From an uncultured Thiohalocapsa sp. (GTDB lineage: Bacteria > Pseudomonadota > Gammaproteobacteria > Chromatiales > Chromatiaceae): a stretch of 46,723 bases of DNA. A model generated the notes under the pieces. The model searched no databases. It was not told where the DNA came from and saw nothing but the letters and a program-made list of their open reading frames with translations. Numbering within the stretch: the stretch's first letter is position 1; every line of letters begins with the position of its first letter. Both the position numbers and the translations under genes were made by a program. Below are positions 1-46,723 of the stretch, in pieces. Where the stretch lies: positions 1 to 46,723 of the forward strand of contig NZ_CAJXYK010000050.1 in assembly GCF_913063425.1 (NCBI RefSeq), written 5' to 3'.

Positions 1-852
1 ATCGTCGGCATCGCGCAGGAGTTTCCGTCCAACCGCATCGTCTGGGAAGCCCTGGCCGAGCGCGGCGTGGAGTACCGCCGGCTCGACCTGGCGAGGAGCG
101 ACGATCCGGAGGCCGACCTGCTCGCGCTCTGCGATGCACGCACCCGGCTCTGTGCCGTGAGCTGGGTGCAGTACGCGGGCGGTCTGCGCCTGGACCTGGC
201 CCGGCTCGGCCATGGGCTGCGCGAGCGTGGCGTGCTGTTCTGCGTGGACGGCATCCAGGGGCTCGGCGCCCTGCCCTTCAGCCTGCGAGACATCCCGGCG
301 GACTTCATCGCCGCCGACGGCCACAAGTGGATGCTGGGGCCGGAGGGGCTGGCGCTGTTCTGGGTGCGGCCCGGGCTGCGGGAGTCGCTCAGGCTCACCC
401 AGCACGGCTGGCACATGGTGGAGGACATGGGCGACTTCTCGCGCAAGGACTGGCGCCCCGCGGACAGCGCCCGGCGCTTCGAGAGCGGCAGTCCGAATAT
501 GCTCGGCATCCACGCGCTGGAGGCGAGTCTGTCGCTGCTGCTGGAGGTGGGGCTTACCACCGTGGCGGCGGCCATTGCCGAGCGCAGCGGGCGGCTGGTG
601 GAGCTCATCGATGCCCACGGCCTGGAGCTGCTCTCCCCGCGGGCGCCGGCGCGCCGGGCGGGCATCGTCACCTTCTGCGTGCCGGGGGTGGACAATCACG
701 CCCTCTACCAGGCGCTGATGCAGCAGGGGCTCATGTGCGCAAGCCGCGGCGGGGGCCTGCGCTTCTCGCCCCATGCCTGGACGCCACCGGAGCAGTTGGC
801 GCGGGCCATGGCCCTGACGCTGGACACGGCGGCGGGTCTGAAGCCCGACTGA
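1..852 (+). CDS. Class V aminotransferase (cysteine desulfurase/isopenicillin epimerase-like), 5' truncated by window edge
   Basis: The frame is open from base 1 to a TGA at 850-852, giving about 283 residues of a PLP-dependent fold-type I enzyme whose N-terminus lies outside the window. The signature A-D-G-H-K-W-M-L-G-P around residue 110 carries the lysine expected to bind PLP. It is preceded by V-D-G-I-Q-G, where the aspartate would contact the pyridine nitrogen, and followed by E-S-G-S-P-N, usual in the aminotransferase V family (NifS/SufS/epimerase group). The substrate cannot be told from sequence. No iron-sulfur or sulfur-transfer gene is adjacent, so a cysteine desulfurase role is not supported over other class V functions. 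The next gene, pap, starts 243 bp downstream after a REP-like palindrome, so the two are probably separate transcription units. Confidence 0.85.
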   Translation: MVGIAQEFPSNRIVWEALAERGVEYRRLDLARSDDPEADLLALCDARTRLCAVSWVQYAGGLRLDLARLGHGLRERGVLFCVDGIQGLGALPFSLRDIPADFIAADGHKWMLGPEGLALFWVRPGLRESLRLTQHGWHMVEDMGDFSRKDWRPADSARRFESGSPNMLGIHALEASLSLLLEVGLTTVAAAIAERSGRLVELIDAHGLELLSPRAPARRAGIVTFCVPGVDNHALYQALMQQGLMCASRGGGLRFSPHAWTPPEQLARAMALTLDTAAGLKPD

Positions 853-871
853 GAGCGCGTCGCGGCGCCGC

Positions 872-897
872 GTCGGGTGATGCTGCGCTGACCCGAC
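872..897. repeat. REP-like palindrome, family 1, copy 1
   Basis: An imperfect hairpin with arms GTCGGGT (872-878) and ACCCGAC (891-897) around a GC-rich centre. The same arms recur at 19996-20026, and a degenerate version at 26993-27022. It sits in the 243-bp gap between the aminotransferase and pap. The rest of this gap (853-1095) holds only GC-rich sequence and no gene I can support. Confidence 0.6.
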
Positions 898-1095
898 CCA
901 CGGCCACCGCGCCGTCGGGGACGACTTCCGCCGCCCTGGCACGCCCGGCCAATGCTGCGCAGAATCCGTCCAACCGGCCCATAATTCAGGCTGGCGGCCG
1001 CCGCCGGCAGGCATCCGGCATCAGGGCGCCGGCCCGGCACCGCGGCCGCCGGCCCAACCCACAGCTTCCGGCGCGCAGCCGCGAGGAGACCTGAC

Positions 1096-2652
1096 ATGTT
1101 CGAGGCAACCAAGGTGGGCCGCACCGTCAGCAAAGACGAGTTCAAGGCCCAGCGCGACGAGCTGCGCACGGAGCTGCTGGAGGCGCAGCGGCGGCTCAAG
1201 GAGAGCAACATCTCCGTCATTGTGATCGTCTCCGGCGTGGAGGCCGCCGGCAAGGGCGAGGTGGTGAACCGCCTGAATGAGTGGCTCGACACCCGCGGTG
1301 TCCAGACCTTCGCCTTCTGGGAGATGAGCGACGAGGAGCGCGAGCGCCCGCGCTACTGGCGCTTCTGGCGGGCCCTGCCGCCGCGCGGCGAGATCGGCAT
1401 CCTGTTCGGCGGCTGGTACCTGGGCCCCATCGAGCAGCGCTTCCAGGGCCACTGCGACGACGCGGCCCTGGATGCGGAGCTGGCCCGCATCGTGGACTTC
1501 GAGCGCATGCTCACCCAGGACAACGCGCTGATCGTCAAATTCTGGTTCCACCTGAGCGAGAAGGACCAGAAGCGACGCCTGAAGGAGCTCTCCCGGGACG
1601 ACCGCAGCCGCTGGAAGATGCTGCCGGAGAAGTCCAAGTTCTCGGAGCAGTACCAGCTCTTCGAGCACGTGGCCGAGCGCGTGATCCGCCAGTCCGACCG
1701 CGGCATCGCCCCCTGGTATCTGGTGGAGGCGGAGGACACCCGCTACCGCGACCTCACCGTGGGCAAGACCCTGCTCCAGGCCATCCATGCCCGGCTCGGC
1801 CGCCAGCAGGTGGTGACTGAGCCGGCCACGCCGTCGGACCCGCTGCAGCTGCCGGAATCCCAAAGCGCCCAGATCACGCTGCTGGACCAGCTGGATCTGA
1901 GCCAGTCGCTGGAGAAGGACGCGTACAAGGAGCAGCTCAAGCGGCTGCAGGCGGAGGTCAACGAGCTGGCCTGGACCGCCTACAAGAAGCGGCGCACCAC
2001 GGTGCTGGTGTTCGAGGGCGTGGACGCCGGCGGCAAGGGCGGCGCCATCCGCCGCATCACCCAGGCGGTGGATGCCCGCCTCTACCGCACCATCCCGGTG
2101 GCCGCGCCCACGGACGAGGAGAAGGCGCACCACTATCTGTGGCGGTTCTGGCGGCACATCCCCCGCGCCGGCCACATCATCCTCTACGACCGCTCCTGGT
2201 ACGGCCGTGTGCTGGTGGAGCGAGTGGAAGGCTTCGCCACCGAGGCCGAATGGCGCCGTGCCTACGCCGAGATCAACGACTTCGAGGAGCAGCTGGTGGA
2301 GAACGGCGCCATCCTCATGAAGTTCTGGCTTCAGGTGAGCGACGAGGAACAGCTGCGTCGGTTCAAGGACCGCGAGGACACCCCCTACAAGCGCTACAAG
2401 ATCACCGACGAGGACTGGCGCAACCGCGAGAGGTGGCCCGAGTACAAGGCCGCCGTGAACGAGATGGTGGCCCGCACCAGCACCGAATACGCCCCCTGGA
2501 CCCTGGTGGAAGGCGACGACAAGCTCTTCGCACGCATCAAGGTGCTCCAGACCGTCTGCGACGGCATGCGCGAGGGCCTCAAGAAGAAAAAGGGCGAGCT
2601 CGGCGTCGGCGTGGTCCGCTGCGGGGATCTGCTGCGGGCGGAGGAGGATTGA
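1096..2652 (+). CDS. pap: Polyphosphate:AMP phosphotransferase (two-domain PPK2, class II)
   Basis: This 518-residue protein is two fused PPK2 domains. It is expected to transfer phosphate from polyphosphate to AMP to form ADP in the cytoplasm. The N-terminal domain has a Walker A-like G-V-E-A-A-G-K-G-E at about residues 47-55. The C-terminal domain has the better conserved G-V-D-A-G-G-K-G-G at about 308-316, followed by the lid region with Y-D-R-S-W-Y-G-R. In characterised tandem PPK2 enzymes the C-terminal domain is the catalytic one, and the length matches that class. The ATG at 1096 follows a GAGGAG ribosome site. There is no partner gene. A run of short G-rich tandem repeats follows the gene at 2766-2869. 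Confidence 0.93.
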   Translation: MFEATKVGRTVSKDEFKAQRDELRTELLEAQRRLKESNISVIVIVSGVEAAGKGEVVNRLNEWLDTRGVQTFAFWEMSDEERERPRYWRFWRALPPRGEIGILFGGWYLGPIEQRFQGHCDDAALDAELARIVDFERMLTQDNALIVKFWFHLSEKDQKRRLKELSRDDRSRWKMLPEKSKFSEQYQLFEHVAERVIRQSDRGIAPWYLVEAEDTRYRDLTVGKTLLQAIHARLGRQQVVTEPATPSDPLQLPESQSAQITLLDQLDLSQSLEKDAYKEQLKRLQAEVNELAWTAYKKRRTTVLVFEGVDAGGKGGAIRRITQAVDARLYRTIPVAAPTDEEKAHHYLWRFWRHIPRAGHIILYDRSWYGRVLVERVEGFATEAEWRRAYAEINDFEEQLVENGAILMKFWLQVSDEEQLRRFKDREDTPYKRYKITDEDWRNRERWPEYKAAVNEMVARTSTEYAPWTLVEGDDKLFARIKVLQTVCDGMREGLKKKKGELGVGVVRCGDLLRAEED

Positions 2653-2765
2653 GCGATCAGGCGAATCGCCCGCGCAGGCCGCGGCGCGTCAGTCAGCCGG
2701 TGCTGCTCGGGGGACGCGCAAGCAGCCCCCGGGACTGCCCCCGGCATCCCTTGCCCGGGCACCGA

Positions 2766-2869
2766 AGCTGACTGGGAAACTGACTGGGCGGCTGCCTGGG
2801 GAGCTGACTGGGGGGAGCTGACCGGGGGGATCTGACTGGGGGGAGCTGACTGGGGGGATCTGACTGGGG
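2766..2869. repeat. Degenerate tandem repeat (about 13-15 bp unit, AGCTGACTGGGG-like)
   Basis: About seven to eight units built on CTGACTGGG, separated by G-rich linkers, fill most of the gap between pap and the convergent coiled-coil gene. The last units alternate AGCTGACTGGGGGG and ATCTGACTGGGGGG. The remaining sequence of the 2653-2952 gap shows no gene. Confidence 0.7.
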
Positions 2870-2952
2870 TTGCCGGCGCTGCTGAGCGGATGGCTCAGCG
2901 ATCGCAGGAGGCTCGACCGGCTGCGGCAGGTCCGAGCTGCTCGATCTGGGGC

Positions 2953-3417
2953 TTACGGGTTCCAGAATTTCACCAGGCCGACGATGATCCCGCCAACCGT
3001 CAGCGTGGTGCCGAACGACCAGATCATGAATCGGTCGATGCGGCGGGTCAGCGACTCGAAGCGCTTGTCCACCTGCTCGAAGCGCTTGTCCACCTGCTCA
3101 AAGCGCTTCTCCACCTGCTCGAAGCGCTTGTCCACCTGCTCGAAGCGCTTGTCCACCTGCTCGAAGCGCTTCTCCACCTGCTCGAAGTGCCTGTCCACCT
3201 GCTCGAAGCGCCTGTCGACCTGCTCCAGGCGCTCATCGATACGAGCGAAGGCCTCGCGCATCAGCTCCCGCTGGTGCTTGAGCTCTTCCTCCACTCGCAC
3301 CATGCGCTCGCGCAGCTCGATCTCGTACACCGCCGGCGGCTTACCAAGCGACTGCTCTGCCAGCCAATCGCCGAGGTGGTCCTTGATGAACTGGATGTCT
3401 TCCTTTGCTAAGGCCAT
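2953..3417 (-). CDS. Small coiled-coil protein with C-terminal membrane anchor
   Basis: No specific function is recognised. From the ATG at 3417 the product has about 154 residues. The N-terminal 40 residues are globular-looking (M-A-L-A-K-E-D-I-Q-F...). The middle is an uninterrupted coiled coil made of eight consecutive seven-residue units of the form F-E-Q-V-[DE]-[KR]-R. The C-terminus is one hydrophobic segment (residues about 130-150) that should anchor it in the inner membrane. The heptads are encoded by near-identical 21-bp DNA repeats at about 3059-3227, so copy number may vary between strains. A TTG codon at 3462 is an alternative in-frame start, but it would add an atypical N-terminus. 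Similar short proteins with heptad arrays and one C-terminal helix are common as hypothetical proteins in gammaproteobacteria. Confidence 0.75.
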   Translation of the reverse strand: MALAKEDIQFIKDHLGDWLAEQSLGKPPAVYEIELRERMVRVEEELKHQRELMREAFARIDERLEQVDRRFEQVDRHFEQVEKRFEQVDKRFEQVDKRFEQVEKRFEQVDKRFEQVDKRFESLTRRIDRFMIWSFGTTLTVGGIIVGLVKFWNP

Positions 3418-3579
3418 ACCAGGTCGCAGGTTCTTGTGAACGCCCGGCTGCCAGTATACCAACCGGGCAGCGGGGCATCGCGCATCGGGGACGAGGGCTC
3501 CAAGCTCCGATTTAGGCGACAGGGCGCGTACGCCGCGCCGCTGTCCTGAACCGCGCGCCGAGTCCGGCTTAGGCGCGAG

Positions 3580-4305
3580 TCAATCGGCGCTGCCGAACCG
3601 CGTCCCGCGCGCTGCGCCTTCGCCTGCGGTGGTGGGCGCCTGCTCTGCTGCGCGCGCTTCCTGTACCGGCGTCTCCTCGCCAGCCAACAGCCGTTCGGCG
3701 GTGCCCGGCGCCAGGTCGAATTCCTCTTCCACCATGGCGTTCCAGGCGGCGCGCTTGAAAGTCTGCTCGCTCGGCACGTGGCGGTGCACCAGGTTCATGT
3801 GGCAGTCGATGCAGGTCTTGCCGTCGGTGTCCTCCTGGTGAATGGCGGCGGTGTTGGCGCGGGTGCCCTGGATGGCGTCCAGCTCATGGCAGCGCTTGCA
3901 GGTGGCTGAGTCGCGCTTGCGGAACCACTCCCGGGCAGCAAAGGCAGAATCCGGCAGGTGCAGCAGGTTCACCACCGGGTCGTCGTAGTCGGCCTTGCCG
4001 AAGAGCTGCTTGATGAGGTCCTTGGTGCCGATGACGTGGTCATAGGTGGCCATGATGATGCCCTCGGACACATGACAATCGCCGCAGCTGGCGCGCACGC
4101 CGGAGGCCGAGTTGTAGTGGGCCGACTGCTGGTAGACATCGTCAGCGTAGGTCATGGAATGGCAGGTGGTGCAGAACTCGTTGGAGCTGGAGTAATGGTC
4201 GAACTCCAGCAGGAAGAACATGAACACCACGCCACCCAGGCCGCCCGCCACCAACGCGAACAGCACATGGCGGGTAATGAAGGCCGGCGGTTCGAGCTTG
4301 ATCAT
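3580..4305 (-). CDS. NapC/NirT-family tetraheme cytochrome c (quinol dehydrogenase)
   Basis: A 241-residue membrane-anchored cytochrome. A single hydrophobic helix at residues about 12-34 should anchor it in the inner membrane with the rest periplasmic. Four haem-binding motifs are visible in order: C-T-T-C-H, C-G-D-C-H, C-K-R-C-H and C-I-D-C-H, the number and spacing expected for the NapC/NrfH/cM552 family. These proteins oxidise quinol and pass electrons to a periplasmic partner. The start ATG overlaps the stop of the upstream octaheme gene (ATGA at 4302-4305), so the two are translationally coupled, and that protein is the obvious partner. The last 40 residues form an Ala/Glu/Thr-rich tail beyond the usual family end. 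Close relatives by context are CycB (cM552) of nitrifiers and the NapC partners of reductive HAO proteins. Confidence 0.9.
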   Translation of the reverse strand: MIKLEPPAFITRHVLFALVAGGLGGVVFMFFLLEFDHYSSSNEFCTTCHSMTYADDVYQQSAHYNSASGVRASCGDCHVSEGIIMATYDHVIGTKDLIKQLFGKADYDDPVVNLLHLPDSAFAAREWFRKRDSATCKRCHELDAIQGTRANTAAIHQEDTDGKTCIDCHMNLVHRHVPSEQTFKRAAWNAMVEEEFDLAPGTAERLLAGEETPVQEARAAEQAPTTAGEGAARGTRFGSAD

Positions 4306-5969
4306 GGTGTGCCCTCCTCGGCGGCGGCATCGGCATTGTCGGCGCCCGCCGCGGCAACGGTGGTGTCGGTGGCGACGGCGGCGGAGCCCGCGTCGGCCTC
4401 GGGCGTGTCGGCGGGAGCGGGCTCCTCTGCGGCGGTCGGCGAAGCTTCCGTCGCAGCCGCGGGTGCCGGCGGCTCCGCGGGCGGCGGTGGCGGCATCCAG
4501 CCGAGGATGGGATTGGCCTCCTCGCCGCGCGCGAGCCAGGCGTGCCCCGCGGCGCCGTCGATGTGCGCGTCCACCAGCTCGGCGACCTGGTCACCCGCGG
4601 CGGCGCGGGCCTGGGGCAGGAAGCGGCTGTAGAAGTTGCGGCCCACCAGGTACATGCCCTCCCACCAGGCGTGGTTCGGGCTCATCATGGAGGCGCCGTG
4701 GCGGGCGCGGGCACCCTCGTCGTGCCACAGCTCCCAGTAGGTGAACTCCAGCGGCTCGTCGAAGGGCAGCGGGGTGAGCAGGCCTGCGTCGTAGAGGCCG
4801 GCCATGATGGCCGCCGCCGGCTCGCCGAACTTGCGGTTGTAGAGCTCCACCACGTCGTCGAACTGCTGCATGAACCCCTCGGTCATGGTCTTGGAGTGGC
4901 ACTCCAGGCAGACCGTGGACATCACCAGCCGCCGCCGCTCAGGCGTGGCCACCACCTTGACCTTGGCGGTGCTGCCGTCGGCCTTGGTGAGCTCGGCGCC
5001 GCGCTTGGGCGGCTTGGCGTCGGCGGGCAGCTCCAGCTTCGAGCCGTCGTCGAGCACCACCAGATACTGCCGCTCGGACACGGGCGTATTCAGGCTCCAG
5101 GCGTTGCGCAGGCCCACGTCGTGCGTGGCCGGCACCTTGCCGGCGGCGCCCATGTGGCAGGTGACGCAGGTGGGTGCCGCGGTGTAGTCCTTGCCCGCCA
5201 CCCAGGTGTCCGCGTGCAGGTTCATGGCGTCGCGCTGGGCGGCGTAGATCATGCCGTGCTTGGAGGCCTCGAACACCTCCTTGTCCGGGGAGTCCGGGCC
5301 CGAGTGGCAGCGCACGCAGGCCGCAGGCTCCCGCGCCTGCGCCTTGGAAAAGGCGTGACGGCCGTGGCACGAGGAGCAGCTGCCCTTGGAGCCGTCCGGG
5401 TTGATGCGACCGATGCCGGAGTTGGGCCAGGTGGCCGGGTCCAGGGTGCCGTCGCCGCGCACCTTCACCTGGGCGCCGTGGCACTGGTCGCAGCCGGCGG
5501 CCTGCATCTCGGGGCCGGTGACGTTGTGGGCGAGCGCCGGCACCCGGTCGGCGATGATGGCATAGGCCTCGGCGTGCACCGAGCCCTCCTGCTCCAGGTA
5601 TTCCTTCTCATGGCAGCGCCCGCAGTCCTTCGGCGAGACGATGGTGGCGATGATGTGGCCCTCGTGCTCGATGGCATCCACGTCGGCGCTCTCGGCCTGG
5701 TGGCAGTCCATGCAATTGACGCCGGCGCTCTTGTGGGCGCTCTGGTGCCACTGCTCGGCGATGCCGGGGGAGGCCTTCTCGTGGCAGCTCGCGCAGGCCG
5801 CGCCCGCCGGGTGGCCCCACTCGCTCGGGTCCAGCTTGACCTTTTCCGCCGCCGCCGGCATGGCGACGGCGGCGGCGAGCAGCAACAGGAGCCAGGCCAC
5901 AAGGGCCTGCGGGCGATGTGGCCGACGGCGCGGCGACCGCGGCTGCGGCCGGTGGGGGAATGCATTCAT
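4302..5969 (-). CDS. haoA: Octaheme cytochrome c, hydroxylamine oxidoreductase (HAO) family
   Basis: A 555-residue periplasmic protein with a signal peptide (arginine-rich start, hydrophobic core about 23-36, A-A-A cleavage region near 42). Eight haem motifs occur in the HAO order: CASCH, CMDCH, CGRCH, CDQCH, CSSCH, CVRCH, CVTCH and CLECH. Surrounding blocks such as C-S-S-C-H-G-R-H-A-F-S and E-A-S-K-H-G also match the family. In Nitrosomonas HAO a tyrosine in a T-Y-T-E-G-W segment crosslinks to the catalytic haem P460. The equivalent place here (about residues 432-436) reads W-W-E-G-M, so that tyrosine seems absent. This points to a reductive enzyme (nitrite or hydroxylamine reduction, as in epsilon-HAO) rather than hydroxylamine oxidation. 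The C-terminal 75 residues are a Pro/Ala/Glu-rich disordered tail with no membrane helix. It is coupled by ATGA overlap to the NapC-type gene. The family is certain; the direction of reaction is inferred. Confidence 0.9.
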   Translation of the reverse strand: MNAFPHRPQPRSPRRRPHRPQALVAWLLLLLAAAVAMPAAAEKVKLDPSEWGHPAGAACASCHEKASPGIAEQWHQSAHKSAGVNCMDCHQAESADVDAIEHEGHIIATIVSPKDCGRCHEKEYLEQEGSVHAEAYAIIADRVPALAHNVTGPEMQAAGCDQCHGAQVKVRGDGTLDPATWPNSGIGRINPDGSKGSCSSCHGRHAFSKAQAREPAACVRCHSGPDSPDKEVFEASKHGMIYAAQRDAMNLHADTWVAGKDYTAAPTCVTCHMGAAGKVPATHDVGLRNAWSLNTPVSERQYLVVLDDGSKLELPADAKPPKRGAELTKADGSTAKVKVVATPERRRLVMSTVCLECHSKTMTEGFMQQFDDVVELYNRKFGEPAAAIMAGLYDAGLLTPLPFDEPLEFTYWELWHDEGARARHGASMMSPNHAWWEGMYLVGRNFYSRFLPQARAAAGDQVAELVDAHIDGAAGHAWLARGEEANPILGWMPPPPPAEPPAPAAATEASPTAAEEPAPADTPEADAGSAAVATDTTVAAAGADNADAAAEEGTP

Positions 5970-6353
5970 GGGATCTTCTGCCTACTGCCTGCGGTTCATG
6001 TGATCTGCCGCCCGCGTGCGCCCGAGCTGAGGTGTTCTCGCCGTCTGCCGCGTGCCTGCAAAGACCGCTTGTCGTGAATCTGCGGCCATACGCCGCAAGC
6101 GCTGCGCATTTCGACCATTCGCTGCTGCTCGCAATGGCACGACAGACGCAAAATCAGTTTTTGCATATTTAATTATTCCCTGTCCTGCGCGCTTTTCATT
6201 CCGCCCTGGATGCGCCTCAGTCCGACGGAATTACAGCAAGAACCCCCTCACTCGGCAATGAAGAATATTGACCGCGCGCATGTGATCGGCCGGCCGATAC
6301 AGAAACAATGACAGCGCTTCTGAGCAACCAGCGAAAAACCAAGGGAGGAGCTC
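5970..6353. promoter_or_regulatory. Divergent promoter region between the octaheme gene and the c554-like gene
   Basis: This 384-bp gap has no gene. It contains the locally most AT-rich stretch (about 6148-6180, around TTTTTGCATATTTAATTATT), a likely promoter zone. A perfect 14-bp palindrome ATCGGCCGGCCGAT lies at 6285-6298, 55 bp before the c554-like start. I see no convincing FNR/NnrR-type TTGAT-N4-ATCAA site, and no confident -35/-10 pair. Confidence 0.45.
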
Positions 6354-7691
6354 GTGAACCCAACCCCGATTCTGCTTAAGCACCTGCGCCGGCATCGGCT
6401 GCGGGACCTCGTGCCGGCGGCGCTGGCGCTGTTTGCGACCATCGCCTTCGGCGCCGCCGCACAGGCAGAGGAGTCCATCCACCATGTGTCCTCAGAGGTC
6501 TGCGCCAGCTGCCACCAGAAGATCTTCAAGCAGTGGCAGGGCTCCATGCACGCCAACAGCACGGCGCTGAAGGACCCCATCCACGGCACCTTCTACAAGA
6601 TGGTCGTGGGGGACCCGACGCAGGAGGACGTCAAGCACAAGGCCTCGGGCAAGTATCCGATCTGCCTCCAGTGCCACGCCCCCAACGCCGCGAAGGACGG
6701 CAAGACCAAGCTCGACGAGATGGCCGCCTACAGCGAGGGCGTCAACTGCGTCGCCTGCCATACATTGAAGAGTTACAAGGGCGTCCGCGGCGAAGACGGC
6801 AAGCTCCGGCTCGGCCTCAAGGCCTACGAGGTGGCCGACACCCTGCAGGGCCCGCAGGGCATCAACAACGGTCTGGCGCAGCTGGCCTCGGCGAGCGATG
6901 ACCTCTTCGGCGGCGTCGGCGTCGGCGGCGGTGCGGACTCGCAGAAGCCGAACCCGCACCTGGGCGAGCCCGTGGAATTCGAGGGCAAAGAGATCCAGGC
7001 CCTGCCCATGGAGGGCAATCCACGCCTGATGAAGACATCGGACTCCTGCTGGGGCTGTCACGACCAGCGCAACAACCCGCATGGTGTGCCGCTCTGCCAG
7101 ACCGGCAACGAGTACATCGACAGCAAGACCGATGTGAACTGCCTGTCCTGCCACATGCCGGTGACCGACGGCCTGGCGGACCACAGCATGGGCGGCGGCC
7201 ACAGCAAGCCGATGCTGAAGCGCTCCGTCGTCTTCGACGTGGACACCAAGCGGGACGGCGACGTGCTGAAGACCAGCGTCTACATCAAGAACCAGCAGCC
7301 CCATGCCCTGCCCACGGGCGCCCCGTTCCGCAACATCTACCTCAAGCTGACGGCGTACGACGACGCGGGCCAGCCCATCTGGCAGAACGCCGAGGGCCAC
7401 CCGGCTGAGGATGATCCGCAGGCCTACATGGCCTATGCCCTGGCGGATGACGAAGGGATGCCGGCCCCCCCACCGACGGCCACCCAGCCTGGGGATGACA
7501 CCCGGCTCAAGCCGCATGAGGAGCGCGTGCTGGAGTACGAGATCCCGGCCGAGGGCGTGGCCCTGGTGCGCGGCGAGCTCTACTACAACCTGCTCTGGCC
7601 GAATCTGGTCAAGAAGTTCGACCACCTGCCGGAAGACGTGAAGGAGCCGGTGCTCATCGCCGAGTCCGAACAGGCCATGACCGTCGAGTAG
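6354..7691 (+). CDS. Pentaheme cytochrome c554-like protein with heme-free C-terminal domain
   Basis: A 445-residue exported cytochrome with a signal peptide ending near residue 38 (A-A-Q-A). Five haem motifs are clustered in the first 265 residues: CASCH, CLQCH, CVACH, CWGCH and CLSCH. The opening V-C-A-S-C-H-Q-K-I-F-K-Q-W-Q-G-S-M-H is typical of the cytochrome c554 (CycA) domain, although c554 of nitrifiers has four haems. The last 170 residues have no haem and include H-A-L-P-T-G-A-P-F-R, a pattern seen in beta-rich domains attached to other multiheme proteins. The start is a GTG at 6354 behind a strong GGGAGGAG site. The gene is divergent from the HAO-like/NapC pair and is a plausible electron carrier or partner for it. 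It ends in a strong terminator. Confidence 0.88.
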   Translation: MNPTPILLKHLRRHRLRDLVPAALALFATIAFGAAAQAEESIHHVSSEVCASCHQKIFKQWQGSMHANSTALKDPIHGTFYKMVVGDPTQEDVKHKASGKYPICLQCHAPNAAKDGKTKLDEMAAYSEGVNCVACHTLKSYKGVRGEDGKLRLGLKAYEVADTLQGPQGINNGLAQLASASDDLFGGVGVGGGADSQKPNPHLGEPVEFEGKEIQALPMEGNPRLMKTSDSCWGCHDQRNNPHGVPLCQTGNEYIDSKTDVNCLSCHMPVTDGLADHSMGGGHSKPMLKRSVVFDVDTKRDGDVLKTSVYIKNQQPHALPTGAPFRNIYLKLTAYDDAGQPIWQNAEGHPAEDDPQAYMAYALADDEGMPAPPPTATQPGDDTRLKPHEERVLEYEIPAEGVALVRGELYYNLLWPNLVKKFDHLPEDVKEPVLIAESEQAMTVE

Positions 7692-7716
7692 CCAACCCGC
7701 GTCATCTGCGGGTCAT

Positions 7717-7806
7717 CGGCCCCGTCGCGACCATGCGACCGGGGCCGACCAGAGACTCCACCGACTTGACAGGCATCCGCGGCCCTGTGCCCGGATGCCT
7801 TTTTTT
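7717..7806 (+). terminator. Rho-independent terminator region after the c554-like gene
   Basis: Two hairpins follow the stop codon. The first is a GC-rich stem-loop (CGGCCCCG...CGGGGCCG, about 7717-7747). The second is a perfect 9-bp stem AGGCATCCG (7771-7779) pairing with CGGATGCCT (7792-7800), followed directly by six T residues. This is a textbook intrinsic terminator for the plus strand. Confidence 0.88.
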
Positions 7807-7843
7807 GCGCTCGGCCAGGCGATCCGGGGCAGCCCCAGGCCGA

Positions 7844-8320
7844 CTACCAGCACCGGGCCACCGGTGCACCGCCGCTCGCGCCACGGCGGCCGGCCTGGTC
7901 CAGGCTGAGAGTGCCGCAGGCCGCATCCGCTGTCGCCTGGCGGTTGATGGGTACCGCCTGAAGGGTGTAGCTGTCGGCATCGGGGTCAGCGGCGAAGCCG
8001 AATTGGTAGCGCCGGGCGAGATCCTCGTCCAGCACCGCCCAGGTGGGGTCGCCGTCCAGGGCACAGGCGTTGGGCGGCGGTGCCGTGCCGGCGTAGCTCA
8101 TGGCCCCGGTGAAGCGGCGCTCCATGCCCTGGGCCATTTCCTCCAGGCAGGCGATGGCCTGGGTGCGCCAGCTCTGGGTCATCTGGGTCTGGTAGCTGGG
8201 ATAGGCGACGGCCGCCAGGATACCGACGATGGCCACCACCACCAGGAGCTCCACCAGGGTCACGCCCGCGGCGGCGCGCACGGCGCCGCCGGGCGGTCTC
8301 GAACTGCGGGGAGGTGTCAT
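7844..8320 (-). CDS. pilE: Type IV pilin PilE
   Basis: A 158-residue minor type IV pilin. The leader ends A-A-A-G and is followed by V-T-L-V-E-L-L, giving the prepilin peptidase (PilD) cleavage site with the conserved glutamate at mature position 5, then a hydrophobic N-terminal helix (V-V-V-A-I-V-G-I-L-A-A-V-A-Y-P-S-Y). The C-terminal globular part has two cysteines (C-A-L-D... and A-A-C-G-T-L) in the usual pilin disulfide position. The start ATG at 8320 overlaps the pilY1 stop in an ATGA, so translation is coupled. It is the last gene of the minor-pilin operon. PilE primes pilus assembly with the other minor pilins and PilY1 at the inner membrane. Confidence 0.88.
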   Translation of the reverse strand: MTPPRSSRPPGGAVRAAAGVTLVELLVVVAIVGILAAVAYPSYQTQMTQSWRTQAIACLEEMAQGMERRFTGAMSYAGTAPPPNACALDGDPTWAVLDEDLARRYQFGFAADPDADSYTLQAVPINRQATADAACGTLSLDQAGRRGASGGAPVARCW

Positions 8321-11300
8321 CGCAGTTGCCGCCAGGACTGCCGCCCGGAGCCGAGATCGGCCCGGTTGTCCACGTCGAGCAGCAGCCCGCTGGAGAGGCT
8401 CGAGTATTTGACGTCCTTGTAGCCGATGGTGATGAAGGCCGGCGCCTTGGCGATGGCCGGGATGAACACGCCCGCCGCAGGGACGCTGACGTCCAGCGTC
8501 TCGCCCGGATTGTCCTCCGACGGGACCTTGAAGACGATGAAATCGTCCAGGTTGAAACGCTCGTCGTCGTTGAGGTCGAAGGCCGAGTAGGCAAGCCGCG
8601 CACCGGTCTGGAAATCCAGCTCCATGAGCCAGCTGTTGCCGCCGGAGGCGCACTCGTCGTCGTTGGGGATCAGCGTGGTGAAGACGATCCGGTCGGTGCG
8701 CATGATGGGAGGATCGATCACCCGCTCGCCCTCCCGGGCGCCGGCGAAGCTCAGGTCCATGAACCAGCCGTCGTGCGTGGTCCAGTCGATGGGCTCGTTG
8801 CTGGTGAGGCGCACCTCGTTGCGGAGGTCCGCATCGCCGGGGGGACCCTGGTACAGGATCGTCTGCTCCAGCAGGCTGCCGGCGCGTGCACCCACGGGCA
8901 CGCCCTGGTCCCAGATTCCGTAGAAGCTCTGCGTCTGGGTGCTCATGTCCACCACGTTGTCGTCCTCGGAGAAGAACTTGCCGGTGCCGAACAGCACCAG
9001 CACCCCGCCGCGCGGGTGCCGGGCGACGGCGGGGCGGTGAGTGATGGGCTGCCCCGCCAGCGCCTGGTCGGTGGCGGTGAACAGCGGTGTGCCGGAGAAG
9101 GCGACGCTCCAGTCGTCGGCGCTCGCGCCGGTGAAATCGAACTTCCACAGGTTGCCCTGAAGGTCGCCGGCGTAGACGTAATCCGTGATGCGGTCGTAGT
9201 CCACGTCCACGGGTGTGGGGCTCGCGAGCCCGTTGGGGCTGTCGCCGTCGCCGACGCCGGTGTCCAGGCGCCGGATGATGTCGCCGGTGCTGAGATCGAT
9301 GACGAACAGCTGCGCATGCTGGGATGCGCTGTTGTAGCCGTTGCCCACCAGGGCCACCCAACGGTCGCCGGCCTCGAGCCGGGCGATGGTGGCCTGGCCG
9401 ATGGTGTAGCCGAGCTCGTCGTCGGTCATCTCCCACAGCACCTGCTCCGGGCCGAAGGTCTCCGGGTCCGTCACGTCGAGCGCGAACACAGCCCGCGCCC
9501 CGGCGCCGGTGGTGCCCACCAGCACGGTGCGCCAGGCGGGTGTGCCGGTGCCCGGGTCGATGTAGGCGTCCACGGCCCAGGGCGAGCCATCCACGTAGTA
9601 GCGGTGCTCGTACTCAGGCTCCGTCAGCGCGGCAATCCGGGTGAACACCGCATGCGGCATGTAGGCGAAGACTTCTTCCCCCTCGTTGCCGTCGAACCCG
9701 TGCAGCATGCCGTCGTTGGCACCGACGTAGAGCACCGGGCGGCGCGGCTCGCCGTTGTCGCCGGCGGTCAACAGGCCGTCCCGAAAGCTGTCGTAGCTGG
9801 ACTCCGGCCCCTGGCGGGCGAGCACCTCGAAGCCGTATTCCTTGGTATCCACCAGGAATGGGTTGGAGTGCACGATGTCGCCGAGGAGGCGGTTGCGCCC
9901 GCGCAGGACTCCGGTGAGCTCCTCGCTGTCGTCGCCGCGCAGCCACTCCAGCCGCGCGCGGGCAAGGCTGAGATCGAGCGCTTCGTGATCCGGCGCGAGC
10001 GGCTCCAGATCGCTGCAGCCGGCGGCGCCTGGATCATCGATACCGAGCAGGTTCATGGCATCCTCGAGCGCGATCCCCAGCAGACCAGCGCATTGGGTAA
10101 GCGAGAGCCGGCTCCACTCGTCCCAGGTCAGCGTCAGCCCGTCCTGTCCGTTATAGGTGTAGACGCGGCGCGAGCTGTGCGGCGCGAACACGCCGACCTC
10201 GTTGGTGTTCCAGCGCATGCCGCCGAGGGAGCCGTCCGGGTTGACCTCCATGGCGCGGATCTCGCCGCTCCAGTCGTCGGGGTCGAAGCGCGCCTGGTAG
10301 ACCAGGGTGTCGTCGCGCAGCAGGGTGGAGTTGGTGGCCGCGGCGGAGGCCGAGGAGATGAGCCCGAGGATCTCGTAGAAGGCGTTGTCGAGCTGCTTCT
10401 CCAGGTTGGTGGCGTTGGTGACCAGGAAGTAGTTGGACGAGGTCTCGCCCTCGTCGAGATCGTCCGGATCGGCGGTGCCGTACTTGGCCGCGTACCAGAG
10501 CGGACTGTTCAGCACCGTGGCGCCGGTGGCAATGCCGCTGGGGGTGAAGGTGCGGGTGGCCGTGAGCGGCAGCGGGTCGTCGCAGGCATCCGGGCCGCCC
10601 AGCTCGCAGGCGCCGGGCGCCAGGCCCGCCGGCGTGTCCAGGAAGTAGGCCACGTCGGAGCTCTCGCTGGTGTCCTCGTCGCGCACCTCAAGGTACACGC
10701 CGTCGGCGGTGGTGCCGGAGATCACATAGCCCAGGTGGTGCTCGATGCTGCCGGCGGCGTACTCAGAGAGCAGGCTCACCGTCAGGGTGCCGTCGGCATT
10801 GGCACGCAGCTCGTAGACGATGATGGCGTCCATGTCGTGGTCGGCGCCCTGCTCCACATCCTCGAAGTTGATGCGGAAGCGCACATAGGGCCGGCCGGCG
10901 TTGACGTCCGGGTCGGCGTCCGACCCCTCCGGGTCGGTGTTCGCGAAGGTGTCGACGAAGAAGTCGACGATGGTGTTGGTGGGCTGGAAGGCGCCGCGGT
11001 CCCGGTCGATGGAGTACCCGTCCACGGACTTTGCGAACGGGACCACGGTGACGGTGGTGCCGGCCACCGGAATCTCGATCTTCGGCAGCGGCGAGGCCAG
11101 GGCGACGGCGACGGTGTTCAGATTCTGCCGCCCGATGAGATCGGGGCGCAGGTCGGTCTCGTAGGCGAACTTGGACACGGCAGCGGAGTAGTAGCCGCCC
11201 TCCTTGGTGGGCGCCTCCGGCGCCAGGCCACGGATGTCGCCGAGCCCGGACACCGTCTTCTCGCTGGGGGCGCCGTCGTAGTCGTCGCCCACCTGCCCGA

Positions 11301-13317
11301 TGAAGTGCTGGCGGGTGACATTGCCGTGCTCGGCGGTCCAGATGGCGTCGGCCTCCAGGCTGCAGTCGAGCCCGGTGACATCGCCCGTGAAGCTGCTGAA
11401 GGCGCTGCCCGGCACCTGGTCGGTGTCGTAGCTCGGATTCAGGTCGCTGATCACCAAGAGTGCACCCGCGGAGCACCAGGCGGTGGAGCTGTCAGCCTCG
11501 TCCAGCGGATCGGTCCAGCTCGGCAGGGGGAGTTCCATGGTGTTGTCGCCCGCATAGTCGCGCAGGGTCACCGCCTCCATGCCGTTGCTCGCAGGCGGCA
11601 CGAAATCGGGCGTCGGCGACTGCTTGCCGGCGAAGTAGCGCACGCCCTCATAGAGCATCTCGGCAATGGGGTTGCCCCAGTCCGGAAACTCCCTGGAGCT
11701 GCCGGACATGGGCTCCGTGGTGAGCCAGCCGCCGTTGTACTGGTAGTTCTGCCCCATGTTGAAGTCCACCACGCGCATGCGGTCGATGCTGCGGATGATG
11801 CCGACGGTGTCGGTGAAGGCACCGGTGTCCAGGTCGATCTCGTCGGTGATGCTGCCCATGTTCTTGCGCAGCACACCGCCCTGCATGTTGTAGGGATGGC
11901 TGTAGGAGCCGGAGATGAGCCCGAACAGCATCTGGTCGTCCTCGCCGTGCTTCTGCAGCAGGCCCGTGGGCTTGTAGCTGCCGGCGGGGTAGACGCGGCA
12001 GTTGGACTCCAGGCCCACCGCCGGGTCGCAGACCTGCACGCGCACGCTGTAGTCGGTCATCACCGACGGCGGCCGGTAGCGCCACCAGCGCAGGTAGTAG
12101 TTGTCGCCGCCGGCCCACTCCTGGTGGCGAAAGCGCACCTGGTGCTCGCCGGGCAGCAGGAAGACCTCGCCGGTGTGGCCGTTACAGCGGCAATTGTCGT
12201 TGCCGCAGCGGCCGTGGCCGCCGTACCAGGCCGCCACCACCTCGCCGTCGATGGCGAGCTCCACCGCGTCGTCACCGTCCACGGCGAAGGTGTAGTAGCC
12301 GGCGGTGTCGACGTCGAGCGTGCCGGTGAACAGCGTCAGATAGCGCTCGTTGGAGCAGCCGTTGACGCCGGCGAAGGGGTTGCCGGAGCCGTCGATCTCC
12401 GTCACGGCCCGCGCGCCGCAGAAATTGGACGGCTTCGCGTTCCAGGCCTCCAGCACGTTGTAGTCCTTTTCGTTGCGCGGATAGCGGTCCCCGGTCTGCT
12501 TGCCCGTGCGAGTGATGCGGTAGGTCTCCTGGGTGAGCTGCATGTCGGGCACGATCTCGCAGCTGTTGGAGCCCGAGTCCTCGCAGCTGCGCCGCCCGCT
12601 GCTGTCCTCGCATTGGCTGCCGGCCACCGGCCGCTCGATGGCCACCCACTCCCAGATGCGGTAGGTGGAATGGGTCAGCACCCGCAGCCGCGGCTCCTTG
12701 TTCCCCGTCTTGAGCAGCGTGGTGTTGGCGAACAGGTGGCGGGTGCCGGCGGCGGGCAGCTCCAGCGGCGCATAGGCGCGGATGTCGTAGCCTTCCTGCG
12801 CGAGGCCAGCATACTCCTTGCCCCAGCTGTGGGCATCCTGGGGGATGTAGCTGCGCTCCAGCACCACCAGGTCATCCTGGTCCACATGCCGGGAGCCGCC
12901 GTAGAGCACCTTACGCAGGGCATCGATGCGCGATGTGGTGAGGTAGTTCAGAAAGTCTCCGCTCCACTGCCCACTGCAGGTCTTGTCGGGTGCACGGGAG
13001 GCGGGCTCGAAGCGGCCCTGGCCGCTGTCATAGCGATAGCATTTGTAGGAGTCGAAATAGCCGAAGTAATCGATGGCGTCGGGGTGGTACGTGGTGTCGA
13101 GCACGCCGTCGCCGTCCAGGTCCGAGGCATCGTTGTAGGCCTCGTAGTAGAGCGTGTGGTCGCGCCCCAGCACCAGCATGTTGAGCGGTGCCGCGGAGCC
13201 GCCGAGGTACAGCGGCTCGCTTGCGATGTTGACGGCCGCCTCGGCGGCGGCGACCAGCAGGGTGAGGCCGAGCACCAGGGTGCCCCGGCAGAGGAGCCTG
13301 TTGGCGTGGACGTCCAT
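8317..13317 (-). CDS. pilY1: PilY1 pilus tip adhesin/assembly factor with PA14-like insert
   Basis: A very large (1666-residue) exported protein. The ATG at 13317 has a GGAGG site at the right distance and starts a clean signal peptide (residues 1 to about 27). A calcium-type loop D-L-D-G-D-G-V-L-D follows near residue 65. Residues about 320-410 (Y-Y-T-F-A-V-D-G-D-D-A-V-E-L... to H-Q-V-R-F-R) look like a PA14 lectin-like fold. From about residue 1140 to 1480 is the PilC/PilY1 beta-propeller typical of the family (V-L-Y-V-G-A-N-D-G-M-L-H-G-F). Near the C-terminus D-L-N-D-D-E-R-F-N-L-D-D-F resembles an EF-hand or dockerin calcium loop. PilY1 sits at the pilus tip and promotes extension, adhesion and surface sensing. 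I see no clear von Willebrand A MIDAS motif. The frame stays open upstream to 13923, but that part overlaps pilX and is not coding. Confidence 0.92.
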   Translation of the reverse strand: MDVHANRLLCRGTLVLGLTLLVAAAEAAVNIASEPLYLGGSAAPLNMLVLGRDHTLYYEAYNDASDLDGDGVLDTTYHPDAIDYFGYFDSYKCYRYDSGQGRFEPASRAPDKTCSGQWSGDFLNYLTTSRIDALRKVLYGGSRHVDQDDLVVLERSYIPQDAHSWGKEYAGLAQEGYDIRAYAPLELPAAGTRHLFANTTLLKTGNKEPRLRVLTHSTYRIWEWVAIERPVAGSQCEDSSGRRSCEDSGSNSCEIVPDMQLTQETYRITRTGKQTGDRYPRNEKDYNVLEAWNAKPSNFCGARAVTEIDGSGNPFAGVNGCSNERYLTLFTGTLDVDTAGYYTFAVDGDDAVELAIDGEVVAAWYGGHGRCGNDNCRCNGHTGEVFLLPGEHQVRFRHQEWAGGDNYYLRWWRYRPPSVMTDYSVRVQVCDPAVGLESNCRVYPAGSYKPTGLLQKHGEDDQMLFGLISGSYSHPYNMQGGVLRKNMGSITDEIDLDTGAFTDTVGIIRSIDRMRVVDFNMGQNYQYNGGWLTTEPMSGSSREFPDWGNPIAEMLYEGVRYFAGKQSPTPDFVPPASNGMEAVTLRDYAGDNTMELPLPSWTDPLDEADSSTAWCSAGALLVISDLNPSYDTDQVPGSAFSSFTGDVTGLDCSLEADAIWTAEHGNVTRQHFIGQVGDDYDGAPSEKTVSGLGDIRGLAPEAPTKEGGYYSAAVSKFAYETDLRPDLIGRQNLNTVAVALASPLPKIEIPVAGTTVTVVPFAKSVDGYSIDRDRGAFQPTNTIVDFFVDTFANTDPEGSDADPDVNAGRPYVRFRINFEDVEQGADHDMDAIIVYELRANADGTLTVSLLSEYAAGSIEHHLGYVISGTTADGVYLEVRDEDTSESSDVAYFLDTPAGLAPGACELGGPDACDDPLPLTATRTFTPSGIATGATVLNSPLWYAAKYGTADPDDLDEGETSSNYFLVTNATNLEKQLDNAFYEILGLISSASAAATNSTLLRDDTLVYQARFDPDDWSGEIRAMEVNPDGSLGGMRWNTNEVGVFAPHSSRRVYTYNGQDGLTLTWDEWSRLSLTQCAGLLGIALEDAMNLLGIDDPGAAGCSDLEPLAPDHEALDLSLARARLEWLRGDDSEELTGVLRGRNRLLGDIVHSNPFLVDTKEYGFEVLARQGPESSYDSFRDGLLTAGDNGEPRRPVLYVGANDGMLHGFDGNEGEEVFAYMPHAVFTRIAALTEPEYEHRYYVDGSPWAVDAYIDPGTGTPAWRTVLVGTTGAGARAVFALDVTDPETFGPEQVLWEMTDDELGYTIGQATIARLEAGDRWVALVGNGYNSASQHAQLFVIDLSTGDIIRRLDTGVGDGDSPNGLASPTPVDVDYDRITDYVYAGDLQGNLWKFDFTGASADDWSVAFSGTPLFTATDQALAGQPITHRPAVARHPRGGVLVLFGTGKFFSEDDNVVDMSTQTQSFYGIWDQGVPVGARAGSLLEQTILYQGPPGDADLRNEVRLTSNEPIDWTTHDGWFMDLSFAGAREGERVIDPPIMRTDRIVFTTLIPNDDECASGGNSWLMELDFQTGARLAYSAFDLNDDERFNLDDFIVFKVPSEDNPGETLDVSVPAAGVFIPAIAKAPAFITIGYKDVKYSSLSSGLLLDVDNRADLGSGRQSWRQLR

Positions 13318-13507
13318 GATGCGAACCTCCGATCGTGCCGCGGCCGGGCTCCGATCCCGGCGTCGGCCGGTGGCCGACGCTGCATCAATGCTGGAGCTCA
13401 GCCGCAGATTTAACCTGACGTGCACCACACTGGCGCCGTACCGCGCGAGGACATGCCAGCGCGCTCTCAATGCAGCCGCGCTCGCGAGCTCCAGTGCCCG
13501 CGAGAGG
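13318..13507. other. Gap between pilX and pilY1 with a perfect hairpin
   Basis: In an otherwise overlapping operon this 190-bp gap stands out. It contains a perfect 9-bp stem (13360-13368 with 13372-13380, GCGTCGGCC/GGCCGACGC) with a 3-nt loop, 43 bp before the pilY1 start. There is no T-run. It could be an mRNA processing or attenuation element that sets pilY1 level relative to the pilins. Confidence 0.4.
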
Positions 13508-14038
13508 TCACGGCCGAAACGTCGATTGCAGCAGCACCACCGAATCCGCCGTGCCACCCACCGCCCGCACCGTGATGCGATACAGCGGCGGGCTGGACAG
13601 CGCTTCATCGGCGGCGAGGCTGCCGTAGTTGCCGGCGCGCAGGCGCTCCAGGCGATACTCAGGCGCGGCGGCGATGCCCCAGGCCGCCGTGTCCACCGGA
13701 TGCACCACCGCAGGTGGACAGCCCGTGACCGAGCCCTCCCAGCACGCCTCCCACCAGCCCAGATCACCGGGGGCGGACACGGCCGGCGAGCCGGCGCCGC
13801 CGCCGGCGACCAGTGCCGTCTCCGCCGCCCGCAGCGCGGACTCCGCGCTCTGGAATGCGAGATTGCGATCGCGCAGGTTGCTCGCCATGCGCTCCTGCAT
13901 GCCCGTGCCGCGCAGGCCCGCAACGCTCAGGAGCGTCATCACCAGCAGCAGAATCAGCGCCACGGCCAGGGCGACGCCGCGCTGGCGGCGGATGCGCAGC
14001 GCCGCACCCGCAAGCCGGTTGTGTCGCCGCGCGGCCAT
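13508..14038 (-). CDS. pilX: Minor pilin PilX
   Basis: A 176-residue minor pilin. The N-terminal R-R-Q-R-G is followed by V-A-L-A-V-A-L-I-L-L-L-V-M-T-L-L, the PilX-type cleavage site and helix, which lacks the usual glutamate at mature position 5 as PilX/GspK-like proteins do. The segment M-A-S-N-L-R-D-R-N-L-A-F-Q-S-A-E-S-A-L-R-A-A-E is diagnostic of PilX (A-x-x-A-E-x-A-L pattern). It starts 3 bp after the pilW stop and is followed by pilY1 after a 190-bp gap. It is an inner-membrane subunit later incorporated near the pilus tip. Confidence 0.9.
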   Translation of the reverse strand: MAARRHNRLAGAALRIRRQRGVALAVALILLLVMTLLSVAGLRGTGMQERMASNLRDRNLAFQSAESALRAAETALVAGGGAGSPAVSAPGDLGWWEACWEGSVTGCPPAVVHPVDTAAWGIAAAPEYRLERLRAGNYGSLAADEALSSPPLYRITVRAVGGTADSVVLLQSTFRP

Positions 14039-14041
14039 GCC

Positions 14042-15211
14042 TCACCCGACCCGGTTGCGCACAGCAACGGTGGTGGAGAAAAAGCGGTACACGCGCCGGT
14101 CCGGCGGCACGAAGCGGAGCTCGCCGGGGTCGCCGTGCGGGTCCGGCTCGACCTCCCCGCCGCTGAAGTCCCAGATGGTCTCGTCGAAGGGCACGGCGTA
14201 GGCGTCATCGTTGACCGCCTCGTCAGTGCCCTCACCGCCGTAGGCGAGCACGCTCAGGCGCAGCGACACCACCTGCGCCCAGTCCTCCGCGGCGAGTGCG
14301 TCCGCGCGGCGGTAGTCGTCGGCGCTGCCGTTGCCGCTCAGATCCACGCCGTACTGCACGCGCATGTCGTAGATGCCTTCCAGCAGCTCATCATCCGGGG
14401 CGGCACCGCCCACGCGCTCGCCCATGCGGATCCGGCGCAGGCTGCTGGTGGCGGTAAGGTCCCCGTCGGCGCTCTCCTGGAAGCCGACGTAGTAGACGTT
14501 GCTCTGCGCCTGCATGAGCTCGGTGGAGACCGCCGGATAGAGCCGGCTGAAAACGTGCAGCGCCGGGTCCAGGTTGCCGGGGGTGATGCCGGGCAGGCTC
14601 GCATTGCGCTCCAGGCGGTCGCTCGGCGAGAGGTCATCGGTGGTCACCTGGAACAGGTCCCCGCCACCGCCACAATCGCTCACCAGCACCAGGCTGCCCA
14701 CGGGCACGTCGATGGCGGTATCGAGCTCCGCGACATCGCTGTCGGCGGTGATGTCGGCACCCAGGCCAACGCCCAGGGGCACTGCTGCGTTCTTCACCAC
14801 CAGCACATCGCCGCGGGCGTAGCGGGTATGGAAGGCCGCCGGCAGGGTGCCACTGGGGATGGCCGCCACGTCGCTTTCGCTCCAGCCGAAGTAGGGCTCG
14901 TTGAAGTCGTAGACGGCTTCGCTCCAACCGCTGCCGGCCGGGTCGAGCAGGCTGTTCACCGCGCCGAAGGCGCAGCCGCGGTAGCCCGCCATGCGCAGGT
15001 CCCGCTCCATCATCACCAGCGCCAGCCGCCCCGCCTCCTGTGTGCGGGCCAACGCATCGAAGGTGCCGCTGGTCCGGGAGGTCGCCAGCACCATGGCGAG
15101 CGCGGCCGTGATCAGCAGCAGCGCGAGCAGCATGGCCACCATGAGCTCCACCAGGGTCACCCCCCGCTGGTACCGGCGTCGCACGCGTGCTTTGGATGCG
15201 GTACGGCTCAC
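14042..15211 (-). CDS. pilW: Minor pilin PilW
   Basis: A 389-residue minor pilin with leader ending Y-Q-R-G before V-T-L-V-E-L-M-V-A-M, so PilD cleavage and glutamate 5 are intact. The large C-terminal domain and the M-E-R-D-L-R-M-A-G-Y-R-G-C segment are typical of PilW. The start overlaps the pilV stop in an ATGA (15208-15211), showing translational coupling. It acts with PilV, PilX, PilE, FimT and PilY1 in the priming complex at the pilus tip. Confidence 0.92.
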   Translation of the reverse strand: MSRTASKARVRRRYQRGVTLVELMVAMLLALLLITAALAMVLATSRTSGTFDALARTQEAGRLALVMMERDLRMAGYRGCAFGAVNSLLDPAGSGWSEAVYDFNEPYFGWSESDVAAIPSGTLPAAFHTRYARGDVLVVKNAAVPLGVGLGADITADSDVAELDTAIDVPVGSLVLVSDCGGGGDLFQVTTDDLSPSDRLERNASLPGITPGNLDPALHVFSRLYPAVSTELMQAQSNVYYVGFQESADGDLTATSSLRRIRMGERVGGAAPDDELLEGIYDMRVQYGVDLSGNGSADDYRRADALAAEDWAQVVSLRLSVLAYGGEGTDEAVNDDAYAVPFDETIWDFSGGEVEPDPHGDPGELRFVPPDRRVYRFFSTTVAVRNRVG

Positions 15212-15741
15212 AACTGCGTCACCACGCTGAATTCTTCCCAGAGGCGGCCCCGGGCACCCAGGCGCTCCTCGCGCAGGCGGTCGCGCCAGCGCACGGTGAT
15301 GGTCACCTCCGCTGCGTTGCGGTCAATGCCGGCCTGGCCCTCGTAGGGGCGCATGGCGTTCTCGACGCTGTGCAGCCAGGCACGCAGATCTGCGGCGGCG
15401 ACGGAGCTGCCGGCCTCGGCCGCCGTCGGGATGGGATCGCCCGGCGCCCGGTCATAGGCTCCGAACAGGGCGTCACCGCGGTTGGCACGCATCGCATCCA
15501 GCACCCGGTAGCTCAATGCCACGGCCTGGGAGCGCATGTAGGCGCTGTGATTCAGCTTCAGTGCGGTGACCTGGAGCTGCGTCATGGCCGTAATGCCCAG
15601 GGTCAGGATCGCCAAGGTGACCAGCACCTCCATGAGGGAGGTACCGCGCTGTGACTGCGCCGCGCCGCAGCCCGCGGCCCGCGGCGAGGATCGTCCCTCA
15701 GCGGTGCACTGTCTCAGCGCCAGCGCCCTGAGGCTTGGCAT
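15208..15741 (-). CDS. pilV: Minor pilin PilV
   Basis: A 177-residue minor pilin. A fairly long basic leader ends Q-R-G before T-S-L-M-E-V-L-V-T-L-A-I-L, the PilV form of the prepilin motif with glutamate 5 present. The body has M-R-S-Q-A-V-A-L-S-Y-R-V-L-D-A-M-R-A-N-R, a block found in PilV proteins. The gene lies 11 bp after fimT and overlaps pilW by 4 bp. A more downstream start would shorten the leader, but no better ribosome site decides it. Confidence 0.9.
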   Translation of the reverse strand: MPSLRALALRQCTAEGRSSPRAAGCGAAQSQRGTSLMEVLVTLAILTLGITAMTQLQVTALKLNHSAYMRSQAVALSYRVLDAMRANRGDALFGAYDRAPGDPIPTAAEAGSSVAAADLRAWLHSVENAMRPYEGQAGIDRNAAEVTITVRWRDRLREERLGARGRLWEEFSVVTQL

Positions 15742-15752
15742 GATGCCCTCCG

Positions 15753-16271
15753 TCAGAGGGTCTGCAGCGCCACCCGTCCGGATGCCAAGAGCTCGACCCG
15801 ACGCTGGCGGTAGCGTGACTCCGCTGTGTCGCCGATGGCGAAGCTCGCCCGCGCCGTGGGCACACAGTCCGGCAGCGACGCAGCGCCGAGCCCGTCGAAG
15901 GTGACCCAGGGCGCACTGCTCGCCTCCACGGGGCCGATGGCGCCGCCCACCGCCTCGCGCACACGCACCACGGCGCCGCCGTCCGCAGGCAGTACCAGCC
16001 AGCCGCCGCTCCAGTCAGCGTTGCAGTCGTTCGGGTCCGTGATGTCGCAGTCCACACCGTCAGCGCTCGCGCAGATCCGCACCGGCGCCGCGCGCTTGAT
16101 CGCCTCCGCCCGGGCGAGGGTCAGCGCCAGCGTCAGGTCATTGGAGATCACCGCAACGCGATTGTTGTGAATAAGCGTCGCAAACGTCGGGATACCGATG
16201 GTGGTCAAAATGACCAACACGCTGAGCGCGATCAAGAGCTCGACCAAGGTCACGCCGCGGGCGCCCCGCAT
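15753..16271 (-). CDS. fimT: Minor pilin FimT/GspH-type
   Basis: First gene of the minor-pilin operon, about 172 residues from the ATG at 16271. This start gives a six-residue leader M-R-G-A-R-G before V-T-L-V-E-L-L-I-A-L and has GGGAG about 10 bp upstream. Upstream in-frame starts at 16343 and 16415 would give unusually long leaders. The block A-L-T-L-A-R-A-E-A-I-K-R (residues about 45-56) and a C-terminal beta-rich half with cysteines match the GspH/FimT family. In some bacteria FimT binds DNA for natural transformation. Whether this copy does cannot be judged here. Confidence 0.88.
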   Translation of the reverse strand: MRGARGVTLVELLIALSVLVILTTIGIPTFATLIHNNRVAVISNDLTLALTLARAEAIKRAAPVRICASADGVDCDITDPNDCNADWSGGWLVLPADGGAVVRVREAVGGAIGPVEASSAPWVTFDGLGAASLPDCVPTARASFAIGDTAESRYRQRRVELLASGRVALQTL

Positions 16272-16401
16272 TTGAGCTGCGCTCCCTGGCAAAGAGCCTG
16301 AGCGCGGACCGTTTCGGCTCCAGTTTTTCTGAATCAATGTCATTAGACTGCGGGCATCTGGGCTGCTTTGCTGATCATAACCCGCTGGCGCACAGGTCTC
16401 A

Positions 16402-16415
16402 GTGATTGCAATCAC
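16402..16415. promoter_or_regulatory. Perfect 14-bp palindrome upstream of the pilin operon
   Basis: GTGATTGCAATCAC is a perfect inverted repeat about 130 bp upstream of the fimT start. A TATGAT (close to a -10 box, minus strand, near 16373-16378) lies between it and the gene. It is a candidate operator for the pilus operon. No matching sigma-54 -24/-12 pair was seen. Confidence 0.4.
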
Positions 16416-17420
16416 AGAACCAAGGGCCCGCTGCTTACGCCGAGTGAGGCGCCGCCTCGAAAGGTCTCTGGAATCCGCATCAGCTCAGGTCACGAGCAGG
16501 GGCTCGACCCGGCAGGCCCCACGTGCGATCCGAGCCGCCCTGCTGCTGGTCCCGTGCAAGGTCGCGTCACGACTGCGCCTGTGCCCACTGTGGGTGAGCC
16601 GCACAGGGCCTGGACGGAGGGCGCGTCGATGTTTGCCGGACGCTGTACGACGCTGCCGTCATGTGTGCGGGCAAGCTGTTGAGTAACTCGTTGATCGCAC
16701 TTCGGAACAAATGAGAAGTCACAGGAGCCAGGCTGATTGTGCTCGTTTGCACAATGTCTGTCATGATACCGATCTGCGCCGCACGATCTCCCCGACACAC
16801 CGCGTCTATTGCAATGGGCCGCGCTTCGACATCACGCTCGCTGAATCACGCTCAATTACGGGGTCAATAACGGGGGAAATGAATGCCGCTTCGGCGTCGA
16901 ACGGCTTCAGTAGACTGCCTCTCGACAACAAGCCGATGCGAATCGAAGAGCGTTGCGAAGCTTGACGCCTGTCACGGTCACAAGCACGGTCACAGGCCAC
17001 CGCGCTGCGGCGGTGGCCAAGCGCGCGGCGGGCCGCCCCACGCAGCAAGCGAGTACAGCGCTTTGAAGCCTAGCGTCACGCCCCAGGGGAGTTTGCGAAC
17101 CTTATCGCGGAACGCCCGGCGATTCCGCCGGGCAAAAGGCAGCCCGGATGCCGGTTCCACCATCTCCCCTCTGGTTCCGCAACCCCTTTGATTTCATAGG
17201 CGTACAGAAACGAGCACGCAGCCCCTCGGCATCGCCATGCGCCTTTGGAGGATACACGGTGTGAAATCACTGACGCCCGGGAGGCGTGGGGAAGGCGCTC
17301 CGGCCGGAGCTGCGCCCCACCGCCAAAGACAGGAACAAGACGACACCAACCTGCACCGGGCCGCGAGCCAAGCCACAATCAAGTCCCCCGAGAGGCCACC
17401 GCGTCACAAAGGAACGCACC
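16416..17420. other. One-kilobase stretch without a recognisable gene
   Basis: Nothing with convincing coding character is seen on either strand. Structures noted: a hairpin with a 9-bp stem GGCCACCGC/GCGGTGGCC at 16995-17018; a perfect 8-bp stem GCCCGGCG/CGCCGGGC with loop ATTC at 17114-17133; and a direct repeat ACGGTCACA (twice, about 16974-16994). GC content dips in 16680-16960. It should hold the aguB promoter and possibly a small RNA or decayed DNA. Confidence 0.4.
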
Positions 17421-18323
17421 ATGCAGAGCACCATGCGCAACCTCAAAGCCGCCCTCATCCAACGCGCCGCCCGCGCCGACCATGCCGCGGACCTTGACGA
17501 CTGCCTCGAGGCCACCCGCCGCGCCGCCGCCGCCGGCTGCCGGCTGGTGCTGTTGCAGGAGCTGCACAACGGCGCCTACTTCTGCCAGCGCGAGCGCACC
17601 GGCGTGTTCGAGGCAGCGGAGCCCATCCCCGGCCCCAGCACCGCCGCCCTCGGCGAGATCGCCGCAGCCTTGGGCGTGGTCATCGTCGGCTCGCTGTTCG
17701 AGCGCCGCGCTGCCGGCGTGTACCACAACACGGCGGTGGTGCTGGACGCCGACGGCAGTCTGGCCGGCGTGTACCGCAAGATGCACATCCCGGATGATCC
17801 CGGCTACCACGAGAAGTTCTACTTCACCCCGGGGGATCTCGGCTTCAGGCCCGTGGACACAGCCGTCGGGCGCCTCGGCGTACTCGTGTGCTGGGATCAG
17901 TGGTTCCCGGAGGCCGCGCGGCTCATGGCCATGGCCGGCGCCGAGCTGCTGCTCTATCCCACGGCCATCGGCTGGGACCCGGCGGACGACCCCGCCGAGC
18001 GCGCCCGCCAGCGCGAGGCCTGGCGCACGGTGCAGCGCGGCCACGCCGTCGCCAACGGCCTGCCGCTCTTGGCCTGCAACCGGGTGGGCTTCGAGCCCGC
18101 CCCGGACGCCGCCGGCCCCGACGACGGCATCCAGTTCTGGGGCAGCTCCTTCGCCTGCGGACCCCAGGGCGAGCTCCTGGCCGAAGCCTCCGACACCGCA
18201 CCGCAGGACCTGCTGGTGGACATCGACCTCAGCCGCGCCGAGACGGTGCGCCGCATCTGGCCCTTTTTCCGGGACCGGCGCATCGACGCCTACGGCGACC
18301 TGCTGAAGCGCTGGCGCGATTGA
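17421..18323 (+). CDS. aguB: N-carbamoylputrescine amidase
   Basis: A 300-residue carbon-nitrogen hydrolase of the nitrilase superfamily, expected to hydrolyse N-carbamoylputrescine to putrescine, CO2 and ammonia in the agmatine route of polyamine synthesis. The Glu-Lys-Cys triad is visible: E in L-L-Q-E-L-H-N (near residue 46), K in Y-R-K-M-H-I-P-D-D (near 120) and C in V-L-V-C-W-D-Q-W-F-P-E (near 157). The Y-H-E-K-F-Y-F-T-P-G-D and N-R-V-G-F-E blocks and the length match AguB closely. The ATG at 17421 has AAAGGA 7 bp upstream. The usual partner agmatine deiminase (aguA) is not in this window. Confidence 0.9.
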   Translation: MQSTMRNLKAALIQRAARADHAADLDDCLEATRRAAAAGCRLVLLQELHNGAYFCQRERTGVFEAAEPIPGPSTAALGEIAAALGVVIVGSLFERRAAGVYHNTAVVLDADGSLAGVYRKMHIPDDPGYHEKFYFTPGDLGFRPVDTAVGRLGVLVCWDQWFPEAARLMAMAGAELLLYPTAIGWDPADDPAERARQREAWRTVQRGHAVANGLPLLACNRVGFEPAPDAAGPDDGIQFWGSSFACGPQGELLAEASDTAPQDLLVDIDLSRAETVRRIWPFFRDRRIDAYGDLLKRWRD

Positions 18324-18484
18324 GTCCGCCGCCGCCGGCCCGGGCGCGGCGCCGCGCCCATCCCGCGGCCGTCTCCGCGCGCCCACGCACGCCGTCGGCT
18401 TGAACCCCCGCGCAATGACCCCGAATTGCACCGGGCATCTGCGCAGCGGCGCGCGACCTTTCACACAGCAGGCAGTCAGACGCG

Positions 18485-19585
18485 ATGAACGAGATCCAAC
18501 GCACCATGCGCTCCATCATCCAGCGCATCGCCACCGGCCCCGAGCTTTCCAAGGACATCTCAATGGACGAGGCGCGCCTCGGCATGCAGGCCATCCTCGA
18601 CGCCGAGGTGGACCCGGTGCAGGCGGGCATCTTCATGATTGCGCTGCGCATGAAGCGCGAGACCGACGACGAGCAGCGCGGCGTGCTCGACGCCGTGCGG
18701 GAGGCCACCCAGCACGTCGTGGCAGACGTGGACGAGGTCGTCGACATCGCCGACCCCTACGACGGCTACAACCGCTGCCTGCCGGCCTCGCCCTTCCTGG
18801 CGCCGGTGCTGGCGGAATGCGGCGTGCCTGCGGTGAGCCACGGGCTCGATGCCGTGGGCCCGAAGTTCGGCGTCACCCACCGCCATGTGCTCGACGCCGC
18901 CGGTCTGCCGGTGGACCTGCCGCCGGCGGCGGCCGCCGCGCGCATCGCGGACCCGGACGTCGGCTGGAGCTATGTCGACCAGCGCGCCTTCGCCCCCAAG
19001 CTGCACGACCTGGTGCCCCTGCGCGGCACCATCGTCAAGCGCCAGGTCATCACCACCGTGGAGGTGATGGCGCGGCCCATCCATGGTCGCAAAAAGACCC
19101 ACCTGGTGACGGGCTATGTGCACAAGCCCTACCCGCGCATCTACGCCCTGCTGGCGCGCCACGCGGGCTTCGATTCGGCGCTGCTGGTGCGCGGCGTGGA
19201 GGGCGGCGTGGTGCCCTCCCTGCGCCAGAAGGGCGTCTGCTTCAACTACCAGCGCATGGGCGAGGAGCAGTCCTTCGACATCGACCCGGCGAGCCTCGGC
19301 ATCGAGCAGAACATGCGTGCCGTGCCGCTGCCCGAGGACCTGCCCACCAGCAGCCGGCCGGGGGACGAGATCGCCGTCGCCGTGGACGTACCCGCCACCG
19401 CCCGTGCCGCCGCTCAGGCCGGCATGGCGGCGCTGGAGGGCCAGCGCGGGCCGACCTATGACAGCCTGGTGTTCTCGGGCGCCCTGGTGCTGTGGCACCT
19501 GGGCCGGGAGCAGACACTGGAGGCCGGTGCCGACCGCATCCGCGCGGCGCTGGATTCGGGTGCCGCCGCGCGGCGGCTGCGCTGA
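18485..19585 (+). CDS. TrpD2-like protein (anthranilate phosphoribosyltransferase family paralogue)
   Basis: A 366-residue protein with the glycosyltransferase family 3 layout: an N-terminal helical domain (residues 1 to about 75, with D-E-A-R-L-G-M-Q-A-I-L-D-A-E-V-D-P-V-Q-A), then an alpha/beta domain. In true TrpD the PRPP site uses a G-T-G-G-D type loop and K-H-G...S-S-x-x-G. Here the matching segments read D-P-Y-D-G-Y-N and S-H-G-L-D-A-V-G-P-K-F-G, so the PRPP-binding residues are not kept and tryptophan synthesis is unlikely. The gene lies 11 bp before a Rieske ferredoxin and 161 bp after aguB. The pairing with a Rieske protein suggests a redox-linked role, but the function is unknown. 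Confidence 0.75.
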   Translation: MNEIQRTMRSIIQRIATGPELSKDISMDEARLGMQAILDAEVDPVQAGIFMIALRMKRETDDEQRGVLDAVREATQHVVADVDEVVDIADPYDGYNRCLPASPFLAPVLAECGVPAVSHGLDAVGPKFGVTHRHVLDAAGLPVDLPPAAAAARIADPDVGWSYVDQRAFAPKLHDLVPLRGTIVKRQVITTVEVMARPIHGRKKTHLVTGYVHKPYPRIYALLARHAGFDSALLVRGVEGGVVPSLRQKGVCFNYQRMGEEQSFDIDPASLGIEQNMRAVPLPEDLPTSSRPGDEIAVAVDVPATARAAAQAGMAALEGQRGPTYDSLVFSGALVLWHLGREQTLEAGADRIRAALDSGAAARRLR

Positions 19586-19596
19586 AGGGGGCGGGC

Positions 19597-19920
19597 ATGA
19601 CAGAGCAGCTCGTGGACATCGGCGCCGCCGCCGACATCGCACCCGGCAAGTTCATCGCCGTGAAGGTGGGTGGACGCAGCTATATCGTCGCCCGGGTGGA
19701 GGACCGCTTCTACGCCGTGGAGGACAACTGCAGCCACGAGGACTATCCACTGTCCTACGGCTGCCTGGACGGCGCCTACATCAAGTGCTCCCTGCACGGC
19801 AGCTGGTTCAGCCTGGAGACGGGCGAGCCGCAGGAGCCGCCCGCCGATGAGCCCATTGCCACCTTCAGGGTCGTGGAGCGGGACGGGCGGCTGCTGCTGG
19901 ACACGGCGCGGACGGTCTGA
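19597..19920 (+). CDS. Rieske-type [2Fe-2S] ferredoxin
   Basis: A 107-residue soluble single-domain Rieske protein. The cluster ligands are clear: C-S-H in D-N-C-S-H-E-D-Y-P-L (near residue 44) and C-S-L-H in I-K-C-S-L-H-G-S-W-F (near 63). This spacing is that of Rieske ferredoxins such as those of ring-hydroxylating dioxygenases and the small NirD subunit. There is no signal peptide, so it is cytoplasmic. It lies 11 bp downstream of the TrpD2-like gene with a GGGGGCGGG ribosome site and is probably co-translated with it. No oxygenase or reductase partner is in the window. Confidence 0.88.
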   Translation: MTEQLVDIGAAADIAPGKFIAVKVGGRSYIVARVEDRFYAVEDNCSHEDYPLSYGCLDGAYIKCSLHGSWFSLETGEPQEPPADEPIATFRVVERDGRLLLDTARTV

Positions 19921-19995
19921 AGGCTGGTCCCGGGCCGCGCTCCAGCGGCGCAGCGTCGCGGCTGCAAGCCGCTCCCACACTCGCGCGTAGGGTCG

Positions 19996-20026
19996 GTCGG
20001 GTCAGCCCGCCAGGGCGTGACCCGAC
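19996..20026. repeat. REP-like palindrome, family 1, copy 2
   Basis: Arms GTCGGGT (19996-20002) and ACCCGAC (20020-20026), with an inner inverted repeat GCCC/GGGC, so the whole unit folds as one long hairpin. It lies in the gap between the Rieske gene and the convergent DUF2726 gene, where it could also slow transcription from both sides. Confidence 0.6.
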
Positions 20027-20049
20027 AACGCCCGGTCCGGGCACAAGCC

Positions 20050-20679
20050 TCAGCGCCGCACCCGCCCGGTGGGGACGCGGCCGTCCGGCTCCTGCATCGC
20101 CGCCGCCAGCTCCGCGAGCAGGGATTCTTCATCCGCGGCCATGGGCTCGGGGGTCGGGGCGATGCGCACCTCGGCACTTTCGATGGCATCCAGCAGCTCC
20201 CGCCGCACAGCGGTGAGCTCGTAGCCGTCGGCAAGCGTCAGCTCCACCAACGGCAGACCGGCGTCCGCGCAGGCGGCGCGCAGCAGGGCTGCCTCCCGAC
20301 GCCGGCGGCGGGACGCCTCCGCCGGCGCCGCCAGCACCGCGCACAGCGGGTGCGCATCGGCCGCCGAGCACACCAGGAAATCGAGCACCCGCCCCGACAG
20401 CGTCGCCACCGCCGCGCGCCGCCGGCGCCGGCCGAACGACCTGTCGCCCGTCAGCACGGTGCCCGCTGCCACGCGGGGAAAGACGCGATAATTGCCCCCC
20501 ACCGCCTCTTCCACGGTGCCGAGACAAAGCCGCTCCTGGTCGCTCAGGAAGTCATCCCGCCGCTGGTAGCCCAGCACCCGCCGCGGTCGCAGGAGCCGGG
20601 AGAACAGGCCCAGCACATGAAAGAACAGACCGGCCACCGCCAGCCCGGCGGCGAACACCATGATGTAGAACGGCTCCAA
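20050..20679 (-). CDS. DUF2726-domain membrane-anchored protein
   Basis: About 209 residues. One N-terminal transmembrane helix (I-M-V-F-A-A-G-L-A-V-A-G-L-F-F) is followed by a basic stretch, then a domain opening with L-S-D-Q-E-R-L-C-L-G-T-V-E-E-A-V-G-G-N-Y-R-V-F-P-R-V, the usual start of DUF2726. It then has D-F-L-V-C-S-A-A-D-A-H-P-L-C-A-V, matching the nuclease-like core of that family. Biochemical function is unproven. The start is uncertain: TTG at 20679 has a strong AAGGGGGAG site, while ATG at 20661 would remove six residues. It is convergent with the Rieske gene and divergent from the ccm operon. Confidence 0.7.
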   Translation of the reverse strand: MEPFYIMVFAAGLAVAGLFFHVLGLFSRLLRPRRVLGYQRRDDFLSDQERLCLGTVEEAVGGNYRVFPRVAAGTVLTGDRSFGRRRRRAAVATLSGRVLDFLVCSAADAHPLCAVLAAPAEASRRRRREAALLRAACADAGLPLVELTLADGYELTAVRRELLDAIESAEVRIAPTPEPMAADEESLLAELAAAMQEPDGRVPTGRVRR

Positions 20680-20935
20680 ATCGAGGCTCCCCCTTGTCGG
20701 CAACGGTCGGTCGGGCCACGGTGTCGCCCAGCCCGCCCCGCGGCGCTGCGCAGCTCAACCCACGATTGTACCCGGGCTTGACCATGTCGGACGCGACTAC
20801 ACGGACAGCCGCCGGTTGTCGCACCCGTGGGCAGCCTGTATCGTCACGGCCGCCCTGGGGCTGGCCCGGCCGGTGCCCGGGCGATGCGAGCCCGCCACAG
20901 CGGCCCCGCAGGCCGTCCCGCGCCCACCCGACACC

Positions 20936-21592
<657 letters not shown>

Positions 21593-21868
21593 TTGGGGCC
21601 GGGTACGAGGGGCGAAGCGCAAAGTACGGAGGGCGGAGTACGGAGCTCGGGGGCGCGGACTCGCAGTTGGGTCTGTTGTTGCCAACGATGCTCGCCGCAG
21701 CCGACTGCGCGGCTTCGCCTCGGGTTCTGGTGGATGCGCTTCGCTTATCCACCCCAGGTGCCTCGCCGCAACCTCTCCCGTCGCCTAGAGACCAACGCCC
21801 GGGCCAGGACCAGTTACTGCGCACGCCTTACCCCGTACTTCGTACCCCGTACCCCGTACTTCTTCAAA
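21593..21868. repeat. Intergenic insertion between ccmA and ccmB with GTAC-rich inverted ends and a REP-like palindrome
   Basis: This 276-bp gap within a tight operon has GTACGGAG-type direct repeats at its left end (about 21602-21645: GTACGAGGG, GTACGGAGGG, GTACGGAG). The complementary CCCCGTAC-type repeats lie at its right end (about 21831-21863), so the ends can pair as a long imperfect stem. Inside is a hairpin GGTGGAT...ATCCACC at 21729-21753. A related GTAC-rich stretch recurs at 27262-27306 in the same operon. This looks like an inserted non-autonomous element. Confidence 0.55.
21729..21753. repeat. REP-like palindrome, family 2, copy 1
   Basis: Arms GGTGGAT and ATCCACC around a GCGCTTCGCTT centre. 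Two further members lie at 31094-31118 and 31131-31155. Palindromes of this GGTGGAT-AAGCG type are widespread intergenic repeats in proteobacteria. Confidence 0.6.
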
Positions 21869-22540
21869 ATGCTGAAAGTCTTCCTCTGCGTCCTCCAGCG
21901 CGACCTCACCCTCGCGCTGCGCCGACGCACCGACGTGCTGACGACGCTGTTCTTCTTCGTCATCGTCGTGAGCCTGTTCCCGCTCGGCGTCGGCAGCGAG
22001 CGGGAGCTGCTGCGCATGCTCGGGCCGGGCGTGGTCTGGGTGGCGGCGCTGCTGGCCTCCATGCTGGCCTTGGAGCGGCTGTTCGCGGCGGACTACGACG
22101 ACGGCACCCTGGAGCAGCTGCTGCTGGCGGGCCAGCCCCTGTCGCTGCTGGTGCTGGCGAAGATCGTCGCCCACTGGCTGCTCACCGGGCTGCCGCTGGT
22201 GGTGATCGCGCCCATCATGGCCATGCAGTACTCGCTGGAGCCCATCGCGGTCTGGGTGATGATGCTGGCGCTCGCGCTCGGTACGCCGGTGCTGAGTCTG
22301 CTCGGGGCCATCGGCGCGGCGCTGACGCTCGGCCTGCGCGGCGGCGGCATCCTGCTGTCGCTGCTGATCCTGCCGCTGTACATCCCGGTGCTGGTGTACG
22401 GTGCCGGCGCCGTCAGTGTCAGCGTCATCGAAATCGCCGACACACAACCCTACTTCGCCCTGCTCGGGGCTTTCCTGCTGGGCGGCTTGGTACTGGCGCC
22501 GCCGGCGGCGGCCGCGGCACTCAGGATCTCCATGGAATGA
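21869..22540 (+). CDS. ccmB: Haem exporter permease CcmB
   Basis: A 223-residue polytopic inner-membrane protein with about six transmembrane helices, starting F-L-C-V-L-Q-R-D-L-T-L-A-L-R-R, which is characteristic of CcmB. It is the permease-like partner of CcmA. The length matches the family. The ATG at 21869 has no good ribosome site because the upstream sequence is the repeat insertion (CCCCGTACTTCTTCAAA), which may lower translation. The stop is followed directly by tandem hairpin array A and then ccmC 370 bp later. Confidence 0.92.
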   Translation: MLKVFLCVLQRDLTLALRRRTDVLTTLFFFVIVVSLFPLGVGSERELLRMLGPGVVWVAALLASMLALERLFAADYDDGTLEQLLLAGQPLSLLVLAKIVAHWLLTGLPLVVIAPIMAMQYSLEPIAVWVMMLALALGTPVLSLLGAIGAALTLGLRGGGILLSLLILPLYIPVLVYGAGAVSVSVIEIADTQPYFALLGAFLLGGLVLAPPAAAAALRISME

Positions 22541-22550
22541 CGACTGTCGC

Positions 22551-22768
22551 AACACCCGGGGCCGCCGAGCTCCACCCGGCAACACCCGGGGCCGCCGAGC
22601 TCCACCCGGCGACGCCTGGGGCCACCGAGCTCCACTCGGCGATTCCCGGGGCCGCCGAGTTCCACTCGGCGACGCCTGGGGCCGCCGAGCTCCACTCGGC
22701 AACACCCGGGGCCGCCGAGCTCCACCCGGCATCGCCTGGGGCCGCCGAGTTCCACTCGGCGACTCCAC
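22551..22768 (+). repeat. Tandem 30-bp hairpin array A (seven units)
   Basis: Seven units of exactly 30 bp between ccmB and ccmC. Each unit is a 17-nt palindrome, GCCGAG-(C/T)TCCA-C(T/C)CGGC, plus a 13-nt spacer such as AACACCCGGGGCC. Palindromes start at 22564, 22594, 22624, 22654, 22684, 22714 and 22744. The last spacer is divergent. It is the same family and orientation as array C, and inverted relative to array B. Confidence 0.93.
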
Positions 22769-22803
22769 AGGCACCGCCAACCCGCCACCCAAAGCACCGC
22801 ATT

Positions 22804-22826
22804 ACCCTTCGGTAACCTCGAAGGGT
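22804..22826 (+). other. Hairpin upstream of ccmC
   Basis: A perfect 8-bp stem ACCCTTCG/CGAAGGGT with a 7-nt loop (GTAACCT). GGTAACC and GGGTTACC also allow alternative pairing with GGGTAACC at 22854-22861. It is followed by a short ATTTTCTT. It may act as a weak terminator or leader structure before ccmC. Confidence 0.4.
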
Positions 22827-22910
22827 TACCCGATTTTCTTAAGCTTGACGCTGGGTAACCCCAAACTCGTTCCCAGATGCTGGTGATACACTGACACGCC
22901 GCCGAGCGCC

Positions 22911-23729
22911 ATGAAGATCAACTGGTTCAAATACGCCTCCCCCACCGCGTTCTACCCGGTGGCCGGCCGGCTCGTCCCGGTCTTCGGGGTCGCCGCGCTG
23001 GCGCTGGTGCTGTTCGCGCTCTACTGGGGCTTCTTCGAGACGCCGGAGCGCCTGGGCGGCACCAACCCGCAGAAGGAGTACTACCGCATCATCTTCATCC
23101 ACGTGCCCGCGGCCTGGATGTCCATGTGGCTGTACCTGGTGCTGGCGGCCTGGTCCGCGGTGGGGCTGGTGTTCAACACGCGCCTCAGCTTCATGATGGC
23201 CAACGCCGTCGCCCCCACCGGCGCCGTCTTCACCTTCCTCGCGCTCTGGACCGGCGCCTTCTGGGGCCGCCCGAGCTGGGGCACCTACTGGGACTGGGAC
23301 CCGCGGCTGACCTCGGAGCTGATCCTGTTCTTCCTGTACGTCGGCTTCATGGCCCTGCACTCGGCCATCGACGACAGCCGCCGGGCGGACCGGGCGGCGG
23401 CGCTGCTGGCCATCGTCGGCCTGGTGATGCTGCCCATCATCTACTGGTCCATCAACTGCCCGGACCCGAACAACTGCGCGGCGTTGCACCAGCGCTCGTC
23501 GCTGACGGACATCGAGTCCAACATCCTCACCGCCATGCTGGTCATGACGCTCGGCTTCTGGCTCTACTCCTTCGCCGCGGCCTTCGCGCGGCTGCGCAAC
23601 ATCATCCTGCTGCGCGAGCAGGACAGCGCCTGGGTGCGCAAGGTGGTGGATGCGGAAGGTGCCGCACCGCCGCCCGCGGGTGGGCTTCCCACACAGGGCC
23701 GCGAAGCCGGCCGGGGGGTGAGCGCCTGA
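22911..23729 (+). CDS. ccmC: Haem transporter/handling protein CcmC
   Basis: A 272-residue inner-membrane haem-handling protein with six predicted helices and the tryptophan-rich periplasmic WWD loop W-G-T-Y-W-D-W-D-P-R-L-T-S-E (near residue 125), which holds haem for transfer to CcmE. Conserved histidines flank it (I-F-I-H-V-P near 61 and A-L-H-S near 150). The C-terminal tail after the last helix is longer than usual and Ala/Gly/Pro-rich. The stop overlaps the ccmD start (TGATG). Confidence 0.93.
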   Translation: MKINWFKYASPTAFYPVAGRLVPVFGVAALALVLFALYWGFFETPERLGGTNPQKEYYRIIFIHVPAAWMSMWLYLVLAAWSAVGLVFNTRLSFMMANAVAPTGAVFTFLALWTGAFWGRPSWGTYWDWDPRLTSELILFFLYVGFMALHSAIDDSRRADRAAALLAIVGLVMLPIIYWSINCPDPNNCAALHQRSSLTDIESNILTAMLVMTLGFWLYSFAAAFARLRNIILLREQDSAWVRKVVDAEGAAPPPAGGLPTQGREAGRGVSA

Positions 23730-23917
23730 TGCAGGGCCTGATCGACTTCCTGAGCCAGGGCGGCTACGCCTTCTACGTCTGGAGCGCCTTCGGCATGACC
23801 TTCGCGCTGCTCATCGCGGAAGTCGTGACACTGCGCCGCAGCCGCCGAACCATTTTGCAGCGCGTCGGTCGATTGGCCCGACTGCGCACGCAGAACGTGC
23901 CACCGGGAGAGCATTGA
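23729..23917 (+). CDS. ccmD: Haem exporter protein CcmD
   Basis: A 62-residue small membrane protein with one transmembrane helix (Y-V-W-S-A-F-G-M-T-F-A-L-L) and a basic cytoplasmic tail, typical for CcmD, which helps release holo-CcmE from the CcmABC complex. The start overlaps the ccmC stop, and the stop overlaps the ccmE start. Confidence 0.88.
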   Translation: MQGLIDFLSQGGYAFYVWSAFGMTFALLIAEVVTLRRSRRTILQRVGRLARLRTQNVPPGEH

Positions 23918-24402
23918 TGAAAGCAAGACAAAAACGCCTGATCTTCGTCGGCGTCGCCGTGGTCGGCGTCGGCATCGCGGCCTCGCTCGCGCTGAGCGCG
24001 CTCAACAGCAACATTGCCTACTTCTTCAGCCCGAGCCAGGTGCACGCCGGGGAGCATCCCACCGATGCGGTCTTCCGCGTCGGCGGTCTGGTGGTGGAGG
24101 ACACGCTGAAGCGCCAGCAGGACGGTCTCACGGTGCGCTTCGATGTCACCGACAACGCCCGCACCGTGCCCGTCAGCTACACGGGCATCCTGCCGGACTT
24201 GTTCGGCGAGGGTCAGGGCGTGGTGGCCAAGGGCCGCATCGGCGAGGACGGCGTCTTCTACGCCGACCAGGTGCTGGCCAAGCACGATGAGTCCTACATG
24301 CCGCCGGAGGTGGAAGACACCCTTCAGACCGCCCACGCCAAGGGCGCCGTGGAGACCGCTGTCCAGTCCATGCCCGCCGCAGGCAACACGGTGACGCAAT
24401 GA
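23917..24402 (+). CDS. ccmE: Haem chaperone CcmE
   Basis: A 161-residue periplasmic haem chaperone with an N-terminal membrane anchor (residues 7-29) and an OB-fold domain. The covalent haem-binding histidine is in L-A-K-H-D-E-S-Y-M-P-P (near residue 125), the HxxxY form. The ATG at 23917 overlaps the ccmD stop, and the 3' end overlaps ccmF by ATGA at 24399-24402. Confidence 0.94.
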   Translation: MKARQKRLIFVGVAVVGVGIAASLALSALNSNIAYFFSPSQVHAGEHPTDAVFRVGGLVVEDTLKRQQDGLTVRFDVTDNARTVPVSYTGILPDLFGEGQGVVAKGRIGEDGVFYADQVLAKHDESYMPPEVEDTLQTAHAKGAVETAVQSMPAAGNTVTQ

Positions 24403-26399
24403 TTCCCGAGCTCGGACACTTCGCACTGATCCTCGCGCTGCTGCTCGCCGTCGTGCAGGCGGCCTTCCCGCTGGCCGGCTCGCTGTCGGGCAACCGGCCC
24501 TGGATGACCATGGCGCGGCCGCTGGCCTACGGTCAGCTCACCATGATCGCCGTCGCCTTCGCCGCGCTGACGCAGGCCTTCCTCACCAGCGACTTCTCGG
24601 TGCTCTACGTCGCCGAGCACTCCAACACCCTGCTGCCGACCATCTACAAGATCTCTGCCGTCTGGGGCGGGCACGAGGGCTCGCTGCTGCTGTGGGTGCT
24701 CATGATGGCCGCCTGGGGTGCCGCGGTGGCGGCCTTCAGCGGCAACCTGCCGCTCACCGTGGTGGCCCGGGTCATCTCGGTGCAGGGCATGGTCGCCATC
24801 GGCTTCCTGCTGTTCATGCTGCTTACGTCCAATCCCTTCGAGCGGCTGTTTCCGGTACCGCCGGAGGGGCGCGACCTGAACCCGCTGCTGCAGGACCCGG
24901 GTCTCGCCATCCACCCGCCCATGCTCTACATGGGCTATGTCGGCTTCTCGGTGGCCTTCGCCTTCGCCGTCGCCGCCCTCATCGGCGGTCGGCTGGACGC
25001 CGCCTGGGCGCGCTGGTCGCGGCCCTGGACCACCGTCGCCTGGGTGTTCCTCACCATCGGCATCATGCTCGGCTCCTGGTGGGCCTACTACGAGCTCGGC
25101 TGGGGCGGCTGGTGGTTCTGGGACCCGGTGGAAAACGCCTCGCTCATGCCCTGGCTGGTGGGCACGGCGCTGATCCACTCCCTCGCGGTCACCGAAAAGC
25201 GCGCCGCCTTCAAGAGCTGGACCGTGCTGCTCGCCATCTGCGCCTTCTCGCTCAGTCTGCTCGGCACCTTCCTGGTGCGCTCCGGTGTGCTCACCTCGGT
25301 GCACGCCTTCGCCACCGACCCGTCCCGCGGCCTGTTCATCCTGATCTTCCTGTGCATCGTCGTCGGCGGCTCGCTGGCGCTGTATGCCTGGCGGGCGCCG
25401 GAGGTCTCGGACGGCGGCCAGTTCGGCGTGGTCTCCCGCGAGTCGGCACTGCTCGGCAACAACCTGATCTTCGTCGCCTTCACCGTGCTGGTGCTGTTCG
25501 GCACCCTGGCCCCGCTCATCTACGAGGCCTTCAACTGGGGCAAGATCTCGGTCGGCTTCCCGTGGTTCAACAAGATGTTCCTGGCACTCTCGCCGTTCCT
25601 GGCGGTGCTGATCGGCCTGGGGCCGGCCACCCGCTGGAAAGGCGACAACCCCATGCGCGTGCTGAAGACCCTGTGGTGGGCATTGGCGCTCAGCATCGTG
25701 GTGCTCGCCGTGAGCGCACTGCCGCTGTTCGGCCACGGCAGCCTGTGGGTGCCCGTGGGGCTGGCGCTGGCGGCCTGGCTGTTCTTCGCGCATGTCGCCA
25801 TCGTGCGCGAGCGGCTGCGGAATAAAGGCGGGCTCGCGCGCATGGGGCCGGCCATCCTCGCCGACCTGCGCGGCAGCGGGCGCAGCTTCTACGGCATGGT
25901 GACTGCGCACGTGGGCGTAGCGATGTTCGTGGTGGGCGTCACTGTGCTCTCGAACGATCAGCTCGAGGAGGACGTGCGCATGTCCCCGGGTGACAGCCAT
26001 GAGCTCGCCGGCTACCGCTTCGAGTTCCTCGGCGCGCAGCCGGCGCCCGGGCCCAATTACATGGCCCAGCGCGGGGAGTTCAAGGTCTACCGCGGCGACC
26101 GCGAGGTCACCCGACTCTATCCGGAGAAGCGGGCCTACATGGGCGGCGGCATGCCCATGACCGAGGCCGCCATCGACCCGGGCCTGTTCCGCGACATCTA
26201 CGTCTCGCTCGGCGAGCCCGTGGGCGACGACGGCGACTGGGCGCTGCGGCTCTACTACAAGCCCTTCGTACGCTGGATCTGGCTCGGCGCCATCCTGATG
26301 GCCCTGGGCGGCGTCCTCGCGGTGTCCGACCCGCGCTACCGCCTGGCCGGTGCCCGCGCCCGCAAGCCCGCCGCGGACGCCGCGGCGGCAACGGCCTGA
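24399..26399 (+). CDS. ccmF: Haem lyase subunit CcmF
   Basis: A 666-residue polytopic membrane protein, the core of the cytochrome c haem lyase. The WWD domain W-G-G-W-W-F-W-D-P-V-E-N-A-S is near residue 234, and further conserved blocks include H-P-P-M-L-Y-M-G-Y-V-G near 170. A large periplasmic domain precedes the final helix. It works with CcmH and CcmI to attach haem to CxxCH motifs. The start is coupled to ccmE. Confidence 0.95.
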   Translation: MIPELGHFALILALLLAVVQAAFPLAGSLSGNRPWMTMARPLAYGQLTMIAVAFAALTQAFLTSDFSVLYVAEHSNTLLPTIYKISAVWGGHEGSLLLWVLMMAAWGAAVAAFSGNLPLTVVARVISVQGMVAIGFLLFMLLTSNPFERLFPVPPEGRDLNPLLQDPGLAIHPPMLYMGYVGFSVAFAFAVAALIGGRLDAAWARWSRPWTTVAWVFLTIGIMLGSWWAYYELGWGGWWFWDPVENASLMPWLVGTALIHSLAVTEKRAAFKSWTVLLAICAFSLSLLGTFLVRSGVLTSVHAFATDPSRGLFILIFLCIVVGGSLALYAWRAPEVSDGGQFGVVSRESALLGNNLIFVAFTVLVLFGTLAPLIYEAFNWGKISVGFPWFNKMFLALSPFLAVLIGLGPATRWKGDNPMRVLKTLWWALALSIVVLAVSALPLFGHGSLWVPVGLALAAWLFFAHVAIVRERLRNKGGLARMGPAILADLRGSGRSFYGMVTAHVGVAMFVVGVTVLSNDQLEEDVRMSPGDSHELAGYRFEFLGAQPAPGPNYMAQRGEFKVYRGDREVTRLYPEKRAYMGGGMPMTEAAIDPGLFRDIYVSLGEPVGDDGDWALRLYYKPFVRWIWLGAILMALGGVLAVSDPRYRLAGARARKPAADAAAATA

Positions 26400-26409
26400 G
26401 GGGGCGGCC

Positions 26410-26955
26410 ATGGCGATGTCCAAGTCCGTGCGCTACCTGACCCCGCTCATCGTCTTTGCGGGGCTCGTGGTGCTGCTGGTGTGGGGCCTGGGGCAGGACC
26501 CCAGCGAGGTCCCCTCGCCCCTCATCGGCAAGCCGGTGCCGGCGTTCAGTCTGCCGGCGCTGGACGACCCGAGCCGCACCGTCTCCGATGCCGACCTCAA
26601 AGGCAAGATCTCACTGGTGAACGTCTGGGCGTCCTGGTGCAGCTCCTGCCGGGCCGAGCATCAGGCACTGATGGCGCTCTCGGAGATCCCGGACTTCCAG
26701 ATCGTCGGCCTCAACTGGAAAGACGACGCCGCGGATGCCAAGCGGGTGCTCCAGCTCACCGGCAACCCCTACGACATGAACGGCTACGACCCGGACAACA
26801 CCGTCGGCATCCACTGGGGCGTCTACGGCGCTCCGGAGACCTTCGTCGTGGACCAGGAGGGCATCATCCGCTACAAGCACATCGGCCCCATCGATCGGGA
26901 GGTCTGGGAGAAAAAGCTCCAGCCGCTGGTTGCGGAGCTGCGGGCCAGGGGCTGA
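26410..26955 (+). CDS. ccmG: Thiol:disulfide interchange protein CcmG/DsbE
   Basis: A 181-residue membrane-anchored thioredoxin-fold protein (helix at residues 10-27). The active site is W-A-S-W-C-S-S-C-R (near residue 77) and the G-V-Y-G-A-P-E-T-F block is typical of CcmG. It keeps apocytochrome or CcmH cysteines reduced. The start ATG 26410 lies 10 bp after ccmF, with GGGGCGG as ribosome site. Confidence 0.93.
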   Translation: MAMSKSVRYLTPLIVFAGLVVLLVWGLGQDPSEVPSPLIGKPVPAFSLPALDDPSRTVSDADLKGKISLVNVWASWCSSCRAEHQALMALSEIPDFQIVGLNWKDDAADAKRVLQLTGNPYDMNGYDPDNTVGIHWGVYGAPETFVVDQEGIIRYKHIGPIDREVWEKKLQPLVAELRARG

Positions 26956-26992
26956 TGCGGGGCGGCGCAGGTCTGCGGCCGGGCGGGCAGCC

Positions 26993-27022
26993 GTAGGGCG
27001 GTTCAGCGCAAGCGTCACCCGA
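26993..27022. repeat. REP-like palindrome, family 1, degenerate copy 3
   Basis: GTAGGGCGGTTCAGC followed by GCAAGCGTCACCCGAC, a degenerate member of the family at 872 and 19996. It lies in the 360-bp gap between ccmG and ccmH. That gap also contains a GTAC-rich stretch (27262-27306) related to the ccmA-ccmB insertion, and has no gene. Confidence 0.45.
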
Positions 27023-27315
27023 CACCCCACAGGCCACGGCGGCGCCGCGTAGAGGGATTTTGCACTGACTCGACCTACACAGGACCACAACCACATCAGC
27101 GACGCGCGACAAGCGGCCGGCAGCCATGCATGACCGGCGTGCCTGCCAGCTCCGGCCCGACCTGCACCGCCGGCGCCATCGCTCGCAGCACTCGGGCGCC
27201 GCGGCACCAACAGCCCGGCGTTACCGCGCCGGCCATAGTGCCTGGATGCCGCGCAGGCCAAGACGCACAGCGTACGTCGCACTTCGTACTTTGGACTCCG
27301 TACTGACAACGACCC

Positions 27316-27816
27316 ATGCCACCACTGATCAAAACCATCCTGCTCGCAGCGCTGCTGGCCTTGGCCATGCCGGCATCGGCTTACACGCTGGAGGAATTTC
27401 AATTCGACAGCCCGGCGCAGGAGGCGCAGTTCCGCGACCTCATCAGCAAGCTGCGCTGCCTGGTGTGTCAGAACGAATCCCTGGCGGGCTCCCAGGCCGA
27501 GCTGGCCCAGGACCTGCGCAACGAGGTCTACCGCATGATGCGCGCCGGACAGTCGAAGGACGAGATCCTCGACTTCCTGGTGGCCCGCTACGGCGACTTC
27601 GTGCTCTATGACCCGCCGCTCAAGCCGTCCACCTACGTCCTCTGGTTCGGACCCTTCGTAATCATCGGCATCGCCGCCTTCTTCATGCTCCGCGCGGTTC
27701 TGCGACGCAAGCCCACCGGTGACGAAGACATCTCCGAGGCCGAGCGCGAGCGCCTGCGCGCGCTGCTGGAGACGGAGTCCGCCGCCGGCACCGACGAGCC
27801 CAAGCAGGCCACCTGA
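27316..27816 (+). CDS. ccmH: Cytochrome c maturation protein CcmH
   Basis: A 166-residue protein with a signal peptide (cleavage near A-S-A, residue 22), a short periplasmic domain carrying the redox motif L-R-C-L-V-C-Q-N (near residue 49) and a C-terminal membrane helix (V-L-W-F-G-P-F-V-I-I-G-I-A-A-F-F). It reduces or holds apocytochrome cysteines for the lyase. CcmH and CcmI are separate genes here, unlike the E. coli fusion. Confidence 0.94.
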   Translation: MPPLIKTILLAALLALAMPASAYTLEEFQFDSPAQEAQFRDLISKLRCLVCQNESLAGSQAELAQDLRNEVYRMMRAGQSKDEILDFLVARYGDFVLYDPPLKPSTYVLWFGPFVIIGIAAFFMLRAVLRRKPTGDEDISEAERERLRALLETESAAGTDEPKQAT

Positions 27817-27855
27817 CCGCCCACCCCATCGCACCGCGCCCCGATACCCCGCATC

Positions 27856-29355
27856 ATGACCATTTTCTGGATTCTCGCCGCCGGCCTCGCGCTGCTGGCG
27901 GCGCTTTTCGTTGCCGCGCCACTGCTCACACATCGCGGCGGCGGCGACGACGCCACAGACCCGGACCAGGCAGAAATCAACCTGGCGCTCTACAAGCAGC
28001 AGCTCGCGGAGCTGGACACGGACCTCGCCGCCGGCAAGCTCGACCGCACCCAATACGAGGCCGCCCGCCGCGACCTTCAGCGGCAGCTGCTGAGCGACAC
28101 CGCCGACCTTGGGCCGGAGGACCCGAAGCCCGCCGCACAGGTGAAGCTGCCAAGCCCGGGCCTCACCGCCGCGGCGCTGGTTTTTGCGGTGCCCGCCACG
28201 GCGCTGGCCCTGTACCTGATCCTGGGCGAGCAGCACATCATCCCGAGGCTGGAGCTCGCCGCCGCCGGCGGTGCCGCGACGCCGCAGCACGCGGGCGCCG
28301 ACGGCATGTCGCTGGAGGTCCTGGTACAGCGCCTGGAAGAGCGCCTGGCACAGGCGCCGGACGATGGCGAGGGCTGGACCATGCTCGGGCGGACCTACTT
28401 CGCCATGGGCCGCACGGACGCCGCTGAGAAGGCCCTGGCGCGGGCGCACGAGCTGCTGCCGGGGGCCACCGACATCACCCTCGCCTACGCCGAGAGCATC
28501 GCCGCCAACAACGACCGCAGCCTGGAGGGCAAGCCCGCGGAGCTGATCTCCGAGGCCCTCGCCGCAGAGCCCGACAACGCCACCGCGCGCTGGCTGTCCG
28601 GCATGGTGGCCTTCCAGCGCGGGCAGTTCCAATCCGCCGCCACCGCCTGGAAGCGCGTGCTCGGGCAGATCGACCCGGCGGGCGACGACGCCCAGGAGCT
28701 GCGCCGGCTCATCGCCCAGGCGGAGCAGCGCGCCGGCGTGCCGCCGCAGATGCAGCTCGCCGCCAACAGCGACGGCGTGCGGGCCGCTGCCACCCCGGCG
28801 CCGGCCCCCGCCGAGACAGCTCCCGCCGACAATTCGCCCCAAGCTGCGGCCGACAGCGCCGGTGCGGCCGAGCAGGAGGCAGCCGCCCCGGCGACACAGC
28901 AGGTGGCACAGGCGGATGCCGGGGCCGCGGATGCACCCGCCCCGGCAACCACCACCTCGCCGGCGGCCGCGCCGACCACGGACGCAGAGGCGCCCGACGC
29001 AGCCGCCGTGCCCGGCATGGATGTGAGCGTATCCCTGGCACCGGCGCTCGCCGGGCGCATGCCGCCCGGCACCACCGTCTTCGTCTTCGCTCGCGCCGCC
29101 GCCGGGCCGCCCATGCCGCTGGCGGTGCAGCGGCTCACGCTGGCGGACCTGCCGGCACGTGTCCGGCTCGACGACAGCATGGCCATGATGCCGCAGATGC
29201 GCCTGTCCGCCTTCCCGCAGGTGGTGGTGGGCGCACGCGTGTCGCCGAGCGGCCAGGCCATGCCGCAGCCCGGCGACCTGGAGGGTGAGACGGGCCCCGT
29301 CGCACCGGCTGACGCCGGCGCCGTCAGCGTCACCATCGACCGCGTGCGGCCTTAG
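27856..29355 (+). CDS. ccmI: Cytochrome c maturation chaperone CcmI
   Basis: A 499-residue protein. Two N-terminal helices (residues 1-22 and about 99-117) flank a cytoplasmic loop with a leucine-zipper-like stretch (Y-K-Q-Q-L-A-E-L-D-T-D-L). A TPR region (about 150-290, with D-G-E-G-W-T-M-L-G-R-T-Y-F-A-M-G) binds apocytochrome c C-termini. A 90-residue Ala/Pro/Thr-rich linker follows. The C-terminal beta-domain (P-G-M-D-V-S-V-S-L-A-P to the end) is the CcmI-specific extension. It lies 39 bp after ccmH. Confidence 0.92.
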   Translation: MTIFWILAAGLALLAALFVAAPLLTHRGGGDDATDPDQAEINLALYKQQLAELDTDLAAGKLDRTQYEAARRDLQRQLLSDTADLGPEDPKPAAQVKLPSPGLTAAALVFAVPATALALYLILGEQHIIPRLELAAAGGAATPQHAGADGMSLEVLVQRLEERLAQAPDDGEGWTMLGRTYFAMGRTDAAEKALARAHELLPGATDITLAYAESIAANNDRSLEGKPAELISEALAAEPDNATARWLSGMVAFQRGQFQSAATAWKRVLGQIDPAGDDAQELRRLIAQAEQRAGVPPQMQLAANSDGVRAAATPAPAPAETAPADNSPQAAADSAGAAEQEAAAPATQQVAQADAGAADAPAPATTTSPAAAPTTDAEAPDAAAVPGMDVSVSLAPALAGRMPPGTTVFVFARAAAGPPMPLAVQRLTLADLPARVRLDDSMAMMPQMRLSAFPQVVVGARVSPSGQAMPQPGDLEGETGPVAPADAGAVSVTIDRVRP

Positions 29356-29411
29356 CCGGCTGCCGAGCGGGCGCGGGACCGCTGCACCGGCAGGCAGAGG
29401 GCAGCCGCAGG

Positions 29412-30572
29412 ATGGCCCAGACGCAGCCCAGACCATCATCCCTGGGCACACTGCTGCCGGTGCTCGCCGCCGCCGCCGCCATCCTGGCGCTGCCGCTGCT
29501 GGGTGCCGTCCTGGGCGGGCTGCCGCTGGGCGAGCTGCTGCAGATACCGCTCACCACCCGCCCCTGGGACCCCTTGGGCGCGAGCCCGCTCATCACCTGG
29601 CTCGCGGCGACGCTCAGCCTCGCGCTGCTCGCCGCAACCGCGTACTTCGCCTGGCCGCGGCGGCCCGGCGGGCGCCGGCTGCCGGCACCCGCCCCGCGCC
29701 GCATCCCGCGCTTCGCCTGGCTCGGCGTCTTCGCACTGCTGCTTGCGATCATCGCCGCCGACGGTGCGGCGGTCAGTGCCGTTGTCGGACTGGCGGTGTT
29801 GGCGCTCGCGCTCTTCGCCAACGCGGACACGGAGCGTCGCACCGGCAGCAGCCTGCTGAGTCAGCGCCCGGGCTACTTCCGCAGCCTGTTCGCGGCGAGC
29901 CTCGCCGCCGGCTGGCTGTTCCACTGGCTGAACCTGTTCCTCAAGCTCTGGGTCTATCCGCCGGCGACGGAGCTCGTCCCCTTCTTGCTCGGCAACTCCC
30001 TGGCCTATGCGGTGCTGTTGCCGGCGTTGCTGAGCCTGCGGCAATGGCTCGCATCCTTGCCGGCCGTGCTGGGCGCCGTCACCCGGGCCGAGCCGCTGTC
30101 CGGCGCCGACGCCTCACCGCAGGAGGGCCTCATCCTGCTGCTGGCGGCGCTGCTCGGCCTCGCCGGCGCCGCACTCTGGCCGGACTGGATCTACCCCTTG
30201 AGCCTCAGCGCCCCGCTGCTGCTGGCGGTGGCCATCCAGCAACTGCGCGGGCGGCCGACACCACTCGCCGGTCTGCAAACCGGCGACTGGAGCCGCCTGC
30301 TGCTGCCCGCACTGGCGGCGCTGCTGCTCGGTCTGGTGGCGCAGGGGCTCAACGCCTGGCTCGGACCGGCCTGGGCGCTGCATCTGCCGCTCCTCGGCGG
30401 CCCCGAGCTGCTGGACCTGCCGCTGCCCGGCTGGGTGTGGATCATGCTGCTCGGCCCCTTCGGCGTCTGGCTCGGCGATCAACTGGCAGAGCCGTGGCAG
30501 CAGCGCCCGCAGCAGCCGCCGCCGGCCCAGGGTCGCTTTCCGGTGCGGATCGAGATCGGCGACGGGTCCTAA
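29412..30572 (+). CDS. Polytopic membrane protein of unknown function at the end of the ccm operon
   Basis: Not recognised. A 386-residue, very leucine/alanine-rich protein with about ten predicted membrane helices, no obvious catalytic motif and no CxxCH. It starts 56 bp after ccmI with a CGCAGG ribosome site on the same strand, so it is probably transcribed with the operon. That suggests a role near cytochrome c biogenesis or haem handling, but no tryptophan-rich WWD loop is present. Codon use resembles its neighbours. The next feature downstream is hairpin array B. Confidence 0.7.
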   Translation: MAQTQPRPSSLGTLLPVLAAAAAILALPLLGAVLGGLPLGELLQIPLTTRPWDPLGASPLITWLAATLSLALLAATAYFAWPRRPGGRRLPAPAPRRIPRFAWLGVFALLLAIIAADGAAVSAVVGLAVLALALFANADTERRTGSSLLSQRPGYFRSLFAASLAAGWLFHWLNLFLKLWVYPPATELVPFLLGNSLAYAVLLPALLSLRQWLASLPAVLGAVTRAEPLSGADASPQEGLILLLAALLGLAGAALWPDWIYPLSLSAPLLLAVAIQQLRGRPTPLAGLQTGDWSRLLLPALAALLLGLVAQGLNAWLGPAWALHLPLLGGPELLDLPLPGWVWIMLLGPFGVWLGDQLAEPWQQRPQQPPPAQGRFPVRIEIGDGS

Positions 30573-30790
30573 CGCACCACTGCGCAAGATGCGAGGCCGC
30601 GCCCTGGGGACGCGGACTTCAGTCGGCACCTCAGGAGGACGGACTTCTGTCCGCCGGTGGCAGATGACCGCTCGTGTCGGGGTGGGCCGGGGCGCTCAAG
30701 CACGCGAGCCCAGGCTCGGCGAAGTGGAAGCGGGACTGCAAAACCGACTTGAGCCGGGGGCTGTCCTTGACGTCGGCGCTTCTGGAGCTG

Positions 30791-31090
30791 GCCGACTGGA
30801 AGTCGGCGCCCCCGGATGTCGCCGACTGGAAGTCGGTGGCCCCGGATGCCGCCGACTGGAAGTCGGTGGCCCCAGATGCCGCCGACTGGAAGTCGGCGCC
30901 CCCAGATGTCGCCGACTGGAAGTCGGCGCCCCCAGATGTCGCCGACTGGAAGTCGGTGGGCCCGGATGTCGCCGACTGGAAGTCGGTGGGCCCGGATGTC
31001 GCCGACTGGAAGTCGGCGCCCCCGGATGTCGCCGACTGGAAGTCGGTGGGCCCGGATGTCGCCGACTGGAAGTCGGCGGCTCCGGGGAGG
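30791..31090 (-). repeat. Tandem 30-bp hairpin array B (ten units, inverted orientation)
   Basis: Ten units of exactly 30 bp, palindromes starting every 30 bp from 30791 to 31061. On the plus strand each reads GCCGACTGGAAGTCGG plus a 14-nt linker. Read on the minus strand the unit is spacer GACATCCGGGGGC plus GCCGACTTCCAGTCGGC, which aligns with arrays A and C. The stem has one C-G pair where A/C have G-C, and the loop TTCCA is the same. Weak single relatives occur at 30611-30627 and 30638-30655. Confidence 0.93.
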
Positions 31091-31093
31091 GAG

Positions 31094-31155
31094 GGTGGAT
31101 CAGCGGAGGGCATCCACCGCAGGCCCGAACGGCGGATGCGCTGCGCTGATCCGCC
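31094..31155. repeat. Pair of REP-like palindromes, family 2, copies 2 and 3
   Basis: GGTGGAT...ATCCACC at 31094-31118 and GGCGGAT...ATCCGCC at 31131-31155, separated by 12 bp, directly after array B. The second differs by a T-A to C-G swap in the stem that keeps pairing. The pair resembles a small BIME-type cluster between the convergent ccm operon and the lipoprotein gene. Confidence 0.6.
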
Positions 31156-31205
31156 CGGCTGAGTCGCGCATTCTTCCGGGAGCGTGGTACTCCCTGTCCT
31201 GTCTC

Positions 31206-32804
31206 TCAGCGCTTGCGGGCGTCCTCCAGCCGCAGCGCGAACGAAGGCTCCAGCCGGATGCCCTGCACCGCATCGCGCAGCACCAGGTTCTGCCGCCAGC
31301 TCGCCACCGTCACCCAGGGGGCGTCGCGCTGCACCACGCGGGCCAGCTCGCGGTAGAGCCGGGCGCGCTCGGTGCGCTCGGTGGCGCGCCGCGCCTGGGC
31401 GACAAGCCGGTCCACCGCCGGGTTGCAGTACCAGCCGGAGTTGAAGCCGCCGGCGTCGGGCGTCGCCCCGCAGCGCAGTGCCAGATACGGCAGGGTATCC
31501 GGGTCATTGGTCATCCAGGCCATCTGCGCCAGGTCCGCATCGCCGTCCAGACCGTCATTGACCCGTGCCAGGTACGCATTCCACTCGAAGCTCTCGATGC
31601 GCGCCTGCACCCCCACCTGCGCCAGGTCGCCCTGAATGGCCGTCGCCATGGCCAGCGGCGCGAGCATGCCGGAGCCGCCGCGGGGCACCAGGAAATTCAG
31701 ACTGAAGCCATCGCCCCAGCCCGCCTCCGCGAGCAGCGCCCGGGCCAGGTCCGGGTCATGGGCATAGGCCGGCAGGTCCGGGGCATGCGCCCAGCGGAAG
31801 GCCGCCGGCACCGGGCCATCCGCCACCACCGCGGTGTCGCGCAGCACGTCCTGCACCAGCGCGCGGCGGTCGATGGCATGGTTCAGCGCACGGCGCACGC
31901 GCACATCCGCAAGCGGGCCGTCGCGGGTGTTCAGAATCAGGAACCACAGGTGCGGCCCGGTGGCCTCCAGCACCCGATAGCCCTGGCGGGCGCGAAACGC
32001 CGCCACATTGTCCGGCGAGAGCTCCAGCGCCAGGTCCACGCCCCCCGCCAGCAGCTCTGCCACGCGGGTCATGGGGTCCGTCAAGGGTCGGAAGATGACG
32101 TTTGCAAGCGCCACCTCGCCGCCGTGCCAGCCCTCGAAGCGCGCGAGCCGCACCTGCCCGCCCCGCTCCCAGCCGGTGAGCCGGAACGGCCCCGTACCGC
32201 TCGGGTGGCGGCCATAGTCCTTGCCCCAGCGGCGCACCGCCGCCGGCGAGACCATCAGCGCCGTGGGATAGGCCAGATTGGACAGGAAGGGCGCAAAGGG
32301 CCGGCGCAGCTCGAAGCGCACCGTCAGCGCGTCTTCCACCACCACGCGCGCCACCTGCTCGAAGAAGAACGCGAGCGGAAAGGGGCCGGTGTCGTGGAAG
32401 GGATGCTCGGGGTCCAGCATGCGCTGGAAATTGAAGCGCACCGCCGCCGCATCGAAGGCGCTGCCGTCATGAAAGCGCACCCCGTCCCGGAGCTTGAACC
32501 GATACACCCGGCCATCCTCGGACACCGTCCAGGACGCCGCCAGCCCCGGCACCAGCTCCAGGGTACCCGGGCGGTAGCGCACCAGGCCCTCGTACAGGTT
32601 CACCAGGATGCGGAAGTCGTTCAGGGCCGTGGTGACCTGCGGGTCCAGCGACCGGGGCGCCGCCACCTGCCCCACCACCAGCGTGTCCGCCGGCGGGGTC
32701 TGGCGGGCACAGCCGGCGGCGAGACACAGTCCCACCGACACCGCCAGCGGTACCCAGGTGCGCAACAGCGGCAAACCGCGCCGAAGTGAGCGCCGGCTCA
32801 GCAA
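31206..32804 (-). CDS. Family 5 extracellular solute-binding lipoprotein (peptide/nickel ABC type)
   Basis: About 532 residues. The N-terminus has a basic region and hydrophobic stretch ending L-A-A-G-C, a lipobox, so the mature protein is a lipid-anchored periplasmic protein. The body matches SBP_bac_5 proteins: R-S-L-D-P-Q near the start, N-L-Y-E-G-L-V-R-Y, L-A-A-S-W-T-V-S-E-D-G-R-V-Y-R-F-K-L-R, then V-R-R-A-L-N-H-A-I-D-R-R. It should bind oligopeptides or a similar ligand, but no permease or ATPase gene is adjacent. No ATG exists near the expected start. TTG 32804 gives the best signal peptide, and GTG codons upstream are alternatives. The frame runs on into hairpin array C without a stop, but that part is repeat, not protein. 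Confidence 0.82.
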   Translation of the reverse strand: MLSRRSLRRGLPLLRTWVPLAVSVGLCLAAGCARQTPPADTLVVGQVAAPRSLDPQVTTALNDFRILVNLYEGLVRYRPGTLELVPGLAASWTVSEDGRVYRFKLRDGVRFHDGSAFDAAAVRFNFQRMLDPEHPFHDTGPFPLAFFFEQVARVVVEDALTVRFELRRPFAPFLSNLAYPTALMVSPAAVRRWGKDYGRHPSGTGPFRLTGWERGGQVRLARFEGWHGGEVALANVIFRPLTDPMTRVAELLAGGVDLALELSPDNVAAFRARQGYRVLEATGPHLWFLILNTRDGPLADVRVRRALNHAIDRRALVQDVLRDTAVVADGPVPAAFRWAHAPDLPAYAHDPDLARALLAEAGWGDGFSLNFLVPRGGSGMLAPLAMATAIQGDLAQVGVQARIESFEWNAYLARVNDGLDGDADLAQMAWMTNDPDTLPYLALRCGATPDAGGFNSGWYCNPAVDRLVAQARRATERTERARLYRELARVVQRDAPWVTVASWRQNLVLRDAVQGIRLEPSFALRLEDARKR

Positions 32805-32880
32805 AGCCCCAAGCCCTGCGCCACCGGCACGGTTGATCGCGGCCCCGCCACACCAAACAACCACTGCCGCGGCAACAACC

Positions 32881-33150
32881 CAGGGGCGCCGAGCTCCACT
32901 CGGCAACACCCGGGCGCCCCGAGCTCCACTCGGCAACACCCGGGGACGCCGAGCTCCACTCGGCAACACCCGGGGACGCCGAGTTCCACTCGGCAACACC
33001 CGGGGGCGCCGAGTTCCACTCGACAACACCCGGGCGCCCCGAGTTCCACTCGGCAACACCCGGGCGCCCCGAGTTCCACTCGGCAACACCCGGGGACGCC
33101 GAGTTCCACTCGGCAACACCCGGGGGCGCCGAGTTCCACTCGGCAACACG
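32881..33150 (+). repeat. Tandem 30-bp hairpin array C (nine units)
   Basis: Nine exact 30-bp units between cysC and the lipoprotein gene. Each has the palindrome GCCGAG(C/T)TCCACTCGGC and a spacer like AACACCCGGGGAC. Some units have CCCCGAG in the first arm, and one has CTCGAC in the second. Same family and orientation as array A. Confidence 0.93.
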
Positions 33151-33188
33151 GCAACAAGCCAGGCGGCGATACCTCAGCCCCGGCCGCC

Positions 33189-33857
33189 TCAGCGCCCGCC
33201 CGGCTGCGGGATGATCGCTCGCTCCACCAGATAGTCGATGACCTGGTGCGCCAGATCCTCCGGCGTGCGCTCGCCGGCGAGCAGCGTCAGCTCCGGTGCC
33301 TCCGGTGCCTCGTAGGGGTCGTCGATGCCCGTGAACTGCTTGATCTCCCCCGCGCGGGCCTTCTTGTACAGGCCTTTGGGATCGCGCTCCTCGCAGATCG
33401 CCAGCGGCGTATCCACGAACACCTCGATGAACTCGCCATCCCCCAACGCGCGCCGCACCCGGTCCCGGTCGATCCGGTACGGGCTGATGAAGGCCGTCAG
33501 CGCAATCAGCCCCGCCTGACAGAACAGCCCCGCCACCGCGCCGATGCGGCGGATGTTCTCCTCCCGGTCCACCGCCGAGAAGCCGAGACCGAAGCGCTGC
33601 GCGAACTCATCGCCGTGCGCGTCCCGCAGCAGGCCCGGCGCCGCGTTGAGCGCATGGCGCACGTTGTCACCGTCCAGCACCGCGCTGTGGAAGCCGTAGC
33701 CCCAGAGCAGATGGTCCAGCGTATTCGCCACCGTGCTCTTGCCCGAGCCCGACAGGCCCGTGAACCAGATCACACAGCCCTTGTGCCCATTCAGACGCTC
33801 ACGCGCCTCCCGTGTCACCTGGTGCTCATGCCAGGTCACGTTGCTGTCGTTCGCCAT
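33189..33857 (-). CDS. cysC: Adenylylsulfate (APS) kinase CysC
   Basis: A 222-residue cytoplasmic kinase converting APS and ATP to PAPS. The P-loop G-L-S-G-S-G-K-S is at residues 34-41. It is followed by the family blocks [18 protein letters not shown], and [22 protein letters not shown]. Start ATG 33857 has GAGGA 5 bp upstream. The ATP sulfurylase genes cysD and cysN are not in the window, so it stands alone. Confidence 0.95.
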
Positions 33858-34120
33858 GGAGATCCTCGAAACCGAAAACTGCCGCTGCCACCAAGGCAAC
33901 GTGGAACAGGCCGAAGCGGCCGGGCGGGATGAGGCTTTGCCCCAAACACGAGAGTCTACCCACATGCAACCGGGCGCGCCAAGCGGGACAAGGCGGTGGC
34001 CTGGGGTGGGCGGTGGCCACCAGTGATTTGCGTCACTGCAAATGCACACGGAGCGTCACTCTGCCGGCGTCTTTGGCAGAATCCAGAACATCAGGGATTT
34101 CCTTATCCGGAGGCGCCGCC

Positions 34121-35332
34121 ATGGACAGACTCCATCGCATCACCCAACTCAAGCGCATCTTCACAGCGCGACGCACGCCCATTACCCTGCGCCAGCTCAT
34201 GGAGCGCATGGAATGCTCCGAGTCCACCGCCCGCCGCGCACTGCACAGCTATCGGGACGACTTCGGCGCCCCCCTCGCCTTCGACCGCCGAAGAGAACGA
34301 CCGCCCCAGCCGCTCCGACCCCATCGGGACGACTTCGGCGCCCCCCTCGCCTTCGACCGCAGCCGCGGCGGCTGGTACCTGAGCGGACCGGCGCCGGACC
34401 CCGCCGACGAGGTGCCCGGGCTCTGGCTCACCACCACCGAGCTCCACGCGCTGCTCGCCGCCCGCGAGCTGCTGCGCCAGCTCCAGCCGGGCCTGCTGGC
34501 CGCGCAGACCGCCCCCATCGCCGCACGCATCGAGGCGCTGCTCGCCCAGCGCGGCATCACCCCCGCCGATATCGCCCGGCGAATCAGCCTGCAGGCGCCC
34601 GGCACCCGGCCCTGCCCCGGCGAAACCTTCGCAATCCTCGCCCAGGCCCTGTTCGAGCGCCGCCGGCTGCGCATCCGCTACGACCCGCGCAGCCGCACCG
34701 CGGAGCCCAACGAGCCCGCGCGCGTGATCTCACCGCACCGCCTCACCTGGCAGCGCAGCAACTGGTACCTCGACGCCTGGTGCCACCGTGCCGGCGACCT
34801 GCGGCGCTTCGCCATCGAGCGCATCCAGCGGGCAGCCGTGCTCACCGAGCCGGCCCTGGAGCTTAACGCGCAGCACACCGGCGCCCGGCTCGACGGCGCC
34901 TACGGCAGCTTCACCGGCGCCCCGACCCAAACCGCCGTGCTGCGCTTCAGCCCCCACCGCGCCCGCTGGGTCGCCGAAGAGCAATGGCACCCGGACCAGC
35001 GCGGCAGCTGGCTCCCCGACGGCCGCTGGCAGCTCACCCTCCCCTACGCCAACCCCGAAGAGCTGCTCATGGAGATCCTCAAGTACGGCGCCGACTGCGA
35101 GGTGGCGGCGCCGGCGGCGCTGCGGGAGGCAGTGGTGGGGCGGTTGCGGGGGGCGTTGGGTGCCTACGGCGAGCACGTCGTCGCAACCGGAGCGCCGTCC
35201 GTGCAGGCTTGTGACCCGTTGTTGGAGGCCGCCACAGGCCACGCCCACGACCTGCACCAAAGCGCTGCCGCGCCAGAAGCGGACTCGTGTGCCTCACCAA
35301 ACCGCGCCCCGCCATCATGCACGCAAAGCTGA
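34121..35332 (+). CDS. WYL-domain transcriptional regulator (DeoR-type HTH) with internal duplication
   Basis: A 403-residue regulator. An N-terminal winged helix-turn-helix (I-T-L-R-Q-L-M-E-R-M-E-C-S-E-S-T-A-R-R) is followed by a WYL domain (R-R-R-L-R-I-R-Y... W-Q-R-S-N-W-Y-L-D-A-W-C-H-R) and a C-terminal WCX-like region. WYL proteins often control CRISPR-cas and other defence genes, and this one lies between cysC and the cas operon. A 38-bp segment is repeated exactly (34251-34288 and 34323-34360), so R-D-D-F-G-A-P-L-A-F-D-R occurs twice and 24 residues are inserted after the HTH. The last 45 residues or so look unlike the family and may be read-through into the next locus. The ATG at 34121 has a CCGGAGG site. 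Confidence 0.87.
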   Translation: MDRLHRITQLKRIFTARRTPITLRQLMERMECSESTARRALHSYRDDFGAPLAFDRRRERPPQPLRPHRDDFGAPLAFDRSRGGWYLSGPAPDPADEVPGLWLTTTELHALLAARELLRQLQPGLLAAQTAPIAARIEALLAQRGITPADIARRISLQAPGTRPCPGETFAILAQALFERRRLRIRYDPRSRTAEPNEPARVISPHRLTWQRSNWYLDAWCHRAGDLRRFAIERIQRAAVLTEPALELNAQHTGARLDGAYGSFTGAPTQTAVLRFSPHRARWVAEEQWHPDQRGSWLPDGRWQLTLPYANPEELLMEILKYGADCEVAAPAALREAVVGRLRGALGAYGEHVVATGAPSVQACDPLLEAATGHAHDLHQSAAAPEADSCASPNRAPPSCTQS

Positions 35333-35571
35333 CACTCAGACTACCCAAGCACCTCATCGCCCGCGCCAAGTCCCTCGCCAAGGCGCGGGGCAAGTCCATC
35401 TCGCAGCTGGTGGCGGATTACTTCGCAGCACTGGACGCCGAGAGCGCCGCCACCGAATCCGACGACCTACCGCCCGGCGTGCGCTCCCTTCTCGGCGCGC
35501 TCCGCGGCAGCCACATCGACGTCGACGACTACCGCGAGCACCTCGCAGACAAGTACCTCGGCTCCAAGTGA
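35317..35571 (+). CDS. DUF6364-type antitoxin of a PIN toxin-antitoxin pair
   Basis: An 84-residue protein. It has a ribbon-helix-helix-like N-terminus (K-L-T-L-R-L-P-K-H-L-I-A-R-A-K) followed by S-I-S-Q-L-V-A-D-Y-F. The C-terminal tail (R-S-L-L-G-A-L-R-G, then D-Y-R-E-H-L-A-D-K-Y-L) matches the toxin-binding end of DUF6364 antitoxins paired with VapC-like PIN toxins. The ATG at 35317 overlaps the 3' end of the WYL gene by 16 bp. The expected toxin downstream is broken, so this is a solitary antitoxin. Confidence 0.78.
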   Translation: MHAKLTLRLPKHLIARAKSLAKARGKSISQLVADYFAALDAESAATESDDLPPGVRSLLGALRGSHIDVDDYREHLADKYLGSK

Positions 35572-35639
35572 ACCTTCTCGCGTCAGTGACTGAGTTCGAC
35601 ACCTCGCAGCCAGGAAGGGGCGCGCCGACCGGGAACGCC

Positions 35640-35801
35640 TTGATCCATCTCAACGTCGTCCTCGACGTGCTGCTCGAACGCAAGCCGCACGCCGCCGAAC
35701 ACCAGCGAAGATCTCAAGGCGCTCGCACCGCTGGCATAGTGGATCTGTGCTGCGGCAGCGCCCTGGCCGACACTCCGTACACTGTCAATCTGCCAATCTG
35801 A
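35640..35801 (+). pseudogene. Deleted PIN-domain toxin remnant
   Basis: A TTG at 35640 starts L-I-H-L-N-V-V-L-D-V-L-L-E-R-K-P-H-A, the first strand and helix of a PIN nuclease (usually D-T-N-V-V-L-D-V-L). Sixty bases later, in another frame, E-D-L-K-A-L-A-P-L-A-stop (35707-35739) looks like a toxin C-terminus. About 100 residues between them are missing, so an internal deletion has removed the catalytic core. It partners the intact antitoxin upstream and overlaps the convergent csb2 3' end by 17 bp. Confidence 0.6.
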
Positions 35802-38010
35802 AAAGCCCACCCCCCAGGTGTCGCGTGCGCCCTATGAGCACTGGGCCGCGCTGAGCGGCAGCAAAGCGAAGTCGCAAACGCCCCGCGAGCCCGCCACGCG
35901 GTCCCTCCTCGACGGAAAGCACGTCGACCTCCGGGTCGGGCAGACGCCCCCGCCGAGTCTCACGAAGCACGTCTTCGACGACGGCAGCTTCAGGGGCCGA
36001 CTTCTTCGCGTGGCGTGTCGGACGGTAATCGCTCACCGACTCCCACACGCGGCCCGTCCCGAACACCAGATCCCGGTCCGGATCCACTGCGCCACCGATA
36101 AGGCGCAGTCGTCCCGCCGCACCGGCGCGCAGATCATCCATGCCGTCGAGCGCAGTGGTGAGCAAACCCCAATGCTCGCGCTCCCACGTCATGGGATACC
36201 GCCGTTCAAGCAAGTGCGGTGGGATGACCAATAGCCTGTCGCGCGCCAGGTCTGCGACAAAGGCCAAATGGCGGTGCGCACCCGACCGCAGGGGCTCGCC
36301 ATCGGGCTGATGACCTGTGAAGTAAGGCGGAAGCGGTCGCCCTTGGCCGATCTGCGTCTGCACCCGCGCCATCACAGCCCGCCGCAGTGCCGCGGCAACC
36401 GCCCCGGGCCTCGCGGCGGGCGCCAATCCGCCCGCTATGTGGAACGCAAGCACGTCCGTTCCCTCATGCTCCGGCGCCAGCAGTCCAAGGCCAAGGTACC
36501 GTCCATCGCCCAGCACCAATGGGCCTTCAACGAGGTTGCGAAACCGAATCTCCACGTGCCACAGCCTTTCCTTGGCGAAACGCGTGCCTTGGGCAAACGC
36601 GTCGGCCCGTACCCCCTTAGGGCTGAAGGGCTCCCGCTGAACTCTAATGCCCTCCACAGGAGCGCTCAGCTCCGCGTGCCGCAGCGCCTGAAGTACCGCC
36701 CCGCACGCCTGCTCCTCCTCGGCCACGCGCTCGCTGCCCGGCTTCCAGTCTCCCCGGCGCCGGTCGGGATCAATCCGACGGCGCGCGGCGGACTCTGGCA
36801 ATACCACCGGTGTCACGCTGCGCCAGCACTTGTACCCATCACCCGCTTCCACACCGTATCGCTGCAACATGGACACATCATCGCTGCGCACCAGAAGCGT
36901 ATCCCCCGCCCCAACCCCATTGATGCGCAGCCCCGACAGCGCCCAGTCCAGGTCACCAAAGCGCAGCGGACATTCGGGCGGCGCCGTGACCAGAAGGCGG
37001 CGAATGGAGCGGTTGGTCAGCTCATGGCCGATGGAGGGCAACGGCAGTAGGCGCACCCGACGCGCCTTGTCCCCGCTCTCCGCACCGCGACCGATCAACA
37101 ACCGTTCGATAAGGCCGGCCTGCTCAGGCAACGCCGCCGCCAGCTTGGCCGCGGCGGCATCACGCACCTGCTCCACCAGGTCCACCGCACGCGCCTGCGG
37201 CCAGGAGCGCAACGGCCGCCGTCCGCCTTCGTGGTCGGCTCGCAGGTCAAACAACCGCCAGGCGGCGGAGGCGTTGTAAGTGACTTGCAGGAAGCGCGGC
37301 TTGGGCGGGTTGGTGAAAAACACCTTGGATTTCCTGCCCGTCTTGACAGTGCTGAAGCGCTGCCGATGAGCATCGAAGCGTGTCACGAGACTCTCCAGAG
37401 ACCCGAGCTGCGGACAGCTCAGCGCCGGGCCACTGCCCTGCGCGCTCGGACGCCAGACCGCACCGCAGGCCGCATCCATCGCGGCGCCGCCCGCTTCGGC
37501 GTCGAGGATCTCCGCCCAAGCCCAAGCCAGGTCCACGCCGCGTCCGAGTTGATACAGGTTCTCTGCCATCGCACAGACCACGCCCGCGGCCTGCTCGCTC
37601 TCGCCATCGGCTCGGAACCGCCAGCCGTAAATCAAAGGTTGCGACGATTCGATATGCCGCGGCCGAATGCGTTTGCCGACCCGGATATCCGCGATCCTGG
37701 CAGGGTCCCCACCCTTCGCGTCCAGGTCGTTGTTGGGCACGAAGGTCGTGTAGGAAAGACCGACCAGAGGGCGCTGCGCGCGAATCTCTGGTGGCCCGGC
37801 CTCGCTTTCGAGCCAGCGCAACGCGGCTGCGCACTCGGGCGGCAAACGTGCGCCGACCGCGTTGCCGGCGAGCAACGCCTGGAACAGCCGAGCCGGCGAC
37901 GGAGGCCAGCCGTCGAGGCCGGCATCGCCTTCTCCGTGATATCGGTCGTCCAAGAAGTGGATGCGGATCAAGAGCATCCTGTCCGCTGTGCGTTCGATCT
38001 CGACCGCCAT
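35785..38010 (-). CDS. csb2: Type I-G CRISPR protein Csb2 (Cas5-Cas6 fusion)
   Basis: A 741-residue protein of the GSU0054 family. It starts with a RAMP-type domain (M-L-L-I-R-I-H-F-L-D-D-R-Y-H-G, then W-P-P-S-P-A-R-L-F-Q-A-L-L-A-G), the Cas5-like part. It ends with G-P-V-L-I-G-R-T-R-H-L-G-G-G-L-F, a glycine-rich loop like those of Cas6 RNA-processing proteins. In type I-G systems this fusion processes pre-crRNA and holds the crRNA 5' part in the effector complex. It is longer than many family members. The start at 38010 lies 4 bp after csb1. It is the last gene of the interference operon. Confidence 0.9.
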   Translation of the reverse strand: MAVEIERTADRMLLIRIHFLDDRYHGEGDAGLDGWPPSPARLFQALLAGNAVGARLPPECAAALRWLESEAGPPEIRAQRPLVGLSYTTFVPNNDLDAKGGDPARIADIRVGKRIRPRHIESSQPLIYGWRFRADGESEQAAGVVCAMAENLYQLGRGVDLAWAWAEILDAEAGGAAMDAACGAVWRPSAQGSGPALSCPQLGSLESLVTRFDAHRQRFSTVKTGRKSKVFFTNPPKPRFLQVTYNASAAWRLFDLRADHEGGRRPLRSWPQARAVDLVEQVRDAAAAKLAAALPEQAGLIERLLIGRGAESGDKARRVRLLPLPSIGHELTNRSIRRLLVTAPPECPLRFGDLDWALSGLRINGVGAGDTLLVRSDDVSMLQRYGVEAGDGYKCWRSVTPVVLPESAARRRIDPDRRRGDWKPGSERVAEEEQACGAVLQALRHAELSAPVEGIRVQREPFSPKGVRADAFAQGTRFAKERLWHVEIRFRNLVEGPLVLGDGRYLGLGLLAPEHEGTDVLAFHIAGGLAPAARPGAVAAALRRAVMARVQTQIGQGRPLPPYFTGHQPDGEPLRSGAHRHLAFVADLARDRLLVIPPHLLERRYPMTWEREHWGLLTTALDGMDDLRAGAAGRLRLIGGAVDPDRDLVFGTGRVWESVSDYRPTRHAKKSAPEAAVVEDVLRETRRGRLPDPEVDVLSVEEGPRGGLAGRLRLRFAAAQRGPVLIGRTRHLGGGLFRLAD

Positions 38011-38014
38011 GGAA

Positions 38015-39995
<1,981 letters not shown>

Positions 39996-39996
<1 letters not shown>

Positions 39997-42680
39997 CAGC
40001 AGTCCTCCTGTGCGGCGGCCTTCGAGGCCTGTTGGTCCGCGGCGCGCAGCAGCGCCTCCCACCACGCCAGCCCCCAGGGACCCCAGCGATGCTGCAGGCG
40101 CACGAAGCGCAGGGCGACGTCCCGCGCGCGGGCGTCGAGCTGCGACGGCGGCGCCTCCTCGCAGCCGCGGGTGACGATGGTGGGGCGTGCCTGGCCGTGA
40201 TGTGCGGCGATCAGGTGCAGCACCAGCTCACGCTGGTCGGGTGCGAGTGCCTGGAACGCGGCGTCCTGCTCCGCATGGAACAGGGAGCCGAGCTCGTGCC
40301 GATAGCCGTCCAGGACCTGCTGGTCGATTGGCCCCTTGGTCTTCGCGTAGGGCTCACCGCCACGTGGAGCGCGGAAAGCAGTCTGCCAGCGGTCGGCGCG
40401 CTTGCCCTCGTCGTGCAGCCGAGCTGCGACGACAAGCACCTGCGTTGCCCACTCCGTGAGGCCGAGCCGCTCAGCGATGGCCCGTGCCTTTGCCTCCGCG
40501 CAGGCCTGGTGGTCGGCCAGCGTTTGCAGGTACCCGAGTGAACGGTCGTCTTCGGTCGCGGCGGTCTGTCGCCACTGGTAGACGTCGAGGGCAGCGCTGG
40601 TCTCTCCGTCGGCGTCCCGCTTCAGTACGAACTGGTGCCGTCGGTGCCAGCCGGGGACGCCATCGAGTCCAGCGTCCTCGGTGCCGCTCCAGCGCAGCAC
40701 GCGCCACGGGATCACCGGGCTTGCGCTCGATGCCCCGATGTCCGGGAGTACGTCATCGTCCGCGACCCAGGTCGGCGCATCTGCATGTTTCGCGTCGAGC
40801 GTTCCGATCCCGGCCAAGCCACCGACCAGGGTCGAGACCACCAGGGTGCGCGCGGCAAGCTCCCGGACCAACCGATCCTTGTTGACGCCGTCGAGGTCCC
40901 TTAGCCGATAGGCTCGCTCAAAGTCACCTGCCTGACCGAGCGCGATGGCGATGATGTGTTGCGGCTGCGGCACGACCACATCGATAGGACCGTTGGCCTT
41001 GGCCGCGGCGACTTTCAGGAGCGCTTTCGCACGCGCGATCAGCCATTCGGCGACGCGGTAGCTCTCCGTCTCCAGTTTCTCAGCGGCATGCGGCGGCGCG
41101 GCTTCGAAGTAATCGTCTACGGCCTTGGGGCGCACCTGGCCATCATCCGACGCTTCCTGTTCTGCGACCGGCAGATGCGCCCGCCAAACAACAGCCGTCT
41201 GAGGTTGGTCGTCCACCCATCCGCGAAGCCAGGGCTGTACTTCCGGGCGCCCCGTGTGCTCGCGCAGTGTGGTCATGGACCAGGCGTCCACCAGCGGGCG
41301 GTTCAGGGCCGGGCGCAGCGGTGCCGGCGTGGTGGCGGCATCGAGCGCAGCGCGTCGCTCGTCATTGGCGTCGAGCTTGAAAACCCGCAGCGCACCGGGG
41401 CTCGCATCGAACCCCTCCTCCGTATCCGGCAGCGCCTCCATCACCGCTTTCAGGGCGGCATGAGCCCGGCCTTGCTCTACCGATTTCGGATCGAGGGGAC
41501 CAAAGTCGAGGACCACTACCCTGGCATCGCCGGTGCCGCGCCGGTTGACCCGGCCAAGCCGCTGGACCATGCGCTCCCAGGCAACCAGATCGCAGACCAT
41601 GTGATCGGCATCCAGGTCCACGCCCACCTCACCGGCGGAAGTGGCGACCAGGAAGCGCAGCCGCTCATCGTTGGCGCGGGCGTCGGCCAAAAAGCCCAGC
41701 GCCGCCAGGCTGTCGGCAGCGAGCTGACGCTCGTGGCCGCGACGGGCGCCGATGAAGAGCTCGGGCTCACACAGTGGCGGCGCTTGCTCCGCTTTACGCT
41801 GCTTTTTGACCCGCTCGGCAAGATCCCGATGCACCTTCTCGGCATCGTCGCGGGAATTGCAGTACACCAGGCAACGCATGGCCAGGGTGCCCTCGCCGCT
41901 CAGCCCCCACGCGGCGTCTGCCAGATCCTTCGGGCGCTGCTTCGGATCGCCGCGCCTGATCTCCAGGGACTTCTTGGCATCGAGCCGCTGGCGGGTGATG
42001 GAGCCCGGCTCGCCCAAGTCCGTGTCGCGCAGCGCGAAAACCTCGCCCCGGCGACCCCGCCCGGTCGCGGAGAGCGACAGCAGCCGGAGCGGCGGCACGC
42101 GCACCAGATCAGCGGACGCCTCCTGCCCGTAATCCCCGGCACCTGACTCCACCGCTTCCAGCAGCCGCTCGAACGGGGGCACCAGATGCGCCTCATCCAG
42201 CACCACCAGGGTGTCTGCACCGAGCAAGCCCGCATGGTACGGCCGCATTTTGCGCGAGACTCCATAGCCCGAGAACAGCAGCCGGGAGCCAATCATGTCC
42301 ACGGTGCCGACGATGATGGCCGGCTGCGCGGGGTCATCCAGCCACTCACGGTTGTCGATGTGCTGTCCGCGGAGCGTCGAGATGGGAAACCGCTCTGCTT
42401 TCGGGAGCCGCTTGCAGAGGTTTTCCACAAACGCCGTTGCCTGGTCCACGACTGCGCGCCGGTCCACCACGTACACCAGGCGTCGCGGCAGCTTTCGCCC
42501 CGCGCGAATGGCGATCAGCCAAAGAGCCGTGACCGCCGTCTTGCCAAGCCCCGTTGGCACATCCACGGCTGCCGGCAGGCGATCCTGGTCGAAGTACTCC
42601 AGGAATAGGCGCGTCTGCCAGGGCAACGGCTGGTGATCCGTGAGCCGCTCAAAGCGGTCCTGGAACTCGAACTCGTTCAT
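39996..42680 (-). CDS. cas3: Type I-G Cas3 helicase-nuclease with C-terminal HD domain
   Basis: An 894-residue protein with the domain order helicase then HD nuclease, which is characteristic of type I-G (I-U) Cas3. Walker A V-P-T-G-L-G-K-T is at residues 41-48, the DEAH box L-D-E-A-H-L near 160, and motif VI Q-R-L-G-R-V-N-R-R-G near 375. The C-terminal HD metal site is seen as A-R-L-H-D-E-G-K near 752, R-H-E near 800 and A-A-H-H-G near 826. It unwinds and degrades target DNA after recruitment by the crRNA complex. ATG 42680 has a strong AGGAGGG site. First gene of the interference operon. Confidence 0.94.
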
Positions 42681-42891
42681 CTTTCCCTCCTTGTGGTGCG
42701 CGTTACCGGAAGGGTGTCGTCCGCTTCCGGGAGGTCAATGAGGCCCCGGCGCTCGCCGCCGGGGAAATGTTGCGCGCAAGCAACAACGCTGAGCGAATCG
42801 TCTGCTTCAATCAGCGGCGGTGTCGGCACCGCCGACCTTCGATCAGCCCAACATCTTGGGCTTTACTGATCGCATGGTGCTAGATATGCTT

Positions 42892-42911
42892 ACAAACACT
42901 TAGTTGTTTGT
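42892..42911. promoter_or_regulatory. Candidate operator/promoter for the cas3 operon
   Basis: An inverted repeat ACAAACA-CTTAGT-TGTTTGT in an AT-rich patch about 210 bp upstream of cas3. On the minus strand TTGACA overlaps its right arm, a possible -35 box, but no good -10 follows at 17 bp. The site is placed where a regulator such as the WYL protein could act. Confidence 0.4.
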
Positions 42912-43132
42912 CAAACCGCTGTGCTAATCGTCTGAACCATGCTCACCTCGCACTTCACTACCTCTCTCTTGTTGACTTTGAAGTCCTGCTCGTGAGCGTC
43001 ATCGGCATGTTGTCCCTGGTGCTTGTGCTGGTTTTGCACAGGACGGGCCGCCTCGACGCGTCGCTCAAGCTCGCCTACCTGCTTCTCGCTGCGACAGTCT
43101 TCTTGCTCGCGGGCAAGCACACTCTCGGTTGA
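42908..43132 (+). CDS. Possible small membrane protein
   Basis: Weakly supported. The frame encodes up to 74 residues with two hydrophobic segments (V-L-L-V-S-V-I-G-M-L-S-L-V-L-V-L-V-L and L-A-Y-L-L-L-A-A-T-V-F-L-L-A), separated by a basic turn. Possible starts are TTG 42908, GTG 42992 and ATG 43007, none with a strong ribosome site. It lies in the gap between the two cas transcription units. If real, a small membrane-active peptide here could be defence-related. Confidence 0.25.
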   Translation: MSNRCANRLNHAHLALHYLSLVDFEVLLVSVIGMLSLVLVLVLHRTGRLDASLKLAYLLLAATVFLLAGKHTLG

Positions 43133-43398
43133 CGCCCCCGGCCGGCGACAGCGGCACAGCGGCGTTTCTGGCAGACCGGCCCGTCAGTTGGCAGGCCACC
43201 TTGCTTGAGGAAGTGCGCAGATCTTGTGTCCGGAGCTCGTTCGCACGGCGGTCCAAAGCGGCATGGAATAACGCTTTGTCTTCAGTGCGTCCGGATCAGG
43301 GAGACCCCTAGTCGGAGCCGAGCGCGTGTGACGCTCCGTGCCCCAAGCCCTCACTTACCTCGGCATCACCTTGCCCACGTTTTACCACGCGCACAGGC
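43133..43398. other. Unassigned part of the gap between the two cas operons
   Basis: I see no recognisable gene, repeat or RNA here. Together with 43774-44396 it forms the bulk of the 1.7-kb spacer between the interference and adaptation modules. Confidence 0.4.
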
Positions 43399-43773
43399 TC
43401 ACCAGTTGAGCCTCCCCCTGAACACGCTCCCCGGCCGCTTCGGCAATACCTGCAAGCAAGACAGCGCAGGCGCAGCATCGCCACCAACCCCCATCCCCTG
43501 CGACCCGACGAGCTCGGCAGTCTCCAGCACCTCCTTGCCGCCGTGCAGCGCTTCCCCGGCGAGCGCACTCGCCCGGTGGCAGCGCTTGGCGTCGGCGCAC
43601 CCCCTCGCCGCCTCGCGGTCGTCCTCGCTGGTGAACCGCGCCCGCTCAGCCCGTTCGCGTTGCGCGCCCAACGGCCGGCGGAGGATCTCCGCACGCGGGC
43701 ATCCGCTCCCGGCCGCTGCCTGCTCAAGGTGTTGCGCCAGCTCATGCGGCAGTTACAGCGTCAGGCTGAACAT
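43399..43773 (-). pseudogene. Ribbon-helix-helix antitoxin remnant with premature stop
   Basis: From ATG 43773 (AGGGAG site 7 bp upstream) the minus strand reads M-F-S-L-T-L-stop-L-P-H-E-L-A-Q-H-L-E-Q-A-A-A-G-S-G. This is a RelB/CopG-like antitoxin start in which one codon (probably CAA) has become TAA. The frame then stays open to 43399 but loses similarity. An upstream inverted repeat TATAC...GTATA (about 43807-43826) with TATAGT resembles an autoregulated antitoxin promoter. No toxin gene is recognised. Confidence 0.45.
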
Positions 43774-44396
43774 TGCGCTGCTCCCTTCTACAACCTGAAA
43801 CGCCGACTATACTGCGCTTCGTGTATACGCGTTCCACGGGGCGTCCCCGCGGCGGCAGTGATGCGCGATGCGGACAGCCATTGAGGACAAAGCAGGTACC
43901 CGCCGGCGATGAGGCCGGCAGGAGAACCGCATGGCAGACAGCTCGACACCAGGCCCGCAGGCGCTCTTGCCTCCTCGGCGGGCGCCGAAACCGCTGCCTG
44001 GCAGCGACAGGCCGTTGCCGCGGGCATGGGGCAGTGTCGATGACGGCAACGGCCGGCAGCGGGTCCGCCCGCAACCGTCGCTGGCCGAGCGGAATGACTC
44101 ATCGAGCACGCTCAGGCGCCGCTCAAGGCAGCGCTGCGTGGACAGGCCGGTCGGCGAGCCGCCCCATCGTGCCGCTGTCGCAGCGGCCGTCGCTCGGCGC
44201 GAAGACCGGCGCGGCGCGCTCCAGCGGGTCGACGACCACGCAGACCGCAACGCCGGCACGCTCGGGCCAGCTGCGATAGTCGCGCCAGCTGGAACGGGCA
44301 TGGGGCGACGCTGCGGCTGGCATGGCGGCCACTGTGGTGCATCGACGAGTCGTTAAGACCGGAGTCCAGCCCGACCACGGACACGAGGAGGACAGC
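43774..44396. other. Region upstream of cas4-cas1 without a recognisable gene
   Basis: Frames are open on both strands because of GC content, but none resembles a known protein or has a good start. It should contain the promoter of cas4-cas1; a GAGGAGG ribosome site sits just before 44397. Confidence 0.4.
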
Positions 44397-46133
44397 ATGG
44401 GAAAAGATCTCGATCACCAGCAGGAGCTCGCGCTCCCCTTCCCGGAGCTGCGCGGCGACGTGCCGCTGCTGCCGGCACGCATGATCAACGAGTATTGCTA
44501 CTGCCCGCGCCTGGCCTACCTGGAATGGGTGCAGGGCGAGTGGGACGACTCGGCGGACACCGTGGAGGGCCGCTGGGTACACCGGCGCGTGGACAGACCA
44601 GGGGGCAAGCTGCCGCCCGTGGAGCAGGCGAAGGGCAAGGACGACGAGCCGGACGAGAAGATCCATGCCCGCTCCATCGAGCTGTCGTCGAACCGGCTCG
44701 GGCTCATCGCCCGCATGGACCTCATCGAGGGCACCGGCTCGGAAGTCACGCCGGTGGACTACAAGCGCGGCAAGCGCCCGCACGTCGCCCGCGGCGCCTA
44801 CGACCCGGAGCGGGTGCAGCTCTGCGTACAGGGCCTGATCCTCGCCGAGCACGGCTACACCTGCACCGAGGGCGTGCTCTACTACGCCGGCAGCCGCGAG
44901 CGGGTGCGCGTGCCCTTCGACGACGAGCTGCTCGCGCTCACCAAGCAGACCATCGACGGCCTGCGCTTCACCGCCGCGGGCGGACGCATCCCGCCGCCGC
45001 TGGAGGACAGTCCCAAGTGCCCGCGCTGCTCCCTGGTCGGCATCTGCCTGCCGGACGAGACCGCCTTCTTCCGCGGCGCCGACATCGCGCCGCGACCGCT
45101 GGCCGTGGGGCTCGACACCCGCCTGCCCCTCTACGTGCAGGCCTGGCACGCCAAGGTGAGCAAATCCGCCGAGCGCCTGGAGGTCTTCATCGACGACAAG
45201 AAGGTGCAGGAGGCGCGGCTCATCGACCTCTCCCAGCTCGCGATCTTCGGCAACGTCTACGTCACCACGCCGGCCATGCAGGAGCTGATGCGCCGTAACA
45301 TCCCCATCAGCTGGCACAGCCACGGCGGCTGGTTCATGGGCCATACGGTGGGCACCGGCCACAAGAACATCGAGCTGCGCCGCGCCCAGTTCCGCGCCGC
45401 CGACGACCAGGCCTTCTGCCTGCGCCTCGCCAAGACCCTGATCGAGGCCAAGATCAAGAACGCCCGCACCCTGCTGCGCCGCAACTGGAAGGGAGAGGGC
45501 GGCGCGCCGCCCGCGCTGCTGGAGGACCTCAACAGCGACATCCGCCGCGCGCAGAAGGCCACGGACCTCGCCGGCCTGCTCGGCATCGAGGGCAGCGCCG
45601 CCGCGCGCTACTTCCGCGAGCTGCCCAACGTCATCAAGCCGCCCGGCGACGATCCGACCCCGGCCTTCGACTTCAGCAAGCGCAACCGGCGCCCGCCGAC
45701 GGACCCGGTCAACGCCCTGCTCTCCTACGCCTATTCGCTGCTGGTACGCACCTGGACCAACACCCTCTCCGCCGTCGGGCTCGACCCGTACCTCGGCTAC
45801 TACCACCAGCCGCGCTACGGCCGTCCAGCGCTGTCGCTCGACATGATGGAGCCCTTCCGGCCCCTCCTTGCGGACTCCGCCGTGATCCAGGCCATCAACA
45901 ACGGCGAGGTGCGCCCGACGGACTTCATCCGGGCCGCCGGCAGCGTCTCGCTGCACCCTGACGGGCGCAAGCGCTTCATCGCCACCTTCGAGCGGCGTCT
46001 GACCATGGAGGTCACGCACCCGCTGCTCGGCTATCGGCTCAGCTACCGCCGGCTGCTGGAAGTGCAGGCACGCCTGTTCGCACGCCACCTGCACGGCGAG
46101 CTCGACCACTATCCACAGTTCACACCGCGCTGA
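44397..46133 (+). CDS. cas4-cas1: Cas4-Cas1 fusion protein
   Basis: A 578-residue adaptation protein. The N-terminal Cas4 nuclease (about residues 20-225) has the iron-sulfur cysteines C-Y-C-P-R-L-A-Y-L-E-W and, near 205, C-P-R-C-S-L-V-G-I-C. Between them lie the nuclease residues around G-L-I-A-R-M-D-L-I-E and V-D-Y-K-R-G-K. The C-terminal Cas1 integrase (about 235-578) contains N-A-L-L-S-Y-A-Y-S-L-L, L-G-Y-Y-H and the acidic S-L-D-M-M-E-P-F-R-P-L-L-A-D. The fusion is typical of type I-G and couples PAM selection to spacer integration. ATG 44397 has a GAGGAGG site. It is on the strand opposite to the cas3 operon. Confidence 0.95.
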   Translation: MGKDLDHQQELALPFPELRGDVPLLPARMINEYCYCPRLAYLEWVQGEWDDSADTVEGRWVHRRVDRPGGKLPPVEQAKGKDDEPDEKIHARSIELSSNRLGLIARMDLIEGTGSEVTPVDYKRGKRPHVARGAYDPERVQLCVQGLILAEHGYTCTEGVLYYAGSRERVRVPFDDELLALTKQTIDGLRFTAAGGRIPPPLEDSPKCPRCSLVGICLPDETAFFRGADIAPRPLAVGLDTRLPLYVQAWHAKVSKSAERLEVFIDDKKVQEARLIDLSQLAIFGNVYVTTPAMQELMRRNIPISWHSHGGWFMGHTVGTGHKNIELRRAQFRAADDQAFCLRLAKTLIEAKIKNARTLLRRNWKGEGGAPPALLEDLNSDIRRAQKATDLAGLLGIEGSAAARYFRELPNVIKPPGDDPTPAFDFSKRNRRPPTDPVNALLSYAYSLLVRTWTNTLSAVGLDPYLGYYHQPRYGRPALSLDMMEPFRPLLADSAVIQAINNGEVRPTDFIRAAGSVSLHPDGRKRFIATFERRLTMEVTHPLLGYRLSYRRLLEVQARLFARHLHGELDHYPQFTPR

Positions 46134-46207
46134 CCGGCCGCACGGCGCCGCCCCATGCCCGGCGCCCGGCCCGCAGCCGCCACCGGACACCAACGCGACC
46201 GACGCAC

Positions 46208-46501
46208 ATGGACCAACGCCTCTACATCGTCGCCTACGACATCTCCGACCAGCGCCGCTGGCGGCGCATCTTCAAGCTCATGAAGGGCTACGGGGAATGG
46301 GTCCAGCTCTCCGTCTTCCAGTGCCGCCTCACGCGCCAACAGCACGCCGAGCTGGTGAGCCTGCTCGACGGCATCATCCACCACAGCGAAGATCACGTGC
46401 TGCTGCTCGACTTCGGCCACGCCGACCAGATCACCCCGCACGTCGTCAGCCTGGGTAAAGCCGACTTCACCCCCGTCGAGCAGGCCCCCATCATCGTGTA
46501 G
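46208..46501 (+). CDS. cas2: CRISPR endoribonuclease/adaptation protein Cas2
   Basis: A 97-residue Cas2. The ferredoxin-like fold starts Y-I-V-A-Y-D-I-S-D-Q-R-R-W-R-R with the conserved aspartate after strand 1, followed by Q-L-S-V-F-Q-C-R-L. It pairs with Cas1 to integrate spacers. It lies 74 bp after cas4-cas1. Confidence 0.95.
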   Translation: MDQRLYIVAYDISDQRRWRRIFKLMKGYGEWVQLSVFQCRLTRQQHAELVSLLDGIIHHSEDHVLLLDFGHADQITPHVVSLGKADFTPVEQAPIIV

Positions 46502-46723
46502 AGTCTGTCCCCAGCGGGACGACAGCCGCCGGCTCGGCTCCCGCCGACACCGGCACCTCCGCCGCGGCACCGCGAGCCCTCCGGTGCTGCCGAAAACCCC
46601 AGCACCGCTCGCACTCAACCGCTCCTTAAAAATCGAGAGATTATGCTAACCTTCTCACAAGGCGTGGGAGGGTCGCCGCAGCGCCCCGGGCAGTCGGCAG
46701 CACCGCTCGCAAACTGCCCGCGA
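46502..46723 (+). promoter_or_regulatory. Probable CRISPR leader start (array not reached)
   Basis: Downstream of cas2 the sequence turns AT-rich at about 46623-46663 (CTTAAAAATCGAGAGATTAT and following), unlike its surroundings, as leaders are. A 14-bp direct repeat CAGCACCGCTCGCA occurs at 46600-46613 and 46698-46711. No regularly spaced repeats are seen before the window ends, so the array must lie beyond 46723 or elsewhere. Confidence 0.45.

Follow-up and report, generated by a model that had tools for sequence, protein, structure and literature searches.

Background

REPINs are inverted pairs of REP elements. As presented for Pseudomonas fluorescens (PMC3116915), such REPs constitute a miniature mobile DNA family. 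The E. coli TnpAREP (PDB 4er8) is a Y1/HUH protein with a Y---NP motif, and palindromes flank its gene. In E. coli REPtrons the repeats are dispersed genome-wide and a 5' tag, published as GT[AG]G, adjoins the hairpin. The E. coli stem is described as bulged, and the published guide rule is that the dinucleotide at the cut complements bases 4 and 3 of the guide (PMC8266576). Inverted pairs of two sub-families are reported for E. coli Y and Z2 (PMC6006769). The GTAG-tagged REP super-family, as described by Di Nocera 2013 (PMC3733652), consists of short tagged palindromes with a link to a transposase and includes tandem clusters reiterated along with flanking DNA; its criterion is GT[AG]G at the hairpin foot. 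Among TnpAY1 proteins, subclasses 2.6 and 3 are reported to be without a GT[AG]G consensus and to have weaker, atypical structures; subclass 2.6 is given as mostly Bacteroidetes with the motif YIH[QN]NP, and class 3 has YV..EQ (Quentin 2018, PMC6006769).

Hairpin arrays in the window

The window (the whole 46,723-nucleotide stretch of uncultured Thiohalocapsa sp. DNA analysed here) contains three arrays that, judging from their sequence, are very likely groups of REP elements, tiny DNA hairpins that are probably mobile:

Array A, 22549..22760, plus strand: 7 REP units whose stem class is GCCGAG...CTCGGC, with a 30-bp period (TRF, 7.1 copies), in the gap between ccmB and ccmC.
Array B, 30791..31085, minus strand: 10 REP units whose stem class is GCCGAC...GTCGGC, with a 30-bp period (TRF, 9.8 copies), with a conserved ORF (end 30572) on one side and an SBP_bac_5 gene on the other.
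Array C, 32870..33149, plus strand: 9 REP units whose stem class is GCCGAG...CTCGGC, with a 30-bp period (TRF, 9.3 copies), bounded by the SBP_bac_5 gene and an APS-kinase gene.

The ORF ending at 30572 has no Pfam match. A csb2 gene (type I-G cas gene) is located 2.6 kb past array C. Both TRF and the hairpin positions confirm an earlier note on this DNA, which had counted 7, 10 and 9 palindromes of 17 nt, recurring every 30 bp, by sequence inspection and had placed all three arrays between genes, with array B inverted (read on the minus strand, it has GAC...GTC in place of the GAG...CTC of A and C). Each array consists of a single stem class in a single orientation.

The units are less uniform than a single quoted sequence suggests. 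The palindrome GCCGAGTTCCACTCGGC, previously given as the unit of A and C, is present but exact in just 2/7 units of A and 3/9 of C, and the form quoted for B is exact in 5/10 B units. At least one of the outer six pairs is non-Watson-Crick in 13 of the 26 units (A 4/7, B 5/10, C 4/9). A 5' tag, YGGGNNC, precedes the hairpin in 24/26 units, and GGRNC does so in 19/26; the first is the tag form of this genus, the second that of the wider RAYT lineage. The 13-nt spacer quoted for both A and C fits C but not A, because every A spacer has GGGGCC as its 3' end. A likeness between the spacers of A/C and B is indeed seen, although by inspection it mostly comes from the 5' tag that belongs to the following hairpin. 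Distinct spacers number 4 among 6 in A, 5 among 9 in B and 3 among 8 in C; as spacers are not unique but are reused inside each array, a CRISPR reading was rejected. An Rfam scan of the window at gathering thresholds gave no match, so no described RNA family is present there at threshold, and ARAGORN predicted no tRNA in the window.

The hairpin family in the genome

A genome search recovers the two-form 17-mer in 107 exact copies (63 plus, 44 minus), while the backward control pattern has 0. Both orientations had been taken as a pointer to the nature of the arrays; array B is inverted, but this distribution over the strands is ordinary for REPs. Within the fetched stretches, the tag plus hairpin forms 104 clusters, 46 of which are single units. 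REPs are defined as short palindromes (20-50 nt) that are multi-copy and mostly intergenic; the family agrees with this definition, the intergenic position being established for arrays A to C.

An exact 30-bp period holds for A to C and is the most frequent value, but it is not family-wide: other arrays have periods of 26-46 bp, and the idea of 30 bp as a functional phase was dropped for that reason. Spacings are equal within 1 bp in 22 of the 34 clusters of at least three units. The period is therefore steady inside most arrays, unlike between arrays, and this array-specific period suggests local tandem amplification.

As in the E. coli REPtrons, repeats are dispersed genome-wide with the 5' tag adjoining the hairpin, and inverted pairs of two sub-families occur as described for Y and Z2; an alternation of the two sub-families like that of E. 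coli BIMEs is seen at some loci (L121 and L123) but not in arrays A to C. Unlike the E. coli elements, the stem is a perfect 6-7 bp, the tag across the wider RAYT lineage is mostly GGAG, GGAA or GGAC, and long same-orientation arrays, each with its own period, are found. The short tagged palindromes, the transposase link and the tandem clusters resemble the GTAG super-family, although the arrays do not carry GT[AG]G at the hairpin foot. Like the P. fluorescens elements they would be a miniature mobile DNA family; unlike REPINs, same-orientation neighbours dominate (127/148 in this genome), and 17 of the 21 inverted neighbours are heterotypic, joining one unit of each stem class.

The RAYT gene

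The earlier note proposed a search for a co-occurring transposase, for instance a REP-associated tyrosine transposase (RAYT). An intact gene of this type (187 aa) is found on another contig, C54, with arrays of the same units on both sides. Its product matches PF01797 above cut-off and NCBIfam NF047646 (REP_Tyr_transpos; 88.9 bits, cut-off 80), falls under the cut-off of the IS200 model (35.7, cut-off 55) and gives a profile match to the E. coli TnpAREP structure 4er8 (E=7e-11), which it resembles in protein type and flanking palindromes. The HUH motif (NHVH) and the tyrosine motif (YIAQNP) are both intact in P0001. By these matches, the C54 protein is a member of the RAYT/TnpAREP family, distinct from IS200/IS605 TnpA.

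The genome yielded a single RAYT of this clade, and its flanking arrays are of the GAG class. The fetched flanks of the 11 PF01797 matches (up to 1.5 kb per side, shorter at contig ends) contain no GAC-class hairpin, and a separate RAYT for that class is unsupported. This counts against the model below, in which mobilisation of array B's class by the C54 RAYT is inferred.

Stem classes and covariation

The G-C to C-G swap between the palindromes of A/C and B had been read as compensatory covariation maintaining a fold. The swap itself is genuine: among 233 tagged units, picked by tag and left arm alone, pair 6:12 is G-C in 131 and C-G in 91 (222 keep the pair) and unpaired in 11. However, it is the boundary of two sub-families, not ongoing covariation inside arrays. 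In units at most two substitutions from either stem class, 99 of the 101 deviating pair events end without a Watson-Crick pair, 79 of the 99 being wobbles on one strand. Stem changes inside the classes are thus nearly all uncompensated, which is in part the outcome that the earlier note had itself named as speaking against its reading.

Stems vary among RAYT homologues with palindromy kept. When 126 distinct units are aligned with their three outer pairs as anchor, the four inner pairs are 81% complementary, versus 42% when right arms are re-dealt (maximum 49% in 500). At 80 named RAYT loci, inverted pairs show a modest heterotypic majority (52 heterotypic, 34 homotypic; by locus, 18 heterotypic-majority and 15 homotypic-majority, n=36), and same-orientation pairs are 5 heterotypic and 35 homotypic. 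When 79 distinct tags-out pairs are folded as DNA, two local hairpins are predicted to be preferred in 23/52 heterotypic and 0/27 homotypic pairs, in 0/54 artificial homotypic versions and in 4/13 heterotypic pairs of this genome. Avoidance of cross-pairing by heterotypic inverted pairs is partly supported by these folding predictions.

Comparison within the genus

Tagged hairpins are abundant (255, 202, 85 and 29) in the four of ten genus genomes that have a RAYT homologue of at least 64% identity, and number 1, 3, 5, 5, 7 and 10 in the six without this RAYT clade; backward-pattern controls give 0-4. The association has a Fisher p of 0.005, with the split chosen after the counts were known. 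Two genomes without the clade count against the link: G004 has the 10 tagged hairpins (control 1) and G005 has one 17-mer pattern match, an unpaired combination. Sequence and co-occurrence with RAYT both back the mobile-element reading that the earlier note had listed. A microsatellite-like tandem duplication of a chance palindrome with no transposase involved is extremely unlikely: slippage would leave evenly spaced, array-specific periods like those of the 22 clusters above, but the tag and hairpin recur in 104 clusters including 46 single units, are abundant in the genus only where the RAYT clade is present, and bracket a RAYT gene.

Of the ten genus genomes that were compared, one has array A; it is missing from the matching ccmB-ccmC interval of nine relatives. 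G008, G007 and G003 all lack such hairpins in the interval matching array C; that of array B has one unit in G008 and none in G007 and G003. The G008 unit was considered as an ancestor of array B; by eye, the flanks show no clear similarity. Such varying occupancy among relatives suggests recent insertion, and array A probably exemplifies a REP that was inserted and amplified recently.

Site occupancy also bears on the functional readings. The arrays could act as RNA, i.e. as trains of hairpins that stabilise, terminate or attenuate the ccm and transporter mRNAs and are retained for it. All three are intergenic, and each folds more stably than the mean of 40 letter shuffles on either strand. 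G-U pairs number 34 on the strand opposite the tag and 10 on the tag strand (p=0.0004, substitutions counted once per array; 14 versus 5, p=0.06, excluding the loop-closing pair). However, array A is missing from the relatives' ccm interval, B and C vary too, and the family is dispersed over dozens of other loci; moreover, the mRNA would contain the tag strand at A and the opposite strand at C. This reading is unlikely, and the mRNA stabiliser or attenuator of the earlier note found no support. Binding by a host protein for chromosome or gene control is very unlikely: gyrase and IHF are reported to bind E. coli BIMEs (PMC2817692), but occupancy of the three compared sites varies among close relatives with no sign of a conserved array position, and sequence analyses lent no support to the binding array for an unknown protein suggested earlier.

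Model for the origin of the arrays

Arrays A to C are very likely REP elements of a RAYT/TnpAREP, a reading that accounts for all three window arrays. The model is as follows. The HUH/tyrosine protein is predicted to bind the hairpin and its 5' tag as single-stranded DNA, and RAYT cutting and strand transfer would scatter units to intergenic gaps. An inserted unit, together with a few flanking bases, would then multiply head-to-tail at its site through replication slippage, unequal exchange or repeated RAYT strand transfer, giving each array its own period. The GAG and GAC stem classes would be two sub-families of one system, also paired inversely, and A, B and C would represent three separate insertions. 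Any effect of the arrays on neighbouring genes is probably incidental.

A proposed wider RAYT lineage and its tag

The tag was followed beside 80 named RAYT relatives, mostly from MAGs and preselected by two peptide patterns. Within 300 bp of these genes, 207 of 925 GGRNC tags lead directly into a hairpin (68/80 loci), versus 6 of 538 (3/79 loci) in control 300-bp stretches 1500 bp off. GGRNC-tagged hairpins outnumber GT[AG]G-tagged ones beside 63 of 77 relatives in this preselected set (16 phylum labels); 13 of the 80 loci have no GGRNC-tagged 7-bp hairpin within 320 bp of the RAYT. Among 284 distinct hairpins near the relatives, the tag is GGAG in 116, GGAA in 45 and GGAC in 25, whereas GT[AG]G stands at -8..-5 in 1 and GTAG at -5..-2 in 9. 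The motif across the lineage is GGA(G/A)C.

This GGRNC-tag RAYT/REP lineage looks under-described. Literature searches on Chromatiaceae REPs, GGAG RAYTs, Verrucomicrobia RAYTs and tandem REPs turned up no account of the tag, which is weak evidence of absence given thin coverage of subscription journals. The lineage shares the lack of a GT[AG]G consensus with subclasses 2.6 and 3 as these are reported; by description, strong stems and a YIxxNP motif set it apart from them, and of six Bacteroidota rows only one scored GG.

We tentatively propose a joint reading, to which we give slightly less than an even chance: that in this lineage (some 16 phylum labels) a GGRN guide tetranucleotide replaces GT[AG]G and stems diverge between species by compensated changes; that, by the published guide rule, cut dinucleotides would differ where guide bases 4 and 3 differ from AG (extrapolated, CC, GC and TC for guides GGGG, GGGC and GGGA, and CT for GGAG); and that the halves of inverted pairs would often be given unlike stems, with less mutual pairing and less burial of the tags. 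Automated REP searches that depend on GT[AG]G could overlook such elements. The lineage supplies RAYT/hairpin pairs in a natural series, its tag unlike the published one and its stems taking dozens of forms. This makes it testable which part of a REP (tag or stem) is recognised by the protein and whether the position of the cut depends on the tag.

A RAYT of 64% identity is encoded in a Chromatiaceae MAG (L194). At least 1200 bp from the RAYT genes, 36 of 117 hairpins (14/47 loci) still carry the tag, and these are read as dispersed copies.

Arrays A, B and C as REP elements

Arrays A, B and C are REP elements of the type associated with REP-associated tyrosine transposases (RAYTs, TnpAREP). 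They are an ordinary kind in unusual dress, and sequence and co-occurrence make the identification firm. Tandem Repeats Finder detects all three at a 30-bp period, and the unit count agrees with the 7, 10 and 9 hairpins reported in an earlier note:

22549-22760, plus strand: array A, 7 palindromes (GCCGAG...CTCGGC), between ccmB and ccmC
30791-31085, minus strand: array B, 10 palindromes (GCCGAC...GTCGGC), between a conserved ORF without a Pfam match (ends 30572) and an SBP_bac_5 gene
32870-33149, plus strand: array C, 9 palindromes (GCCGAG...CTCGGC), between the same SBP_bac_5 gene and an APS-kinase gene

The unit is a 17-nt palindrome, with 13 nt between palindromes. The two consensus palindromes of the earlier note are exact in 10 of the 26 units; the other 16 deviate. 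Within the six outer pairs, a non-Watson-Crick pair occurs in 13 of the 26. Rfam gives no family at its gathering score in the window. Two degraded sequences that resemble hairpins, GCGGACTTCAGTCGGC and CGGACTTCTGTCCG, lie just before array B (30600-30660); they may be remnants of REPs with a related class of stem. The window also contains tandem repeats of 21 bp (8.5 copies; 3055-3233) and 14 bp (2766-2869) in its left part and type I-G CRISPR-Cas genes at 35785-46133 (csb2 [GSU0054 family], Cas_GSU0053, cas3g and a cas4g/cas1g fusion).

The RAYT gene

PF01797 matches 11 places in the genome. One of these, on contig C54, is the kind of transposase that the earlier note had proposed looking for: an intact 187-aa RAYT flanked by GAG-class (GCCGAG...CTCGGC) arrays of 15 and 12 same-orientation hairpins. 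This protein scores above the NCBIfam REP_Tyr_transpos cut-off, and the profile of its family has a match to TnpAREP 4er8. Among the ten genus genomes, homologues with at least 64% identity are found only in the genome under study (G000), G008, G001 (two) and G002. Each is bordered by hairpin arrays or pairs, with differing stems (GAG; GGC with several loops) and a YGGGNNC-like tag (the short motif 5' of the hairpin). G001 also has a homologue of only 49% identity, and the hairpins that border it are of another type. Hairpins of the form YGGGNNC-GCCGR...YCGGC number 255 in G000, 29 in G008, 85 in G001 and 202 in G002; the six remaining genomes have 1, 3, 7, 5, 10 and 5 (controls: 0-4).

Of this genome's other RAYTs, eight are on the RAYT tree described below. 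Near seven of them there is neither a GG nor a GT tag; the eighth (L011, contig C40) is bordered by GTGGGAGC hairpins. L011 is a second RAYT type (DHLH, YIVANP; 1501-1830), with GTGGGAGC-tagged hairpins approximately 81 bp apart around the gene. Its tag is of the canonical kind, providing an internal contrast to the C54 RAYT in the same genome.

Two sub-families of hairpins

The genome-wide palindrome search suggested earlier, run with the pattern GCCGASTTCCASTCGGC, gives 107 matches in the 5.9-Mb genome and 0 in the backward control; among the matches listed, all are one of two paired forms. Matches occur in 5 of 56 genomes, own included (107, 7, 6, 1 and 1), and the single match in the last of these (G005) is an unpaired combination, which counts against strict pairing. 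When units are picked by tag and left arm alone (233 units from 43 genome stretches, 297,692 bases), pair 6:12 is kept in 222 (131 G-C, 91 C-G) and lost in 11.

In 126 of 127 same-orientation neighbour pairs both units are of one class, and in 17 of 21 inverted pairs the two classes are combined. With a looser unit definition and the window left out, these values are 99/117 and 30/31. The swap at pair 6:12, described earlier as compensatory, thus separates two sub-families that also join as inverted dimers, and it may have a role in these pairs. The E. coli Y and Z2 sub-families likewise pair in inverted dimers, as described in PMC6006769. In stretches L121 (2900-3950) and L123 (2960-3340), GAC-class (GCCGAC...GTCGGC; plus) and GAG-class (minus) units alternate and are repeated with intervening DNA, composite arrays that resemble E. 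coli BIMEs. Inside the sub-families, covariation is weak: 101 deviating pair events (from 263 units, each differing from one of the classes by no more than two substitutions) comprise 2 compensated, 79 wobble on one strand and 20 mismatches. Counted once per array, G-U falls opposite the tag strand in 34 events vs 10 on the tag strand (14 vs 5 without the loop-closing pair, p=0.06), a strand bias that is a lead only.

With relaxed criteria, the genome stretches contain 273 units (219 with the tag on a strand), which group into 104 clusters; 34 clusters have at least 3 units. In 22 of the 34, spacing is constant within 1 bp. Among the remaining 12, several only lack one unit (30 and 60 bp), and a few are truly variable (L105, L123, L139). 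Between clusters, the period ranges from 26 to 46 bp (commonest 29-30). We infer that each array is the local amplification of one insertion and that the C54 RAYT would mobilise the hairpins. Di Nocera 2013 (PMC3733652) reports REP clusters reiterated together with the DNA that flanks them; tandem arrays in themselves are therefore already known.

Insertion history

The ccmB-ccmC interval (array A) contains no hairpin of either class in nine relatives, and in G008, G007 and G003, against which it was aligned, the site is empty. In G002, a different, GTGGGAGC-type hairpin (GTGGGAGCGGCAC...) occupies the same gap. At array C, a distance of 105-129 bp separates the aligned flanks in G008, G007 and G003 vs 439-470 bp in the window, and the three intervals lack these hairpins. 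The array B site is empty in G007 and G003; in G008 it contains a single GAC-class unit, oriented as in array B and a possible ancestor of it.

RAYT relatives beyond the genus

Named genomes were scanned with six aligned RAYTs, two peptide patterns serving for preselection; the results below cover the best 80 of 434 relatives. Within 300 bp of these RAYT genes, 207 of 925 GGRNC tags run directly into a hairpin (68/80 loci) vs 6 of 538 in 300-bp stretches 1500 bp off (3/79 loci). Near the genes, GTAG has a hairpin in 12 of 147 cases (5 loci), and four control tags give 4-23 hits each (4-8 loci). An orientation-free motif search, with no tag assumed, places GGA(G/A)C right at the 5' side of the stem (284 hairpins, 79 loci); GT[AG]G occurs once at -8..-5 and GTAG nine times at -5..-2. 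At least 1200 bp from the RAYT, the tag is on 36 of 117 hairpins (14/47 loci), which we read as dispersed copies. In 126 distinct units anchored on three outer pairs, the inner four pairs are 81% complementary vs 42% in shuffles; 81 units are fully paired, and these have 42 distinct left arms.

Quentin 2018 (PMC6006769) searched REPs automatically by GTAG/GTGG and reports subclasses 2.6 and 3 without a GT[AG]G tag. The other features described for these two subclasses differ from those of the present clade. For one TnpAREP, the tag guides the cleavage dinucleotide, according to PMC8266576. A search of titles and abstract openings found no description of the GGRN-tagged lineage.

A quickly built RAYT tree has 91 rows. 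When each row is assigned the commoner tag within 600 bp under a lax rule (one hairpin suffices), 66 rows are GG, 9 GT, 3 tied and 13 none. Among the named rows (from the best 80 of 434), 63 of 77 are GG across 16 phylum labels; many are MAGs, and single phyla may be misassigned. The GT-scored row L044, of this genus, has mainly a GGTAC-type tag missed by the strict pattern, and rows L187 and L222 seem to be genuine users of GTGG/GTAG.
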